From Candidatus Sulfotelmatobacter sp. (GTDB lineage: Bacteria; Acidobacteriota; Terriglobia; Terriglobales; Acidobacteriaceae): a DNA stretch of 43,012 nt. The stretch is from the NCBI GenBank assembly GCA_030038255.1, contig JASHPH010000167.1, positions 1 to 43,012 of the forward strand, given 5' to 3'. The position numbers and the translations under genes are program-made. The notes beneath the pieces were generated by a model, which saw only the letters and a program-made list of their open reading frames with translations, did not search any database and was not told where the DNA came from. Below, piece after piece: positions 1-43,012 of this stretch. Each line of letters starts with the position of its first letter. Position 1 is the stretch's first letter.

Positions 1-24
1 AGAATTCAGCTGGGGATGGTTATT

Positions 25-59
25 GGGCACTGATCTAAATGTGAATTAGATCAGTACCC
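25..59. repeat. Inverted repeat just upstream of the his promoter
   Basis: Arms ACTGATCTAA (29-38) and TTAGATCAGT (46-55) are perfect complements around a 7-nt loop. After one mismatch they extend by GGG (25-27) with CCC (57-59). The element ends 7 nt before the -35 box of the his leader promoter. It may be the terminator of a gene left of the window, although no strong T-run follows, or an operator. Sequence alone does not decide. Confidence 0.6.
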
Positions 60-66
60 GTTATTG

Positions 67-95
67 TTGACACTCCCCTCATGCCTTCTTATACT
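67..95 (+). promoter_or_regulatory. Sigma-70-type promoter of the his operon
   Basis: TTGACA (67-72) and TATACT (90-95) are separated by exactly 17 nt, so only one base departs from consensus. With the usual 6-nt discriminator the first transcribed base would be A102, the A of the leader-peptide ATG. The promoter is the only strong candidate upstream of hisI. Confidence 0.85.
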
Positions 96-101
96 GCTTG
101 C

Positions 102-170
102 ATGACGATTCCGCTGTCGCACCGCCACCATCATCACGTGGCCCACGTGTCAGCGGAGGTGCACACCTAG
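102..170 (+). CDS. hisL: his operon leader peptide (leaderless)
   Basis: This 22-codon ORF starts MTIPLSH and runs through RHHHHVAH to a TAG stop at 168. Seven codons are His (120, 126, 129, 132, 135, 144, 162), six of them in a 27-nt stretch. That composition, directly in front of a his operon and followed by an intrinsic terminator, is the hallmark of a his attenuation leader peptide. There is no Shine-Dalgarno, and the ATG coincides with the predicted +1, so it would be translated from a leaderless mRNA. An in-frame ATG at 81 lies inside the promoter spacer and would not be transcribed from this promoter. The peptide itself is not expected to have a function; its translation is the sensor. 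Confidence 0.85.
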   Translation: MTIPLSHRHHHHVAHVSAEVHT

Positions 171-320
171 AAACTAGAGCGCATTTCAAATATTGACGAT
201 CTTGGTTCCGCCGGGCCTTTGGACGCCCATTTGCACAGCACTTGCTGCGCTCACTCGACCCTTGAACGCTATTTTTGAAACACGCTCTAGCAATCATTCA
301 AGGTTGAGCCCGCTGACGCG
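146..320 (+). promoter_or_regulatory. Candidate antiterminator fold of the his attenuator
   Basis: Bases 146-156, directly after the sixth His codon, pair with 310-320 over 11 contiguous positions (one G-U). Nested inside are 174-181 with 283-290 (8 bp) and 184-190 with 274-280 (7 bp). Because 310-320 contains most of the 5' arm of the terminator at 307-341, the folds exclude each other. A ribosome stalled at the early His codons would leave 146-156 free (antitermination); one at the stop codon (168) would cover it (termination). An alternative helix, 254-266 with 297-308, competes with the inner helix. Pairings were found by eye without energy calculation. Confidence 0.7.
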
Positions 321-341
321 AGAAGCGCAGCGGGCTTTTTG
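307..341 (+). terminator. Intrinsic terminator / attenuator before hisI
   Basis: AGCCCGCTG (307-315) pairs perfectly with CAGCGGGCT (328-336). The stem continues inward as CGC/GCG around a GAGAA loop and is followed by TTTTTG. It lies 37 nt before the hisI start with no complete gene in front except the leader peptide, so it is best read as the attenuator of the his operon. Confidence 0.9.
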
Positions 342-377
342 TTCTTGCTTTGCAAATCACGATCAGGAAGACAAGCC

Positions 378-731
378 ATGCTCGATCTCGATTTCGACAA
401 GATGCAAGGCATCCTGCCAGCTGTGCTTCAGGATGCTGACAGCGATGCTGTTCTCATGCTGGGATTCATGAACCGGGAAGCGCTTGCGAAAACTCTACGA
501 ACCGGACATGCCACGTTCTTCAGCCGCACCCGCAACCAGCTTTGGACGAAGGGCGAGACCTCCGGCAATGTCGCCATCGTGGAATCCATTGCAACCGATT
601 GCGACCGTGACACGCTGCTGCTCCGCGTGCGGGTGCAAGGCGACGGCCGAATCTGCCATCAGGGAACGGTCTCCTGCTTTACCCAGGTCATCGAGCTTGC
701 TGTCGCTGAAGGAAACAAGGTGGCACAATGA
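378..731 (+). CDS. hisI: Phosphoribosyl-AMP cyclohydrolase
   Basis: A 117-aa cytoplasmic enzyme that opens the adenine ring of phosphoribosyl-AMP to give ProFAR in histidine biosynthesis. The ATG at 378 is preceded by AGGAAG at a good distance and starts [11 protein letters not shown]; an upstream in-frame start at 339 would begin inside the terminator tract. Metal-binding motifs of the family are visible: [10 protein letters not shown] and the paired Cys of [11 protein letters not shown]. The protein ends after this domain, so it is monofunctional HisI and not the HisIE fusion. It is the first gene of the operon and overlaps hisG by 4 nt. Controlled by the attenuator immediately upstream. 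Confidence 0.96.
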
Positions 732-1597
732 ACATACGTCTCGGTGTTCCCAAAGGCAGTTTGCAAGAATCGAGCCTCCAGCTTCTTTCCGCCGCTGGTT
801 TAGACGTCTACACGAATGGCCGGTCCTACTTCGCCGGAACCAGTGATCCACAAATCGAGTGCATGCTGATCCGCGCTCAAGAGATGGCGCGCTATGTTTC
901 GCATGGCGCTCTTGATGCCGGAATTACAGGCTCGGACTGGGTTCTGGAAAGCGAGCTCGATGTCGCTACGGTGGCCGACTTGGTCTACGCGAAACAGAGC
1001 CGCTCGAGAGTGCGCTGGGTCCTGGCAGTTCCGGAAAAGTCGGTTTATCGCAGACCCGAGGACCTTGAAGGCTGCACTATCGCGACGGAATTGGTTGGCG
1101 TCACGCGAAGATATTTCAAAGAAAAAGACATCCGTGTGAACGTGGAGTTTTCCTGGGGCGCCACCGAAGTCAAGCCCCCCGAACTCGCTGATGCCATCGT
1201 CGAAATCACAGAAACCGGCAGTTCCCTGCGCGCCAACCACCTCTCGATTCTCGACACGGTGCTTGAGTCCAACACGCAGCTCATTGCCAACTGTCGAGCC
1301 TGGGAGGATCCAGCCAAGCGCTCCAAGATCGAGAACCTGGCTCTCATGCTGCGCGGAGCTCTTGAAGCCAAAGGCAGGGTTGGATTAATGCTAAATGTTC
1401 GCCGCGACCATCTGGATGGGGTTCTCGCCGTGCTGCCCGCGTTGAATAAGCCCACCATCGCGCCGCTAAGCGATGACATTTGGGTCGCGGTAAATACCGT
1501 GATCGAAGAACGTACTGCTTGGGAAGTGATACCCAAGTTGAAGGCGGCCAAAGCTGAAGGAATCGTCGAGTACCCGCTCAACAAGGTGGTGGCGTGA
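728..1597 (+). CDS. hisG: ATP phosphoribosyltransferase, long form
   Basis: First and committed step of histidine synthesis: ATP and PRPP condense to phosphoribosyl-ATP. At 289 aa it is the long HisG, with a periplasmic-binding-like catalytic core (start [11 protein letters not shown]) and a C-terminal ACT-like regulatory domain of about 75 residues ending in [12 protein letters not shown], which in the family binds histidine for feedback inhibition. The long form works without HisZ. ATG at 728 overlaps the hisI stop (ATGA) and an AAGG lies upstream. The stop overlaps the hisD start. Confidence 0.96.
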
Positions 1598-2835
1598 TGC
1601 GGATTCTCCAGGGTCAAGCCGCCGGGAAGATGGTGGGCAGGTTGGCTGCCCGCTCCCAGCCGATCGCTCGACAAGAGCAGAAAGTGAAAAAAATTGTTGC
1701 TGAAATACGGCGGCGTGGTGATCCTGCGTTGCGACAGTTCGCGCGACGATGGGATGAATTGGGAAGCAGAACCGTGCGGATCACTCCCGGAGAGATGCGT
1801 GAGGCGTTCCAGTCTGTTTCCGGCGAACTGATGTCCTCTGTCCGTTTGGCGGCGGAAAACATTCGCGATTTCGCCGAGCGGCAGAAACCAATTGAATGGA
1901 CGCGCACCAGACGCGGACTCGCCGTCGGCCAGCTCGTCCGCCCCTTAGACTCGGTGGGCTGCTACGTGCCCGGCGGACGTTACCCGCTCATCTCCACGCT
2001 CCTGATGACCGCCATTCCCGCAAAGGTCGCGGGAGTCGCGCGCATCTGCGTTGTTTCACCGAATCCGCCGGGGGAACTCCTGGCCGTCGCTGACGAGCTG
2101 GGCATTGACGAGTTCTATCGTGTAGGAGGAGCGCATGCGGTAGCCGCGCTCGCATATGGCACGAAGTCCATCCCCCGCGTCGACAAGATCGTCGGTCCCG
2201 GCAACAGCTACGTGACCGCCGCCAAGCGGCTCGTTGCATTTGATTGCGCGATCGACATGCTGGCAGGGCCGACCGAGGTTCTGGTCGTTGCTCACGCTGG
2301 CGAACCTGACTGGATTGCCTCCGACCTGGTGGCACAGGCGGAACACGATCCTGATGCCCTCACAATTCTGATTACTTGCTCCGCAAAACTGGCAAAGGCT
2401 GTTGTCGCCAGTGCCCGGACGCAGTCAGACGCGAATCCCGTCGCGCGGCGATCTCTGAAAAGAAATGGCTGCGTTCTGATCGCATCGGATCGGGAGCAGG
2501 CGATGGTTTGGGCCAATCAGCTTGCCCCGGAACATATCACGGTATCGGAGAAGGACGTAGATCAAGTTCGACACGCGGGTTCGATCTTCGTTGGAGACTA
2601 TTCGCCCCAAGCTGCTGGCGACTATGTGAGCGGTCCCAATCACGTTCTCCCGACCGGTGGTGCGGCCCGATTCCGCGCTGGCTTGGCTGTCCTCGACTTC
2701 GTGAAGCTCATAACCGTGCAGCGGCTCTCGCGCACCGCCTTGCGCCGGGTGGCTCCCACAATCACCACTCTGGCCCAAACCGAAGGACTCGTGGCCCATG
2801 CCAATTCTGTGCGAATAAGGTGTTCCCATGCTTAA
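1594..2835 (+). CDS. hisD: Histidinol dehydrogenase
   Basis: About 413 aa. Catalyses the last two NAD-dependent oxidations, L-histidinol to L-histidine, using a zinc ion. Family signatures are visible: [13 protein letters not shown], the AEHDPDA segment with zinc-ligand His/Asp, and the LAPEHITV motif with the catalytic Glu-His pair. Length is normal for the family. The start is either GTG at 1594 or the adjacent ATG at 1597; both overlap the hisG stop. It overlaps hisC by 8 nt. Confidence 0.96.
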
Positions 2836-3904
2836 CGCGCGCGAGGCCGTTCAGAGCTTGAAGGAATATCATCCGCCTTTGAGCGGCCGCACCGGGCTTC
2901 GCCTGGACTTCAACGAAAACACCGAGCGCCCTTCTTCTCACGTCCTCCAAAGATTGCGCCAGCTCGACGCCGAGCAACTGACCCGTTATCCGGAGCGAGA
3001 GCCGGTCGAGCGATTCACTGCCCAATTCTTGGGAGTGAACCCGGCCGAAGTTCTTCTCACCAACGGAGTCGATGAAGCAATCCATCTACTGTGCCAAACC
3101 TATCTCGAAGCCGGAGACGAGGCTCTCGTCGTGGTTCCGACCTTTGCCATGTACGAACTGCTGGCTGCCAGCACAGGCGCCAAGGTGATTCCGGTTCGAG
3201 CGTTGGACGAATTCCGATTTCCCACCGAGACTTTGCTCAACCGCATTAGTCCGGCCACTCGCCTTATCGCGATCGCGAATCCCAATAATCCCACCGGTTC
3301 GGCAGCCAGTCCTTCGGAAATGTTGCTCGTCGCGCGCGCTGCCGCCCATGCGGCAGTTCTGGTGGACGAAGCCTATTTCGACTTCTATGGGCAGACTCTT
3401 TTGCCGGAAATTCGCCGCATGCCGAATCTGTTTGTGGCGCGCACTTTTTCCAAGGCCTATGGGATGGCAGGTCTCCGTGCGGGAGTTCTAGCCGGGCCCG
3501 AGCAGCAAATGAAAATGGTCCGCAAGGTAGCCTCTCCCTACAACGTCAATGCTGTGGCCCTGGCCTGTTTGCCGGCGGCATTGGGAGACCGGGACTTCGT
3601 CGAACAATACGCGGCCACTGTTCGTCGCGGGCGCGAGCGCTTGCAGGCAATGTTGCGCTCGCTCGGAATTCGCTACTGGCCCAGCCAGGCCAATTTCGTT
3701 CTCGCCAACTTCGGTTCATGCGCCCAAGCCTTTGTCGCCGAGATGGCGCGCCGAGGCATTCTCGTGCGTGATCGTTCGAGCGATCCGGGATGCAGCGGTT
3801 GTGTTCGCATCACGCTAGGCACCGCGGAACAAATGGATCGCCTGCTCGCAACTTTGGAGGAAATCGTCTGCACCATGCCGGTTGGGGAAAGGGCAGCGGT
3901 ATGA
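2828..3904 (+). CDS. hisC: Histidinol-phosphate aminotransferase
   Basis: A 358-aa fold-type I PLP enzyme converting imidazole-acetol phosphate and glutamate to histidinol phosphate. The N-terminal segment contains [11 protein letters not shown], followed by NPNNPTGS and the PLP-lysine motif [16 protein letters not shown], where K is the Schiff-base residue. ATG at 2828 overlaps the end of hisD, and the stop overlaps the hisB ATG as ATGA. Position within the his operon supports HisC over other class I/II aminotransferases. Confidence 0.95.
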
Positions 3905-4488
3905 GAAGTGCGCAAATCAAGAGGGAAACTTCAGAGACGAGCATTGTTCTCAAGCTCGTTCTCGATGGCCGCGGGCGGTATCGCGTCTCGACCGGAATCC
4001 GCTTCTTCGATCACATGCTGGAGTTGTTTACGCGCCACGGCGGCTTCGATCTCGACCTCCAGGCCAAGGGGGATCTCGACGTTGACCAACATCACACCGT
4101 TGAAGATGTGGGCATTGCGCTCGGCGAGGCATTCGACCGGGCTCTAGGCAACAAACGCGGAATCTTGCGCGCCGGTTATTTTCTGATGCCAATGGATGAG
4201 ACTCTGGGCCTCGCAGCCGTGGACTTTGGCGGCCGCACTGCCGCTGTGGTCGAAACGAAAGTGCGCGCGCTCCACGTTGGAGATCTACAGTCGGAGCTTG
4301 TACCCGATTTCTTTGAAGGTTTCGCTCGCGGTTCGCGCTCCAACGTGCACGTGCGCGTGCTATACGGACGCTCGAGCCACCATAAAGTGGAATCGCTATT
4401 CAAAGCTTTCGCTCGCGCGCTGCGCGCGGCTTGCTGGCAGGATCGCCGTCTGCGGCGTATGTTGCCTAGCACGAAAGGACGGCTGTGA
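3901..4488 (+). CDS. hisB: Imidazoleglycerol-phosphate dehydratase
   Basis: A 195-aa monofunctional dehydratase making imidazole-acetol phosphate. The characteristic His-rich manganese-binding motifs are present: [33 protein letters not shown] and [17 protein letters not shown]. The start at 3901 ([12 protein letters not shown]) was chosen because it forms an ATGA overlap with hisC; the reading frame remains open further upstream, but that part is hisC sequence. No HisN-type phosphatase domain is fused, so histidinol-phosphate phosphatase must be encoded elsewhere. Confidence 0.95.
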
Positions 4489-5075
4489 TTGCCATTGTGG
4501 ACTACGGGGCCGGCAATATCACTTCTGTGAAACGTGCCCTGGAACATCTCGGCCATGCGGCAGTGGTCACCTCTGATAAAGGTGTGATCGAAAGCGCCGA
4601 CCGAATCGTCGTGCCCGGCGTGGGCAACTTTCATGCGACAACAGCACTCTCCGCCCAAGGACTTTCGACAGCTTTGGCTCGTCAGATCTGGCTCGGCAAA
4701 CCGCTCTTAGGGATATGTCTTGGAATGCAATGGTTGTTTCAGTCCTCCGATGAAGCTCCCGGAATTTACGGTTTGGGAATCTTTGCTGAGGCATGCCGCG
4801 TGCTTCCCAATAAGGTGAAGTCTCCACACGTGGGATGGGACCAGTTGGAAGTTCGCGGGCAAACTCGCTTGCTTCGAGGCATCGATTCCGGCCGATTCGT
4901 GTACTTCACGCATGGATATTGCGCCCCTGTCATCGATGCTACCGTTGCAGCTTGTGACTATGGCAGCCCGTTCTCGGCGGCGGTTGAACGGGGCAATCTC
5001 TTCGGCGTGCAATTTCACCCGGAGAAGTCCGGAGAAACAGGATTGGCCATCCTGGAGAACTTCTGCACATGCTGA
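4485..5075 (+). CDS. hisH: Imidazole glycerol phosphate synthase, glutaminase subunit
   Basis: A 196-aa class I glutamine amidotransferase that supplies ammonia to HisF. The Cys nucleophile is in [11 protein letters not shown] and the His-Glu pair in [11 protein letters not shown]; the N-terminus [14 protein letters not shown] is typical. Translation starts with GTG at 4485 overlapping the hisB stop (GTGA). hisF follows with a 7-nt overlap, matching the obligate HisH-HisF heterodimer. Confidence 0.95.
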
Positions 5076-5836
5076 CCAAGCGAATCATTGCGTGCCTTGA
5101 CGTTAATGCGGGCCGGGTCGTCAAAGGCGTTTGCTTTTCCGACCTGCGTGATGCCGGCGACCCTGCCGAGTTGGCGCGACGCCATGCCGAGGCGGGCGTG
5201 GACGAGATCGTTCTGCTCGATATCTCCGCCACTCGCGAAGCCCGAGCCACATTGCTCGATGTGGTTCGTCGCTCTGGCCGCGAGCTGTTCGTGCCGTTTA
5301 CCGTGGGCGGAGGGATTCGCTCCCTGAACGAGGCCGCTGCCGTGATTGAGGCGGGCGCGGACAAAGTGGCCATCAATTCGGCTGCTTTCAAAAGCCCGGA
5401 GCTGATCAGCGACATTGCTTCACGATTTGGTTCGCAGGCGGTAGTGGTCGCGGTCGATGCCAAGCGTGTGCCTCGAAACAAGGACTGGGAAGTCTGGATC
5501 GCGGGCGGCAGCAAGGCCACTGGAGTGGACGTCCTCACATGGGTCAAAGAGGCCGAAAACCGTGGAGCTGGTGAGATTCTGTTGACCTCCATGGACCGCG
5601 ATGGCACTCAGGTGGGGTTTGATTGCGAGCTTACGGCCCAGGTCTTCAGCTCAGTTCACATTCCTGTGATTGCATCGGGCGGCGCTGGCAGACCCAGCCA
5701 TTTTGTGGACGTATTCCGCACCGGTCATGCCGACGCTGCATTGGCCGCTTCAATTTTTCACTATGGATTGAATTCTATTTGCGAGCTGAAACACAAACTA
5801 GCCGCGGAGCAAATACCTGTGAGGCTGCCATGCTGA
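5069..5836 (+). CDS. hisF: Imidazole glycerol phosphate synthase, cyclase subunit
   Basis: A 255-aa (beta/alpha)8-barrel that uses ammonia from HisH to convert PRFAR to imidazole glycerol phosphate and AICAR. Catalytic Asp residues are in [15 protein letters not shown] and VVAVDAKRV. The phosphate-binding loops FTVGGGIRS and ASGGAG are intact. ATG at 5069 overlaps hisH; the stop overlaps hisA. The overlap of hisH, hisF and hisA suggests translational coupling. Confidence 0.95.
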
Positions 5837-6504
5837 TTCCCTCCTTAGATCTGATGGGTGGAAAGATCGTTCAGCTTGTCCAGGGAGAGAGAAAGGCGCT
5901 AGAGTTCGACGATTTTGATTGCTGGATTAGGCGCTTCAGCAAGTATCCGATTGTTCAGCTCATCGATCTGGATGCGGCTATGGGCAAAGGCGAGAATCGC
6001 TCGCTCCTCTCGTATTTCGCTCAACGGCTGCACTGTCAGGTGGGCGGCGGTATTCGCACTGTTGAAACTGCCGAGTGCATGCTGAATCTAGGCGCAAAGA
6101 AGATCATTGTTGGATCTTCCGTCGTCCGCGACGGAAAGATCGATACTGCCTTCGCTGCCAACTTGGCATCCGCGATTGGGCGAGAGCGCCTAATCTTTGC
6201 GATCGATTCCAAACGCGGCAAGGTTGCCACGAACGGATGGCAAAAGCGAACAGAGATTTCTCCTTTCGAAATGGTCCCGATGCTCGAAACCTGGTGCGAT
6301 GCCTTCCTCTATACCAACATTGACACGGAAGGAATGATGCAAGGCCTCCCTCTCGACATGATTCGTCAACTGCGGCTAATCACGGAAAGACGCCTGATCG
6401 CTGCTGGAGGAATCACTACTTATGAGGAAATTGCCCACTTGGATTCCATGGGCGTGGACGCCGTGGTGGGAATGGCCATCTACACTTTAAAGCTGAACGT
6501 CTAG
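5830..6504 (+). CDS. hisA: ProFAR isomerase (HisA barrel)
   Basis: A 224-aa (beta/alpha)8-barrel that isomerises ProFAR to PRFAR. The catalytic Asp pair lies in [15 protein letters not shown] and [16 protein letters not shown]. Phosphate-binding VGGGIRT and AAGGITT are present. It is somewhat shorter than the usual 240-250 residues, but both half-barrels are complete by inspection. The start at 5830 gives a 7-nt overlap with hisF and a canonical HisA N-terminus. It is the last gene of the operon; no convincing terminator was seen in the 135 bp before the convergent neighbour. Confidence 0.93.
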
Positions 6505-6639
6505 AAATCTTGGGTTGTGAAACGCAGTTGCTTCGACTTTGGTGTCAAGATCTCGAGACTCTGCCTGCGCCGATATGATTTAATTGTCGGCCAGGAGTGT
6601 TTACGCCCGTTGTGGCAAGGTCACACTTCTTCAATTCCT

Positions 6640-7929
6640 CTAATGTTCACACGGGCGTTGTGGATTGACGGCCCTGACGAAATTGGTCCACTCTCCAGCA
6701 TTGACCGTGTCCCAATAGTCGTACCAGAAAATAATCTTCGGTTTGGCCTCGGTAGCGGCGTCGCGCAGCATGGTCTGGAGTTGGCGGGTAGTTGGATAGG
6801 TGCACTGCGACCCAGAGCAAACGCCGTCACCCGGGTATTGGCCCCAGTTGAAGGCCTGAAGCGCCATCTCCGCCGCTTTCCCGTAGGTTGTAGCGATGGT
6901 GTGGACGTCGCTGGCCGCCGTAGCAGTATCGCTGGCGGGCGCGCCGGTACCGATAGGGTAGTAGTCCCCACCGAGGATGTCCGCGAAACTAAAAGGGCCC
7001 AGATATTTCCGAAGATTAGCGAGGCTGGGATTGGTGGCGTCATCCCAAGTGGCGTTCACCATCTGAGGATGTTTGGAATCGAGGGCCCGAATGATGTTGT
7101 AAAGATTGTGCACGTTCGCGGCAGTGTCGGGCATGGGTTCGTCCGCAATGCTGTACCCGTACGTGGCTGGAAGATCCTTCACGAGATTGACAAGGTACCC
7201 GAGGAATCCCCGGTTGGTTGAGCAACCGCAGGAGGCAGAGATTTCGCTGTAATCGTGGATCAGATATTTGCCGCTCTTGTCGGAATACTTGGCGAAATCC
7301 GGGTCATTGAAAGTCCACATGATTTTCAGATGGCGCGCGTGGGCGTGGGCGGCGTAGGCCAGAAGCTCTTCTTTAGTTCCCCAGAAAACGCTGTAGTTGA
7401 GCACCCCAGAAAAGTTGGCGGCGGCGATTTTGTCCAACTGGCTGATCGCCGTGTCACCGGCAGGCCCGCTGCAGCTTTGCCCGTCCAGGTTGCAGTCCTG
7501 ATAGATGGCTTGGGGGATGGTCGTGATAACGCTGGCCTCGGAAAACGACGAAGAACCCGGAATGCTGGTCCTGACGTAAAGAAGCGGATGAGCATCGAGA
7601 ACATCGGCAACGCCGGCGGACGCAGACGTCATCAGGTCCACGGTGTAGTTTCCATTCTCGTCGCTTTGCACGGGGAGAGTTTCGGTCCAGAGAGGATCGC
7701 CGTCGCGGTCTTCACTGGTGTGGATGAAAAAAGTGAGGAGATGAAACCCGGCCAAGGTTTTGCCGTCTTCGCTGAACAGAGTGGAGCTGAAGTGAACGTG
7801 CGGCTGCGGGCCGATCCCCGCTTCCCCAACATTGACCGACTCCTGGGACAAGGCTTGAAGTGGCCGCAGGTAACACACCAGCAAAAGAGCAAAAACATAA
7901 ATCACGTGCAGGTATCTGGACTGTTTCAT
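6640..7929 (-). CDS. Secreted TIM-barrel (glycoside-hydrolase-like) protein
   Basis: About 429 aa. A Sec signal peptide is clear: MKQSRY, a hydrophobic run HVIYVFALLLVCYL, then LQALSQ as probable cleavage region. Residues 40-130 look like a small beta domain. The C-terminal two thirds resemble a glycosidase barrel: HARHLKIMWTFNDPDF, YGYSIADEPMPD with a candidate acid/base Glu, FADILGGDYYPIG and IIFWYDYWD. No specific GH family is assigned. The start is ATG 7929 (AAGGAG 6 nt upstream); the adjacent GTG 7932 would have only 3 nt. It stands alone and converges on hisA. Confidence 0.8.
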   Translation of the reverse strand: MKQSRYLHVIYVFALLLVCYLRPLQALSQESVNVGEAGIGPQPHVHFSSTLFSEDGKTLAGFHLLTFFIHTSEDRDGDPLWTETLPVQSDENGNYTVDLMTSASAGVADVLDAHPLLYVRTSIPGSSSFSEASVITTIPQAIYQDCNLDGQSCSGPAGDTAISQLDKIAAANFSGVLNYSVFWGTKEELLAYAAHAHARHLKIMWTFNDPDFAKYSDKSGKYLIHDYSEISASCGCSTNRGFLGYLVNLVKDLPATYGYSIADEPMPDTAANVHNLYNIIRALDSKHPQMVNATWDDATNPSLANLRKYLGPFSFADILGGDYYPIGTGAPASDTATAASDVHTIATTYGKAAEMALQAFNWGQYPGDGVCSGSQCTYPTTRQLQTMLRDAATEAKPKIIFWYDYWDTVNAGEWTNFVRAVNPQRPCEH

Positions 7930-8021
7930 CACGATCTCCTTATAGACCGCGAAAACAGGCCAAGTCTACACCCATCGGTCCCTGTTCACGACATTGTGAC
8001 TTAAGAAACATTGTTTCGAGC

Positions 8022-8261
8022 GCCTTCACGCCAGACCTAGCCATGCACAGCAAGAGCTTCAACCTGATTGATACGCTTGCCGTGGGTGTGGACCGAATCC
8101 AGCGCAACTTCAAGCCGATGCAGAGGCAAGTCGAGCAGTGGCGCAGTTCTCAGATCGGCGACGAGCGCGCCAAGCTGATCCTCTATGCTGCGTTTGTCGA
8201 TGGCGAGCTAGAGGCACCGCGCAGTCTTAGGCGTTGTCCTTCCCGTTGCGGTGGCCGATGA
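8022..8261 (+). pseudogene. Remnant 1 of a phage/plasmid-type (DUF932-like) protein
   Basis: In-frame translation reads AFTPDLAMHSKSFNLIDT, then VGVDRIQRNFKPMQRQVEQW and AFVDGELEAPRSL before similarity stops near 8228 and the frame ends at 8261. The same protein is encoded at 15723-16079, where it continues about 40 residues further. From memory of the family this is the C-terminal portion of DUF932-type phage/plasmid-associated proteins; that assignment is inference. The fragment lacks the N-terminal part and the extreme C-terminus, so it is treated as non-functional. Confidence 0.6.
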
Positions 8262-8412
8262 TTCTTCCAAACGAGATCAAGAATCCCTGGACTGCGGGGC
8301 ACGGGGTGAGTCCGCCTCACCACAAGCCACAGTCGGTTGCGCTGTGAAGTGTGTTGGATGTTTCGGTGGGACACGATGGGTTGTTTCTCGGCGACAAGTA
8401 CAGATCTGAGGT

Positions 8413-9687
8413 TTAGCGCTCTATGTTCTTGATATACAGTCGGAGCCCGGCCAACACCATCCCGATTGCGATGAGGGATACTCCCAAACCGGCGCGGCGA
8501 CGGTTGCGCTCAACCATGGCCTCTTGGCCAGCCTGCAGATTCTTTGCAGCGACTTTCAGACCAGCTTGAACGTCCTGATCCACCAAGTCCGTCCGGAAGC
8601 TATGGATTGTGACGCGAGCCTTGGTCAGCGAATCTCGGGCCTGATCCTGTCCGAGCCGTGCTTCGCTCACTTCCATGCCCGAAGACTCGGCTAGAGCAAG
8701 AGCCTTATCCGCGCTTCTGATTGCTTCGTCCAATTTGGTCAGATTAGCCAGTAGGTCTGCCCGGGCTTGATCACACTTGTCTCCCGGAGTATGACAGCGC
8801 ATGCAAACGGCTTCCGGACCCGTTCCGAGTTTCGCGTCCGTTGGATAGGTGATGGCATGATTGCCGTGACACACGACACAACCAGGAAGAGACGCCGCTT
8901 GAAAGGCCTGCTTGTGCGAACTTTTTTCGTACATCTGATCCTGGAATGCGTGACAGTTTGAGCACACATTTTGAACCTTGTCTACTCCCGGAGGCACGGC
9001 GCCATGGTTGCCATGACAAGTGGGGCAGGTTGGCGCACTCAAATCGCTTCGTACCGCTAGGGCTTGGTAGTGAACGCTCGTACCGTACTTTTTGAACTGA
9101 TCCGTGGGGATGGAGTATCCCTTCATATACTCCGCGTCGGCATGGCAGCGAGCGCACGTGTTGGCCACGTTGACCGGGTTCACCGTGGAGCGAGGATCGC
9201 TGGGGGCCCTCAGATCATGGACGCCGTGGCAATCGGTGCAGACTGCTATTTTTGTGTCTCCGGCCGCGAGGCGCTTGCCATGCACACTGGTGTGGTACTG
9301 ACCCAACTGGTCTGTGCGCAGGCTGGGGTTGAACTGCCGAATATAGGCCGGATCGGAATGGCAGCTTCCGCATAACTGGGGGATCTGCTTTCGCTCAATC
9401 TTGCCCTTCCACCCGGCTTTTGGGCTCATGGCTTTGTCTGGGTCGTCGCTGGTTTGGTCACCACCGTGACAACCGACACAGGTCAAGCCTTTTTGGGCGT
9501 GGATGTCCTGGCTGAACGTCTCCTGCGTTACCCCCAGAGGGTCAGGCAAAGCGGCATGACAATCCAGGCAGGAGTTCTTAGTTTGCCCATAACCCATACA
9601 TGCCACCAGCACAAGGAAGCCGGCAAGCGCGAATTGCTGGGTTGCGCCGAGCAGTCTGAATCTATTTCGCAAAATGGCCATAAACAC
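8413..9687 (-). CDS. Membrane-anchored nonaheme cytochrome c
   Basis: About 424 aa with an N-terminal signal/anchor ([17 protein letters not shown]) and nine CXXCH motifs: CLDCH, CVGCH, CGSCH, CTDCH, CARCH, CPTCH, CSNCH, CVVCH, CMRCH. After the last heme comes a helical, coiled-coil-like stretch and a C-terminal membrane segment ([17 protein letters not shown]). The start is GTG 9687 or ATG 9681; both overlap the cytochrome b stop. Last gene of the Rieske/cytochrome b operon, it probably takes the place of cytochrome c1 as electron acceptor on the outer face of the membrane. The terminal acceptor is unknown. Confidence 0.9.
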
Positions 9688-10747
9688 TCATGCCTGCTAC
9701 GTATGCAAGAGCAAAGACTGCAAGCCCGGCGATCCATCGCTTCGTGTGGGAGGGTTGGTCGCTTTCAAAAAAAGGCAACAGAAGCCACACTAGGCCAACC
9801 AGACCGAAGGCCAGAACACCTAGAACTTCTCCATCGATGAACCACACTCGGGATGGGATGAGCTTCAACGTCTGGAACATGAAGAGGAAGTACCATTCGG
9901 GTTTGATTCCCGCTGGCGCAGGCACAAAGGGATCTGCCTTCACGCCGAGGTTCCACGGGAATAGCGCTGCCAACACGCCGAGCACTCCTAAGGCGACGTA
10001 CCAAGCCATCATTTCCCGCAGCAAGAAGTTGGGAAAGAATGTCATTTCGCGCCTTGCAGACGGGTTTGCGGTCCACTGCACTTCCAGTTTCGGGGGGACG
10101 CTCATGCCAAGGCGTTGAACCAGCAACACGTGGAGCAGGAGCAGCACGGTCGCTAACCCGGGCAGAACGGCGACATGAAATCCGAAGAACCTGGTGAGTG
10201 TAGCGCCCGTCACCTCTTCGCCACCGCGCAAAAAGATCATCATGGGCCTACCCATAATCGGAACCTGTCCGCTAATCTCGGTGCCGACTTTGGTGGCAAA
10301 GAAGGCCAGGGTATTCCACGGCAGTAAGTAACCGCTGAATCCAAATCCCATAACGAGAAACAGCAGGAGCACTCCGCTGACCCACGTCAGCTCACGGGGT
10401 TTGCGATATGCCTTCAGGAACAGCACGCTGAACATGTGCGCAAAGGCGGTAAAGATCATCAAGTTAGCCGACCAGGAGTGGATGGAACGAATCAGCCAGC
10501 CAAATCGCACCTGGGTCATGATGTACTGCACACTCTCAAAGGCTTCATTCGCTCCGGGTCGGTAGTACAGAAGCAGCAGGATCCCCGTCGCCACTTGGAT
10601 CCCGAAGAGAAAAAGTGTGATGCCTCCGAGGAAATACCAATAGGACAGGTGATGCGTGGGGACGGTCTTGTGGCGAAGGGGGGCAATCAGGTCGTCCCAA
10701 TCAAAGCGTTCATCGAACCAGTTGCGCAGGGTTGCGAACAAGGTCAC
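9662..10747 (-). CDS. Cytochrome b of a Rieske/cytochrome b complex (b6-type, fused subunit IV)
   Basis: A 361-aa polytopic membrane protein joining a cytochrome b6-like N-terminal half to a subunit IV-like C-terminal half. Heme ligands: [16 protein letters not shown] (14-residue His spacing) and FHVAVLPG...LLLLH (15-residue spacing, the b6-type value). The Qo-site PEWY motif is in [12 protein letters not shown]. It oxidises (mena)quinol and passes electrons to the Rieske protein encoded just upstream (ATGA overlap at 10744-10747). The downstream gene encodes the nonaheme cytochrome. Confidence 0.94.
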
Positions 10748-11205
10748 GCCTCCCGCTTCCGGCTGACGACAATCTCATCGCCACGCAAGTGAACGTCAAA
10801 CACAGCAAGCGGCCTGGGAGGCGGACCGGAAACGTTGCGGCCATTGAGATCGTAGATGCCGTTGTGGCAGGCACACCAGATCTGGCGCAGATCGCTGCGA
10901 TACTGCACCGTACACCCGAGGTGAGTGCAAGTGGCGGAGAGCGCGCGATAAGTGCCGTCGCTGTTCATGATCAACAGCCCTGGACGGTTGCCGAAACGGA
11001 AAATCTTGGCGGAATTCGGCTTTAGTTCGGTGATCTTAGACGCAATGATTTCGTCCCCGCCAAGATCTGCCACCGGCGGGGGGATAAGATAGCGCAGCAC
11101 GGGGTAGATGAAAGAAGCAAAAGAGGCGAGTAGGCCGCTACCAAGAAAGACTTTAATCGTGCGGCGGCGTGCAGCGTCGGGTTGGGAAAGCGGATCAACT
11201 GTCAT
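10744..11205 (-). CDS. Rieske [2Fe-2S] protein
   Basis: A 153-aa membrane-anchored Rieske subunit. The N-terminus has [12 protein letters not shown], a plausible twin-arginine signal anchor, followed by a hydrophobic segment. Cluster-binding boxes CTHLGC and CACHNGIYD are complete, giving the two Cys and two His ligands. The C-terminus [12 protein letters not shown] is usual. It transfers electrons from quinol at cytochrome b to a c-type cytochrome. The stop overlaps the cytochrome b start. Confidence 0.95.
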
Positions 11206-11270
11206 TCACTGCACCTCCTGCCGCAGGAAACAGTCAGAAATCCGACCCATTTTATGGGCGCGTTCTTGGA

Positions 11271-11735
11271 TCAGGCAGAGCGAACTTCCACCGTGCGCTG
11301 CATCTCGCGGAGCCACATCGTTTGAAACAACTGCAGGCGATGTCCAATGACCACTGCCAGATTCAGAGCGATCTTGTAAGCGGACGCCGGATTGACATCG
11401 AAATACTGGAGCAACGCCTCCCGCGGCAGCGCGACCACTACTGCGTCGAGCACGGCTGCAGTGGCGGTGAGGGTGAACCGGTAAGGCGGAATCACGGCCG
11501 ACCACCCTACCGCCTGGCCAGGACCTCGCTCCTCCACGAAGACATTCTCGTCTCGGCCCTGCACCCGCATTGGCAAGGTGAGCTTGATTCGACCGCGTTC
11601 GACGAGAAACAGGCGATCTGCTGGATCTCCCAGTTGGAACAGCGAGGTTCCGGCGGGAACAATTATTTTGGTGCCGAGCTTCAATACCTGCTCCGCTTCA
11701 GCAGACGATAGACCGTTCAGAAGTTCGCTCGTCAT
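11271..11735 (-). CDS. Cyclic-nucleotide-binding-fold protein without DNA-binding domain
   Basis: A 154-aa protein matching the Crp/Fnr-type effector beta-roll: VPAGTSLFQLGDPADRLFLVERGRIKLTL, then a PGQAVGWSAV segment and the dimerisation helix at the C-terminus. It ends where an HTH domain would begin, so it is unlikely to bind DNA alone. It lies in the quinol-oxidase operon, 11 nt after the small membrane protein gene and 65 nt before the Rieske gene. It may sense a nucleotide or redox signal and act on the complex; this is inference. Confidence 0.8.
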   Translation of the reverse strand: MTSELLNGLSSAEAEQVLKLGTKIIVPAGTSLFQLGDPADRLFLVERGRIKLTLPMRVQGRDENVFVEERGPGQAVGWSAVIPPYRFTLTATAAVLDAVVVALPREALLQYFDVNPASAYKIALNLAVVIGHRLQLFQTMWLREMQRTVEVRSA

Positions 11736-11746
11736 GAGTTACTCTC

Positions 11747-12079
11747 TCAGTTCACAAAGGGCGAATTCGTCTTGCTGTGCAGCTGGGACTGCGTGGGGGA
11801 TGCTATGAATAACTCCGCAGCCGCCTGCTCCATGCGGACGTGATTCTCAATTTGCAGCAGCAGGACCTCAATGGGCACCTGCCTCGTCGGAATGGCCGAC
11901 GGGGCGGGGACAGTGTCGGAGAAGAAGCGAGTCGGCGCGATCGCCTTGACCAAAGGAAGCTGGGACTGTGGCCGCTCCGGCGAATCAGAATGTTCAGAGC
12001 GCGTGGCTGCTCCAAACGCTGCCGCAGCGACTCCGACTCCAAATACGGTGATGCACAAAGCCATCAAGAACATTTCCAT
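11747..12079 (-). CDS. Small membrane-anchored protein of unknown function
   Basis: A 110-aa protein with one N-terminal hydrophobic helix (FLMALCITVFGVGVAAAAFGAA) followed by a Pro/Ser-rich soluble tail and a helix containing VPIEVLLLQIENHVRMEQAAAELF. The ATG at 12079 has AAGGAGG 8 nt upstream. It is the first gene of the operon encoding the Rieske, cytochrome b and multiheme proteins, so an accessory or anchoring role in that complex is possible. No family was recognised. Confidence 0.75.
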   Translation of the reverse strand: MEMFLMALCITVFGVGVAAAAFGAATRSEHSDSPERPQSQLPLVKAIAPTRFFSDTVPAPSAIPTRQVPIEVLLLQIENHVRMEQAAAELFIASPTQSQLHSKTNSPFVN

Positions 12080-12109
12080 GGCACTGGCCTCCTTTTACAC
12101 ATTCCTCTT

Positions 12110-12125
12110 CGCACGTGCCATGCCA
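12110..12125 (-). promoter_or_regulatory. Candidate sigma-54 (-24/-12) promoter of the Rieske/cyt b operon
   Basis: On the minus strand the element reads TGGCATGGCACGTGCG: GG and GC are exactly 10 nt apart, as sigma-54 promoters require, with three mismatches to TGGCACG-N4-TTGCA. The predicted +1 near 12099 leaves a short 5' UTR before the SD (12086-12092) and ATG (12079). A sigma-54 activator gene is encoded divergently next door. No experiment or matrix score supports it yet. Confidence 0.6.
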
Positions 12126-12179
12126 GTACGGATGTGGACCTAACTCCTTATTAGCTGACCATGTTGGAAGCCGTGGCCT

Positions 12180-12232
12180 GTCAGGACTGCCACAATGTCA
12201 GGCCAGGGCCTGACTTTTCGTCAGTCTGTGAC
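12180..12232. promoter_or_regulatory. Palindrome cluster, candidate activator-binding site
   Basis: GTCAGGCC (12197-12204), AG, GGCCTGAC (12207-12214) is a perfect 18-bp palindrome. Further GTCAG half-sites lie at 12180-12184 and 12220-12224. The centre is about 80-90 bp upstream of the -24 element at 12110-12125, a normal distance for an NtrC-type enhancer site. It also lies 190 bp before the kinase gene, so it could serve both divergent units. The rest of 12080-12405 holds no gene. Confidence 0.6.
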
Positions 12233-12405
12233 GGGAACTGTGAAGCCACACGGAAGAGTTCCGTTGTTTTGGCAGGCGCAGAGCCACGTGTGCTCAGGTC
12301 CAGACTGCCCGAACAACGGTCGCTCAAATGGCAACCGAAGTGCCCACTAATCGTTGACGGTAACCCTTGCGTGTGCAATCATCGCGCAATATTGGTGCCG
12401 TCATT

Positions 12406-14280
12406 ATGAAGCTGCGCTTTGCCAGCATGACGGTCGGCCTCGCCCTTGGCGTCACTGCGGCGGTTGTTGTAGCCTGCACGGTTGCCGCCTACGTTTTTTC
12501 CGCTCGTCATTTTCAGAGCCTCCTAGAAACTGCACATAGCAGTGCGCTCGCCGAAGGCGAACTGATCCGCACCGCCCTTGAACACCAGATGATGGGGAAT
12601 GACCGCACCCTGATAGCGCAAATGATCGAGAGCTTCGGCAAGCAGGCGCGCGTTGAACAACTCGTAGTGCTGGACCGCAATGGCGTGCAGCGGTACTCGA
12701 GCAAGCCGGGGACAGCAGGAAATGATTTCCAGATCAACTCTCCCACCTGCCAGGCCTGCCATCGCGATCCGCCGGAACGCCGCGGATCAAGCCGCGTGAT
12801 CGAGACCCGGGGCGGAACCATCCTGCGAACCGTGGTGCCGATTCGCAACCGGGACGAATGCCAGCGTTGCCACGGTCCCCGCCAGAAAATCAATGGCATT
12901 CTGATTCTGGACTACAACGCGGGAGAGGTCCGAGCCGCGATGACGCGCGACCTGCGTTGGATGGTAGCCGGAACCGGCGCCTTGACCTTCGTCATCGTCG
13001 GAGCAATCGCCTTGGTGATCCGCGTGTCGGTCCTGCGCCGATTGCAGCGTTTTGAAAATACGGCACGCCTGATCTCGCAGGGCGACCTCGAACGCCGCGT
13101 ACCCGCGGAAGGCTCCGATACGCTGGCCTGGCTGGCAAAGGAGTTCAACGAAATGGCCGATTCGGTGTCGGGCTTGGTCGGCGAAGTTCGTACCCAGCGC
13201 GAGCGACTAGAGACGGTGATCAACAGTATCGATGATGGCATCGTAGTGCTCGACGCTGAGCGTAAGATCATGGCGGCCAACGACGCATTTCTCCAGCGGG
13301 CAAGCAACTCCCGCGAGCAGGTCCTGGGGTGCTGTTGCTACCAGCTCGAGCCAGAGCCGTGTAACCTGTCTGACTGCCCCACCCTGACCTGTCTGCGCTC
13401 GGGCCAGCGCCAGGTCCGCATCTGCGAGCGCAAAACGGGCAACAAGACAGTGGCGTGGGAGGAAATTCATGCTTCACCGATTCTCGATGCTTCGGGGCGG
13501 CTGGCTCAGGTGGTGGAGGTCTGGCGCGACATCACTGAGCGGCGTGCGGCCGAGGCAAAACTGGCCGAGTCGTACCGTCTGGCGTCGGTTGGAGTCCTCG
13601 CCTCCGGGTTTTCGCACGAGATGAACACGCCTCTGGCGACAACCTTAATGTGCATAGAGGGAATCCTTCGCGAAACTCCTCCCAGGCAGGACGGGCAAAT
13701 CGATCAGGCCAGAATCCGCGACAGCGCCTCGATTGCGCGCGAACAGATTCTTCGCTGCCGGGGTATTACTCAGCATTTCCTGCGTCTTTCGCGCGGACAG
13801 CGCCGCGGTGCTGCGGACGTTGTAGATCTGAATGTAGCCATCGAGGCAGCCCAGAGGCTCGTCGATCCGACAGCCCGCGCCAGTTCCGTGAACGTCGTGG
13901 TGCAGCCGTTGGCAACCACCTTGCATGTCCGTGCGGACGAGGCCGAGTTGCAAAACTTGCTGGTTAATCTTCTGCTCAACGCGATTCAGGCGTCTAAGGC
14001 AGGCAGCAAGGTCGTCGTCGCCGCACAGGACGGTGATGCCGTCCACATTCGCGTCACCGACGAAGGATGCGGGATTGCGCCGGAATACCAGCAAAAGATC
14101 TTCGAACCCTTTTTCAGCCTTCGCCAGGGCGGTACTGGGCTCGGCCTGTTTTTGTCGCTAAATGCAGTTCGAAGCTGGGGAGGAAACATTACCGTTGAGA
14201 GTGAGCCCGGCAGGGGGTCTACATTCGAGGTCATGATTCCGGCAATCCATTCTGACGCGCAACCGACGGAAGGACCATGA
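12406..14280 (+). CDS. Sensor histidine kinase with periplasmic diheme-c domain
   Basis: 624 aa. Order: TM1 (about 10-30), periplasmic domain with two heme-c motifs CQACH (115-119) and CQRCH (152-156), TM2 (about 186-207), HAMP, a PAS domain (about 265-380) with seven Cys between 309 and 340, then HisKA with GFSHEMNTPL (His404) and HATPase (NLLLNAIQAS, DEGCGIAP, GGTGLGLFLS). The heme motifs imply sensing of redox state, O2 or NO; the Cys cluster could add a cytoplasmic redox or metal input. Start chosen at ATG 12406, although no good SD is visible. It overlaps the response-regulator gene by ATGA. Confidence 0.92.
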   Translation: MKLRFASMTVGLALGVTAAVVVACTVAAYVFSARHFQSLLETAHSSALAEGELIRTALEHQMMGNDRTLIAQMIESFGKQARVEQLVVLDRNGVQRYSSKPGTAGNDFQINSPTCQACHRDPPERRGSSRVIETRGGTILRTVVPIRNRDECQRCHGPRQKINGILILDYNAGEVRAAMTRDLRWMVAGTGALTFVIVGAIALVIRVSVLRRLQRFENTARLISQGDLERRVPAEGSDTLAWLAKEFNEMADSVSGLVGEVRTQRERLETVINSIDDGIVVLDAERKIMAANDAFLQRASNSREQVLGCCCYQLEPEPCNLSDCPTLTCLRSGQRQVRICERKTGNKTVAWEEIHASPILDASGRLAQVVEVWRDITERRAAEAKLAESYRLASVGVLASGFSHEMNTPLATTLMCIEGILRETPPRQDGQIDQARIRDSASIAREQILRCRGITQHFLRLSRGQRRGAADVVDLNVAIEAAQRLVDPTARASSVNVVVQPLATTLHVRADEAELQNLLVNLLLNAIQASKAGSKVVVAAQDGDAVHIRVTDEGCGIAPEYQQKIFEPFFSLRQGGTGLGLFLSLNAVRSWGGNITVESEPGRGSTFEVMIPAIHSDAQPTEGP

Positions 14281-15635
14281 AACAACCCTCGCTTCTTCTG
14301 GTGGATGACGATGCGGCATTTCGGCAGGTGATGGCGGGCGAACTGGGTCGTGCCGGCTACGAGGTCGATGCAGTAGGCACGGGGGAGGAAGCAATCCAGC
14401 GTGTAGCGGCGACGGAGCCCGAAGTTGTCTTGCTGGATTTGCGCCTGCCTGGCATGGGCGGACTCGAGACCTTGAAGGCTATCCAGGCCTCCACGCCAAC
14501 CACCGAAGTCATCATGCTGACCGGCCACGGTTCTATCGATAGCGCCATCGAATCGATCCGCATTGGCGCCTGCGACTACGTGGTGAAGCCTTGCCCACTG
14601 GATGAACTTCAGATCCGCATTCAAAGGGCGATCGAACGGCGATCCCTGCGCCAGAGAACGAATATTCTAGAGCGCGGTCTGACCCCGCCGGATCTCAGCA
14701 ATTCCTTCGTCGGCGATAGCCCGGAGTTCCGCCGCTTGCTCAACCTGATCAACCGGGTAGCCCCCAGTGATTCGACCGTGCTCATCACCGGTGAGACTGG
14801 TGCGGGAAAGGACAGGGTGGCCAAGCTGATTCATGCGCGCAGTTCGCGCCGGTCGCGGCCCTTCGTCGTAGTCGAATGCGCCGCGCTGCAGGAAAGTCTG
14901 TTCCAGAGCGAACTGTTCGGCCACGAGCGTGGCGCATTCACTGGGGCAGACCACGCCAAGCCCGGGTTGTTCGAAGTTGCCAACGGAGGAACCATTTTCC
15001 TGGATGAGATCGGGGAGGTGAGCCCTGCTACGCAGACGAAGTTGTTGCGCGTGCTCGATACGTCCACTTTTCGTCATGTCGGCAGCACCCGGGAAATCCG
15101 GGTGGATGTCCGGATTCTGACCGCAACCAATCGCGACATACCGGCCATGGTGCGTCAAGGCTTGTTCCGCGAAGACTTGTTTTACCGCCTCAGTACGATC
15201 ACGGTTGAGGTTCCACCCCTGCGCGCCCGCGGAAGTGACGTGGATCTTCTGGCACAACACTTCGCGATCGTGCTCAACGAGCGATTCAGCTCCAACAAAC
15301 AGATTAGCGAGGCAGCTCTTCAACTCTTGCGCCGCCACAACTGGCCCGGCAACGTGCGAGAACTCCTCCACGTGGTCGAAGCTGCTTTTGTCCTCTGCGA
15401 GGGTTCGCAGGTTATGCCGGAGCACCTCCCCGCGGCGTTGCAGAATGCGAAGCCTGCTCCGTCACCCGGTGCATTGGCACAGGACTCGCGGCTGCCGACC
15501 CTTCAAGAAGCAGAGCTTACCCACATCCGAATGGCGATCGAGGCGACCAAAGGCCACCGCGGCAACGCGGCCAGGATTCTCGGAATCAGCGAGCGGAATT
15601 TGTACCGGAAGCTCCGCGAGCACGGCCTGTTGTGA
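14277..15635 (+). CDS. Sigma-54-dependent response regulator (NtrC family)
   Basis: 452 aa: receiver domain (phospho-acceptor D54 in VVLLDLRLPG, Lys in VVKPCP), AAA+ domain with Walker A GETGAGKD (172-179) and sigma-54-contacting GAFTGA (219-224), and a C-terminal Fis-type HTH (GNAARILGISERNLYRKLREHGL). Partner of the heme-containing kinase, with which it overlaps by 4 nt. The likely target is the divergent Rieske/cytochrome b/nonaheme operon, which has a -24/-12 element. The receiver and AAA+ motifs look intact. Confidence 0.95.
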   Translation: MKQPSLLLVDDDAAFRQVMAGELGRAGYEVDAVGTGEEAIQRVAATEPEVVLLDLRLPGMGGLETLKAIQASTPTTEVIMLTGHGSIDSAIESIRIGACDYVVKPCPLDELQIRIQRAIERRSLRQRTNILERGLTPPDLSNSFVGDSPEFRRLLNLINRVAPSDSTVLITGETGAGKDRVAKLIHARSSRRSRPFVVVECAALQESLFQSELFGHERGAFTGADHAKPGLFEVANGGTIFLDEIGEVSPATQTKLLRVLDTSTFRHVGSTREIRVDVRILTATNRDIPAMVRQGLFREDLFYRLSTITVEVPPLRARGSDVDLLAQHFAIVLNERFSSNKQISEAALQLLRRHNWPGNVRELLHVVEAAFVLCEGSQVMPEHLPAALQNAKPAPSPGALAQDSRLPTLQEAELTHIRMAIEATKGHRGNAARILGISERNLYRKLREHGLL

Positions 15636-15722
15636 CCAGGTATTTAGACCGATGGCAGGCAGCGCCGCATAAAGAACAAGGCGGAAAGTGTCCGCCCAAG
15701 GTTCGGAAAGATCGTCCCTGGC

Positions 15723-16079
15723 GTGTTCACTCCAGTTTTGGCGAAGCAATCGAAATCGTTCTCGTTGATCGATTGCATCTCAGTGGGGGTGGACCGCCTG
15801 CAGAGAAACTTCGCGCCGATGCGAAGAGAGGTGGAGGCGCGGCCGAGATGTGAACTCACGGATCTCACGGCTAGAGTTGTAATCTACGAGGCGTTCGTCG
15901 AGGGCAAGTTGGAGGCACCGAAGCATCTCGCCCGCACAGTTCACGATCTCTACTTTGAGCCGAAGTACAAAGAATTCCAGGCGCGGACCATCTGGAGTCT
16001 CTCGAATGCGCTTACTTCAGAGTTCAAGGAACTGGAGTCCATCCCACGGATTATCAGAGGGCACCCATTTAGGCAATGA
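15723..16079 (+). pseudogene. Remnant 2 of a phage/plasmid-type (DUF932-like) protein
   Basis: 118 codons read VFTPVLAKQSKSFSLID, VGVDRLQRNFAPMRREVEA, YEAFVEGKLEAPKHLARTVHDLYFEP and RTIWSLSNALTSEFKELESIPR, then diverge in IIRGHPFRQ. Similarity to remnant 1 (8022-8261) begins at the same FTP residues. The segment looks like the last third of a larger protein with its last dozen residues lost. DUF932 membership is from memory. Bases 15636-15722 contain only a weak 6-bp hairpin (15680-15696); 16080-16290 shows nothing recognisable. Confidence 0.6.
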
Positions 16080-16294
16080 GAGAAGTGTGTGCGCTGCCTT
16101 TGCATCGCAGTATAGGGCTTCGCTGCGCTACGGTGTGCCGGAACGGTCGAGAGAGGTTGGAGCCGACAGGACTATCCTGTGGAGACGCAGGATCGGTAAC
16201 AGCGGGGAAGAAATGGACGTTAATTGTGTAACACCCCCAACGGAGACAAGCCAAAATGAGTGGTGGTGATGTTAAGTACAATGATTCCCGCAGA

Positions 16295-16327
16295 CAATGA
16301 GTTTCGTCTTCGGGGCGAAACTCATTG
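16295..16327. repeat. 12-bp perfect inverted repeat with UUCG-type loop
   Basis: CAATGAGTTTCG (16295-16306) pairs perfectly with CGAAACTCATTG (16316-16327). The 9-nt loop can form a further C-UUCG-G tip. It lies just past the 3' end of the GH3 pseudogene; neither side has a T-run typical of an intrinsic terminator. ACTCATTGG is repeated directly at 16329-16340. Confidence 0.7.
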
Positions 16328-16331
16328 GAAC

Positions 16332-16896
16332 TCATTGGCCCATTCGTGCGACCGTTCCCGTCGTGTTGATTTGTTCGGACGAGCGTCCGACGTAAATTTG
16401 GAAATCTCCTGCGTCTGCTTTCCAGCCGTGTTGCCCCGCGTCGTAGTAGGAGAAGGCCCGGCGATTAAGGGTGATAGAAACGTGACGCGTCTCTCCGGGA
16501 CGAAGCAGCGCCTTTGCATAGCCTTTTAACTCTTTTACCGGACGGGGAACGCTGGGGTGAGCCTCGCTCACGTAAACTTCGGCTATTTCCGCTCCTGCGC
16601 GTGTTCCAGTATTGCTGAGGTCGAAGCTCACGTTCACGGGTTCATCGCCTGAGACGCGTGCCCGGTGTAATCGAGAGATTCGCGTAAGCGATGGTCGTGT
16701 AGGAAAGGCCGTAACCGAACGGGAACAACGGCTTAATTCCGGTCTGGTCGAAGTGGCGGTATCCGAGAAACACGCCTTCGGCGTAAGAGACATGCTTCTC
16801 GGAATCCTTCGGGTAATAGCTGTCACGAACGAGACCGAGCAGGCTCTCGATTGCAAGCCGCTGGTCCGGGGACAGATCTTTTGCCTTGTGAATCAT
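16332..16896 (-). pseudogene. Frameshifted C-terminal fragment of a GH3 beta-glucosidase
   Basis: Two overlapping frames together encode the end of a family 3 glycoside hydrolase. The first gives [39 protein letters not shown]; a shift near 16655 leads to VNVSFDLSNTGTRAGAEIAE, VPRPVKELKGYAKALLRPGE and YYDAGQHGWKADAGDFQIYV, a fibronectin-III-like domain with intact C-terminus. The barrel and catalytic parts are missing. The first 20 residues ([20 protein letters not shown]) do not look like GH3 and recall the N-terminus of small acidobacterial proteins, suggesting a recombination joint near 16838. Confidence 0.85.
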
Positions 16897-16898
16897 CC

Positions 16899-17780
16899 AT
16901 GAACTCGTGTTTTGTTCCGGGCCAGGGAAGTTGGGACTATCTCACGGTGGATGAAGCAGCCCGCCGACTTTACGTTTCGCACGGCACGCAGGTGGAGGTG
17001 GTCGATGTGGATTCGCTGGCCGTCGTCGGCAGCATCCCGAAGACGCCTGGCGTGCATGGGATTGCAATCGCGCCGGAGCTGGGCCGGGGCTTTGTGAGCA
17101 ATGGAGAAGCTTCCACGGTCACGATCTTCGACCTCAAGACGCTGAAAACGATCGCCGATGTGCCCGCTGGCAAGAAACCCGACGCGATCATTTACGATCC
17201 CGCAACGGCGAGAGTCTTCGCCTTCAACCGCGGCAGCAACAGTGCCACCGCGATCGATGCTGCTACCGGGAAAGTCACAGGTACGGTAGATTTGGGCGGC
17301 GGCCTGGAATTCGCAGCCGCCGACGGCAAAGGCTCAGTGTTTAACAATCTTGAGGATGAAAGTCTGGTGCTTAAGATCAATTCCAAAGATCTCAAGGTCG
17401 AAGAACGGTGGCCGACTGCCCCTTGTTCTGCCCCCAGCAGCATGGCGATGGACCGGGCGAACCGCCGGCTCTTCCTTGGCTGCCGCAGCAAGGTCATGGC
17501 GGTGATGAATGCCGACATCGGCAAAGTCATCACCACGCTACTGATCGGGGATCATGTGGATGCGACGGTGTTTGATCCGGAAACGAAATTGATTTTCAAC
17601 TCGAACGGGGAAGGCACGATTTCCGTGATCCGCGAGGAGAGCCCTGACAAGTATTCCGTCGTGGAGACGGTGAAGACTTTGCCTCGCGCCAAGACGATGG
17701 CGCTCGATGCAAAGACACACCGGCTGTTCCTCTCCACAGCGGAAGCTGGGCAGTTTGAAGTGCTAGTGGTCGGAAACTAG
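16899..17780 (+). CDS. YncE-like beta-propeller protein, N-terminally truncated
   Basis: 293 aa built of roughly 40-residue propeller repeats with YVTN-like motifs: [69 protein letters not shown] and [18 protein letters not shown]. Relatives usually begin with a signal peptide and about 25 more residues before the GSWDYLTVD motif; here the frame joins directly from unrelated sequence ([10 protein letters not shown]). It lies 2 bp from the divergent GH3 remnant and inside a decayed region. It may therefore be a 5'-truncated pseudogene or a cytoplasmic leftover. Function unknown. Confidence 0.65.
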
Positions 17781-17816
17781 CCGGCCGATCCAGCGCGGGC
17801 GTGCAGTCGAGCCCTT

Positions 17817-17978
17817 TTACTCGCGGGTAGTCCCAAGACGCTCGTTGTGCTCAAAAATCTTTGTTAACTGACGGATGATCTTCTCCACGAGGGTTGCGGG
17901 CTTTGAGCCTGATGCTTCCACACCTTGGGTTGTGGTGTTAATGGTTGGATCGAGAGCAGGTTTGGCGCCAGCCGCCAT
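17817..17978 (-). CDS. Small protein of unknown function (53 aa)
   Basis: Starts MAAGAKPALDPT at ATG 17978 with GGAGGG 8 nt upstream, which is why this start was preferred to one at 18029. The N-terminal half is Thr/Ser/Gly-rich; the C-terminal half is an amphipathic helix, TLVEKIIRQLTKIFEHNERL. It lies 272 bp downstream of the chemotaxis operon on the same strand. The intervening bases show no other gene. No family was recognised. Confidence 0.5.
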   Translation of the reverse strand: MAAGAKPALDPTINTTTQGVEASGSKPATLVEKIIRQLTKIFEHNERLGTTRE

Positions 17979-18250
17979 AATCGGTTCCCTCCTAAGGGCA
18001 AATTGACACAGTGACCGGGCTGCGGCCATTGAGTCGCCTCACCCTAGTCTCAAAGACTCTTAATCCTATGGGCTCAGTCCGGGCCGGGACAGATCACCCT
18101 TGGCATAGGACTTCGGTTTTTACCAGCTGCATTCAGTCGCGCTATTGGCCGGGAATTGGACGACAAATTGCGGCGGGGCGATGGATTGCGGCAAATGCGG
18201 TTTTGCATCCGCAACATTCCCGTAACATAGTTTGTTCTACGAGTCAGAGC

Positions 18251-19432
18251 TCAATTCCCCGCCTGCGCGCGGTGTTTTCTCTCAGCGGTGAGTGAATCCA
18301 GGGCGCCGCGCGCGATTTGCGCCAGCGGCAAAACGAGATCGACAGCGCCTTGCTCGATAGCTTCGCGAGGCATTCCGAACACAACACAAGTGGCTTCATC
18401 CTGCGCGATGGTGATGGCGCCAGTCTCCTTCATTTCGAGCAATCCCTGCGCTCCATCATCGCCCATCCCGGTCATGATCACCCCGACTGCGTTTCGGCCA
18501 GCAGAAACGGCGACGGAGCGAAACAGAACATCCACGCTCGGCCGGTGTCGCGACACCAGGGGCCCGTCCATGATGTTGACCACAAGGTTCGGGCCGTCGC
18601 TGTTGACGACGCAGTGATAGTTGCCCGGAGCAATCAGCGCCATACCGGGCCGCAGTGGAACTTCATCGCGAGCCTCGCTGACTTCGATCGCGCAATCCTG
18701 GTTCAATCGGTCGGCAAAGGCGCGCGTGAAATTCTCCGGCATATGCTGAACTACCACGATGGGCGGGCAGTCCGGCGGCATCGCTGAGAGAAAGACCCGC
18801 AGGGCTTCGGTGCCACCGGTCGAAGCGCCGACCGCAATCAGGCCGTGCGAAGGATTCCAGTCGCGGTGTTTTGTGCGGAGTGGCAGCACCGCGTCGGCGC
18901 TGAGTCGGGCAGGTGCCGCGATCCTTTGCCGAGGGATGATCCTCGCTTCGGCTGCGCTCCATACGACGTCGAGCAGAAGCACCGCTGACTCGTGCAGAAA
19001 GTCGCGCACTCCCAGCTTTGGCTTGGTGACGATTTCAACCGCACCTTCTTCCAGCGCACGCAGTGCAAGGTCTGTGCCCTTGGCGGCCAAGCCGGAGCAG
19101 ACCACGACAGGCAGTGGCGACTCCGCCATAATTTTGCGCAGGAAGGTCAGACCGTCCATGCGCGGCATTTCCAGGTCGGTGATGACCACGTCCGGGCGTT
19201 CCTTCTGCATTTTGACGCCAGCGATCAGCGGGTCGGAGGCCACGCTCACCGTGATTCTTCGGTCCGTCTGCAGAATCGCCTGCATCACCTGCCGGACCGT
19301 AGCGGAGTCGTCCACGACCAGCACATGCAACTTTTCCGGTTGCCGGTTGCATGATCCGTGTTCGCCGGCCCGAGGTGAAGAAGACTCGGGCGACATCTGG
19401 CCTGAATTCGAAACCCCTGAATTAATAGCCAA
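18251..19432 (-). CDS. cheB: Chemotaxis protein-glutamate methylesterase CheB
   Basis: 393 aa: receiver domain with acidic pair D41/D42 and phospho-acceptor D86 (VVITDLEMPRMDG), a linker, and the methylesterase domain with Ser motif VGASTGGTEALR, catalytic His in VVVQHMPENFT and Asp in GMGDDGAQG. It removes methyl groups from, or deamidates, the chemoreceptor when phosphorylated by CheA. Last gene of the operon; overlaps cheR by 11 nt. Apparently complete. Confidence 0.95.
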   Translation of the reverse strand: MAINSGVSNSGQMSPESSSPRAGEHGSCNRQPEKLHVLVVDDSATVRQVMQAILQTDRRITVSVASDPLIAGVKMQKERPDVVITDLEMPRMDGLTFLRKIMAESPLPVVVCSGLAAKGTDLALRALEEGAVEIVTKPKLGVRDFLHESAVLLLDVVWSAAEARIIPRQRIAAPARLSADAVLPLRTKHRDWNPSHGLIAVGASTGGTEALRVFLSAMPPDCPPIVVVQHMPENFTRAFADRLNQDCAIEVSEARDEVPLRPGMALIAPGNYHCVVNSDGPNLVVNIMDGPLVSRHRPSVDVLFRSVAVSAGRNAVGVIMTGMGDDGAQGLLEMKETGAITIAQDEATCVVFGMPREAIEQGAVDLVLPLAQIARGALDSLTAERKHRAQAGN

Positions 19433-20348
19433 GATGCTCTCCTGCCCGCGCGTACACTGCCGGGACCAAGCTCTTTAAGTGCGAGTTCATGCTGCTCAGA
19501 TTCTCTGCTTGCCCCACGAAGAGAAGCCCGTTGCGGACGAGACAACGGGTCAGGTGTTCCACCACTTTTTGCTTCGATTCGAGATCAAAATAGATCAGAA
19601 CATTGCGGCAGAAGATCAGGTCGAAGTGCGCCTGTGGCGGATAAGGTCCGTGAGCGAGATTCAGTTTCTGGAAATCGACCATAGCCTGGATCTCGGGCAT
19701 AACTTTCATCTGGCCTTCCTGCTGGTCCACGCCCTTGAGCATGTAGTCCTTTAGCAGCGCCTCGGGAATGTCCGGAGACTTGGCGATGTTGTAGATCCCG
19801 ATGCGCGCCTGCGCCAGAATTCGCGTGGAGATGTCGGTGGCGAAGACGGCCACGCTCCAGCCTTGCTCGGCCGGAAGATGCCTTGCCAGAAGCATCGCCA
19901 GGGAATAGGGTTCTTCGCCGGACGAGCAACCAGCGCTCCACACGCGCACGGTTTTTGTGCGCAATCCCTGTTGAGCGTCTGCGCGCCAGCGTGGAATGAC
20001 CCGGCCCTCCAGAAATTCGAAGTGCCTGGGGTCGCGAAAAAATCGCGTTTCGTTGGTGGTGATCGCGTCGATCATCAAAACGCGCTCTTCGTGTTGATCG
20101 GGCAAAGTGACCAGGCCGTAATACTGTTCTAGAGAGGACATTTGCAGCACGCGCAGCCGCCGCGAAAGGCGCCCGCACAGGAGCGCCGACTTGGTATGGC
20201 CCAGCCAGATGCCGGTTTCCTGATGAATGAGCTGCTGAAACTTTCCGAAGAGCGCAGGAGAAACCGAGAATCCCGAGGGATCTCGCGGTAGCGCGGCGGG
20301 ATCAGGCAGAGGGCCCGACCGTTTGCGACGAGGCGCGCTTGCGGGCAA
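19422..20348 (-). CDS. cheR: Chemotaxis protein methyltransferase CheR
   Basis: 308 aa. N-terminal helical domain (FGKFQQLIHQETGIWLG) then SAM-binding domain with TTNETRFFRDPRHFEFL, VWSAGCSSGEEPYSLAM and FDLIFCRNVLIYFD. Methylates glutamates of the receptor encoded in the same operon. The receptor ends in GFSRF, which fits the C-terminal pentapeptide bound by some CheR proteins. It begins 2 nt after the cheW stop. Confidence 0.95.
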   Translation of the reverse strand: MPASAPRRKRSGPLPDPAALPRDPSGFSVSPALFGKFQQLIHQETGIWLGHTKSALLCGRLSRRLRVLQMSSLEQYYGLVTLPDQHEERVLMIDAITTNETRFFRDPRHFEFLEGRVIPRWRADAQQGLRTKTVRVWSAGCSSGEEPYSLAMLLARHLPAEQGWSVAVFATDISTRILAQARIGIYNIAKSPDIPEALLKDYMLKGVDQQEGQMKVMPEIQAMVDFQKLNLAHGPYPPQAHFDLIFCRNVLIYFDLESKQKVVEHLTRCLVRNGLLFVGQAENLSSMNSHLKSLVPAVYARAGEHLGY

Positions 20349-20350
20349 CG

Positions 20351-20917
20351 TTAAGCCCCCGATTCGGCGGCGCGCTTGCCAGACTTCGAACGAGGCGAAA
20401 CGGTTTCGGCAGGAAGCGTCTTCACTGAGTCCGTCACCGCTACGATTTCATCGGCGGAAAGAACCTTGTCGATGTCGAGGATCAGGCAGAATTTCTTGCC
20501 CATCTTGCCCATGCCCAACAGGAATTCGAGTCTCACGCGAGTTCCGAAGGGCGGGGTTGCCTCGATATCGTTCTCGAGGAAATCGAGCACCTGGTTTACG
20601 GAGTCGGCCATCACGCCCATGGTCAGCTTGTCGCCGTTGTAGGAAACTTCGGTGATGACGATGCAGGAAAACTTCGAGGTCTGGCTCGCCGGCAATCCGA
20701 ACTTCACCGCCAGATCGATGACAGGAACCACATTGCCGCGCAGATTGGTGACTCCGCGAATCCACGGTGCGGTGTTGGGCACCGCGGTGACCGTGTCGAA
20801 TTCGATGATTTCCTTGACCTTCAAAATGTTGACGGCATACTCTTCGCCGGCAACATAAAAGGTCAGGTACTGTCCGTGGCTGACCGGCTGCGGCGAAGCT
20901 TCCTTGACCGCTTCCAT
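20351..20917 (-). CDS. cheW: Chemotaxis adaptor CheW
   Basis: 188 aa. Single SH3-like CheW domain: LTFYVAGEEYAVNILKVKEI, PWIRGVTNLRGNVVPVIDLA and GVMADSVNQVLDF. It couples the receptor to CheA. A Ser/Lys-rich tail of about 25 residues (TVSPRSKSGKRAAESGA) follows the domain. Start ATG 20917 is preceded by AAGGAG at 6 nt; an in-frame TTG at 20932 would include that SD. Lies between the receptor gene and cheR. Confidence 0.93.
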   Translation of the reverse strand: MEAVKEASPQPVSHGQYLTFYVAGEEYAVNILKVKEIIEFDTVTAVPNTAPWIRGVTNLRGNVVPVIDLAVKFGLPASQTSKFSCIVITEVSYNGDKLTMGVMADSVNQVLDFLENDIEATPPFGTRVRLEFLLGMGKMGKKFCLILDIDKVLSADEIVAVTDSVKTLPAETVSPRSKSGKRAAESGA

Positions 20918-21003
20918 GATCTGCTCCTTCAAGTTCGTTGCTGTAGCGCGTTTCTTGCTCTGTCCGATCCAACCAGAGGATCGTTCGCTCCCGTGAGGCT
21001 CGT

Positions 21004-22653
21004 TTAGAAGCGCGAAAACCCGGGCTCCTCAACCGACTTGGCAGGCTGCTTTGACGGCTTGAGTTCGCCCAGTCCCATCTTCAGCGTCTTGAGATGAGGA
21101 AGTGCTGCCCACCGCTTCTTGTCGGCATCGTGGTCGGTCGACTTGTCTTCCGCCACATGGAAGAATGTCATCAGCTGCTGCAGCTGTTCGGACTGTGCTG
21201 CGAGTTCTTCAGCGGTGCTCGAAAGTTCTTCTGCCGACGACGCGTTACGCTGCGTGACGCTGTCTACTTGAGACATGGCGCGGTTGATCTGCGTGACTCC
21301 CGAGGATTGCTCGGACGAAGCCGCCGTTACTTCCTGTACCAGTTCGGCCGTTCTGCGGATGGCGGGCACAAGCTCGGCCAGCAACTGTCCGGAGCGTTCC
21401 GCGACCGACACGCTGTTTGCGGCCAGGTCGCTGATTTCCTTTGCGGCTACCTGGCTACGTTCCGCTAGCTTTCGAACTTCGACGGCAACCACGGCAAAAC
21501 CGCGGCCCTGATCGCCGGCGCGGGCGGCTTCAATCGCGGCGTTCAGCGCGAGCAGGTTGGTCTGGTAGGCAATGTCTTCGATGACCGAGATCTTGGCGGC
21601 AATCTGCTTCATCGCCACCATCGTCTCCTGAACAGCTTCTCCGCTTTCTTCGGCTGCATGTGCGCCCTTCTCGGCCACCTGCTCAACCTTGCGGCTGTTT
21701 TCGGCGTTCTGCGTGATCGAAGCATTCATCTGCTCAAGGCTGGCGCTGGTCTCCTCGACAGATGCGGCCTGTTCGCTGGTGCCCTGCGACAGGCTCTGCG
21801 ACGAAGCCGACACCTGCGCCGCGGCCGAAGCCACCGCCGACGATCCCTCCCGGACATCGCGAATGATGGCCGAGAGTTTCGTGCTCATGTCCTGCATCGA
21901 CTGCAGCAACTTTCCGGTTTCGGATTTGTCGGTCGCCTGAATCGTCCGGCTCAGATCGCCGGCAGCGATCGCCTCAGCGTGTCTTACCGCTTGCTGGATC
22001 GGCACCGTGATGGTGCGCGTGACGGAGAATGCGCCAAAGCCAGCCAGAAGGAGCGTGAGGATGAAGACGACAAGCGCGATCCGCCGCGCGCGCGCATAGG
22101 CGTCGGCGCTGTCTTTGATGGCCTTTTGCACGGCCTCGGACTGAAGGTCTACAAACTTGATCCAGGAGGCGCGATAGACGGCCAGGTCCGGCATGACTTC
22201 GTTCATCAGGACGTCCATCGCTTCGTCGCGCTTCTTGTCGGCCAGCAGTTTTTTCGCTTTGTTGCGCGCGTTGACATAGGCAGTGCGATTCTGTGTGACG
22301 ATTTCAAAGAGATCCCGCTCTTTCTGGGAACTCAGGCTCTTTTCGATCTCCCCGACTTCCGCGCCGATCTGTTTGCTGATGCCGTCGTTCTGGTCGTTCA
22401 GCTTTTTCTCGGCGTCTGCATCTTTGGTCTCAAACAACTGGAGCGTGATGCGGGCGTTGTCGGTGGAGTTCGCGATGGTGTTGTTGGTCAGCTTGGTGAT
22501 GTTGAAGCGGTTTTGCAATTCCGCCGTCGTGCTTTCGTTGAGGCGGCCAAGCCAGGCCAACCCTGCCGCGCCCAATACCACCAGGACCAACAAGAATGAT
22601 CCGAAAAGAATGCCCAATCTGGTGCCAATCTTCCAATCCTGCCAAGTGTTCAT
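21004..22653 (-). CDS. Methyl-accepting chemotaxis protein
   Basis: 549 aa. TM1 ([21 protein letters not shown]), a periplasmic helical domain of about 160 residues resembling the four-helix-bundle MCP family, TM2 ([20 protein letters not shown]), HAMP, and the cytoplasmic signalling helix hairpin with tip [41 protein letters not shown] flexible tail ends GFSRF. The periplasmic ligand is unknown. It is the only receptor in the operon and sits between cheA and cheW. Confidence 0.94.
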
Positions 22654-22676
22654 AGCCGTGAACCTTTCTCTCTCCC

Positions 22677-24335
22677 TCAGTGAACTCCGCTCGCTGATTT
22701 CCCCTGCAAGCCGGACTGCATCATGCCTTGCAACAGACCAGGCACATCAATGATCAAGCCGACTTTTCCGTCGCCCAGAATCGTCGAGCCCGCGATGCCT
22801 GAAACTCCACGAAACACCTTGCCCAGCGGCTTGATGACCGCCTGCATGCCGCCGAGCAGTTGATCCACTGCAATTCCCGCCTGAAAGTCACCCACCCTTA
22901 CCACGACCACGTTTTCCCGGGCCGCGCTTGCGGTTGATTGGCCAAACACCTCGCGCAACCGAATGTAGGGCAGGGCAGTGCCGCGCAGATTCAGAACGCC
23001 GCTGTTCCCGGATTTTCCGTTTGCACTCGGCAGCTCCGTGCATTCCACGACGTATTGCTGCGGAACCACGTATGTGTCACTGCCGGCCTGCACTGAAAAT
23101 CCGTCGATGATCGCGAGCGTAAGCGGAAGGCGGATCGTCACCGTCGTGCCTCTACCCTCTTCGCTTGCGATGTCCACAGTTCCGTGCAACGCTTCAACAT
23201 TGCGTTTCACCACATCCAGGCCCACACCGCGTCCCGAAAGCTCCGTGACTGACTCGGCCGTGGAAAATCCCGGACGGAACAAGACCTGATACAGTTCGGA
23301 GTCCGAGGCCGGATTGGCGTTCTGGAAGAATCCCGACTGCTTCGCCTTCTGCAGAATCTTTGCCCGATCCAGGCCAGCGCCATCGTCCTGCAGAGTGACT
23401 ACCACGTATCCGCCGACGTGAGCCGCCGAGATCGTGATCAGGCCACAGGGGTTCTTGCCTTTCTTCTTGCGCAGCGGCGGAGTCTCGATGCCGTGATCGA
23501 TGGCATTGCGGATCATGTGCAGAACAGCGTCTTTCAGATGTTCGAGCACCGTGGTGTCGACCTCGACGTCTCCTCCCATCACCTCGACCCGTGCCAGTTT
23601 GCTGTGGCTGTTGGCGAGATCGCGCACCGCACGCAAATTCTGGCGGAGCATGGTGCCGATCGGAAGAAGCCGGACCCGCATGACTTCATCCTGCAGGTCG
23701 CGGAAGAGCCGCTCTGTCTCTCCCTGCATCTCGAGCAAGTCGCGCCCCAATTCGCCGGCCACTTTCTCGATCATTCGACGCAAGCGCCCCTGGGCGATGA
23801 CGATCTCGCCGGTGAGGTTCAACATGCGGTCGAGCTTGTCAATGTCGGTGCGCAGCGTGCGGCTGGCAGCGCCGGGCGCGGCAAAGGACGTGGCTGCACT
23901 GGCTTGCTGCTCTGCCTTCGGGTTGGGCGCCATCACTCTTTGCGATCGCGCGGCAACTTCATTGCCGATCTGTTTTCTCAGCTGCTGCTGCTCCAGCGTG
24001 AGCTTTGGATTTCCGGCAGGAGTCGCGGCGACCAGGGCGCGCAACTCATCGACCGCCTTGAGCAGGAGCGAGATCACATCCGCGCTGACTTCCGCGTTCC
24101 GTTCGCGGAGCACATCCAGCAAGTCCTCGACGGCATGTGAGAAGCTCTTGAGATCGTCGAGTTCCAGCGAAGTGGCGTTTCCCTTGAGCGTGTGAGCCAC
24201 GCGAAAAATGTCGTCGAGCAGCTCTGTGCCTCCGGATCTCGACTCCATGGCGAGGAGTGACTGCTCCATGAGGTCCAGACCCTCCTGGGTCTCGGCTACA
24301 AACGATGTCAGAACTGCGTCGCGATCAAAATCCAT
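22677..24335 (-). CDS. cheA: Chemotaxis histidine kinase CheA
   Basis: 552 aa. P1 Hpt domain with H48 in [12 protein letters not shown]3 dimerisation helices around [21 protein letters not shown]4 ATPase with [21 protein letters not shown] and [10 protein letters not shown]5 CheW-like C-terminus. The linker between P1 and P3 (about 110-160) is too short for a normal P2 domain. Reading the phosphoryl acceptor without P2 is common in shorter CheA proteins. Phosphorylates the CheB receiver and probably the response regulator encoded first in the operon. Confidence 0.95.
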
Positions 24336-24377
24336 CGTGCTCTTTTCTCCGAACGTGCACTCCGCAAAGCCGGCAAT

Positions 24378-24926
24378 CTACGGGGTAGGCGGCTCGGCAA
24401 AATCCCGGATCAGCGTGATGCCATCCTGAGTGTGAAAGATCAACTTTCGCCCGCGCTTTCCCATCACATCTTTCGCGACCAGGCGAATGCCCGCGCCGCG
24501 GAGGAACTCCTCCGCGAGCTGGGAATTTCTGGTTCCAACCGACTCCGAGGGATTCGCCGAAAATGCGCTGGATCCGCCGAAAAGCTTGGCCTGCAAATCC
24601 TCAATCTTGCATCCCATGGCCAGCAGTTCGTTCAGCAGCGCCGGGTTGGCAATGTTTCCATAGCGGAGGCGGTTCGCCCCGTTGTCGGTTCCCTCCGGCA
24701 ATAGATAGTGGTTCATTCCGCCAATCTTCCTGCGCCTGTCCCAAAGACATAGCGCGGCACAGGAGCCCAAGATGGTGGTGATGACTGCCGGTTCGCGAGA
24801 CACAAAGAGTTGTCCGGGGTAGAGAAAGTGTTTGGGCGCAGAAGTAGGTTTCTCGTCGTGTTCAAACCCTTTCATGACGTCTGCAGGGAGTACGGCTGGG
24901 TTGAATTTTTCGACGTTCCGGCTCAT
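24378..24926 (-). CDS. cheD: Chemoreceptor glutamine deamidase CheD
   Basis: 182 aa. CheD motifs: VITTILGSCAALCLWD with Thr and catalytic Cys, GGMNHYLLPEG with catalytic His, and LFGGSSAF. It deamidates receptor glutamines and in some systems interacts with CheC. No cheC is present in this window. An extra N-terminal 30 residues precede the core. Located between the GAF protein and cheA genes. Confidence 0.93.
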   Translation of the reverse strand: MSRNVEKFNPAVLPADVMKGFEHDEKPTSAPKHFLYPGQLFVSREPAVITTILGSCAALCLWDRRRKIGGMNHYLLPEGTDNGANRLRYGNIANPALLNELLAMGCKIEDLQAKLFGGSSAFSANPSESVGTRNSQLAEEFLRGAGIRLVAKDVMGKRGRKLIFHTQDGITLIRDFAEPPTP

Positions 24927-24944
24927 CCTCTTCTCCTGACCGAC

Positions 24945-25439
24945 CTAATCATTCGCATTCGCGCTGCTCTCAAACAGGGCTTTGCCCGTTTCGTCGGAGA
25001 GCAACTTCACGAGATTGATATCCGCCTTGTCGAAGCCGAGTTTTTGCGGCAACAACTTCAACATGACTAGGACCCCTACCGTGCGGCCGTGCAAACGAAT
25101 CGGCACAAAAATTCGCAGCGGCGGATTTTCATAGCGGGTGTGCTCTTCGTGATCGACCTGGGCAACGTGAAATTCTCCCTGCATCACGCGGCGTAACGCG
25201 GACTCGTCAAAGCTGTCCAGCGTGCCGTGCCGCTGCGTGTCTATGCCAAAGGACCAGAGCAGCCCGCCGTTTCCACGCTCCACGGTAAAGAGTCCAATTT
25301 CTTCGCAACCCAGCAGGTTGGTGACAATTTCGCGGATTGCCTCCAGCGTGTCGGCCCGGTCTACGCTCTCCCGAAGCCGTTTCTGAGCAGCTTCCAGCCG
25401 TGGATCCTCGAACTTGCTGATCGCCGCGCTCGCCGTCAT
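24945..25439 (-). CDS. GAF-domain protein
   Basis: 164 aa covering a single GAF-like fold: DTLEAIREIVTNLLGCEEIG, PPLRIFVPIRLHGRTVGVLV and INLVKLLSDETGKALFES at the end. No output domain is attached. Its place between the response regulator and cheD genes suggests a cytoplasmic sensory or scaffold input to this chemotaxis pathway; the ligand cannot be told from sequence. Confidence 0.8.
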   Translation of the reverse strand: MTASAAISKFEDPRLEAAQKRLRESVDRADTLEAIREIVTNLLGCEEIGLFTVERGNGGLLWSFGIDTQRHGTLDSFDESALRRVMQGEFHVAQVDHEEHTRYENPPLRIFVPIRLHGRTVGVLVMLKLLPQKLGFDKADINLVKLLSDETGKALFESSANAND

Positions 25440-25510
25440 CCTCTCGTCCTCATGCTCTCGTTCCCCATGCCTGCAACTTTTTTGTCTCGAGAAATCCTTT
25501 TCCTTGGCTG

Positions 25511-25885
25511 CTACTCTCCCAAATAGCTTTGCAGCAACTTCACTAGTTCCTCGCCATCAACGGGCTTCGTCAGATAGTCGTTGCAGCCACTCTGAAATCC
25601 GGCCTCCATGTAGGTCTCTTCTCCACGGGTCGTGAGCAGAACGATCGGGACCTCGCGGGTCTCCGGCAGCTGCCGCAGCTTCTTGCAAGCTTCAAAGCCA
25701 TTCATGCGAGGCATCACCACGTCCATCAGCACCAGGTCCGGGTGCTCCTCACTGGCCTTGCTCACGGCCTCCAATCCATCGGCCGCGGTTACACATTGGT
25801 ACTTTGTGCGTTTCTCCAGGATGGCTGTCTCCATCATCAGAGCCGTCTTGGAGTCATCGACAAGAAGAATTTTCTTGGGCGTCAT
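25511..25885 (-). CDS. Single-domain response regulator (CheY/PilH-like)
   Basis: 124 aa receiver: KKILLVDDSKTALMMETAIL, acceptor Asp in DLVLMDVVMPRMNG, LLTTRGEE with the switch Thr, and YLTKPVDGEELV. First gene of the chemotaxis operon, with GAGGG about 6 nt upstream. It resembles PilG/PilH-type regulators as much as CheY, so output could be flagella, pili or another function. No motility genes are in the window to decide. Confidence 0.9.
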   Translation of the reverse strand: MTPKKILLVDDSKTALMMETAILEKRTKYQCVTAADGLEAVSKASEEHPDLVLMDVVMPRMNGFEACKKLRQLPETREVPIVLLTTRGEETYMEAGFQSGCNDYLTKPVDGEELVKLLQSYLGE

Positions 25886-26307
25886 GGTTCCCTCGAAATC
25901 CGTGACTCTCTCAGCCTGGGTACTTCGACTGAGTCCTGCTTAAAGCACTTGTAAAGCCCGGCGCGAAGTTAGCCGCCGGCACAAAGAGGCTGGAATCTAG
26001 CGGTCCGCCAACTCAGAAGATTAAAGGCTTCTTAGAGATTTCTGGAGTTACGTTAGTGCTTGATCGGGCGCGCGCTTTTAATAATGAGGAGCTATCCGGA
26101 GGAACTGCAGCACCGAGTCGCGATTTTTCTACCGAAGGACGCGCGGTGATCCCGAACGCACAGACCGGTCGTTACCGCAGGCCGTGATCTCTGGTCATCA
26201 ACGGGATGATCTAGCGCTGCCTTCCTTCAGGCCGCGTTCGCTTCGCCAAAAATTCTCCTGAAACCGTACAACGCGAAGATTTCTTTTTGATATAGTTCCT
26301 CTCCGTC
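25886..26307. other. Intergenic region between chemotaxis operon and transporter
   Basis: 422 bp between divergent genes. No ORF with an SD, RNA gene or strong terminator was found. A small palindrome TGCTTAAAGCA (25937-25947) lies 50 bp upstream of the response-regulator start, and TATAGT at 26291-26296 lies 11 nt before the transporter ATG with no convincing -35 box. No flagellar (sigma-28) promoter was recognised. Confidence 0.5.
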
Positions 26308-27621
26308 ATGACCTCCCCTATACCGCGCCCCACTCCTTCGATCTCCGCCGTGCCAACCCTTACGCAAAATCAGCTCCGCGGCTTCTGGGCGGCGTGGGGT
26401 GGGTGGGCGCTGGATGGAATGGACTCTTTTATATATGCGCTGGTGCTAGTGCCTTCGATGCGCGAACTCCTGCCGCGCTCGGGCATAGAGGCCACGAAAG
26501 GGAATATCGGGGTATACGGCGGCACGCTGTTCGCCCTGTTTCTGGTCGGATGGGGTCTGGCGTTTCTCTGGGGACCGATCGGAGACAAGTTTGGCCGCGT
26601 GCGCACACTGATGCTGACGATCGTGTGGTATTCCGCATTTACGTTCTTGAGCGCGTTGGTGACCAGGGTTTGGCAGCTCGCGCTTCTGCGCCTGCTGGCC
26701 GGGATCGGAATCGGCGGCGAGTGGGCCATGGGGGGAACCTTCGTGGCGGAAGAGTGGCCGGAGCGGCGACGCGTTGCTGGTTCCGGTTACATGCACACCG
26801 GGTACTATGTCGGATTCCTGTTGGCGGCGATTGCCAACTATACGGTCGGAAGCCACTTCGGCTGGCGAGCCATGTTTGTGGTGGGTGGCGTTCCCGCTCT
26901 GCTGCTGGCCTGGGTCCGCCATGGAGTGACGGAGCCTTCGCGCTGGCGCGAAAAGGGGAATGTGATCCGCAATTGGGAGGTTTGGCGTCCGCTGGCGGCG
27001 CTGTTTTCCCCTAAATGGCGCCGGCGCACGATCTTGAACTCACTCTTCATGCTGGCCTCGATCTGCGGGCTCTGGGCCGGAACGGTCTACGTTCCCGCTG
27101 CCGCGACAACACTCTCGGAGGCTGCGGGGCACGTGGGACCTGCCGCGACGAGGCTTGCTTCTTTGGCAACGATGCTGGTCTCGGTTGGGACGATCCTCGG
27201 CTGCCTCGCCATGCCCGCGATTGCCAATCGGATCGGCCGCCGCGGCGCCCTGGCTTTCTTCTTCACGCTGATGATGGTTTTCATCGCTGTCACCTTCGGC
27301 TATGTCTTTTATCTGGGAGCGGCGGGACTGCCGTGGTTTTTTGTCTGTCTCTTCTTTCTTGGCATTGGCGGTGCGAATTTTGCTGTCTACACGCTTTGGC
27401 TGCCGGAGCAATATCCGACCGAGTGCCGGGCGAGCGCCTTCGCCTTTGCCACGTCCATGGCCCGCTTTGGAGGCGCCGGCATCACATTCTTGGTGGGAGC
27501 TGGCATCCGTCACTACGGATCCTTAGGCGTGCCCGTGGCGATGACGGCGATCGCATTTGCTATCGGGTTGTGTTTGATCCCATTCGGTGCTGAAACTCGC
27601 GGGCAACCTTTACCGGAGTAA
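26308..27621 (+). CDS. MFS transporter (metabolite:H+ symporter type)
   Basis: 437 aa, about 12 membrane segments. The start GGWALDGMDSFIYALVLVPSM, loop 2-3 motif GPIGDKFGRVRTL, and LLAGIGIGGEWAMGGTFVAE fit the sugar/organic-acid or lactate-type symporter branches. The LPEQYPTECRASAFAF segment is shared with those families. The substrate cannot be assigned. It converges on the OFA antiporter gene, separated by a strong terminator hairpin, and is not covered by the GntR operators seen nearby. Confidence 0.85.
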   Translation: MTSPIPRPTPSISAVPTLTQNQLRGFWAAWGGWALDGMDSFIYALVLVPSMRELLPRSGIEATKGNIGVYGGTLFALFLVGWGLAFLWGPIGDKFGRVRTLMLTIVWYSAFTFLSALVTRVWQLALLRLLAGIGIGGEWAMGGTFVAEEWPERRRVAGSGYMHTGYYVGFLLAAIANYTVGSHFGWRAMFVVGGVPALLLAWVRHGVTEPSRWREKGNVIRNWEVWRPLAALFSPKWRRRTILNSLFMLASICGLWAGTVYVPAAATTLSEAAGHVGPAATRLASLATMLVSVGTILGCLAMPAIANRIGRRGALAFFFTLMMVFIAVTFGYVFYLGAAGLPWFFVCLFFLGIGGANFAVYTLWLPEQYPTECRASAFAFATSMARFGGAGITFLVGAGIRHYGSLGVPVAMTAIAFAIGLCLIPFGAETRGQPLPE

Positions 27622-27667
27622 ATCGCACCCCATCACTGGATAGCGAAAAGTTTTTGGGAAACAAGAG

Positions 27668-27695
27668 AAAGGCTCCCTGATTTAAGGGAGCCTTT
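27668..27695. terminator. Bidirectional intrinsic terminator
   Basis: AAAGGCTCCCT (27668-27678) pairs perfectly with AGGGAGCCTTT (27685-27695) around GATTTA. With A-rich and T-rich edges it can terminate in both directions, between the convergent MFS gene (ends 27621) and the OFA gene (ends 27734). Confidence 0.9.
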
Positions 27696-27733
27696 CATAC
27701 CTCCGTCCGAATTTCCGTCGTCCGAGTTTTCGT

Positions 27734-29083
27734 CTAGGCTACGCCACGGGCCTTGATCGGAGTGGGCGCCAGACCCACAGCATCGCCAGCCATGCTCTGC
27801 GACTCCTTCACCGTACGCGCGGCCAGCGGCTTGAGCCACAGCAGCGCCATAAACGCAGCGATCACATCGCAGGCAATCATGGCCCAGAAAACCTTGGTCC
27901 AAGAGCCGGTCTTCTCGAAGAGCCAGGCAGCGCCGGGAGCGGCAAACAGAGTCGCCAGGCCTTTGGCCGTATAGACCACACCGTAGTTCGTGGTCGCCCA
28001 TTTCTTGCCGAACAGGTCCGCCGTGATCGAGGGGAACAGCGAATAGATGTTGCCCCAGGCGAAGAAACACAGGCCCGACAGGGCGATGAACCAGATCGGA
28101 TGGCTGATTAGCTGCAGCAGTGCGAAAACCGCCGCGGCCTCCAGCATAAACGAAGTGAAGAGGGCGTTCTCCCGCCCGATGTGGTCCGAAATCCATCCCC
28201 AGAAGGGCCGGGTTAAACCATTCAGGAACCGGTCAATTTCAATGGCCAGGGTCAACGCCGTCATGCCAAAAGCAACCACAATTTTGTCCACATGGTAGGA
28301 CTTGGCCATGGGAGCCAGTTGCACGGTGACCACGATGCCGCCGAATGCCAGCATGGTCAGCATCAGGTAAATCACATAGAACGAGGGCTGCGCCAGCATT
28401 TGAATCGGGTTCAGATCCCGGGCCGAAGTTTGCACGCGAGCCTTGACCAGCGCCTCCTTCTCTTTCCAGCCCGGCGGCGTCCAGCCCTCGGGTGGCTTGG
28501 CCAGAAATAGCGCAGCGACTAGGACCACCAGGCCCTGGATTGCGCCCCAGACGAGAAAAGTGTGCTGATAGTTGCTGGCCTTGAGCATGTTTGTAATCGG
28601 AATGATCGTCAGAGCCGTACCCACGCCGTAGGCTCCGGCCGTGAATCCGACGCAAAGGCCGCGGTGATCGGGGAACCACTTCAGTGCGTTGCCAATGGTC
28701 CCGCCGTAGACCATGCCCGCGCCGATTCCGCCGAAGACGCCGTACCAGATGTACAGGCTGTGCATGCTCCCCGCCCAGCCCGCTCCCATCCAGCCGAGGC
28801 CGACGAAGAACGCTCCGATTCCGAGCATGAAGCGTGGACCGATGCGATCCACCAGGTAACCTTCAAACGGCACGAGCCACGTCTCCAGGGCAATAAAAAG
28901 CGTGATCGTCCACTGCACCTCAACCAGGGTTGTGTGCATGTGCTTCTGAATCGGGTCGACGAAAATGGTCCAGGCATACTGCAGGTTGGCGATGGCCATC
29001 ATGGCGAATACGCCAGCCACCAACTGGGCCCAACGATTGACGATGCGGGACGGGTGAATCAGGGAGGAAGCTTGCGTAGCCAT
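27734..29083 (-). CDS. OFA-family MFS antiporter (oxalate/formate type)
   Basis: 449 aa with about 12 membrane segments. The N-terminus RWAQLVAGVFAMMAIANLQY and WTIFVDPIQKHMHTTLVEVQ match the oxalate:formate antiporter branch, as do FEGYLVDRIGPRFMLGIGAF and GGIGAGMVYGGTIGNALKWF. Start ATG 29083 has GGAGGG 6 nt upstream; an in-frame start at 29164 lacks one. Upstream lies an operator (29213-29231) nearly identical to that before the oxalate-oxidoreductase regulator gene, which strongly suggests oxalate (or a related dicarboxylate) import for that pathway. Exchange partner unknown. Confidence 0.88.
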   Translation of the reverse strand: MATQASSLIHPSRIVNRWAQLVAGVFAMMAIANLQYAWTIFVDPIQKHMHTTLVEVQWTITLFIALETWLVPFEGYLVDRIGPRFMLGIGAFFVGLGWMGAGWAGSMHSLYIWYGVFGGIGAGMVYGGTIGNALKWFPDHRGLCVGFTAGAYGVGTALTIIPITNMLKASNYQHTFLVWGAIQGLVVLVAALFLAKPPEGWTPPGWKEKEALVKARVQTSARDLNPIQMLAQPSFYVIYLMLTMLAFGGIVVTVQLAPMAKSYHVDKIVVAFGMTALTLAIEIDRFLNGLTRPFWGWISDHIGRENALFTSFMLEAAAVFALLQLISHPIWFIALSGLCFFAWGNIYSLFPSITADLFGKKWATTNYGVVYTAKGLATLFAAPGAAWLFEKTGSWTKVFWAMIACDVIAAFMALLWLKPLAARTVKESQSMAGDAVGLAPTPIKARGVA

Positions 29084-29212
29084 CAATTGCCCTCCACAAC
29101 GGGGTGGTGGATTTTTTTGACAATGCACTGGCGGATCGCCAGTCCCCAACTGGTTGCGGCTCACTCCGGCGTTGCACCTGGAAGCTGGCCAGCATAAGCA
29201 ATTATGCTAAAC

Positions 29213-29231
29213 TGGTCCGATGAGTGAACCA
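29213..29231. promoter_or_regulatory. GntR-type operator upstream of the OFA antiporter
   Basis: TGGTCC-gatgagt-GAACCA. It differs from the perfect operator at 39074-39092 (TGGTCC-gataagt-GGACCA) at only 2 of 19 positions. On the minus strand a TTGACA at 29272-29267 could serve as -35 box with a start site near 29236, placing the operator just downstream, as for a repressor. Other inverted repeats nearby: AGCATAA/TTATGCT (29191-29208) and GGGTGA/TCACCC (29237-29255). Confidence 0.75.
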
Positions 29232-29321
29232 CTTAGGGGTGAAAAGTTATCACCCTTGTCCTAAGGTGTCAAGAACGAATTCTGGCCAATTCCTGTTTCC
29301 GCCGAGAAGCGCGATACGCCG

Positions 29322-30098
29322 ATGGATCAAACCCTGCAAGCTCATATCGAAACCTACCTGGCACAGCTCGACAGCCTGATTTGCCGCGGACGCGAGCTTC
29401 GTGGCCTCCTGACAGCCGATCCCTCAGATGCATTTGGCGTGACGGCCGTTCGCCTCTGGCAGCAGGATGTTGGCGTCACGGTTAATGAATTATCTGGCGG
29501 CAGCAAAGCCCACTGGCTGGCACGGTCCTTCAGCCAGGCCTTCCTGGTTCGCGCCACCGACGGCGCAGCGGTTGAAGGTGTCGCGCCGGCTGAAATCGTG
29601 ACGCGACTGCTCAGCGTGCTGGAACAGGCTGTCGCCTCGCTGACGCGCAAGGACGCAGTCCCGGTTCTTTCCACATCCGCAGAGCCGCCGGCTCCGCGCC
29701 GCTTCGAGTTCGTGCACAACGCTGAGCTTCGGCCGGTGCTCGAACAGGCTTACACGGAAAGCCGGCGTGCTCTGGAGCACGGACACTTTGACCTGGCGCT
29801 GCGCACGTCTTGCGGGATTCTCGAAGCCATCATCACGGACGCGCTGGAGAAAAAAGGATTGGCTGCGCTCATCGCCTCGGGCGCGCCTGCCGGAAACATC
29901 AGCGATTGGTCGTTCGACACGCGGATTGCCGTCGCGGAGAGGGCCGGTCTGATTCGCAACGGATGTGCTCGCCTGCCGGCGGTCGCCAGAACCTATCGAG
30001 TTGAGAGCGAGCCTGCGCTGCCGGTTTCAGAGCGCGACGCGCGACTGGCGGGACAAGTGCTGAATGTCATCATGAGGGATCTCGACCCGGGACGATGA
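29322..30098 (+). CDS. Hypothetical protein, two-domain helical
   Basis: 258 aa, no signal peptide or membrane segment. An N-terminal region (1-110) is followed by a Pro-rich linker (STSAEPPAPRR) and a helical C-terminal domain containing AYTESRRALEHGHFDLALRT, SCGILEAIITDALEKKGLAA and GQVLNVIMRDLDPGR. The second domain is vaguely reminiscent of HEPN/DUF4145-type helices; this is weak. It is transcribed away from the OFA gene across the operator region, so may share its control. No SD is obvious before ATG 29322. Confidence 0.7.
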   Translation: MDQTLQAHIETYLAQLDSLICRGRELRGLLTADPSDAFGVTAVRLWQQDVGVTVNELSGGSKAHWLARSFSQAFLVRATDGAAVEGVAPAEIVTRLLSVLEQAVASLTRKDAVPVLSTSAEPPAPRRFEFVHNAELRPVLEQAYTESRRALEHGHFDLALRTSCGILEAIITDALEKKGLAALIASGAPAGNISDWSFDTRIAVAERAGLIRNGCARLPAVARTYRVESEPALPVSERDARLAGQVLNVIMRDLDPGR

Positions 30099-30114
30099 CG
30101 ACAGGGAAGTGCTG

Positions 30115-30432
30115 TCAACCTTCCAAGTCCGCGCGAAACACGGGCTGCGACGGGTCAAGTTTTCCCCGGATTACGGACAGCATCAACTCTCCGTACGCCC
30201 GCGTTGCGTCCGGCAGCAAGCCGTAGCCGCGCTCCCACTGCAGTCCGCCGCCGGAGCCGTAAATCAGAGTGAAGTAACGCCCCGAAGAGTATTGCAGTTC
30301 GAGCAACGCATCGGGCCGATCGGGGTCGCCCTTCTGTCCAAGCACGTCCATGAGCGCAATCGTCCACTTCCGGCCTTTTGGGTCGGTGACGACTTCGCGC
30401 TCCAGGTACTCCCAATCATCCATGCTCCACAT
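30115..30432 (-). CDS. Hypothetical protein (105 aa)
   Basis: Soluble, acidic protein rich in aromatic residues: DDWEYLEREVVTDPKGRKWT, LLELQYSSGRYFTLIYGSGG. No known motif was recognised. ATG 30432 has GGAG 8 nt upstream. It is 49 bp downstream of the single receiver gene at the end of the oxalate-oxidoreductase operon and is probably co-transcribed with it. Confidence 0.65.
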   Translation of the reverse strand: MWSMDDWEYLEREVVTDPKGRKWTIALMDVLGQKGDPDRPDALLELQYSSGRYFTLIYGSGGGLQWERGYGLLPDATRAYGELMLSVIRGKLDPSQPVFRADLEG

Positions 30433-30481
30433 AAAGCAGGCTCCACATCAGACATGCTCCAGAGCGAGATCTCTGTTCCGA

Positions 30482-30847
30482 TCACGCTGCCAGCAACTGG
30501 TTGATCGCCCGGGCGACCTGCGACGCGGTGAACGGCTTGGGGATCAGCAAGACTTTTTCCGCGTTGCGGGCCGCAAGGCTCTCGTCGGCTTCCTCTGGCA
30601 TGTCAGAGATGATCACGATCGGAAGCTGGGCGTGCTTCACTTCCGCGCGCACCATGTCGAACAGCGCTTCACTCATGTCGTAGGCAGAGCAGTCGAGCAC
30701 CAGCGCATCGGCACGCTGCTCCGCAATCAGATCGTTGACGGTGGTGGTATAGCCGGAGGCAGACACTGTGTGGCCAAGGTCGCGCAGTGCAAACGTGAGG
30801 AGTTCGGCAATCTCCGGCGTGTCATCGATGAGCAGGATGCGAGCCAA
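30482..30847 (-). CDS. Single-domain response regulator in the oxalate operon
   Basis: 121 aa if translation begins at TTG 30847, which has a CAGGA upstream and lies 7 bp after the preceding stop; a longer frame to 30976 would overlap the previous gene without an SD. Receiver features: ILLIDDTPEIAELL (D8/D9), acceptor D52 in ADALVLDCSAYDMS, Ser in IVIISDMPEE, Lys in LLIPKPF. No output domain and no kinase gene nearby. Its partner and target are unknown. Confidence 0.8.
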   Translation of the reverse strand: MARILLIDDTPEIAELLTFALRDLGHTVSASGYTTTVNDLIAEQRADALVLDCSAYDMSEALFDMVRAEVKHAQLPIVIISDMPEEADESLAARNAEKVLLIPKPFTASQVARAINQLLAA

Positions 30848-30854
30848 TCCTGCT

Positions 30855-31238
30855 TTATCCTTTGCTGGCGCCGGTGCCCGCCACCGGCAGCCGCGGCTTC
30901 TTGCCTTCGCACCGCTCCAGATCGAGAACCCAAACGCGCCCGCCAGCCGTGTAATAGCCGCGACGGTCGTTTTCAATCATCACGCCCCAGGCTTCGAGCG
31001 TTCGCATCACGAACGTGTAGCCCTCGAAGTTGTTGCGCGTGTGGCTCAGGACTTCATTTGTGTGCCAGTTGTCGGTGAGAATGCCGTCGCCGGGATGGAC
31101 GCGTAGCACGGTGTAGTACTTGTCGAAGGCCGCTTCTGGCCGCACGTCGCGCGTCGCGCCACGCTTCTTGCCTTCGGCGACAATGTAACTCTCCTGTGCT
31201 TCCGTCGGTGTTGCTGGAGCGTTCGGTTGTGTGCTCAT
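30855..31238 (-). CDS. Conserved-looking small protein coupled to the OOR beta subunit
   Basis: 127 aa, overlapping the beta-subunit stop by 4 nt (ATGA), so translationally coupled. A disordered N-terminus is followed by a compact domain: RPEAAFDKYYTVLRVHPGDG, HTNEVLSHTRNNFEGYTFVM and VWVLDLERCEGKKPRLPVAG. No Cys motif for Fe-S binding. It is not a usual PFOR/OFOR subunit. A role as assembly factor or extra subunit is inferred only from position. Confidence 0.75.
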   Translation of the reverse strand: MSTQPNAPATPTEAQESYIVAEGKKRGATRDVRPEAAFDKYYTVLRVHPGDGILTDNWHTNEVLSHTRNNFEGYTFVMRTLEAWGVMIENDRRGYYTAGGRVWVLDLERCEGKKPRLPVAGTGASKG

Positions 31239-32299
31239 ACGGTCTCCGCAATCGCTTCGGCTTCAGCCGCCGCTGCCATGTTGACCTGGTTCTTCGGATC
31301 AGCCGCCTGGATCAACGCTTCCGGCAGCTCGACGCCCATCATCTTCCATTGCTCATTGGCGAACCTCTGCATGTTAGCAATGTGTTCGGCATGCAGGTGG
31401 CCGAATCGTCCTTGCAACTTCAAGTACTCCGAGACCGGCCGAATGTTCTGGGGTCGGAAGCTGTAATCGTATTCGCGCTTCTCCGGGTTCCACTCCCAGA
31501 TCGGATAAAGTCCGCACTCGACCACTACGCGGCCAAGATCAATGGAGCGTGGCGTCTCGTAAACGAATCCCTTCTGGCAGGGCGTGTAGACCATCAGATA
31601 CGCGGCGCCCCTGTGATTCAGGCCCTTGCGAACTTTGTTCATCAGGTCGATCGGATATCCCACGCTTGCCGTCGCGACGTAGCAGTGAGGATGGCCCGCC
31701 GCCATCATGCGCGCCAGATCTTTCGGAAACAGCTTTTTGCCTTCGGGAACTTCCGGCCCAGGAGGCGAGAACGTAGTCATGCCGCCGTAAGGCGTGCGCG
31801 ACGAGGCCTGAATGCCGGTGTTGGCGTACTGCTCATTGTCGTAGCAGATGATCAGGCAGTCGTGGTTGCGATAGAGCGCGCCGGAGATCGAAGCCAGACC
31901 GATATCGGACGCGCTGCCGTCACCGGCTTCGCAAATAATGTTCGGATATTGGCCTTTCCACTTGCCCTTGCGGATCATGGCTTCATACGCCGCGGCCACG
32001 CCCGCGGTAAAACTGCCGGCACTGCCAATCTGCGTGTGCGCCCACGGCACGTTGTAGGGTGTGCACAGATAGGAACTGTTCGCCACGTACATACACCCAG
32101 TCGGCCCGACGAGAATGGTGTTGTCGCCCGCGGCCTTGCTCGTCATGCGGTACTGGATGGAAGGCCCGCAGCCGGCGCAGGTACGGTGGCCGGGCACGAA
32201 CGGCTCCGATGAAGGCAGCTCAGGATTGTAGAAGCGCGCGCCCTGGTTGGGGTTGGCGAGAATCGGCAGTACCTGCCGTTGAACTTCGATGGTTGCCAT
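31235..32299 (-). CDS. Oxalate (2-oxoacid):ferredoxin oxidoreductase, beta subunit
   Basis: 354 aa TPP-binding subunit. Ligands for the proximal [4Fe-4S] cluster are visible: C41 and C44 (RTCAGCG), C69 (TGCMYV) and C241 (TPCQKG). TPP/Mg motif GDGSASDIG (127-135) with YDNEQYANTG follows. It pairs with the alpha subunit encoded upstream, whose YPIRP motif points to oxalate. Start ATG 32299 has AGGAG 8 nt upstream and was preferred to 32338. The next gene overlaps its stop. Confidence 0.93.
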   Translation of the reverse strand: MATIEVQRQVLPILANPNQGARFYNPELPSSEPFVPGHRTCAGCGPSIQYRMTSKAAGDNTILVGPTGCMYVANSSYLCTPYNVPWAHTQIGSAGSFTAGVAAAYEAMIRKGKWKGQYPNIICEAGDGSASDIGLASISGALYRNHDCLIICYDNEQYANTGIQASSRTPYGGMTTFSPPGPEVPEGKKLFPKDLARMMAAGHPHCYVATASVGYPIDLMNKVRKGLNHRGAAYLMVYTPCQKGFVYETPRSIDLGRVVVECGLYPIWEWNPEKREYDYSFRPQNIRPVSEYLKLQGRFGHLHAEHIANMQRFANEQWKMMGVELPEALIQAADPKNQVNMAAAAEAEAIAETV

Positions 32300-32316
32300 A
32301 TCCGTTTCTCCTGTTT

Positions 32317-33525
32317 CTATTCTTCGAATCCCACCCAATGCGTGCGCTTTTCGATTTTGCCACGCTTCTGGGCCTGAATCATTTTTTCGGTCATCCAGTA
32401 GAACTCTTTGAGCACGATTGCTTCACCGCCCATGCCGGCCATGAAAGAAATCACGAGCGGTCGCTCCGGGGCCTCGTACAATGCAGCGCAGACGTCTGCG
32501 TAGAGGACGCCTCCGCTGCTGGGACTGCCCAGTCCCATGTTGGTTTCAATCACGCCGACCACCTTGAACTTGCTGAGAACTTCACACACGCGGTCGGTGG
32601 GATACGGGCGAATCGTGCGCAGCCGCACCATGCCGACCTTCAATCCTTTTTCACGCATGTGCTGGATGGCGAAGCGCGCCGTCACGGCGTGCCCGCCCTG
32701 CAGGAAAAATACGACCTCGGCGTCGTCGGTTTTGTACTCTTCGAGCCACGGGTCATAGTGGCGGCCGAAGATTTCGCCGAATTCCTTGTGCACCTCTTCG
32801 ATCACCGACATGCAGCCTTCCATGGCGCGCGCCCGTTCAAGTTGCAGCGGCGGACCCTGCTCCGGCATGATCTGCGGGCCGTGCGATACCGGATGCCGCG
32901 GATCGAGCGGATAAGGATGTTTGTAGGGCGGCAAAAATTCACGCACCTGGCCTGAGTCGGGCAGTTCCACGTCGCTGGTGATGTGCGAGACGAAGAAACC
33001 GTCTTGGCAGACCATCTGGGGCAGAAGCACGCGCCGGTCCTCGCCGATGCGGTAGGCGATGAGGTGATTGTCGAACGCCTCCTGTGCGTCGCAAGCCCAG
33101 CCCATCAGCCAGCCCATGTCTCGCGTGGAGAGCGCGTCCGTGTGTTCGGAGCCGAAATCGCCCGGCGGATCGAGCGTTCGGTCGGCAATCATCATCTGGA
33201 CGGGCATGCGGCTGCCGGAAATCGGCGAATACAGTTCGTAAGCGAACTGCACGCCCACGCCCGAGCTGCCGGTGAAAACCCGTGCGCCGCTCGACGATGC
33301 GCCGTGTGCGATGCTTAGTTGCGAGTGCTCGCTGTCGGCCACAATGTACTCGGCATCGAGTTCGCCGTTTGCAACCATCTGCGCCAAGGCCATCATGGTC
33401 GCCGTGTAAGGACGGATCGGATAAGCGGCGATCACGTCCACATCGGCGTACTTCGCAGCCTGCGCCGATGCAACGCAGCCATTAATCCGCACGGTTTTCT
33501 TTTTTGCTGCAGTAGGCATTGGCAT
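32317..33525 (-). CDS. Oxalate oxidoreductase, alpha subunit (YPIRP type)
   Basis: 402 aa from ATG 33525 (GGAG 5 nt upstream). Domain I of the OFOR family: VIAAYPIRPYTATMMAL with Arg38 where pyruvate and other 2-oxoacid oxidoreductases have YPITP. In Moorella thermoacetica oxalate oxidoreductase this Thr-to-Arg change supplies an oxalate-binding Arg. The catalytic Glu is in VADSEHSQLS (E66), and a second conserved Arg is in SGSRMPVQ (R106). The enzyme would oxidise oxalate to two CO2 with transfer of two low-potential electrons. It lies between the GltD-delta and beta genes. Confidence 0.92.
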   Translation of the reverse strand: MPMPTAAKKKTVRINGCVASAQAAKYADVDVIAAYPIRPYTATMMALAQMVANGELDAEYIVADSEHSQLSIAHGASSSGARVFTGSSGVGVQFAYELYSPISGSRMPVQMMIADRTLDPPGDFGSEHTDALSTRDMGWLMGWACDAQEAFDNHLIAYRIGEDRRVLLPQMVCQDGFFVSHITSDVELPDSGQVREFLPPYKHPYPLDPRHPVSHGPQIMPEQGPPLQLERARAMEGCMSVIEEVHKEFGEIFGRHYDPWLEEYKTDDAEVVFFLQGGHAVTARFAIQHMREKGLKVGMVRLRTIRPYPTDRVCEVLSKFKVVGVIETNMGLGSPSSGGVLYADVCAALYEAPERPLVISFMAGMGGEAIVLKEFYWMTEKMIQAQKRGKIEKRTHWVGFEE

Positions 33526-33551
33526 GTTCACTCCAATTCTGAATGTCTTTC

Positions 33552-35384
33552 TTAAATTTCCTTCGCTGGGCGGCTTGCCAGGTTCACCAGTTCCTGAGCC
33601 TGCCGTCCGTGGAGTCCGGGGGTGATGGCGAAGGCGGTATCCATGCGCACCACGCCGGTATCGAAGTCGAGTTCAGGTACGCCCTCGAGGCACCCGGTCG
33701 GACACTCCTCGATGCAGACGCGGCATCCCTTGCAGTAGTCGACGATGATCTTGTACAGGCCGTTCGATCGCGCCGGTCGCGTGATGCACGGCTCTGGACA
33801 GACCAGATAACAGTTGTCACAGGCGTTGCAGGTGCCGCAACTGAAGCAGCGCGCAGCCTCCTCGACCGCCTGCTCTTCCGTGAAAGATTGAATGACTTCG
33901 TCCTGCGTCTTCTTGCGCGTGAGCGGGTTGAGCATGCCCTGGTGCACGCGCGGGAAGTGCGGGAAATACGTCATGTTCATGCGGTTCAGATCCATGATGA
34001 CGTCGATGGCGATGGTGCGCGGCTGCAACGGCTCGCCGCGCAGCGCCTTGTCGAGGTTGAAGGCTACGCGCTTGCCGTCGCCCACCGCATTGACGACCAT
34101 CAACGGCTGGCCCGAGCCGAACTGTGCGATGTCGCCAGCGGCGAAGAAATTCGTATTGCCGAGGCGCCCGAAGCGATCGACCTTGATGGTTCCGCGCTCG
34201 TTCTTGAATTCCGCCGGCAGCCAATTCAGTGACGCATGCTGACCGACGGCGATGATCACGTTGTCGACGGCGAATTTCTCCGCGGGCGCGTTGCGATCAA
34301 TGTTGATGGGCGAGGCGTTGATGGCGCCGGAGAAGCGCGCCGGATGCAACTGCAGCGATTCGACCTTGGCGTTGCCCAGAACTGCGGTCATCGCGCGACC
34401 GTGCCACAAGTCGACGCCTTCTTCGAGCATGTCGTGGAGATCTTCGGGCGAGGCCGGCATTTCTTGCGTGTTGGCCTCGACTGTGATCATGGTGACTTCG
34501 ACCGCACCTTGCCGCAGCGCTTCGCGGGCGCAGTCGATGGCCGTGTTGCCGCCGCCAATCACGGCGACGCGCGGCCCCAGCTTCACTTTCGACGTCCCCA
34601 TGCCGATGTCGCGCAGGAAGGGAAGTCCGTAGAGCACGCCTTCTTTGTTCTCGCCTTCGGCGCGCACGCTGTTCGGTTCAGTCAGGCCGACGGCCAGCAC
34701 GCAAGCGTCGTAGTTCTTCTTCAAATCGTCCCAGCTCACGTCTTTGCCAACTTCGGTGTTGGTTTTTATCGTGATGCCGAGCTCGACCAGGCGCTCGATT
34801 TCGCGGTCGAGCACGTGCGGTGGAAGAACCCAGGCGGGAATGCCGCCGCGATTCAACCCACCGGGCTTCGGAGATTTTTCGAGAATCGTTACTTTGTAAC
34901 CCATGCGCGCCAGCTGATACGCGGCGCTGTGACCGGCCGGTCCGGAACCGACCACGGCGACTTTCTTTCCGTTCGGTTTTCCCGGCTTCACCACATCGTG
35001 CTTCAGCGCCTGGCCAAGATCGCCAAGAAAGCGCTCGACCGCGCGGATGGAAATGGCTTCATCGTACTTGCCGCGATTGCAGGCCTGCTCGCAAGGGTGG
35101 TAGCACACACGCCCGGTCACGGAAGGGAAGGGCATGTCTTCCTTGATGAGAGCGTAGGCGTCGAGATATTTGCCGCGCTTCACCAGGTCGAGATATCCCT
35201 GGATTTTTTCGTTGGTGCCGCAGGCATTGTTGCAGGGTGGCAACTTGTCGCGGTAGACGGGCCGGATCGCGCGCCAGTTGCCGGTGGGAAACAGGTTCTG
35301 TCCCTTGTCCTGCGAGGGCGCAGGCGTGATGCCCGCGAACGGGACGGTAAGCCAATCAGGAATTTTTGTGCCTTTGGTCGACAT
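33552..35384 (-). CDS. GltD-like NAD(P)/FAD oxidoreductase fused to delta-type 2x[4Fe-4S] ferredoxin
   Basis: 610 aa. Order: N-terminal Cys-rich helical domain (PPCNNACG, VCYHPCEQACNRG, 49-104), FAD-binding VAVVGSGPAGHSAAYQLA (142-160), NAD(P)-binding VAVIGGGNTAIDCA (273-286), then two [4Fe-4S] motifs near 512-533 (CGTCNACDNCYLVCPEPC) and 551-565 (CKGCRVCIEECP). The C-terminus equals the delta (ferredoxin) subunit of PFOR-type enzymes. This suggests that electrons from oxalate pass to NAD(P)+ within the complex, as KorC is thought to do for the NADP-linked 2-oxoglutarate enzyme of Thauera. AGGAAGG precedes ATG 35384. Confidence 0.9.
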   Translation of the reverse strand: MSTKGTKIPDWLTVPFAGITPAPSQDKGQNLFPTGNWRAIRPVYRDKLPPCNNACGTNEKIQGYLDLVKRGKYLDAYALIKEDMPFPSVTGRVCYHPCEQACNRGKYDEAISIRAVERFLGDLGQALKHDVVKPGKPNGKKVAVVGSGPAGHSAAYQLARMGYKVTILEKSPKPGGLNRGGIPAWVLPPHVLDREIERLVELGITIKTNTEVGKDVSWDDLKKNYDACVLAVGLTEPNSVRAEGENKEGVLYGLPFLRDIGMGTSKVKLGPRVAVIGGGNTAIDCAREALRQGAVEVTMITVEANTQEMPASPEDLHDMLEEGVDLWHGRAMTAVLGNAKVESLQLHPARFSGAINASPINIDRNAPAEKFAVDNVIIAVGQHASLNWLPAEFKNERGTIKVDRFGRLGNTNFFAAGDIAQFGSGQPLMVVNAVGDGKRVAFNLDKALRGEPLQPRTIAIDVIMDLNRMNMTYFPHFPRVHQGMLNPLTRKKTQDEVIQSFTEEQAVEEAARCFSCGTCNACDNCYLVCPEPCITRPARSNGLYKIIVDYCKGCRVCIEECPTGCLEGVPELDFDTGVVRMDTAFAITPGLHGRQAQELVNLASRPAKEI

Positions 35385-35394
35385 GAGTTCCTTC

Positions 35395-36042
35395 CTACAC
35401 AGCCACTGGGTTGAATTGCATGATTTTCATTTCGCTGAGTGCCATTTCAAATGCGTTCTTGTTCGCGATCATGGGCAGGATCGTCTCCATCTTGACGATG
35501 CCCGTGGACTTGACAACTGCTGCGATCAGGGGAGCAGCGATATCGGGAGCGATCAGTTTGCTGCGCTCGGCCGCGCCTTCGGTCGAAAGGCGGTCCAGAC
35601 CCAGTTCGCCCAGCCGGTAATACAGCCACTTGTGGTGCGCCAAGTGGGCCGCGTCTACGCAGACCAGCTGCGCGAGCCGCTCGACCCCGGGCACGAAACG
35701 GAGCATGTACTCAGGCGAATAGTGCGTGTTGATGATGAGCGTTCCGCCGGGAGGCATGCCGCGCATGTAATCCCAGCCTTTGACCATCGTGCCTTCCACC
35801 AGCACGACGATGTTCGGGTGCTCGTTCTCGTAGGTCAGCTCGTTCTCGAGCACCTGGTCGCTCACGCGGCAATATTTGCGCGTAGGCGCGTTCGTGCGGT
35901 CAGGATTGTCCACGTAGTTTTCCATCGCCTGTGCGTACTTGCCTTCCAGGCGAGCTGACGCGGAGACGGAATTGACGATGTCGCGGCCTTCCTTGTCCAT
36001 GATGATGCCGCGCGTCCAAACCGTGAGTTCTGTGTAGCTCAT
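35395..36042 (-). CDS. Oxalate (2-oxoacid):ferredoxin oxidoreductase, gamma subunit
   Basis: 215 aa, the domain III-type subunit. Motifs: VWTRGIIMDKEGRDIVNSVS, RKYCRVSDQVLENELTYENE, VVLVEGTMVKGWDYMRGMPP. It begins the structural part of the operon (gamma, GltD-delta, alpha, beta). Start ATG 36042 has GAGG 7 nt upstream; TTG 36048 is in frame but less likely. The stop is 10 nt before the GltD-delta ATG. Confidence 0.88.
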   Translation of the reverse strand: MSYTELTVWTRGIIMDKEGRDIVNSVSASARLEGKYAQAMENYVDNPDRTNAPTRKYCRVSDQVLENELTYENEHPNIVVLVEGTMVKGWDYMRGMPPGGTLIINTHYSPEYMLRFVPGVERLAQLVCVDAAHLAHHKWLYYRLGELGLDRLSTEGAAERSKLIAPDIAAPLIAAVVKSTGIVKMETILPMIANKNAFEMALSEMKIMQFNPVAV

Positions 36043-36061
36043 ATTCAAACCTCGTCCTGAT

Positions 36062-38320
36062 TCAGGATGTTTGCGGAGCCGAATTGCAATCGGACTGAAG
36101 AACTGCGAGAAAGTCGTTTCTTACAACTGCGAACGGAGCGCCGCGTTTCCTGTCGTGAAATTCAACAATCGCCGCCAGGGTCGCCTTTTTGCAGAGGCTC
36201 TCGATGTCGGCTCCCGTGTACGCGTCCGTGCGCTCTGAGAGTTCTTTGAAGTCGATGTCAGCGGCGAGCGGCACGCGCCGGCAGCAGATCTCGAAGATCG
36301 TCGCGCGCTCTTCGACCGAAGGTTTCGCAAAATGCAGCATGTAATCGAAGCGCCCGCTGCGCAGGAGCGCAGGCTCGATGCGTTCGGGACAATTCGTGGC
36401 GGCCAGCAGAATCACGCCCTTAACGTCGCGCAAGTTGTCGATTTCGCGCAGGAGTTGGCTGAGAATTCTCTGGTAAACGTCGCTGCTGAATTGATCGCCG
36501 CCGAATTTTGGTGCCAACGCATCGATAGTGTCGAAGAACAGAATGCAGGGCGCAGCGCGTCGCGCTTTCTTGAAAACCTCCCGCAACGCGCGTTCGGACT
36601 CGCCCAGCCACTTCGAATAGAGCTGCGGGCCGTCGATGGCGATGAGCGGAAGTTGTTTCTGGCCCGAGAGTGCCCGCGCCATCGCCGTTTTGCCCGTGCC
36701 CGACGGACCCACGAGCAGAATTCCGCGCGGCGGCTCTAAGCCGAGGTGCTCATAAATTTCAGCTCCGAGATGCGAGTGGTCGACGACCGATTCGAGCATC
36801 CGCTTCACTTCGGAAAGCCCACCGAGGGAGGCGAACGTGGACGAACTCTTCTCGATGAAAAATTCACGCGTTGCGCTGGGCTCGACTTCCTTCAGGCCCG
36901 CGAGAAAATCGTCGCGCGTCACTTGCAACGTCCCGAGATCGGCCAATGCACCCTCCGACTCGAGCGGGCAAACTGACAAAAAGTTTCGCAGCGCGATCAT
37001 GCCCACTTCCTGGCAGAGAGCTTCCAGATCGGCGCCGACAAAACCGTGCGAGTGCTCTGCGATCTCGCGCAGGTCAACGTCGCTCGCCAGCGGCATGGCG
37101 CGAGTGTGAATCTTGAGAATCTGTAACCGCGCCTGCGAATTCGGAACCCCAATCTCGATTTCGCGGTCGAAGCGGCCCGGACGCCGCAGGGCAGGGTCGA
37201 GCACTTCCGGAATATTGGTCGCACCAATGACGACGACCTGGCCGCGGGCGACAAAGCCATCCATCAGGCTTAAAAGCTGTGCGACGACGCGCTTCTCCAC
37301 TTCGCCGCTGACCTCGGCCCGTTTGGGAGCGACGGCATCGATTTCGTCGATGAAAAGAATCGCGGGTGCCCGACGAGCCGCTTCCTCGAAAACCTCGCGC
37401 AGCCTGGCTTCGCTTTCGCCATAAAACTTGCGCATGATCTCCGGGCCGTTCAGGTGAATGAAATGCACGCGACTTTCCGCGGCCACGGCTCGGGCGAGCA
37501 GCGTTTTGCCCGTGCCGGGCGGCCCATAGAGCAGAACTCCCTTGGGCGCGAGGATCCCCAGCCGCTCGAAAACCTGCGGGAACTTGAGCGGCAGTTCAAC
37601 CATTTCGCGCACGCGTCCGACTTCGCGCTCGAGTCCGCCGATATCTTCGTAGGAAACCGCGGGAGCGCGCGCTGCAGTCTGATCGCCCTCGACCACGCGG
37701 ATGTCGGTGCGCTTGCCGATTACAACCGGCCCGGAAGGGATAGTGCGCACGACTTGAAAATTCACTGCTTTGGCAAACGTGGGCACGCGCACCACGCAGC
37801 CGGCAATGACGGGAACTCCGTCGAGATCTTCGAGCATGCGCTCGGGTGCAATCATTGCGGGAGCGGCGCCCACCCACAGCGGCGAGAGGCGAACCGCGAC
37901 CGCCTGCTGCGATTCGACTGGAGTGACGGTGACTTGCTCCTGCAGTCCCGCACCGCAATTGCTGCGGCAGGTACCATCGATTCGGATCATGCTTTCGTGG
38001 CTGTTGTCGCCGGCCTCGATGCGTCCCACGGCATTGGCGCTGCCGGTGATCTTGACGATGTCGCCGGGACGAACTTCCAGGCGCCGAAGGTCTGCCGGGG
38101 CCAGCCGTGCGATCGCGTGACCGACGTCCTCCACGCAAGCTTCAGCCACGCGCAGCAGGATAGTTGCCGCCGGAGTCCAATGCTCGGCGCGAGGCGTCGC
38201 GGCCTCACGAGGAAGATCGTTCTCGAATTCGGTCACTTCGGATACCCCAGACGGTGCTTGCGGCCGCACTTCCCGGAGCGGCCACATTCCCCATAGTTCT
38301 ACTCGTAAAGGATCGCCCAC
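36062..38320 (-). CDS. Cdc48/VAT-type AAA+ ATPase with degenerate second Walker B
   Basis: About 752 aa. A Cdc48-type N-domain (about 53-215: LRVAEACVEDVGHAIARLAP, RLEVRPGDIVKITG) precedes two AAA+ modules. D1: Walker A GPPGTGKT (266-273), Walker B ILFIDEIDA (E326), pore KFYGESE. D2: Walker A GPSGTGKT (538-545), pore KWLGESE, but Walker B is ILFFDTIDA, with Thr598 replacing the catalytic Glu. D2 may bind but not hydrolyse ATP. Translation may start at GTG 38320 or ATG 38287; no good SD is seen for the former. Located 26 bp after the regulator gene and 20 bp before the gamma gene; it may remodel or assemble the oxidoreductase. Confidence 0.9.
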   Translation of the reverse strand: MGDPLRVELWGMWPLREVRPQAPSGVSEVTEFENDLPREAATPRAEHWTPAATILLRVAEACVEDVGHAIARLAPADLRRLEVRPGDIVKITGSANAVGRIEAGDNSHESMIRIDGTCRSNCGAGLQEQVTVTPVESQQAVAVRLSPLWVGAAPAMIAPERMLEDLDGVPVIAGCVVRVPTFAKAVNFQVVRTIPSGPVVIGKRTDIRVVEGDQTAARAPAVSYEDIGGLEREVGRVREMVELPLKFPQVFERLGILAPKGVLLYGPPGTGKTLLARAVAAESRVHFIHLNGPEIMRKFYGESEARLREVFEEAARRAPAILFIDEIDAVAPKRAEVSGEVEKRVVAQLLSLMDGFVARGQVVVIGATNIPEVLDPALRRPGRFDREIEIGVPNSQARLQILKIHTRAMPLASDVDLREIAEHSHGFVGADLEALCQEVGMIALRNFLSVCPLESEGALADLGTLQVTRDDFLAGLKEVEPSATREFFIEKSSSTFASLGGLSEVKRMLESVVDHSHLGAEIYEHLGLEPPRGILLVGPSGTGKTAMARALSGQKQLPLIAIDGPQLYSKWLGESERALREVFKKARRAAPCILFFDTIDALAPKFGGDQFSSDVYQRILSQLLREIDNLRDVKGVILLAATNCPERIEPALLRSGRFDYMLHFAKPSVEERATIFEICCRRVPLAADIDFKELSERTDAYTGADIESLCKKATLAAIVEFHDRKRGAPFAVVRNDFLAVLQSDCNSAPQTS

Positions 38321-38346
38321 AGACGCGACCGTTTACGTGATCAAAC

Positions 38347-39060
38347 TCAATACTGCACTTCGTGCAGAACGATCTCTTCGACGTCCTCAATATGCCGGCG
38401 CATCGCGGCCTTCGCGGCTTCCGCGTCGTGACGCTTGATTGCGGCCAGAATGCGACGATGTCCGGCGATCGACTTCTGCGGGCGCCCTTCGACCTGCAGG
38501 CTGCGCTCGCGCGTCTCGCGGAGCAGATCCATCAGAATGTCGAGCACCTTGAGAACAACGCTGTTGCCCGACGCCATGGCGACAGCATAGTGAAACTCGG
38601 AATCTTCAGGGATAGTGCTTTCGCCCTTTCGCAGTTTCGCTTCCTGCCGGTCGAGGATATCTTCCATCTCCGCGATCTCGTCTGGAGAGGCGTGCGTGGC
38701 GGCACGGGCGGCGAGCGGCGGTTCTAGGATGCGGCGAAAATCAAGCAGTTCGCCCATCAGTTCCTCTTTGCGCTTCAGGGCATTGGCCAGCGGGTTGGCT
38801 ACGGAATTGGGAGTGATTTCGCGAACGATCGTACCCGCGCCCTGCCGCGGCTCAACCATACCCATCAGTTCCAGACTACGAATTGCGTCTCGAATGGAAC
38901 TGCGGCTTACGGAGAGTGTTTCAGCCAACTCGCGCTCGGAAGGCAATTTATCGCCGGGGCGCAGTTTCTTGAGAATCAGGCGCTCGATTTGCCGCGCAAC
39001 GTCTTCGTAGACTTTGTTCCGGCGGATGATCTCGAAGTTGGAGTTGAGCGCCAAGGGCAT
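38347..39060 (-). CDS. FadR-type GntR transcriptional regulator (FCD domain)
   Basis: 237 aa. N-terminal winged HTH: YEDVARQIERLILKKLRPGD, KLPSERELAETLSVSRSSIR, RQGAGTIVRE. C-terminal all-helical FCD domain with metal/ligand residues in DFRRILEPPLAARAA, DSEFHYAVAMASGN and GHRRILAAIKRHDAE. Start ATG 39060 was chosen because a longer frame to 39093 begins inside the operator. The family responds to small carboxylates, so oxalate, glyoxylate or a related acid is a natural guess. A palindromic operator just upstream implies autoregulation; the same site precedes the OFA gene. Confidence 0.92.
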   Translation of the reverse strand: MPLALNSNFEIIRRNKVYEDVARQIERLILKKLRPGDKLPSERELAETLSVSRSSIRDAIRSLELMGMVEPRQGAGTIVREITPNSVANPLANALKRKEELMGELLDFRRILEPPLAARAATHASPDEIAEMEDILDRQEAKLRKGESTIPEDSEFHYAVAMASGNSVVLKVLDILMDLLRETRERSLQVEGRPQKSIAGHRRILAAIKRHDAEAAKAAMRRHIEDVEEIVLHEVQY

Positions 39061-39073
39061 GGAGAACTCAAAG

Positions 39074-39092
39074 TGGTCCGATAAGTGGACCA
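39074..39092. promoter_or_regulatory. GntR operator upstream of its own gene
   Basis: TGGTCC (39074-39079) gataagt GGACCA (39087-39092) is a perfect inverted repeat, of the TGGTNxACCA type used by FadR-family regulators. It lies 14 bp before the regulator ATG, between promoter and gene. The copy at 29213-29231 differs at two positions. Confidence 0.8.
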
Positions 39093-39094
39093 CA

Positions 39095-39108
39095 CGGAGT
39101 ATACTCCG
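39095..39108. promoter_or_regulatory. Palindrome overlapping the probable -10 box of the GntR promoter
   Basis: CGGAGTATACTCCG is a perfect 14-bp palindrome. On the minus strand it contains TATACT, a good -10 box; the best -35 at 18 bp is TTGCCC. A TTGACA lies only 7 nt upstream, too close to act as its -35. The operator lies directly downstream. Confidence 0.5.
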
Positions 39109-39171
39109 CTTGTCAAGGGGCGGGCAATTTCTCGGCGCCGACCACGCGCCATTCTCAAAAAAGTCGTTGCG

Positions 39172-40167
39172 TCAGGCAGGCTCCGCGGCTCGAGCGGCAG
39201 CGAGGCTCGACTGTCCCAGCAACTTCGCGCAATGGTAGACCATCCGCGTATGAGGCATCGCAACGCCCACTTTCTCGCCCAACTCTACGACTGAACCCAC
39301 GAGCGCTTCAAGTTCCATTGGGCGTCCGGCCTCGAGGTCCTGCAACATTGACGTTTTGTGCTCGCCAACTTTTTCTGCGCCAGCCATTCGCTGGTCGATG
39401 GAAACGGGTAGTTCTATTCCTAGCTTGTGTGAGACCGCTTCCACTTCGAGCATGATGTTCCGGATCACGTCGGCCACGCCGGGGTCGCGCAGCATCTGGG
39501 CAAGAGTGGCGCGGGTGAGCGCACTCACCGGATTCAGCGAGGCATTCCCCAAAATCTTGACCCAGATTTCCTGCCGCAGACGAGCGCTGACGGGACAACG
39601 CAGGCCGGATGCCACCAGTGCTTCCGCGATTTTGCGGCAACGCTCGGAGCGCGCGCCATCCGGCTCGCCGAGAGAAATGCGGTTGCCCTCGGTGTGTTGA
39701 ATTACTCCGGGCGCAACAATTTCAGTAGAAAAGTAGACAATCGAACCGACCACGCGGCGGGCTTCGATCGCGTTCGAAATTACACCCCCGGGGTCGATGC
39801 GCTCGAGGCGCAGACCGTCCCACGGACCGCCGAATCCGTCGAAGTACCACCAGGGAATTCCGTTCTGTGTGCTGACAACGGTCGTGTCGGGACCGAGCAC
39901 CGGCTTTAACTGAGACGCAAGCTGGGGAAGGCTGTGCGCCTTCACGCCCAGAAAGACCACGTCCGCCGGTCCGGCTTCTTCGAGCGATGCGATGATGCGA
40001 GGCCGCGCCTGGAAGGTTTCCTCCGCGCTTCGGACCTCAACGCCATGCTCCTGCATGGCCTTCAGGTGAGGACCGCGCGCAAACAGACTCACGTCGAATC
40101 CGGCGCGGGCCATGCGCGCGCCGATGTAAGCGCCGATTGCCCCTGCGCCCGCAATCAGGAACTTCAT
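39172..40167 (-). CDS. Ketopantoate-reductase-family NADP oxidoreductase
   Basis: 331 aa. N-terminal Rossmann motif MKFLIAGAGAIGAYIGARMA, then VFLGVKAHSLPQLA and VVSTQNGIPWWYF; catalytic Lys/Asn region WVKILGNASLNPVSALT in the helical domain. PanE/ApbA-type enzymes reduce 2-oxoacids such as ketopantoate; the GIPWWYF variant and location suggest another small 2-oxoacid. ATG 40167 overlaps the CoA-ligase stop (ATGA), so the two are co-translated. No other pantothenate gene is present. An assignment to pantothenate synthesis is possible but not favoured. Confidence 0.88.
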   Translation of the reverse strand: MKFLIAGAGAIGAYIGARMARAGFDVSLFARGPHLKAMQEHGVEVRSAEETFQARPRIIASLEEAGPADVVFLGVKAHSLPQLASQLKPVLGPDTTVVSTQNGIPWWYFDGFGGPWDGLRLERIDPGGVISNAIEARRVVGSIVYFSTEIVAPGVIQHTEGNRISLGEPDGARSERCRKIAEALVASGLRCPVSARLRQEIWVKILGNASLNPVSALTRATLAQMLRDPGVADVIRNIMLEVEAVSHKLGIELPVSIDQRMAGAEKVGEHKTSMLQDLEAGRPMELEALVGSVVELGEKVGVAMPHTRMVYHCAKLLGQSSLAAARAAEPA

Positions 40168-41687
40168 GCGTCGATATCCAGCAGAGCGGCCGCTACAGCC
40201 CGGCGACGAATCTTCCCGGTGGCGGTGGTGGGAATGCTGGTCACCAGATAGATCTTCTTCGGACACTTGTATTCCGCCAGGCACTCGCGGCAATGCTTCA
40301 ACAGATCTTTTTCGGTTGCGCCGTGCCGATCATGCAGCACGACAGCCGCGGCTATCTCCTCGCCCAATGTGGGATGCGCGAACGGGAAAGTAACGGCCGC
40401 CGCAACCGCGGGATGCTTGAGCAAAATCTCATCGACTTCATGCGGTGCCACATTTTCTCCGCCGCGGATGATGATGTCTTTAATGCGGCCGGTTAGGTGC
40501 AGGTAGCAGTCCTCGTCGAGAAATCCTTCGTCGCCCGTGCGAAACCATCCGCGGATCATCGCGCGCGCATTGGCCTCGGGATTGTTCTCGTATCCGCGAA
40601 ACACGCTGGCCCCTTGAATGGCAATTTCTCCCCGCTGATTCACGCCGAGTTCAGTGCCGTCTTTGTCCATGACGGTGATGCGAATGCCCGTGCCCACGCC
40701 TACCGAGCCCGCCTTGCGATGCCGCGGAGGCAAGGGATTCGAAGTCATCTGATGGGAGGCTTCGGTCATTCCGTACGCTTCAACAAACGGCACGCCGAAG
40801 ATGCCCTCAATTTTGTGAATCAGTTCAGCAGACAAAGGCGCGCTGCAGGAACGGATGAAGCGCAGCGTTGCCGCTTCCGGCAGCTTGTGGTGAGTGCGCG
40901 CCAACAGCACCTGATGCATGGTGGGCACTCCCGAATACCACGTCACGTGATGTTCGCGCACGGTTTTCCAGAAGGTAAGCGCATTGAACTTCGTAGGCAC
41001 AACGAGCTTGCCGCCGGAGAGCAACGTGGACATGGCGGAGCCGATCAAGCCATGAACGTGAAACAGCGGCATGATGCACAACGAGACATCGTCCTCCGAA
41101 AGCGCATAGGTATTGGCGATGTTCGCGGCCGACACGGCCAGGTTGAAATGACGCAAGGGCACGCGCTTCGGGCGCCCAGTGCTGCCACTGGTGTGCAGCA
41201 CTAGGGCAATGTCGTCGGGAGTCGGCTCAACGGCCTTCGCTCCCGAGGGAGCATCGATCAGGTGAGCCACACCCTTGTCGGTCATCCCGACCTCGAGGAT
41301 AGGAATCTTCAGGTCCGTCGCGGCGCTGCGGACGAAATTCGCGCCGGCCGGCGGGCAAAGCAACAACTTTGCTTCGGTGTCGCGGAGGAAAAACAAAAAT
41401 TCTTCGTACGGATAAGCTGGGTTCAACGGCGCGGCCGTCCCGGCAATGGATGCGGCCAGAAAGCTCACGATGGCTGGCAGTCCGTTGGGCAGTGCGATCG
41501 CCACCCGGTCTCCACGGCGAATGCCGGCAGAGGCTAAGGCGTCCGCCATCGCCAGAACCTGCTCACGCAACGAATCGTAGGTGACGAAGATTTCAAGTTC
41601 GGGGACGGCGATTGCAACGTGACTATCCGCGAAATGCAAAACGTCGAGCAGCGTTGTTACGGATTTCAGGGTGAGTTTGGTAGACAT
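40164..41687 (-). CDS. Acyl-CoA synthetase, oxalyl-CoA synthetase (AAE3/Pcs60) type
   Basis: 507-aa adenylate-forming enzyme. AMP-binding motif LVLHTSGSTGRPKRVPL, LFHVHGLIGSAMSTL, FIRSCSAPLSAELI, VEAYGMTEASHQMTSNPLPP, and C-terminal GRIKDIIIRGGENVAPHEVD with catalytic Lys in TATGKIRRRA. From memory, RSCSA, MTEASH-MTSNPLP and LNPAYPYEEFLFFL closely follow plant AAE3 and yeast Pcs60, which activate oxalate to oxalyl-CoA. The oxalate-focused neighbourhood agrees. GAGGA precedes ATG 41687. Neither oxalyl-CoA decarboxylase nor formyl-CoA transferase is in the window. Confidence 0.88.
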   Translation of the reverse strand: MSTKLTLKSVTTLLDVLHFADSHVAIAVPELEIFVTYDSLREQVLAMADALASAGIRRGDRVAIALPNGLPAIVSFLAASIAGTAAPLNPAYPYEEFLFFLRDTEAKLLLCPPAGANFVRSAATDLKIPILEVGMTDKGVAHLIDAPSGAKAVEPTPDDIALVLHTSGSTGRPKRVPLRHFNLAVSAANIANTYALSEDDVSLCIMPLFHVHGLIGSAMSTLLSGGKLVVPTKFNALTFWKTVREHHVTWYSGVPTMHQVLLARTHHKLPEAATLRFIRSCSAPLSAELIHKIEGIFGVPFVEAYGMTEASHQMTSNPLPPRHRKAGSVGVGTGIRITVMDKDGTELGVNQRGEIAIQGASVFRGYENNPEANARAMIRGWFRTGDEGFLDEDCYLHLTGRIKDIIIRGGENVAPHEVDEILLKHPAVAAAVTFPFAHPTLGEEIAAAVVLHDRHGATEKDLLKHCRECLAEYKCPKKIYLVTSIPTTATGKIRRRAVAAALLDIDA

Positions 41688-41789
41688 GGGTCGAGTCCTC
41701 AGCCCGGTGGTTTGGGCGCAACGTCGGCGACGGATCGATGCGGGCGGCGCGTCTGGCGCCCGTCTTTATTGCCGCAATGAGTCAGGAAG

Positions 41790-42947
41790 CTAGATGGAAT
41801 AGCCCTCCGCCTTCAAAGCCTTCTTAAACTCGGCCAAGAAGAACTGCAGATTTTCTTCCGTAGCCAGTGGCCCCATGACGCCGATACGAAAGACCTTGCC
41901 TGCCAGCGGCCCGAATCCGCCGGCGATTTCGATGCCCGGACTTTCCAGCAGCCGTTTGCGCACTTTGCCGTCATCCACGCCATGCGGAACCAGCACCGTG
42001 TTCAACGTGGGAATGCGGTGAGACGCGGGAACGTGCATGCTCAGTCCCATGGCTTCAATCTCGCGCACGAAAAATTTGTGGCAGCGGCGATGACGCTCCC
42101 AGCGATTTTCAATGCCCTCTTCGGCAATCACGAGCAGCGCTTCGCGCAGGGCGTAGAACATCGAGATAGGAGCGGTGTGGTGGTAGCGGTGGGAAACGGT
42201 AGAGTAATCGTGAATCAGCTTGAGATCCAGATACCAGCTGCGCGGCGATGTGGCGCGGGCGCGCAGCCAATCCATCGCTCGCTGCGACAGCGCCATGGGC
42301 GACAAGCCCGGCGGGCAGCTCAGCCCCTTTTGGGTGCAGCTGTAAGCGATGTCGATGCCGGTGCGATCAAACTCAACCGGCAATCCGCCGAGTGAGGTCA
42401 CGCAGTCAGCGATCACCAGAGCGCCGGCATCGTGAGCCGCAGCGCAGATCGCTTGTCCTTCCTGCAATGCACCCGTTGAAGTCTCGGCGTGGACATAGCC
42501 CACTACGGCCGGTTTCTCGCGACCAATAAACTCTGATGCCTCGGAATCGCTGAAAGTTTCTCCCCAGGCCTTCTCGAATCGCACCACATTGGCGCCATTG
42601 CGCTTGGCCATTTCCGTCAGGCGATCGGAGAAATATCCATTCGCGAACACGGCGAACTTTGTTCCCGGCACGACAAAGTTGGCGACACTGGCTTCCATGC
42701 CCGCACTGCCCGTGCCGGAAATCACCAGCGTGGACCCGCTCCTGGTTCCAAATGGCGTCTTGAGTAGCTCCTGCACGTCCTGCATCACCTCGATGAAGTA
42801 CGGGTCCAGATGTCCGACGATCGGTTTCGAGAGCGCCAGGTAGACGCGCGGGTCGACCATCGTCGGCCCGGGACCAAAAAGATAGCGGATCGGCGGTTTC
42901 AGAGGAGCAAACAGATCGCGTGCAGAAGGTTGTGAGATGGTACTCAT
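41790..42947 (-). CDS. Alanine/serine-glyoxylate aminotransferase (class V)
   Basis: 385 aa PLP enzyme. Start YLFGPGPTMVDPRVYLALSK, GTGSAGMEASVANFV, VHAETSTGALQ, DCVTSLGGLPVEFD, and the PLP-Lys in YSCTQKGLSCPPG follow the AGXT/serine-pyruvate group. It would convert glyoxylate to glycine using Ala or Ser. GAGG lies 5 nt before ATG 42947. First visible gene of the minus-strand series; only 65 bp of upstream DNA remain, containing a GGAGG/CCTCC inverted repeat (43001-43007 region). Confidence 0.9.
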   Translation of the reverse strand: MSTISQPSARDLFAPLKPPIRYLFGPGPTMVDPRVYLALSKPIVGHLDPYFIEVMQDVQELLKTPFGTRSGSTLVISGTGSAGMEASVANFVVPGTKFAVFANGYFSDRLTEMAKRNGANVVRFEKAWGETFSDSEASEFIGREKPAVVGYVHAETSTGALQEGQAICAAAHDAGALVIADCVTSLGGLPVEFDRTGIDIAYSCTQKGLSCPPGLSPMALSQRAMDWLRARATSPRSWYLDLKLIHDYSTVSHRYHHTAPISMFYALREALLVIAEEGIENRWERHRRCHKFFVREIEAMGLSMHVPASHRIPTLNTVLVPHGVDDGKVRKRLLESPGIEIAGGFGPLAGKVFRIGVMGPLATEENLQFFLAEFKKALKAEGYSI

Positions 42948-43012
42948 AAAGCCTCATTTCCCGTCAGTGGGATGTAAGTTCAACTATGGCAGGAGGTCGT
43001 GGCCTCCATCGC

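Follow-up and report, generated by a model that had tools for sequence, protein, structure and literature searches.

The window, a contig of 43,012 nucleotides, carries an operon whose central enzyme is well supported, by comparison of its subunits with characterized proteins, as an oxalate oxidoreductase (OOR), and this enzyme probably makes NADH. The contig belongs to an acidobacterial metagenome-assembled genome (MAG) whose closest kin is Candidatus Sulfotelmatobacter; with 94.8% completeness and 5.2% contamination in this MAG, the gene absences reported below are provisional. The predicted genes and sites are as follows.

27734..29164, minus strand: oxalate/formate (OFA) antiporter (TIGR04259)
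29213..29231, minus strand: putative operator TGGTTCACTCATCGGACCA before the OFA antiporter gene
29322..30098, plus strand: conserved protein of 258 aa, divergently oriented to the antiporter gene
30115..30432, minus strand: conserved 105-aa protein
30482..30976, minus strand: protein with a response-regulator receiver domain (PF00072), conserved operon member (relatives)
30855..31238, minus strand: conserved 127-aa protein directly after beta, no family match
31235..32338, minus strand: OOR beta subunit, probably starting at the ATG at 32299 (PDB, NF045792, tree)
32317..33531, minus strand: OOR alpha subunit, type A, 404 aa (NF045791, PDB 5c4i_A, tree)
33151..33180, minus strand: RTLDPPGDFG, alpha residues 118-127 (Arg118, Asp121 and Asp125 correspond to Moorella Arg109, Asp112 and Asp116)
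33409..33423, minus strand: YPIRP motif, alpha residues 37-41 (Arg40 corresponds to Moorella Arg31)
33552..35384, minus strand: GltD-like FAD and NAD(P) flavoprotein, 610 aa, with a Fer4_20 N-terminus and a C-terminal two-cluster ferredoxin domain
33684..33848, minus strand: the ferredoxin domain of this flavoprotein (its residues 513-567), corresponding to Moorella delta at about 259-315
35395..36048, minus strand: 'gamma', the N-terminal part of OOR delta as a separate gene (5c4i_B, NF045790)
36062..38320, minus strand: CDC48-like double AAA ATPase, optional operon member
38347..39093, minus strand: GntR/FCD regulator, probably starting at the ATG at 39060
39074..39092, minus strand: putative operator TGGTCCACTTATCGGACCA before gntR
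39172..40170, minus strand: PanE/ApbA-family reductase, candidate oxalyl-CoA reductase (family models, synteny)
40164..41687, minus strand: acyl-CoA synthetase, candidate oxalyl-CoA synthetase (PDB matches)
41790..42947, minus strand: alanine/serine-glyoxylate aminotransferase-like protein (1vjo, PF00266)

Kinship of the OOR core

The first-pass annotation had read the alpha subunit as OOR from a YPIRP motif at residues 35-39. The motif occupies residues 37-41 when counted from the GTG start, which is 35-39 from an ATG two codons in, and the reading is borne out by the full-length protein: alpha passes the curated OOR-alpha cut-off (NF045791, 582.7 bits against 500), and its best PDB match is the Moorella thermoacetica OOR chain 5c4i_A (510.8 bits; the next match, 241.2), with 57.4% identity over 390 aligned residues. 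Alpha also matches Arg31, Arg109, Asp112 and Asp116 of the Moorella enzyme, and the loop RTLDPPGDFG is the same in both; Asp112 was taken as a test residue for OOR alpha on the role we presume for it. Alpha stretches shorter than 800 bases were excluded from this comparison of loop residues, two loci (L042 and L056) do not span the motif, and one (L107) failed to align. The excerpted text of PMC5020499 describes YPIRP, whose Arg falls at position 31 in Moorella, as an OOR trait.

The best PDB matches of the other core subunits are likewise Moorella OOR chains, namely 5c4i_C for beta (392.7 bits; next 202.7) and residues 13-210 of 5c4i_B for gamma (152.9 bits; next 35.4). The OOR models are the best families for both, at 444.8 bits for beta (NF045792, under the cut-off of 590) and 176.1 bits for gamma/delta (NF045790, under the cut-off of 230), and the shortfall of delta is partly due to the ferredoxin domain having moved elsewhere.

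Phylogenetic trees were reconstructed from hand-picked rows (55 for alpha and 34 for beta), in which OOR and four-subunit pyruvate oxidoreductase (PFOR) are represented by one solved enzyme each, and the program warned of long branches. Alpha and beta each grouped with Moorella OOR (support 100/99 in both trees) and not within a pyruvate or 2-oxoglutarate clade, the placement that had been named as contrary to the OOR reading. A chance occurrence of YPIRP was rejected on the full-length scores and both trees. The trees also contain a sister YPIRP clade, type B, which has Ala for Asp116, keeps Arg31, and lies outside every curated model tested against it. The excerpted text of PMC5020499 presents a 'bait and switch' model of Moorella OOR, and type B, keeping Arg31 without Asp116, would test this model.

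If the enzyme were a ferredoxin-linked pyruvate or 2-oxoglutarate oxidoreductase whose motif had its Arg by chance, it would share the superfamily and, in the case of PorABCD (9bt4 and its YPITP relatives), the four-domain gene set. However, both trees separate the sampled YPITP rows from the YPIRP clade with full support, PorABCD has YPITP and another loop, and alpha, at 34.4% identity, fails PorA_Arch (342.7 against a cut-off of 550) and has neither YPITP nor a PorA placement. The source genome, moreover, has four further, lower-scoring alpha-like matches, one of which (L002) lies in a 1216-aa frame with YPITP (in the trees L002 and L003 bear the labels 'PFORlong' and 'KGOR', which are our own and presumptive). 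This explanation is refuted on present evidence. Phenylglyoxylate deserves mention since a NAD-linked 2-oxoacid oxidoreductase exists for it: PadEFGHI, named as NADH-dependent, resembles the present operon in combining a 2-oxoacid oxidoreductase core with a NAD-reducing flavoprotein. Sequence is no sure guide to specificity, which leaves some room for this substrate or for other small dicarboxylates or 2-oxoacids (mesoxalate, oxaloacetate, glyoxylate), but we regard it as very improbable: the RTLDPPGDFG loop is identical to that of Moorella OOR, alpha and beta reach only 255.7 and 179 bits against the PadG and PadI cut-offs (700 and 700), and genes for an oxalate antiporter and an oxalyl-CoA synthetase-like protein are nearby. 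Clades and cut-offs thus left a pyruvate, 2-oxoglutarate or phenylglyoxylate identity unsupported. Plasmid copies, considered as candidates, were set aside (three records at 33.5-35.0% identity; two carry annotations there for pyruvate or 2-oxoacid enzymes, the third none).

Flavoprotein and probable electron exit

Gamma, beta and a 'ferredoxin-type subunit' had been described as adjacent to alpha. These genes are indeed contiguous and on the same strand, but the last encodes a flavoprotein that bears its ferredoxin domain at the C-terminus. The best NCBIfam match of this flavoprotein is NF009410 (507.5 bits, just below the cut-off of 516), and its motifs are kept in 42 aligned rows (rows with less than 93% coverage or a stop were omitted). 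Of the 52 loci examined in Acidobacteriota and Actinomycetota, 47 type A loci have 700 bases or more of upstream sequence, and in every one of these the flavoprotein gene lies directly upstream of alpha. Moorella OOR (PDB 5c4i, 5exd, 5exe) is alike in its alpha/beta clade, YPIRP, Arg109, switch-loop sequence and the N-terminal part of delta; it differs in that its ferredoxin domain is fused to delta, whereas delta is split here and the domain resides on the 610-aa FAD/NAD(P) flavoprotein, which is absent from the solved chains. The FAD and NAD(P) motifs, together with a ferredoxin domain of the Moorella delta type on the same protein, suggest that the enzyme probably makes NADH. A preference for NAD may be read, by rules of general knowledge, from one motif, in which Glu is found in 42 of 42 rows (41 distinct) where the GltD-like proteins 9bov and 9n5u have Arg.

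The operon might instead encode an ordinary ferredoxin-linked OOR, the flavoprotein being a ferredoxin:NAD(P) or bifurcating NfnL-like partner and low-potential ferredoxin the true product. The flavoprotein is akin to NfnA and NfnL chains, type B holds the ferredoxin domain on delta as Moorella OOR does, and none of the 15 non-tandem loci of type B over 9 kb yielded a flavoprotein. In the operon proteins scanned, however, the counterpart of the Moorella delta ferredoxin sits on the flavoprotein itself, which suggests direct electron transfer, and an NfnS-like partner was not named for any operon protein among the families listed. We therefore consider this arrangement possible but unlikely.

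Proposed uptake, regulation and assimilation of oxalate

The OFA antiporter passes TIGR04259 (458.2 bits against 335) and also an L-lactate transporter model (NF049980, 325.4 against 320). Its claimed link to the operon by a shared operator holds, with the qualification that its gene lies outside the coordinates given for the locus, 30115..39060. The 19-base operator occurs at both sites without mismatch (0.09 expected in shuffles); since the pattern was derived from these two sites, its recurrence in relatives is the independent evidence. Allowing at most two mismatches, 110 sites were found in the relatives' loci, some of which duplicate one record; 70 were near a query gene (35 gntR, 24 antiporter and 11 others) and 40 elsewhere. 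A whole-genome scan gave five matches (in four places), as did the backward control, so position and conservation alone favour the operator.

Upstream of the operon, the acyl-CoA synthetase has as its best PDB matches the oxalyl-CoA synthetase 6qjz (424.1 bits) and then the oxalate-CoA ligase 5ie0 (409.9 bits); among the best 25 of 109 NCBIfam families, there was no oxalate model and none over its cut-off. The PanE-like protein passes general PanE subfamily models, and oxalyl-CoA is suggested as its substrate by synteny. The aminotransferase-like protein best matches the alanine-glyoxylate aminotransferase 1vjo (357.3 bits) and PF00266. The OFA, PanE and acyl-CoA ligase families all include members with other substrates.

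The sequence itself shows the alpha/beta kinship, loop residues, domain anatomy, synteny and operator; oxalate as substrate, NAD rather than NADP or ferredoxin as acceptor, repression and an assimilation branch are what we infer. Oxalate would enter through the OFA antiporter, and alpha and beta would oxidize it, without CoA and with thiamine diphosphate (ThDP), to two CO2. Electrons would pass from the [4Fe-4S] cluster of beta to the two clusters on the C-terminus of the flavoprotein (not on delta), and then through FAD to NAD+. By way of the shared operator, the GntR/FCD protein would control both the antiporter gene and the operon it belongs to, probably as a repressor relieved by oxalate or a product of oxalate. 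In parallel, the putative oxalyl-CoA synthetase, PanE-like reductase and glyoxylate aminotransferase would direct part of the oxalate through glyoxylate and glycine into biomass. Taken as a whole, with its NAD exit, regulation and assimilation branch, this picture of a ThDP-dependent OOR with an altered electron-exit module seems to us rather likely. Three things escaped the earlier reading of the locus, which was to that extent incomplete: the subunit with FAD and NAD(P) motifs, the oxalyl-CoA branch proposed upstream, and type B as a sister clade with YPIRP.

Distribution and relation to known oxalate routes

The operon recurs in Acidobacteriota, mainly in soil and peat MAGs. The relatives' contigs were found by exact peptides of a window protein, a scan that missed Moorella and is thus uninformative on distant relatives. 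Some Actinomycetota have the four-gene core, and only gamma, the flavoprotein, alpha and beta are clearly shared in their loci (OFA-like matches at 22-25% identity occur in two). Three actinomycetotal genomes were over the cut-off in one scan, two of the three not independent of earlier finds, and the genome samples of two relatives' scans overlap. A copy from Myxococcales (L048) may reflect transfer or mis-binning. Across nine operon genes, dN/dS was 0.02-0.18, rough values since many dS values exceed 1, and the 127-aa protein has 42 invariant columns across 31 sequences. The CDC48-like ATPase is absent or a remnant in some relatives and was rejected as an essential part.

In related genomes type B sits at the same position in the operon, and in two records the two types are in tandem, suggesting that one regulon may feed both NAD-linked and ferredoxin-linked OOR. 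Neither gntR nor OFA gave a match in the type B loci L109-L116 from Actinomycetota, which are short (about 4.1 kb), or in L061, L062, L066, L091, L094 and L095. We lean slightly towards the broader proposal that soil Acidobacteriota and some Actinomycetota have wired an OOR core to NAD via a GltD-type flavoprotein and respire oxalate in place of the Oxc/Frc route, with type B as a second OOR class in the same slot and a regulon able to serve both.

OOR is best known from an anaerobic acetogen. The host here differs from Moorella in having haem-copper oxidase genes (five COX1-type matches) and no CdhC match in the source genome; an acetogen host was rejected, with CdhC in 0 of 8 genomes at 1e-10. 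The statement that the ability is known mainly from acetogens agrees with the literature seen, apart from the three probiotic strains for which the excerpted text of PMC12654022 reports OOR subunits by BLASTp. Catabolism by Frc and Oxc has oxalate breakdown and the OFA transporter in common with the present system, but each enzyme was over its curated cut-off in 0 of 12 genomes, the source genome included, where Frc had no match at 1e-30. In the oxalyl-CoA reductase (PanE2) route of Methylobacterium, a PanE-family reductase lies beside oxalate genes, as here; activation here would be by a relative of plant oxalyl-CoA synthetases, with energy from OOR. EC 1.2.1.17 appears in the excerpted text of PMC12927642.

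Oxalate is a common plant and fungal acid and is common in soil. In their excerpted texts, the survey of oxalate-eating microbes in PMC10192776 uses oxc, frc, oxdC and oxlT as markers, and that in PMC8062136 omits OOR. The former lists acidobacterial sequences among oxalotrophy genes, so the phylum is not free of other oxalate routes; an acidobacterial or NAD-linked OOR was not found described in the excerpts of the open-licence PMC literature searched. If the proposal is true, Acidobacteriota would have a CoA-free, NADH-yielding oxalate route missed by such survey markers, and soil microbes would live on oxalate in a way so far unrecognised. Two enzymes controlled by a single regulator would then divide the energy and carbon of oxalate between them, and 2-oxoacid oxidoreductases would have an exchangeable exit module.

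Identity and phylogeny of the enzyme

The first-pass annotation had recognized an oxalate oxidoreductase (OOR) by the motif YPIRP at alpha residues 35-39. This numbering is correct when counted from the ATG two codons into the reading frame; in the GTG-started ORF the motif occupies residues 37-41. The best solved match was Moorella OOR (PDB 5c4i) for alpha (510.8 bits; runner-up, 241.2), beta (392.7; 202.7) and gamma (152.9; 35.4). The alpha subunit also exceeded the curated NCBIfam OOR-alpha cut-off, and since NCBIfam already gives such sequences the OOR name, there is precedent for naming alpha in this way. For beta and delta (gamma), the OOR models were the best NCBIfam families, yet the scores were below their cut-offs.

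According to excerpts of PMC5020499, Arg31 of Moorella OOR creates the unique YPIRP motif, Arg109 is the conserved Arg, and a 'bait and switch' mechanism makes use of Arg31 and Asp116 (Moorella alpha numbering for these three positions). In our alignment of 132 alpha rows, two of which do not span the motif, Arg31 and Asp116 were found together in 60 rows (49 distinct sequences; type A, including Moorella), and Arg31 with Ala116 in 27 rows (18 distinct; type B). Among the 60 type A rows, two from one actinomycetotal genome (L047 and L102) have YAIRP for YPIRP and one has RALDPPGDFG, the remainder having YPIRP and RTLDPPGDFG.

In the alpha tree (55 rows), the window grouped with Moorella OOR (100/99), type B was the sister of this group (A+B, 100/100) and the YPITP rows fell outside. 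The beta tree (34 rows) was concordant (100/99 for A). Neither tree placed the window inside a pyruvate or 2-oxoglutarate clade, the outcome that had been named as contrary to the annotation. The solved-structure matches, the alpha cut-off and the trees thus agree with the earlier prediction that the enzyme is an OOR.

Operon, operator and oxalate setting

Genes of the operon in transcription order, followed by a plus-strand gene between them
41790-42947, minus strand: aminotransferase; closest solved relative, alanine-glyoxylate aminotransferase 1vjo
40164-41687, minus strand: acyl-CoA ligase; best solved matches, oxalyl-CoA synthetases 6qjz (424.1 bits) and 5ie0 (409.9 bits)
39172-40170, minus strand: PanE-family reductase; general PanE subfamily models passed, no others
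38347-39093, minus strand: GntR/FCD regulator (gntR)
36062-38320, minus strand: CDC48-like double AAA ATPase, between gntR and gamma
35395-36048, minus strand: gamma; matches Moorella delta residues 13-210
33552-35384, minus strand: flavoprotein; Fer4_20, pyridine-nucleotide-disulphide domain and C-terminal 4Fe-4S matches
32317-33531, minus strand: alpha
31235-32338, minus strand: beta
30855-31238, minus strand: 127-aa protein directly after beta; no family match
Minus strand, between the 127-aa and 105-aa proteins: receiver-domain protein
30115-30432, minus strand: 105-aa protein; no family match over cut-off
27734-29164, minus strand: oxalate/formate antiporter (OFA), farther downstream
29322-30098, plus strand: conserved protein; no family match over cut-off

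The dN/dS values of nine operon genes (gntR left out) against up to seven relatives were 0.02-0.18, with many dS values above 1. The 127-aa protein has 42 invariant columns across 31 sequences, and could be an assembly factor or a small subunit. In relatives, too, the 105-aa protein and the plus-strand conserved protein adjoin the antiporter and OOR genes. The CDC48-like ATPase is absent in some relatives, replaced by type B in some, and elsewhere reduced to a 63-codon remnant (L006:7285-7476). Near the oxalate genes lies a chemotaxis cluster of CheB, CheR, MCP and CheA by best NCBIfam match (18251-24335, minus strand). A second MFS transporter (26308-27621, plus strand) adjoins the OFA gene in several relatives; it matched no family over cut-off, the best being sialate and aromatic acid symporters.

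The pattern TGGTYC-N7-GGACCA lies 13 bases ahead of the likely gntR start and also ahead of the antiporter gene. The operator proposed earlier as shared by these genes was recovered (two sites found against 0.09 expected, the pattern having been written from these sites). With at most two mismatches, the loci of relatives contained 110 such sites (copies of one record counted separately): 70 lay near a query gene, and counts before gntR and before the antiporter gene were 35 and 24. Type B operons such as L087 and L092 likewise carry the operator ahead of gntR. Across the whole genome, the pattern was no commoner than the backward control.

Methylobacterium PanE2 is an oxalyl-CoA reductase, and by analogy the PanE-like protein is a candidate for the same activity. 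In the host genome (G000), the best Oxc match scored 182.5 bits (cut-off, 739.4), and Frc had no match at 1e-30; neither was over cut-off in any of 12 genomes. COX1 matches were found in all eight genomes searched, including five in G000, and CdhC in none of the eight.

Flavoprotein and a proposed altered exit module

Moorella delta is one chain of 315 residues, whereas the window splits its counterpart across gamma and the flavoprotein, a 610-aa GltD-like protein whose C-terminus corresponds to delta residues about 259-315. Chains named molybdopterin oxidoreductase, NfnA and formate dehydrogenase were the nearest solved relatives of the flavoprotein, followed by dihydropyrimidine dehydrogenase subunit A and Nfn chains. 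It narrowly missed NF009410 (507.5 against the cut-off of 516), which one actinomycetotal flavoprotein passed (528.1). Glycine motifs and cluster cysteines are kept across the 42 aligned rows (41 distinct), all of which have Glu at an Arg of the Arg-Arg pair of 9bov/9n5u. Glu at that position favours NAD and Arg-Arg favours NADP; therefore, the cofactor is predicted to be NAD. Since the oxalate/CO2 potential is far below that of NAD, reduction of NAD with oxalate electrons is feasible.

Among the 52 loci obtained with the window alpha, every one of the 47 that extend at least 700 bases upstream of alpha has the flavoprotein gene immediately before it. All 43 that extend 2700 bases or more have gamma on that side as well, and beta was downstream in 44 of 45. 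Because Moorella OOR and type B, unlike the window, keep the ferredoxin domain on delta, the split of delta and the fusion of this domain to the flavoprotein look derived, as judged from a small number of lineages.

Distribution and the type B sister class

The source MAG, of which the window is contig C313, is 5.1 Mb, 94.8% complete and 5.2% contaminated, and the window has 55-61% GC throughout. By record or bin name, the 52 loci, found with exact peptides, comprise 46 from Acidobacteria (best-segment alpha identity 80-98%, Candidatus Sulfotelmatobacter listed first), five from Actinomycetota (63-65%) and one from Myxococcales. This last locus (L048) has an 87% identical alpha and much of the acidobacterial operon, and may reflect either interphylum transfer or mis-binning. 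Isolate names indicate mostly soil, palsa and bog, and groundwater for a few.

Type A alphas over the cut-off occurred in 4/396 Acidobacteriota, 15/300 genomes of the window's family (overlapping samples) and 3/396 Actinomycetota, two of these three known beforehand. Type B was found by score and motif in eight of 396 genomes in each phylum, and by score in 24/300 of the family, 17 alone and seven with type A (five of the seven checked by gene content).

Type B is a three-gene set of delta with the ferredoxin domain, alpha and beta.

Type B sets in the gntR-to-OFA slot
L012, 3813-7333, plus strand: YPIRP, Ala for Asp116
L007, 2694-6206, plus strand: YPIRP, Ala for Asp116
L087, L093 and L175: further loci

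YPIRP with RALDDPGAFG occurs in L061-L068, L109-L116 and L153-L163. The L012 alpha is 42.4% identical to both Moorella and window alphas, and no NCBIfam cut-off was passed by this set among matches at 1e-8 (OOR scores against cut-offs: alpha 374.1/500, beta 330.3/590, delta 98.1/230). Types A and B stand in tandem in two records, L007 and L012, with L164 a second entry for the latter. Of the 18 type B rows longer than 9 kb, 17 have a gntR match and 15 an OFA match, and the flavoprotein was present solely in three tandem rows (two records). In L093, type B follows counterparts of the window's ligase and PanE genes, and in L175 those of its aminotransferase, ligase and PanE genes, an arrangement that matches the window's operon except that type B takes the place of type A. 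Such an exchange within one regulon strengthens the predicted oxalate reading for both classes. No such neighbours were seen in the available stretches of the actinomycetotal type B loci, nor in those of a few further loci.

In the excerpts available, OOR is known from Moorella (review PMC11045627), omitted from one survey (PMC8062136), one possible pathway (PMC5986945), and an enzyme of certain anaerobes whose subunits were detected by BLASTp in three probiotic strains (PMC12654022); survey PMC10192776 used other markers, with acidobacterial sequences reported among those. No description of an acidobacterial or NAD-linked OOR was found in the portions of open-licence PMC literature examined. 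Judged from sequence, the new elements would be an OOR variant with an NAD(P)-flavoprotein, its putative membership of an oxalate regulon with two branches in soil Acidobacteriota, and type B as a sister class that shares YPIRP.
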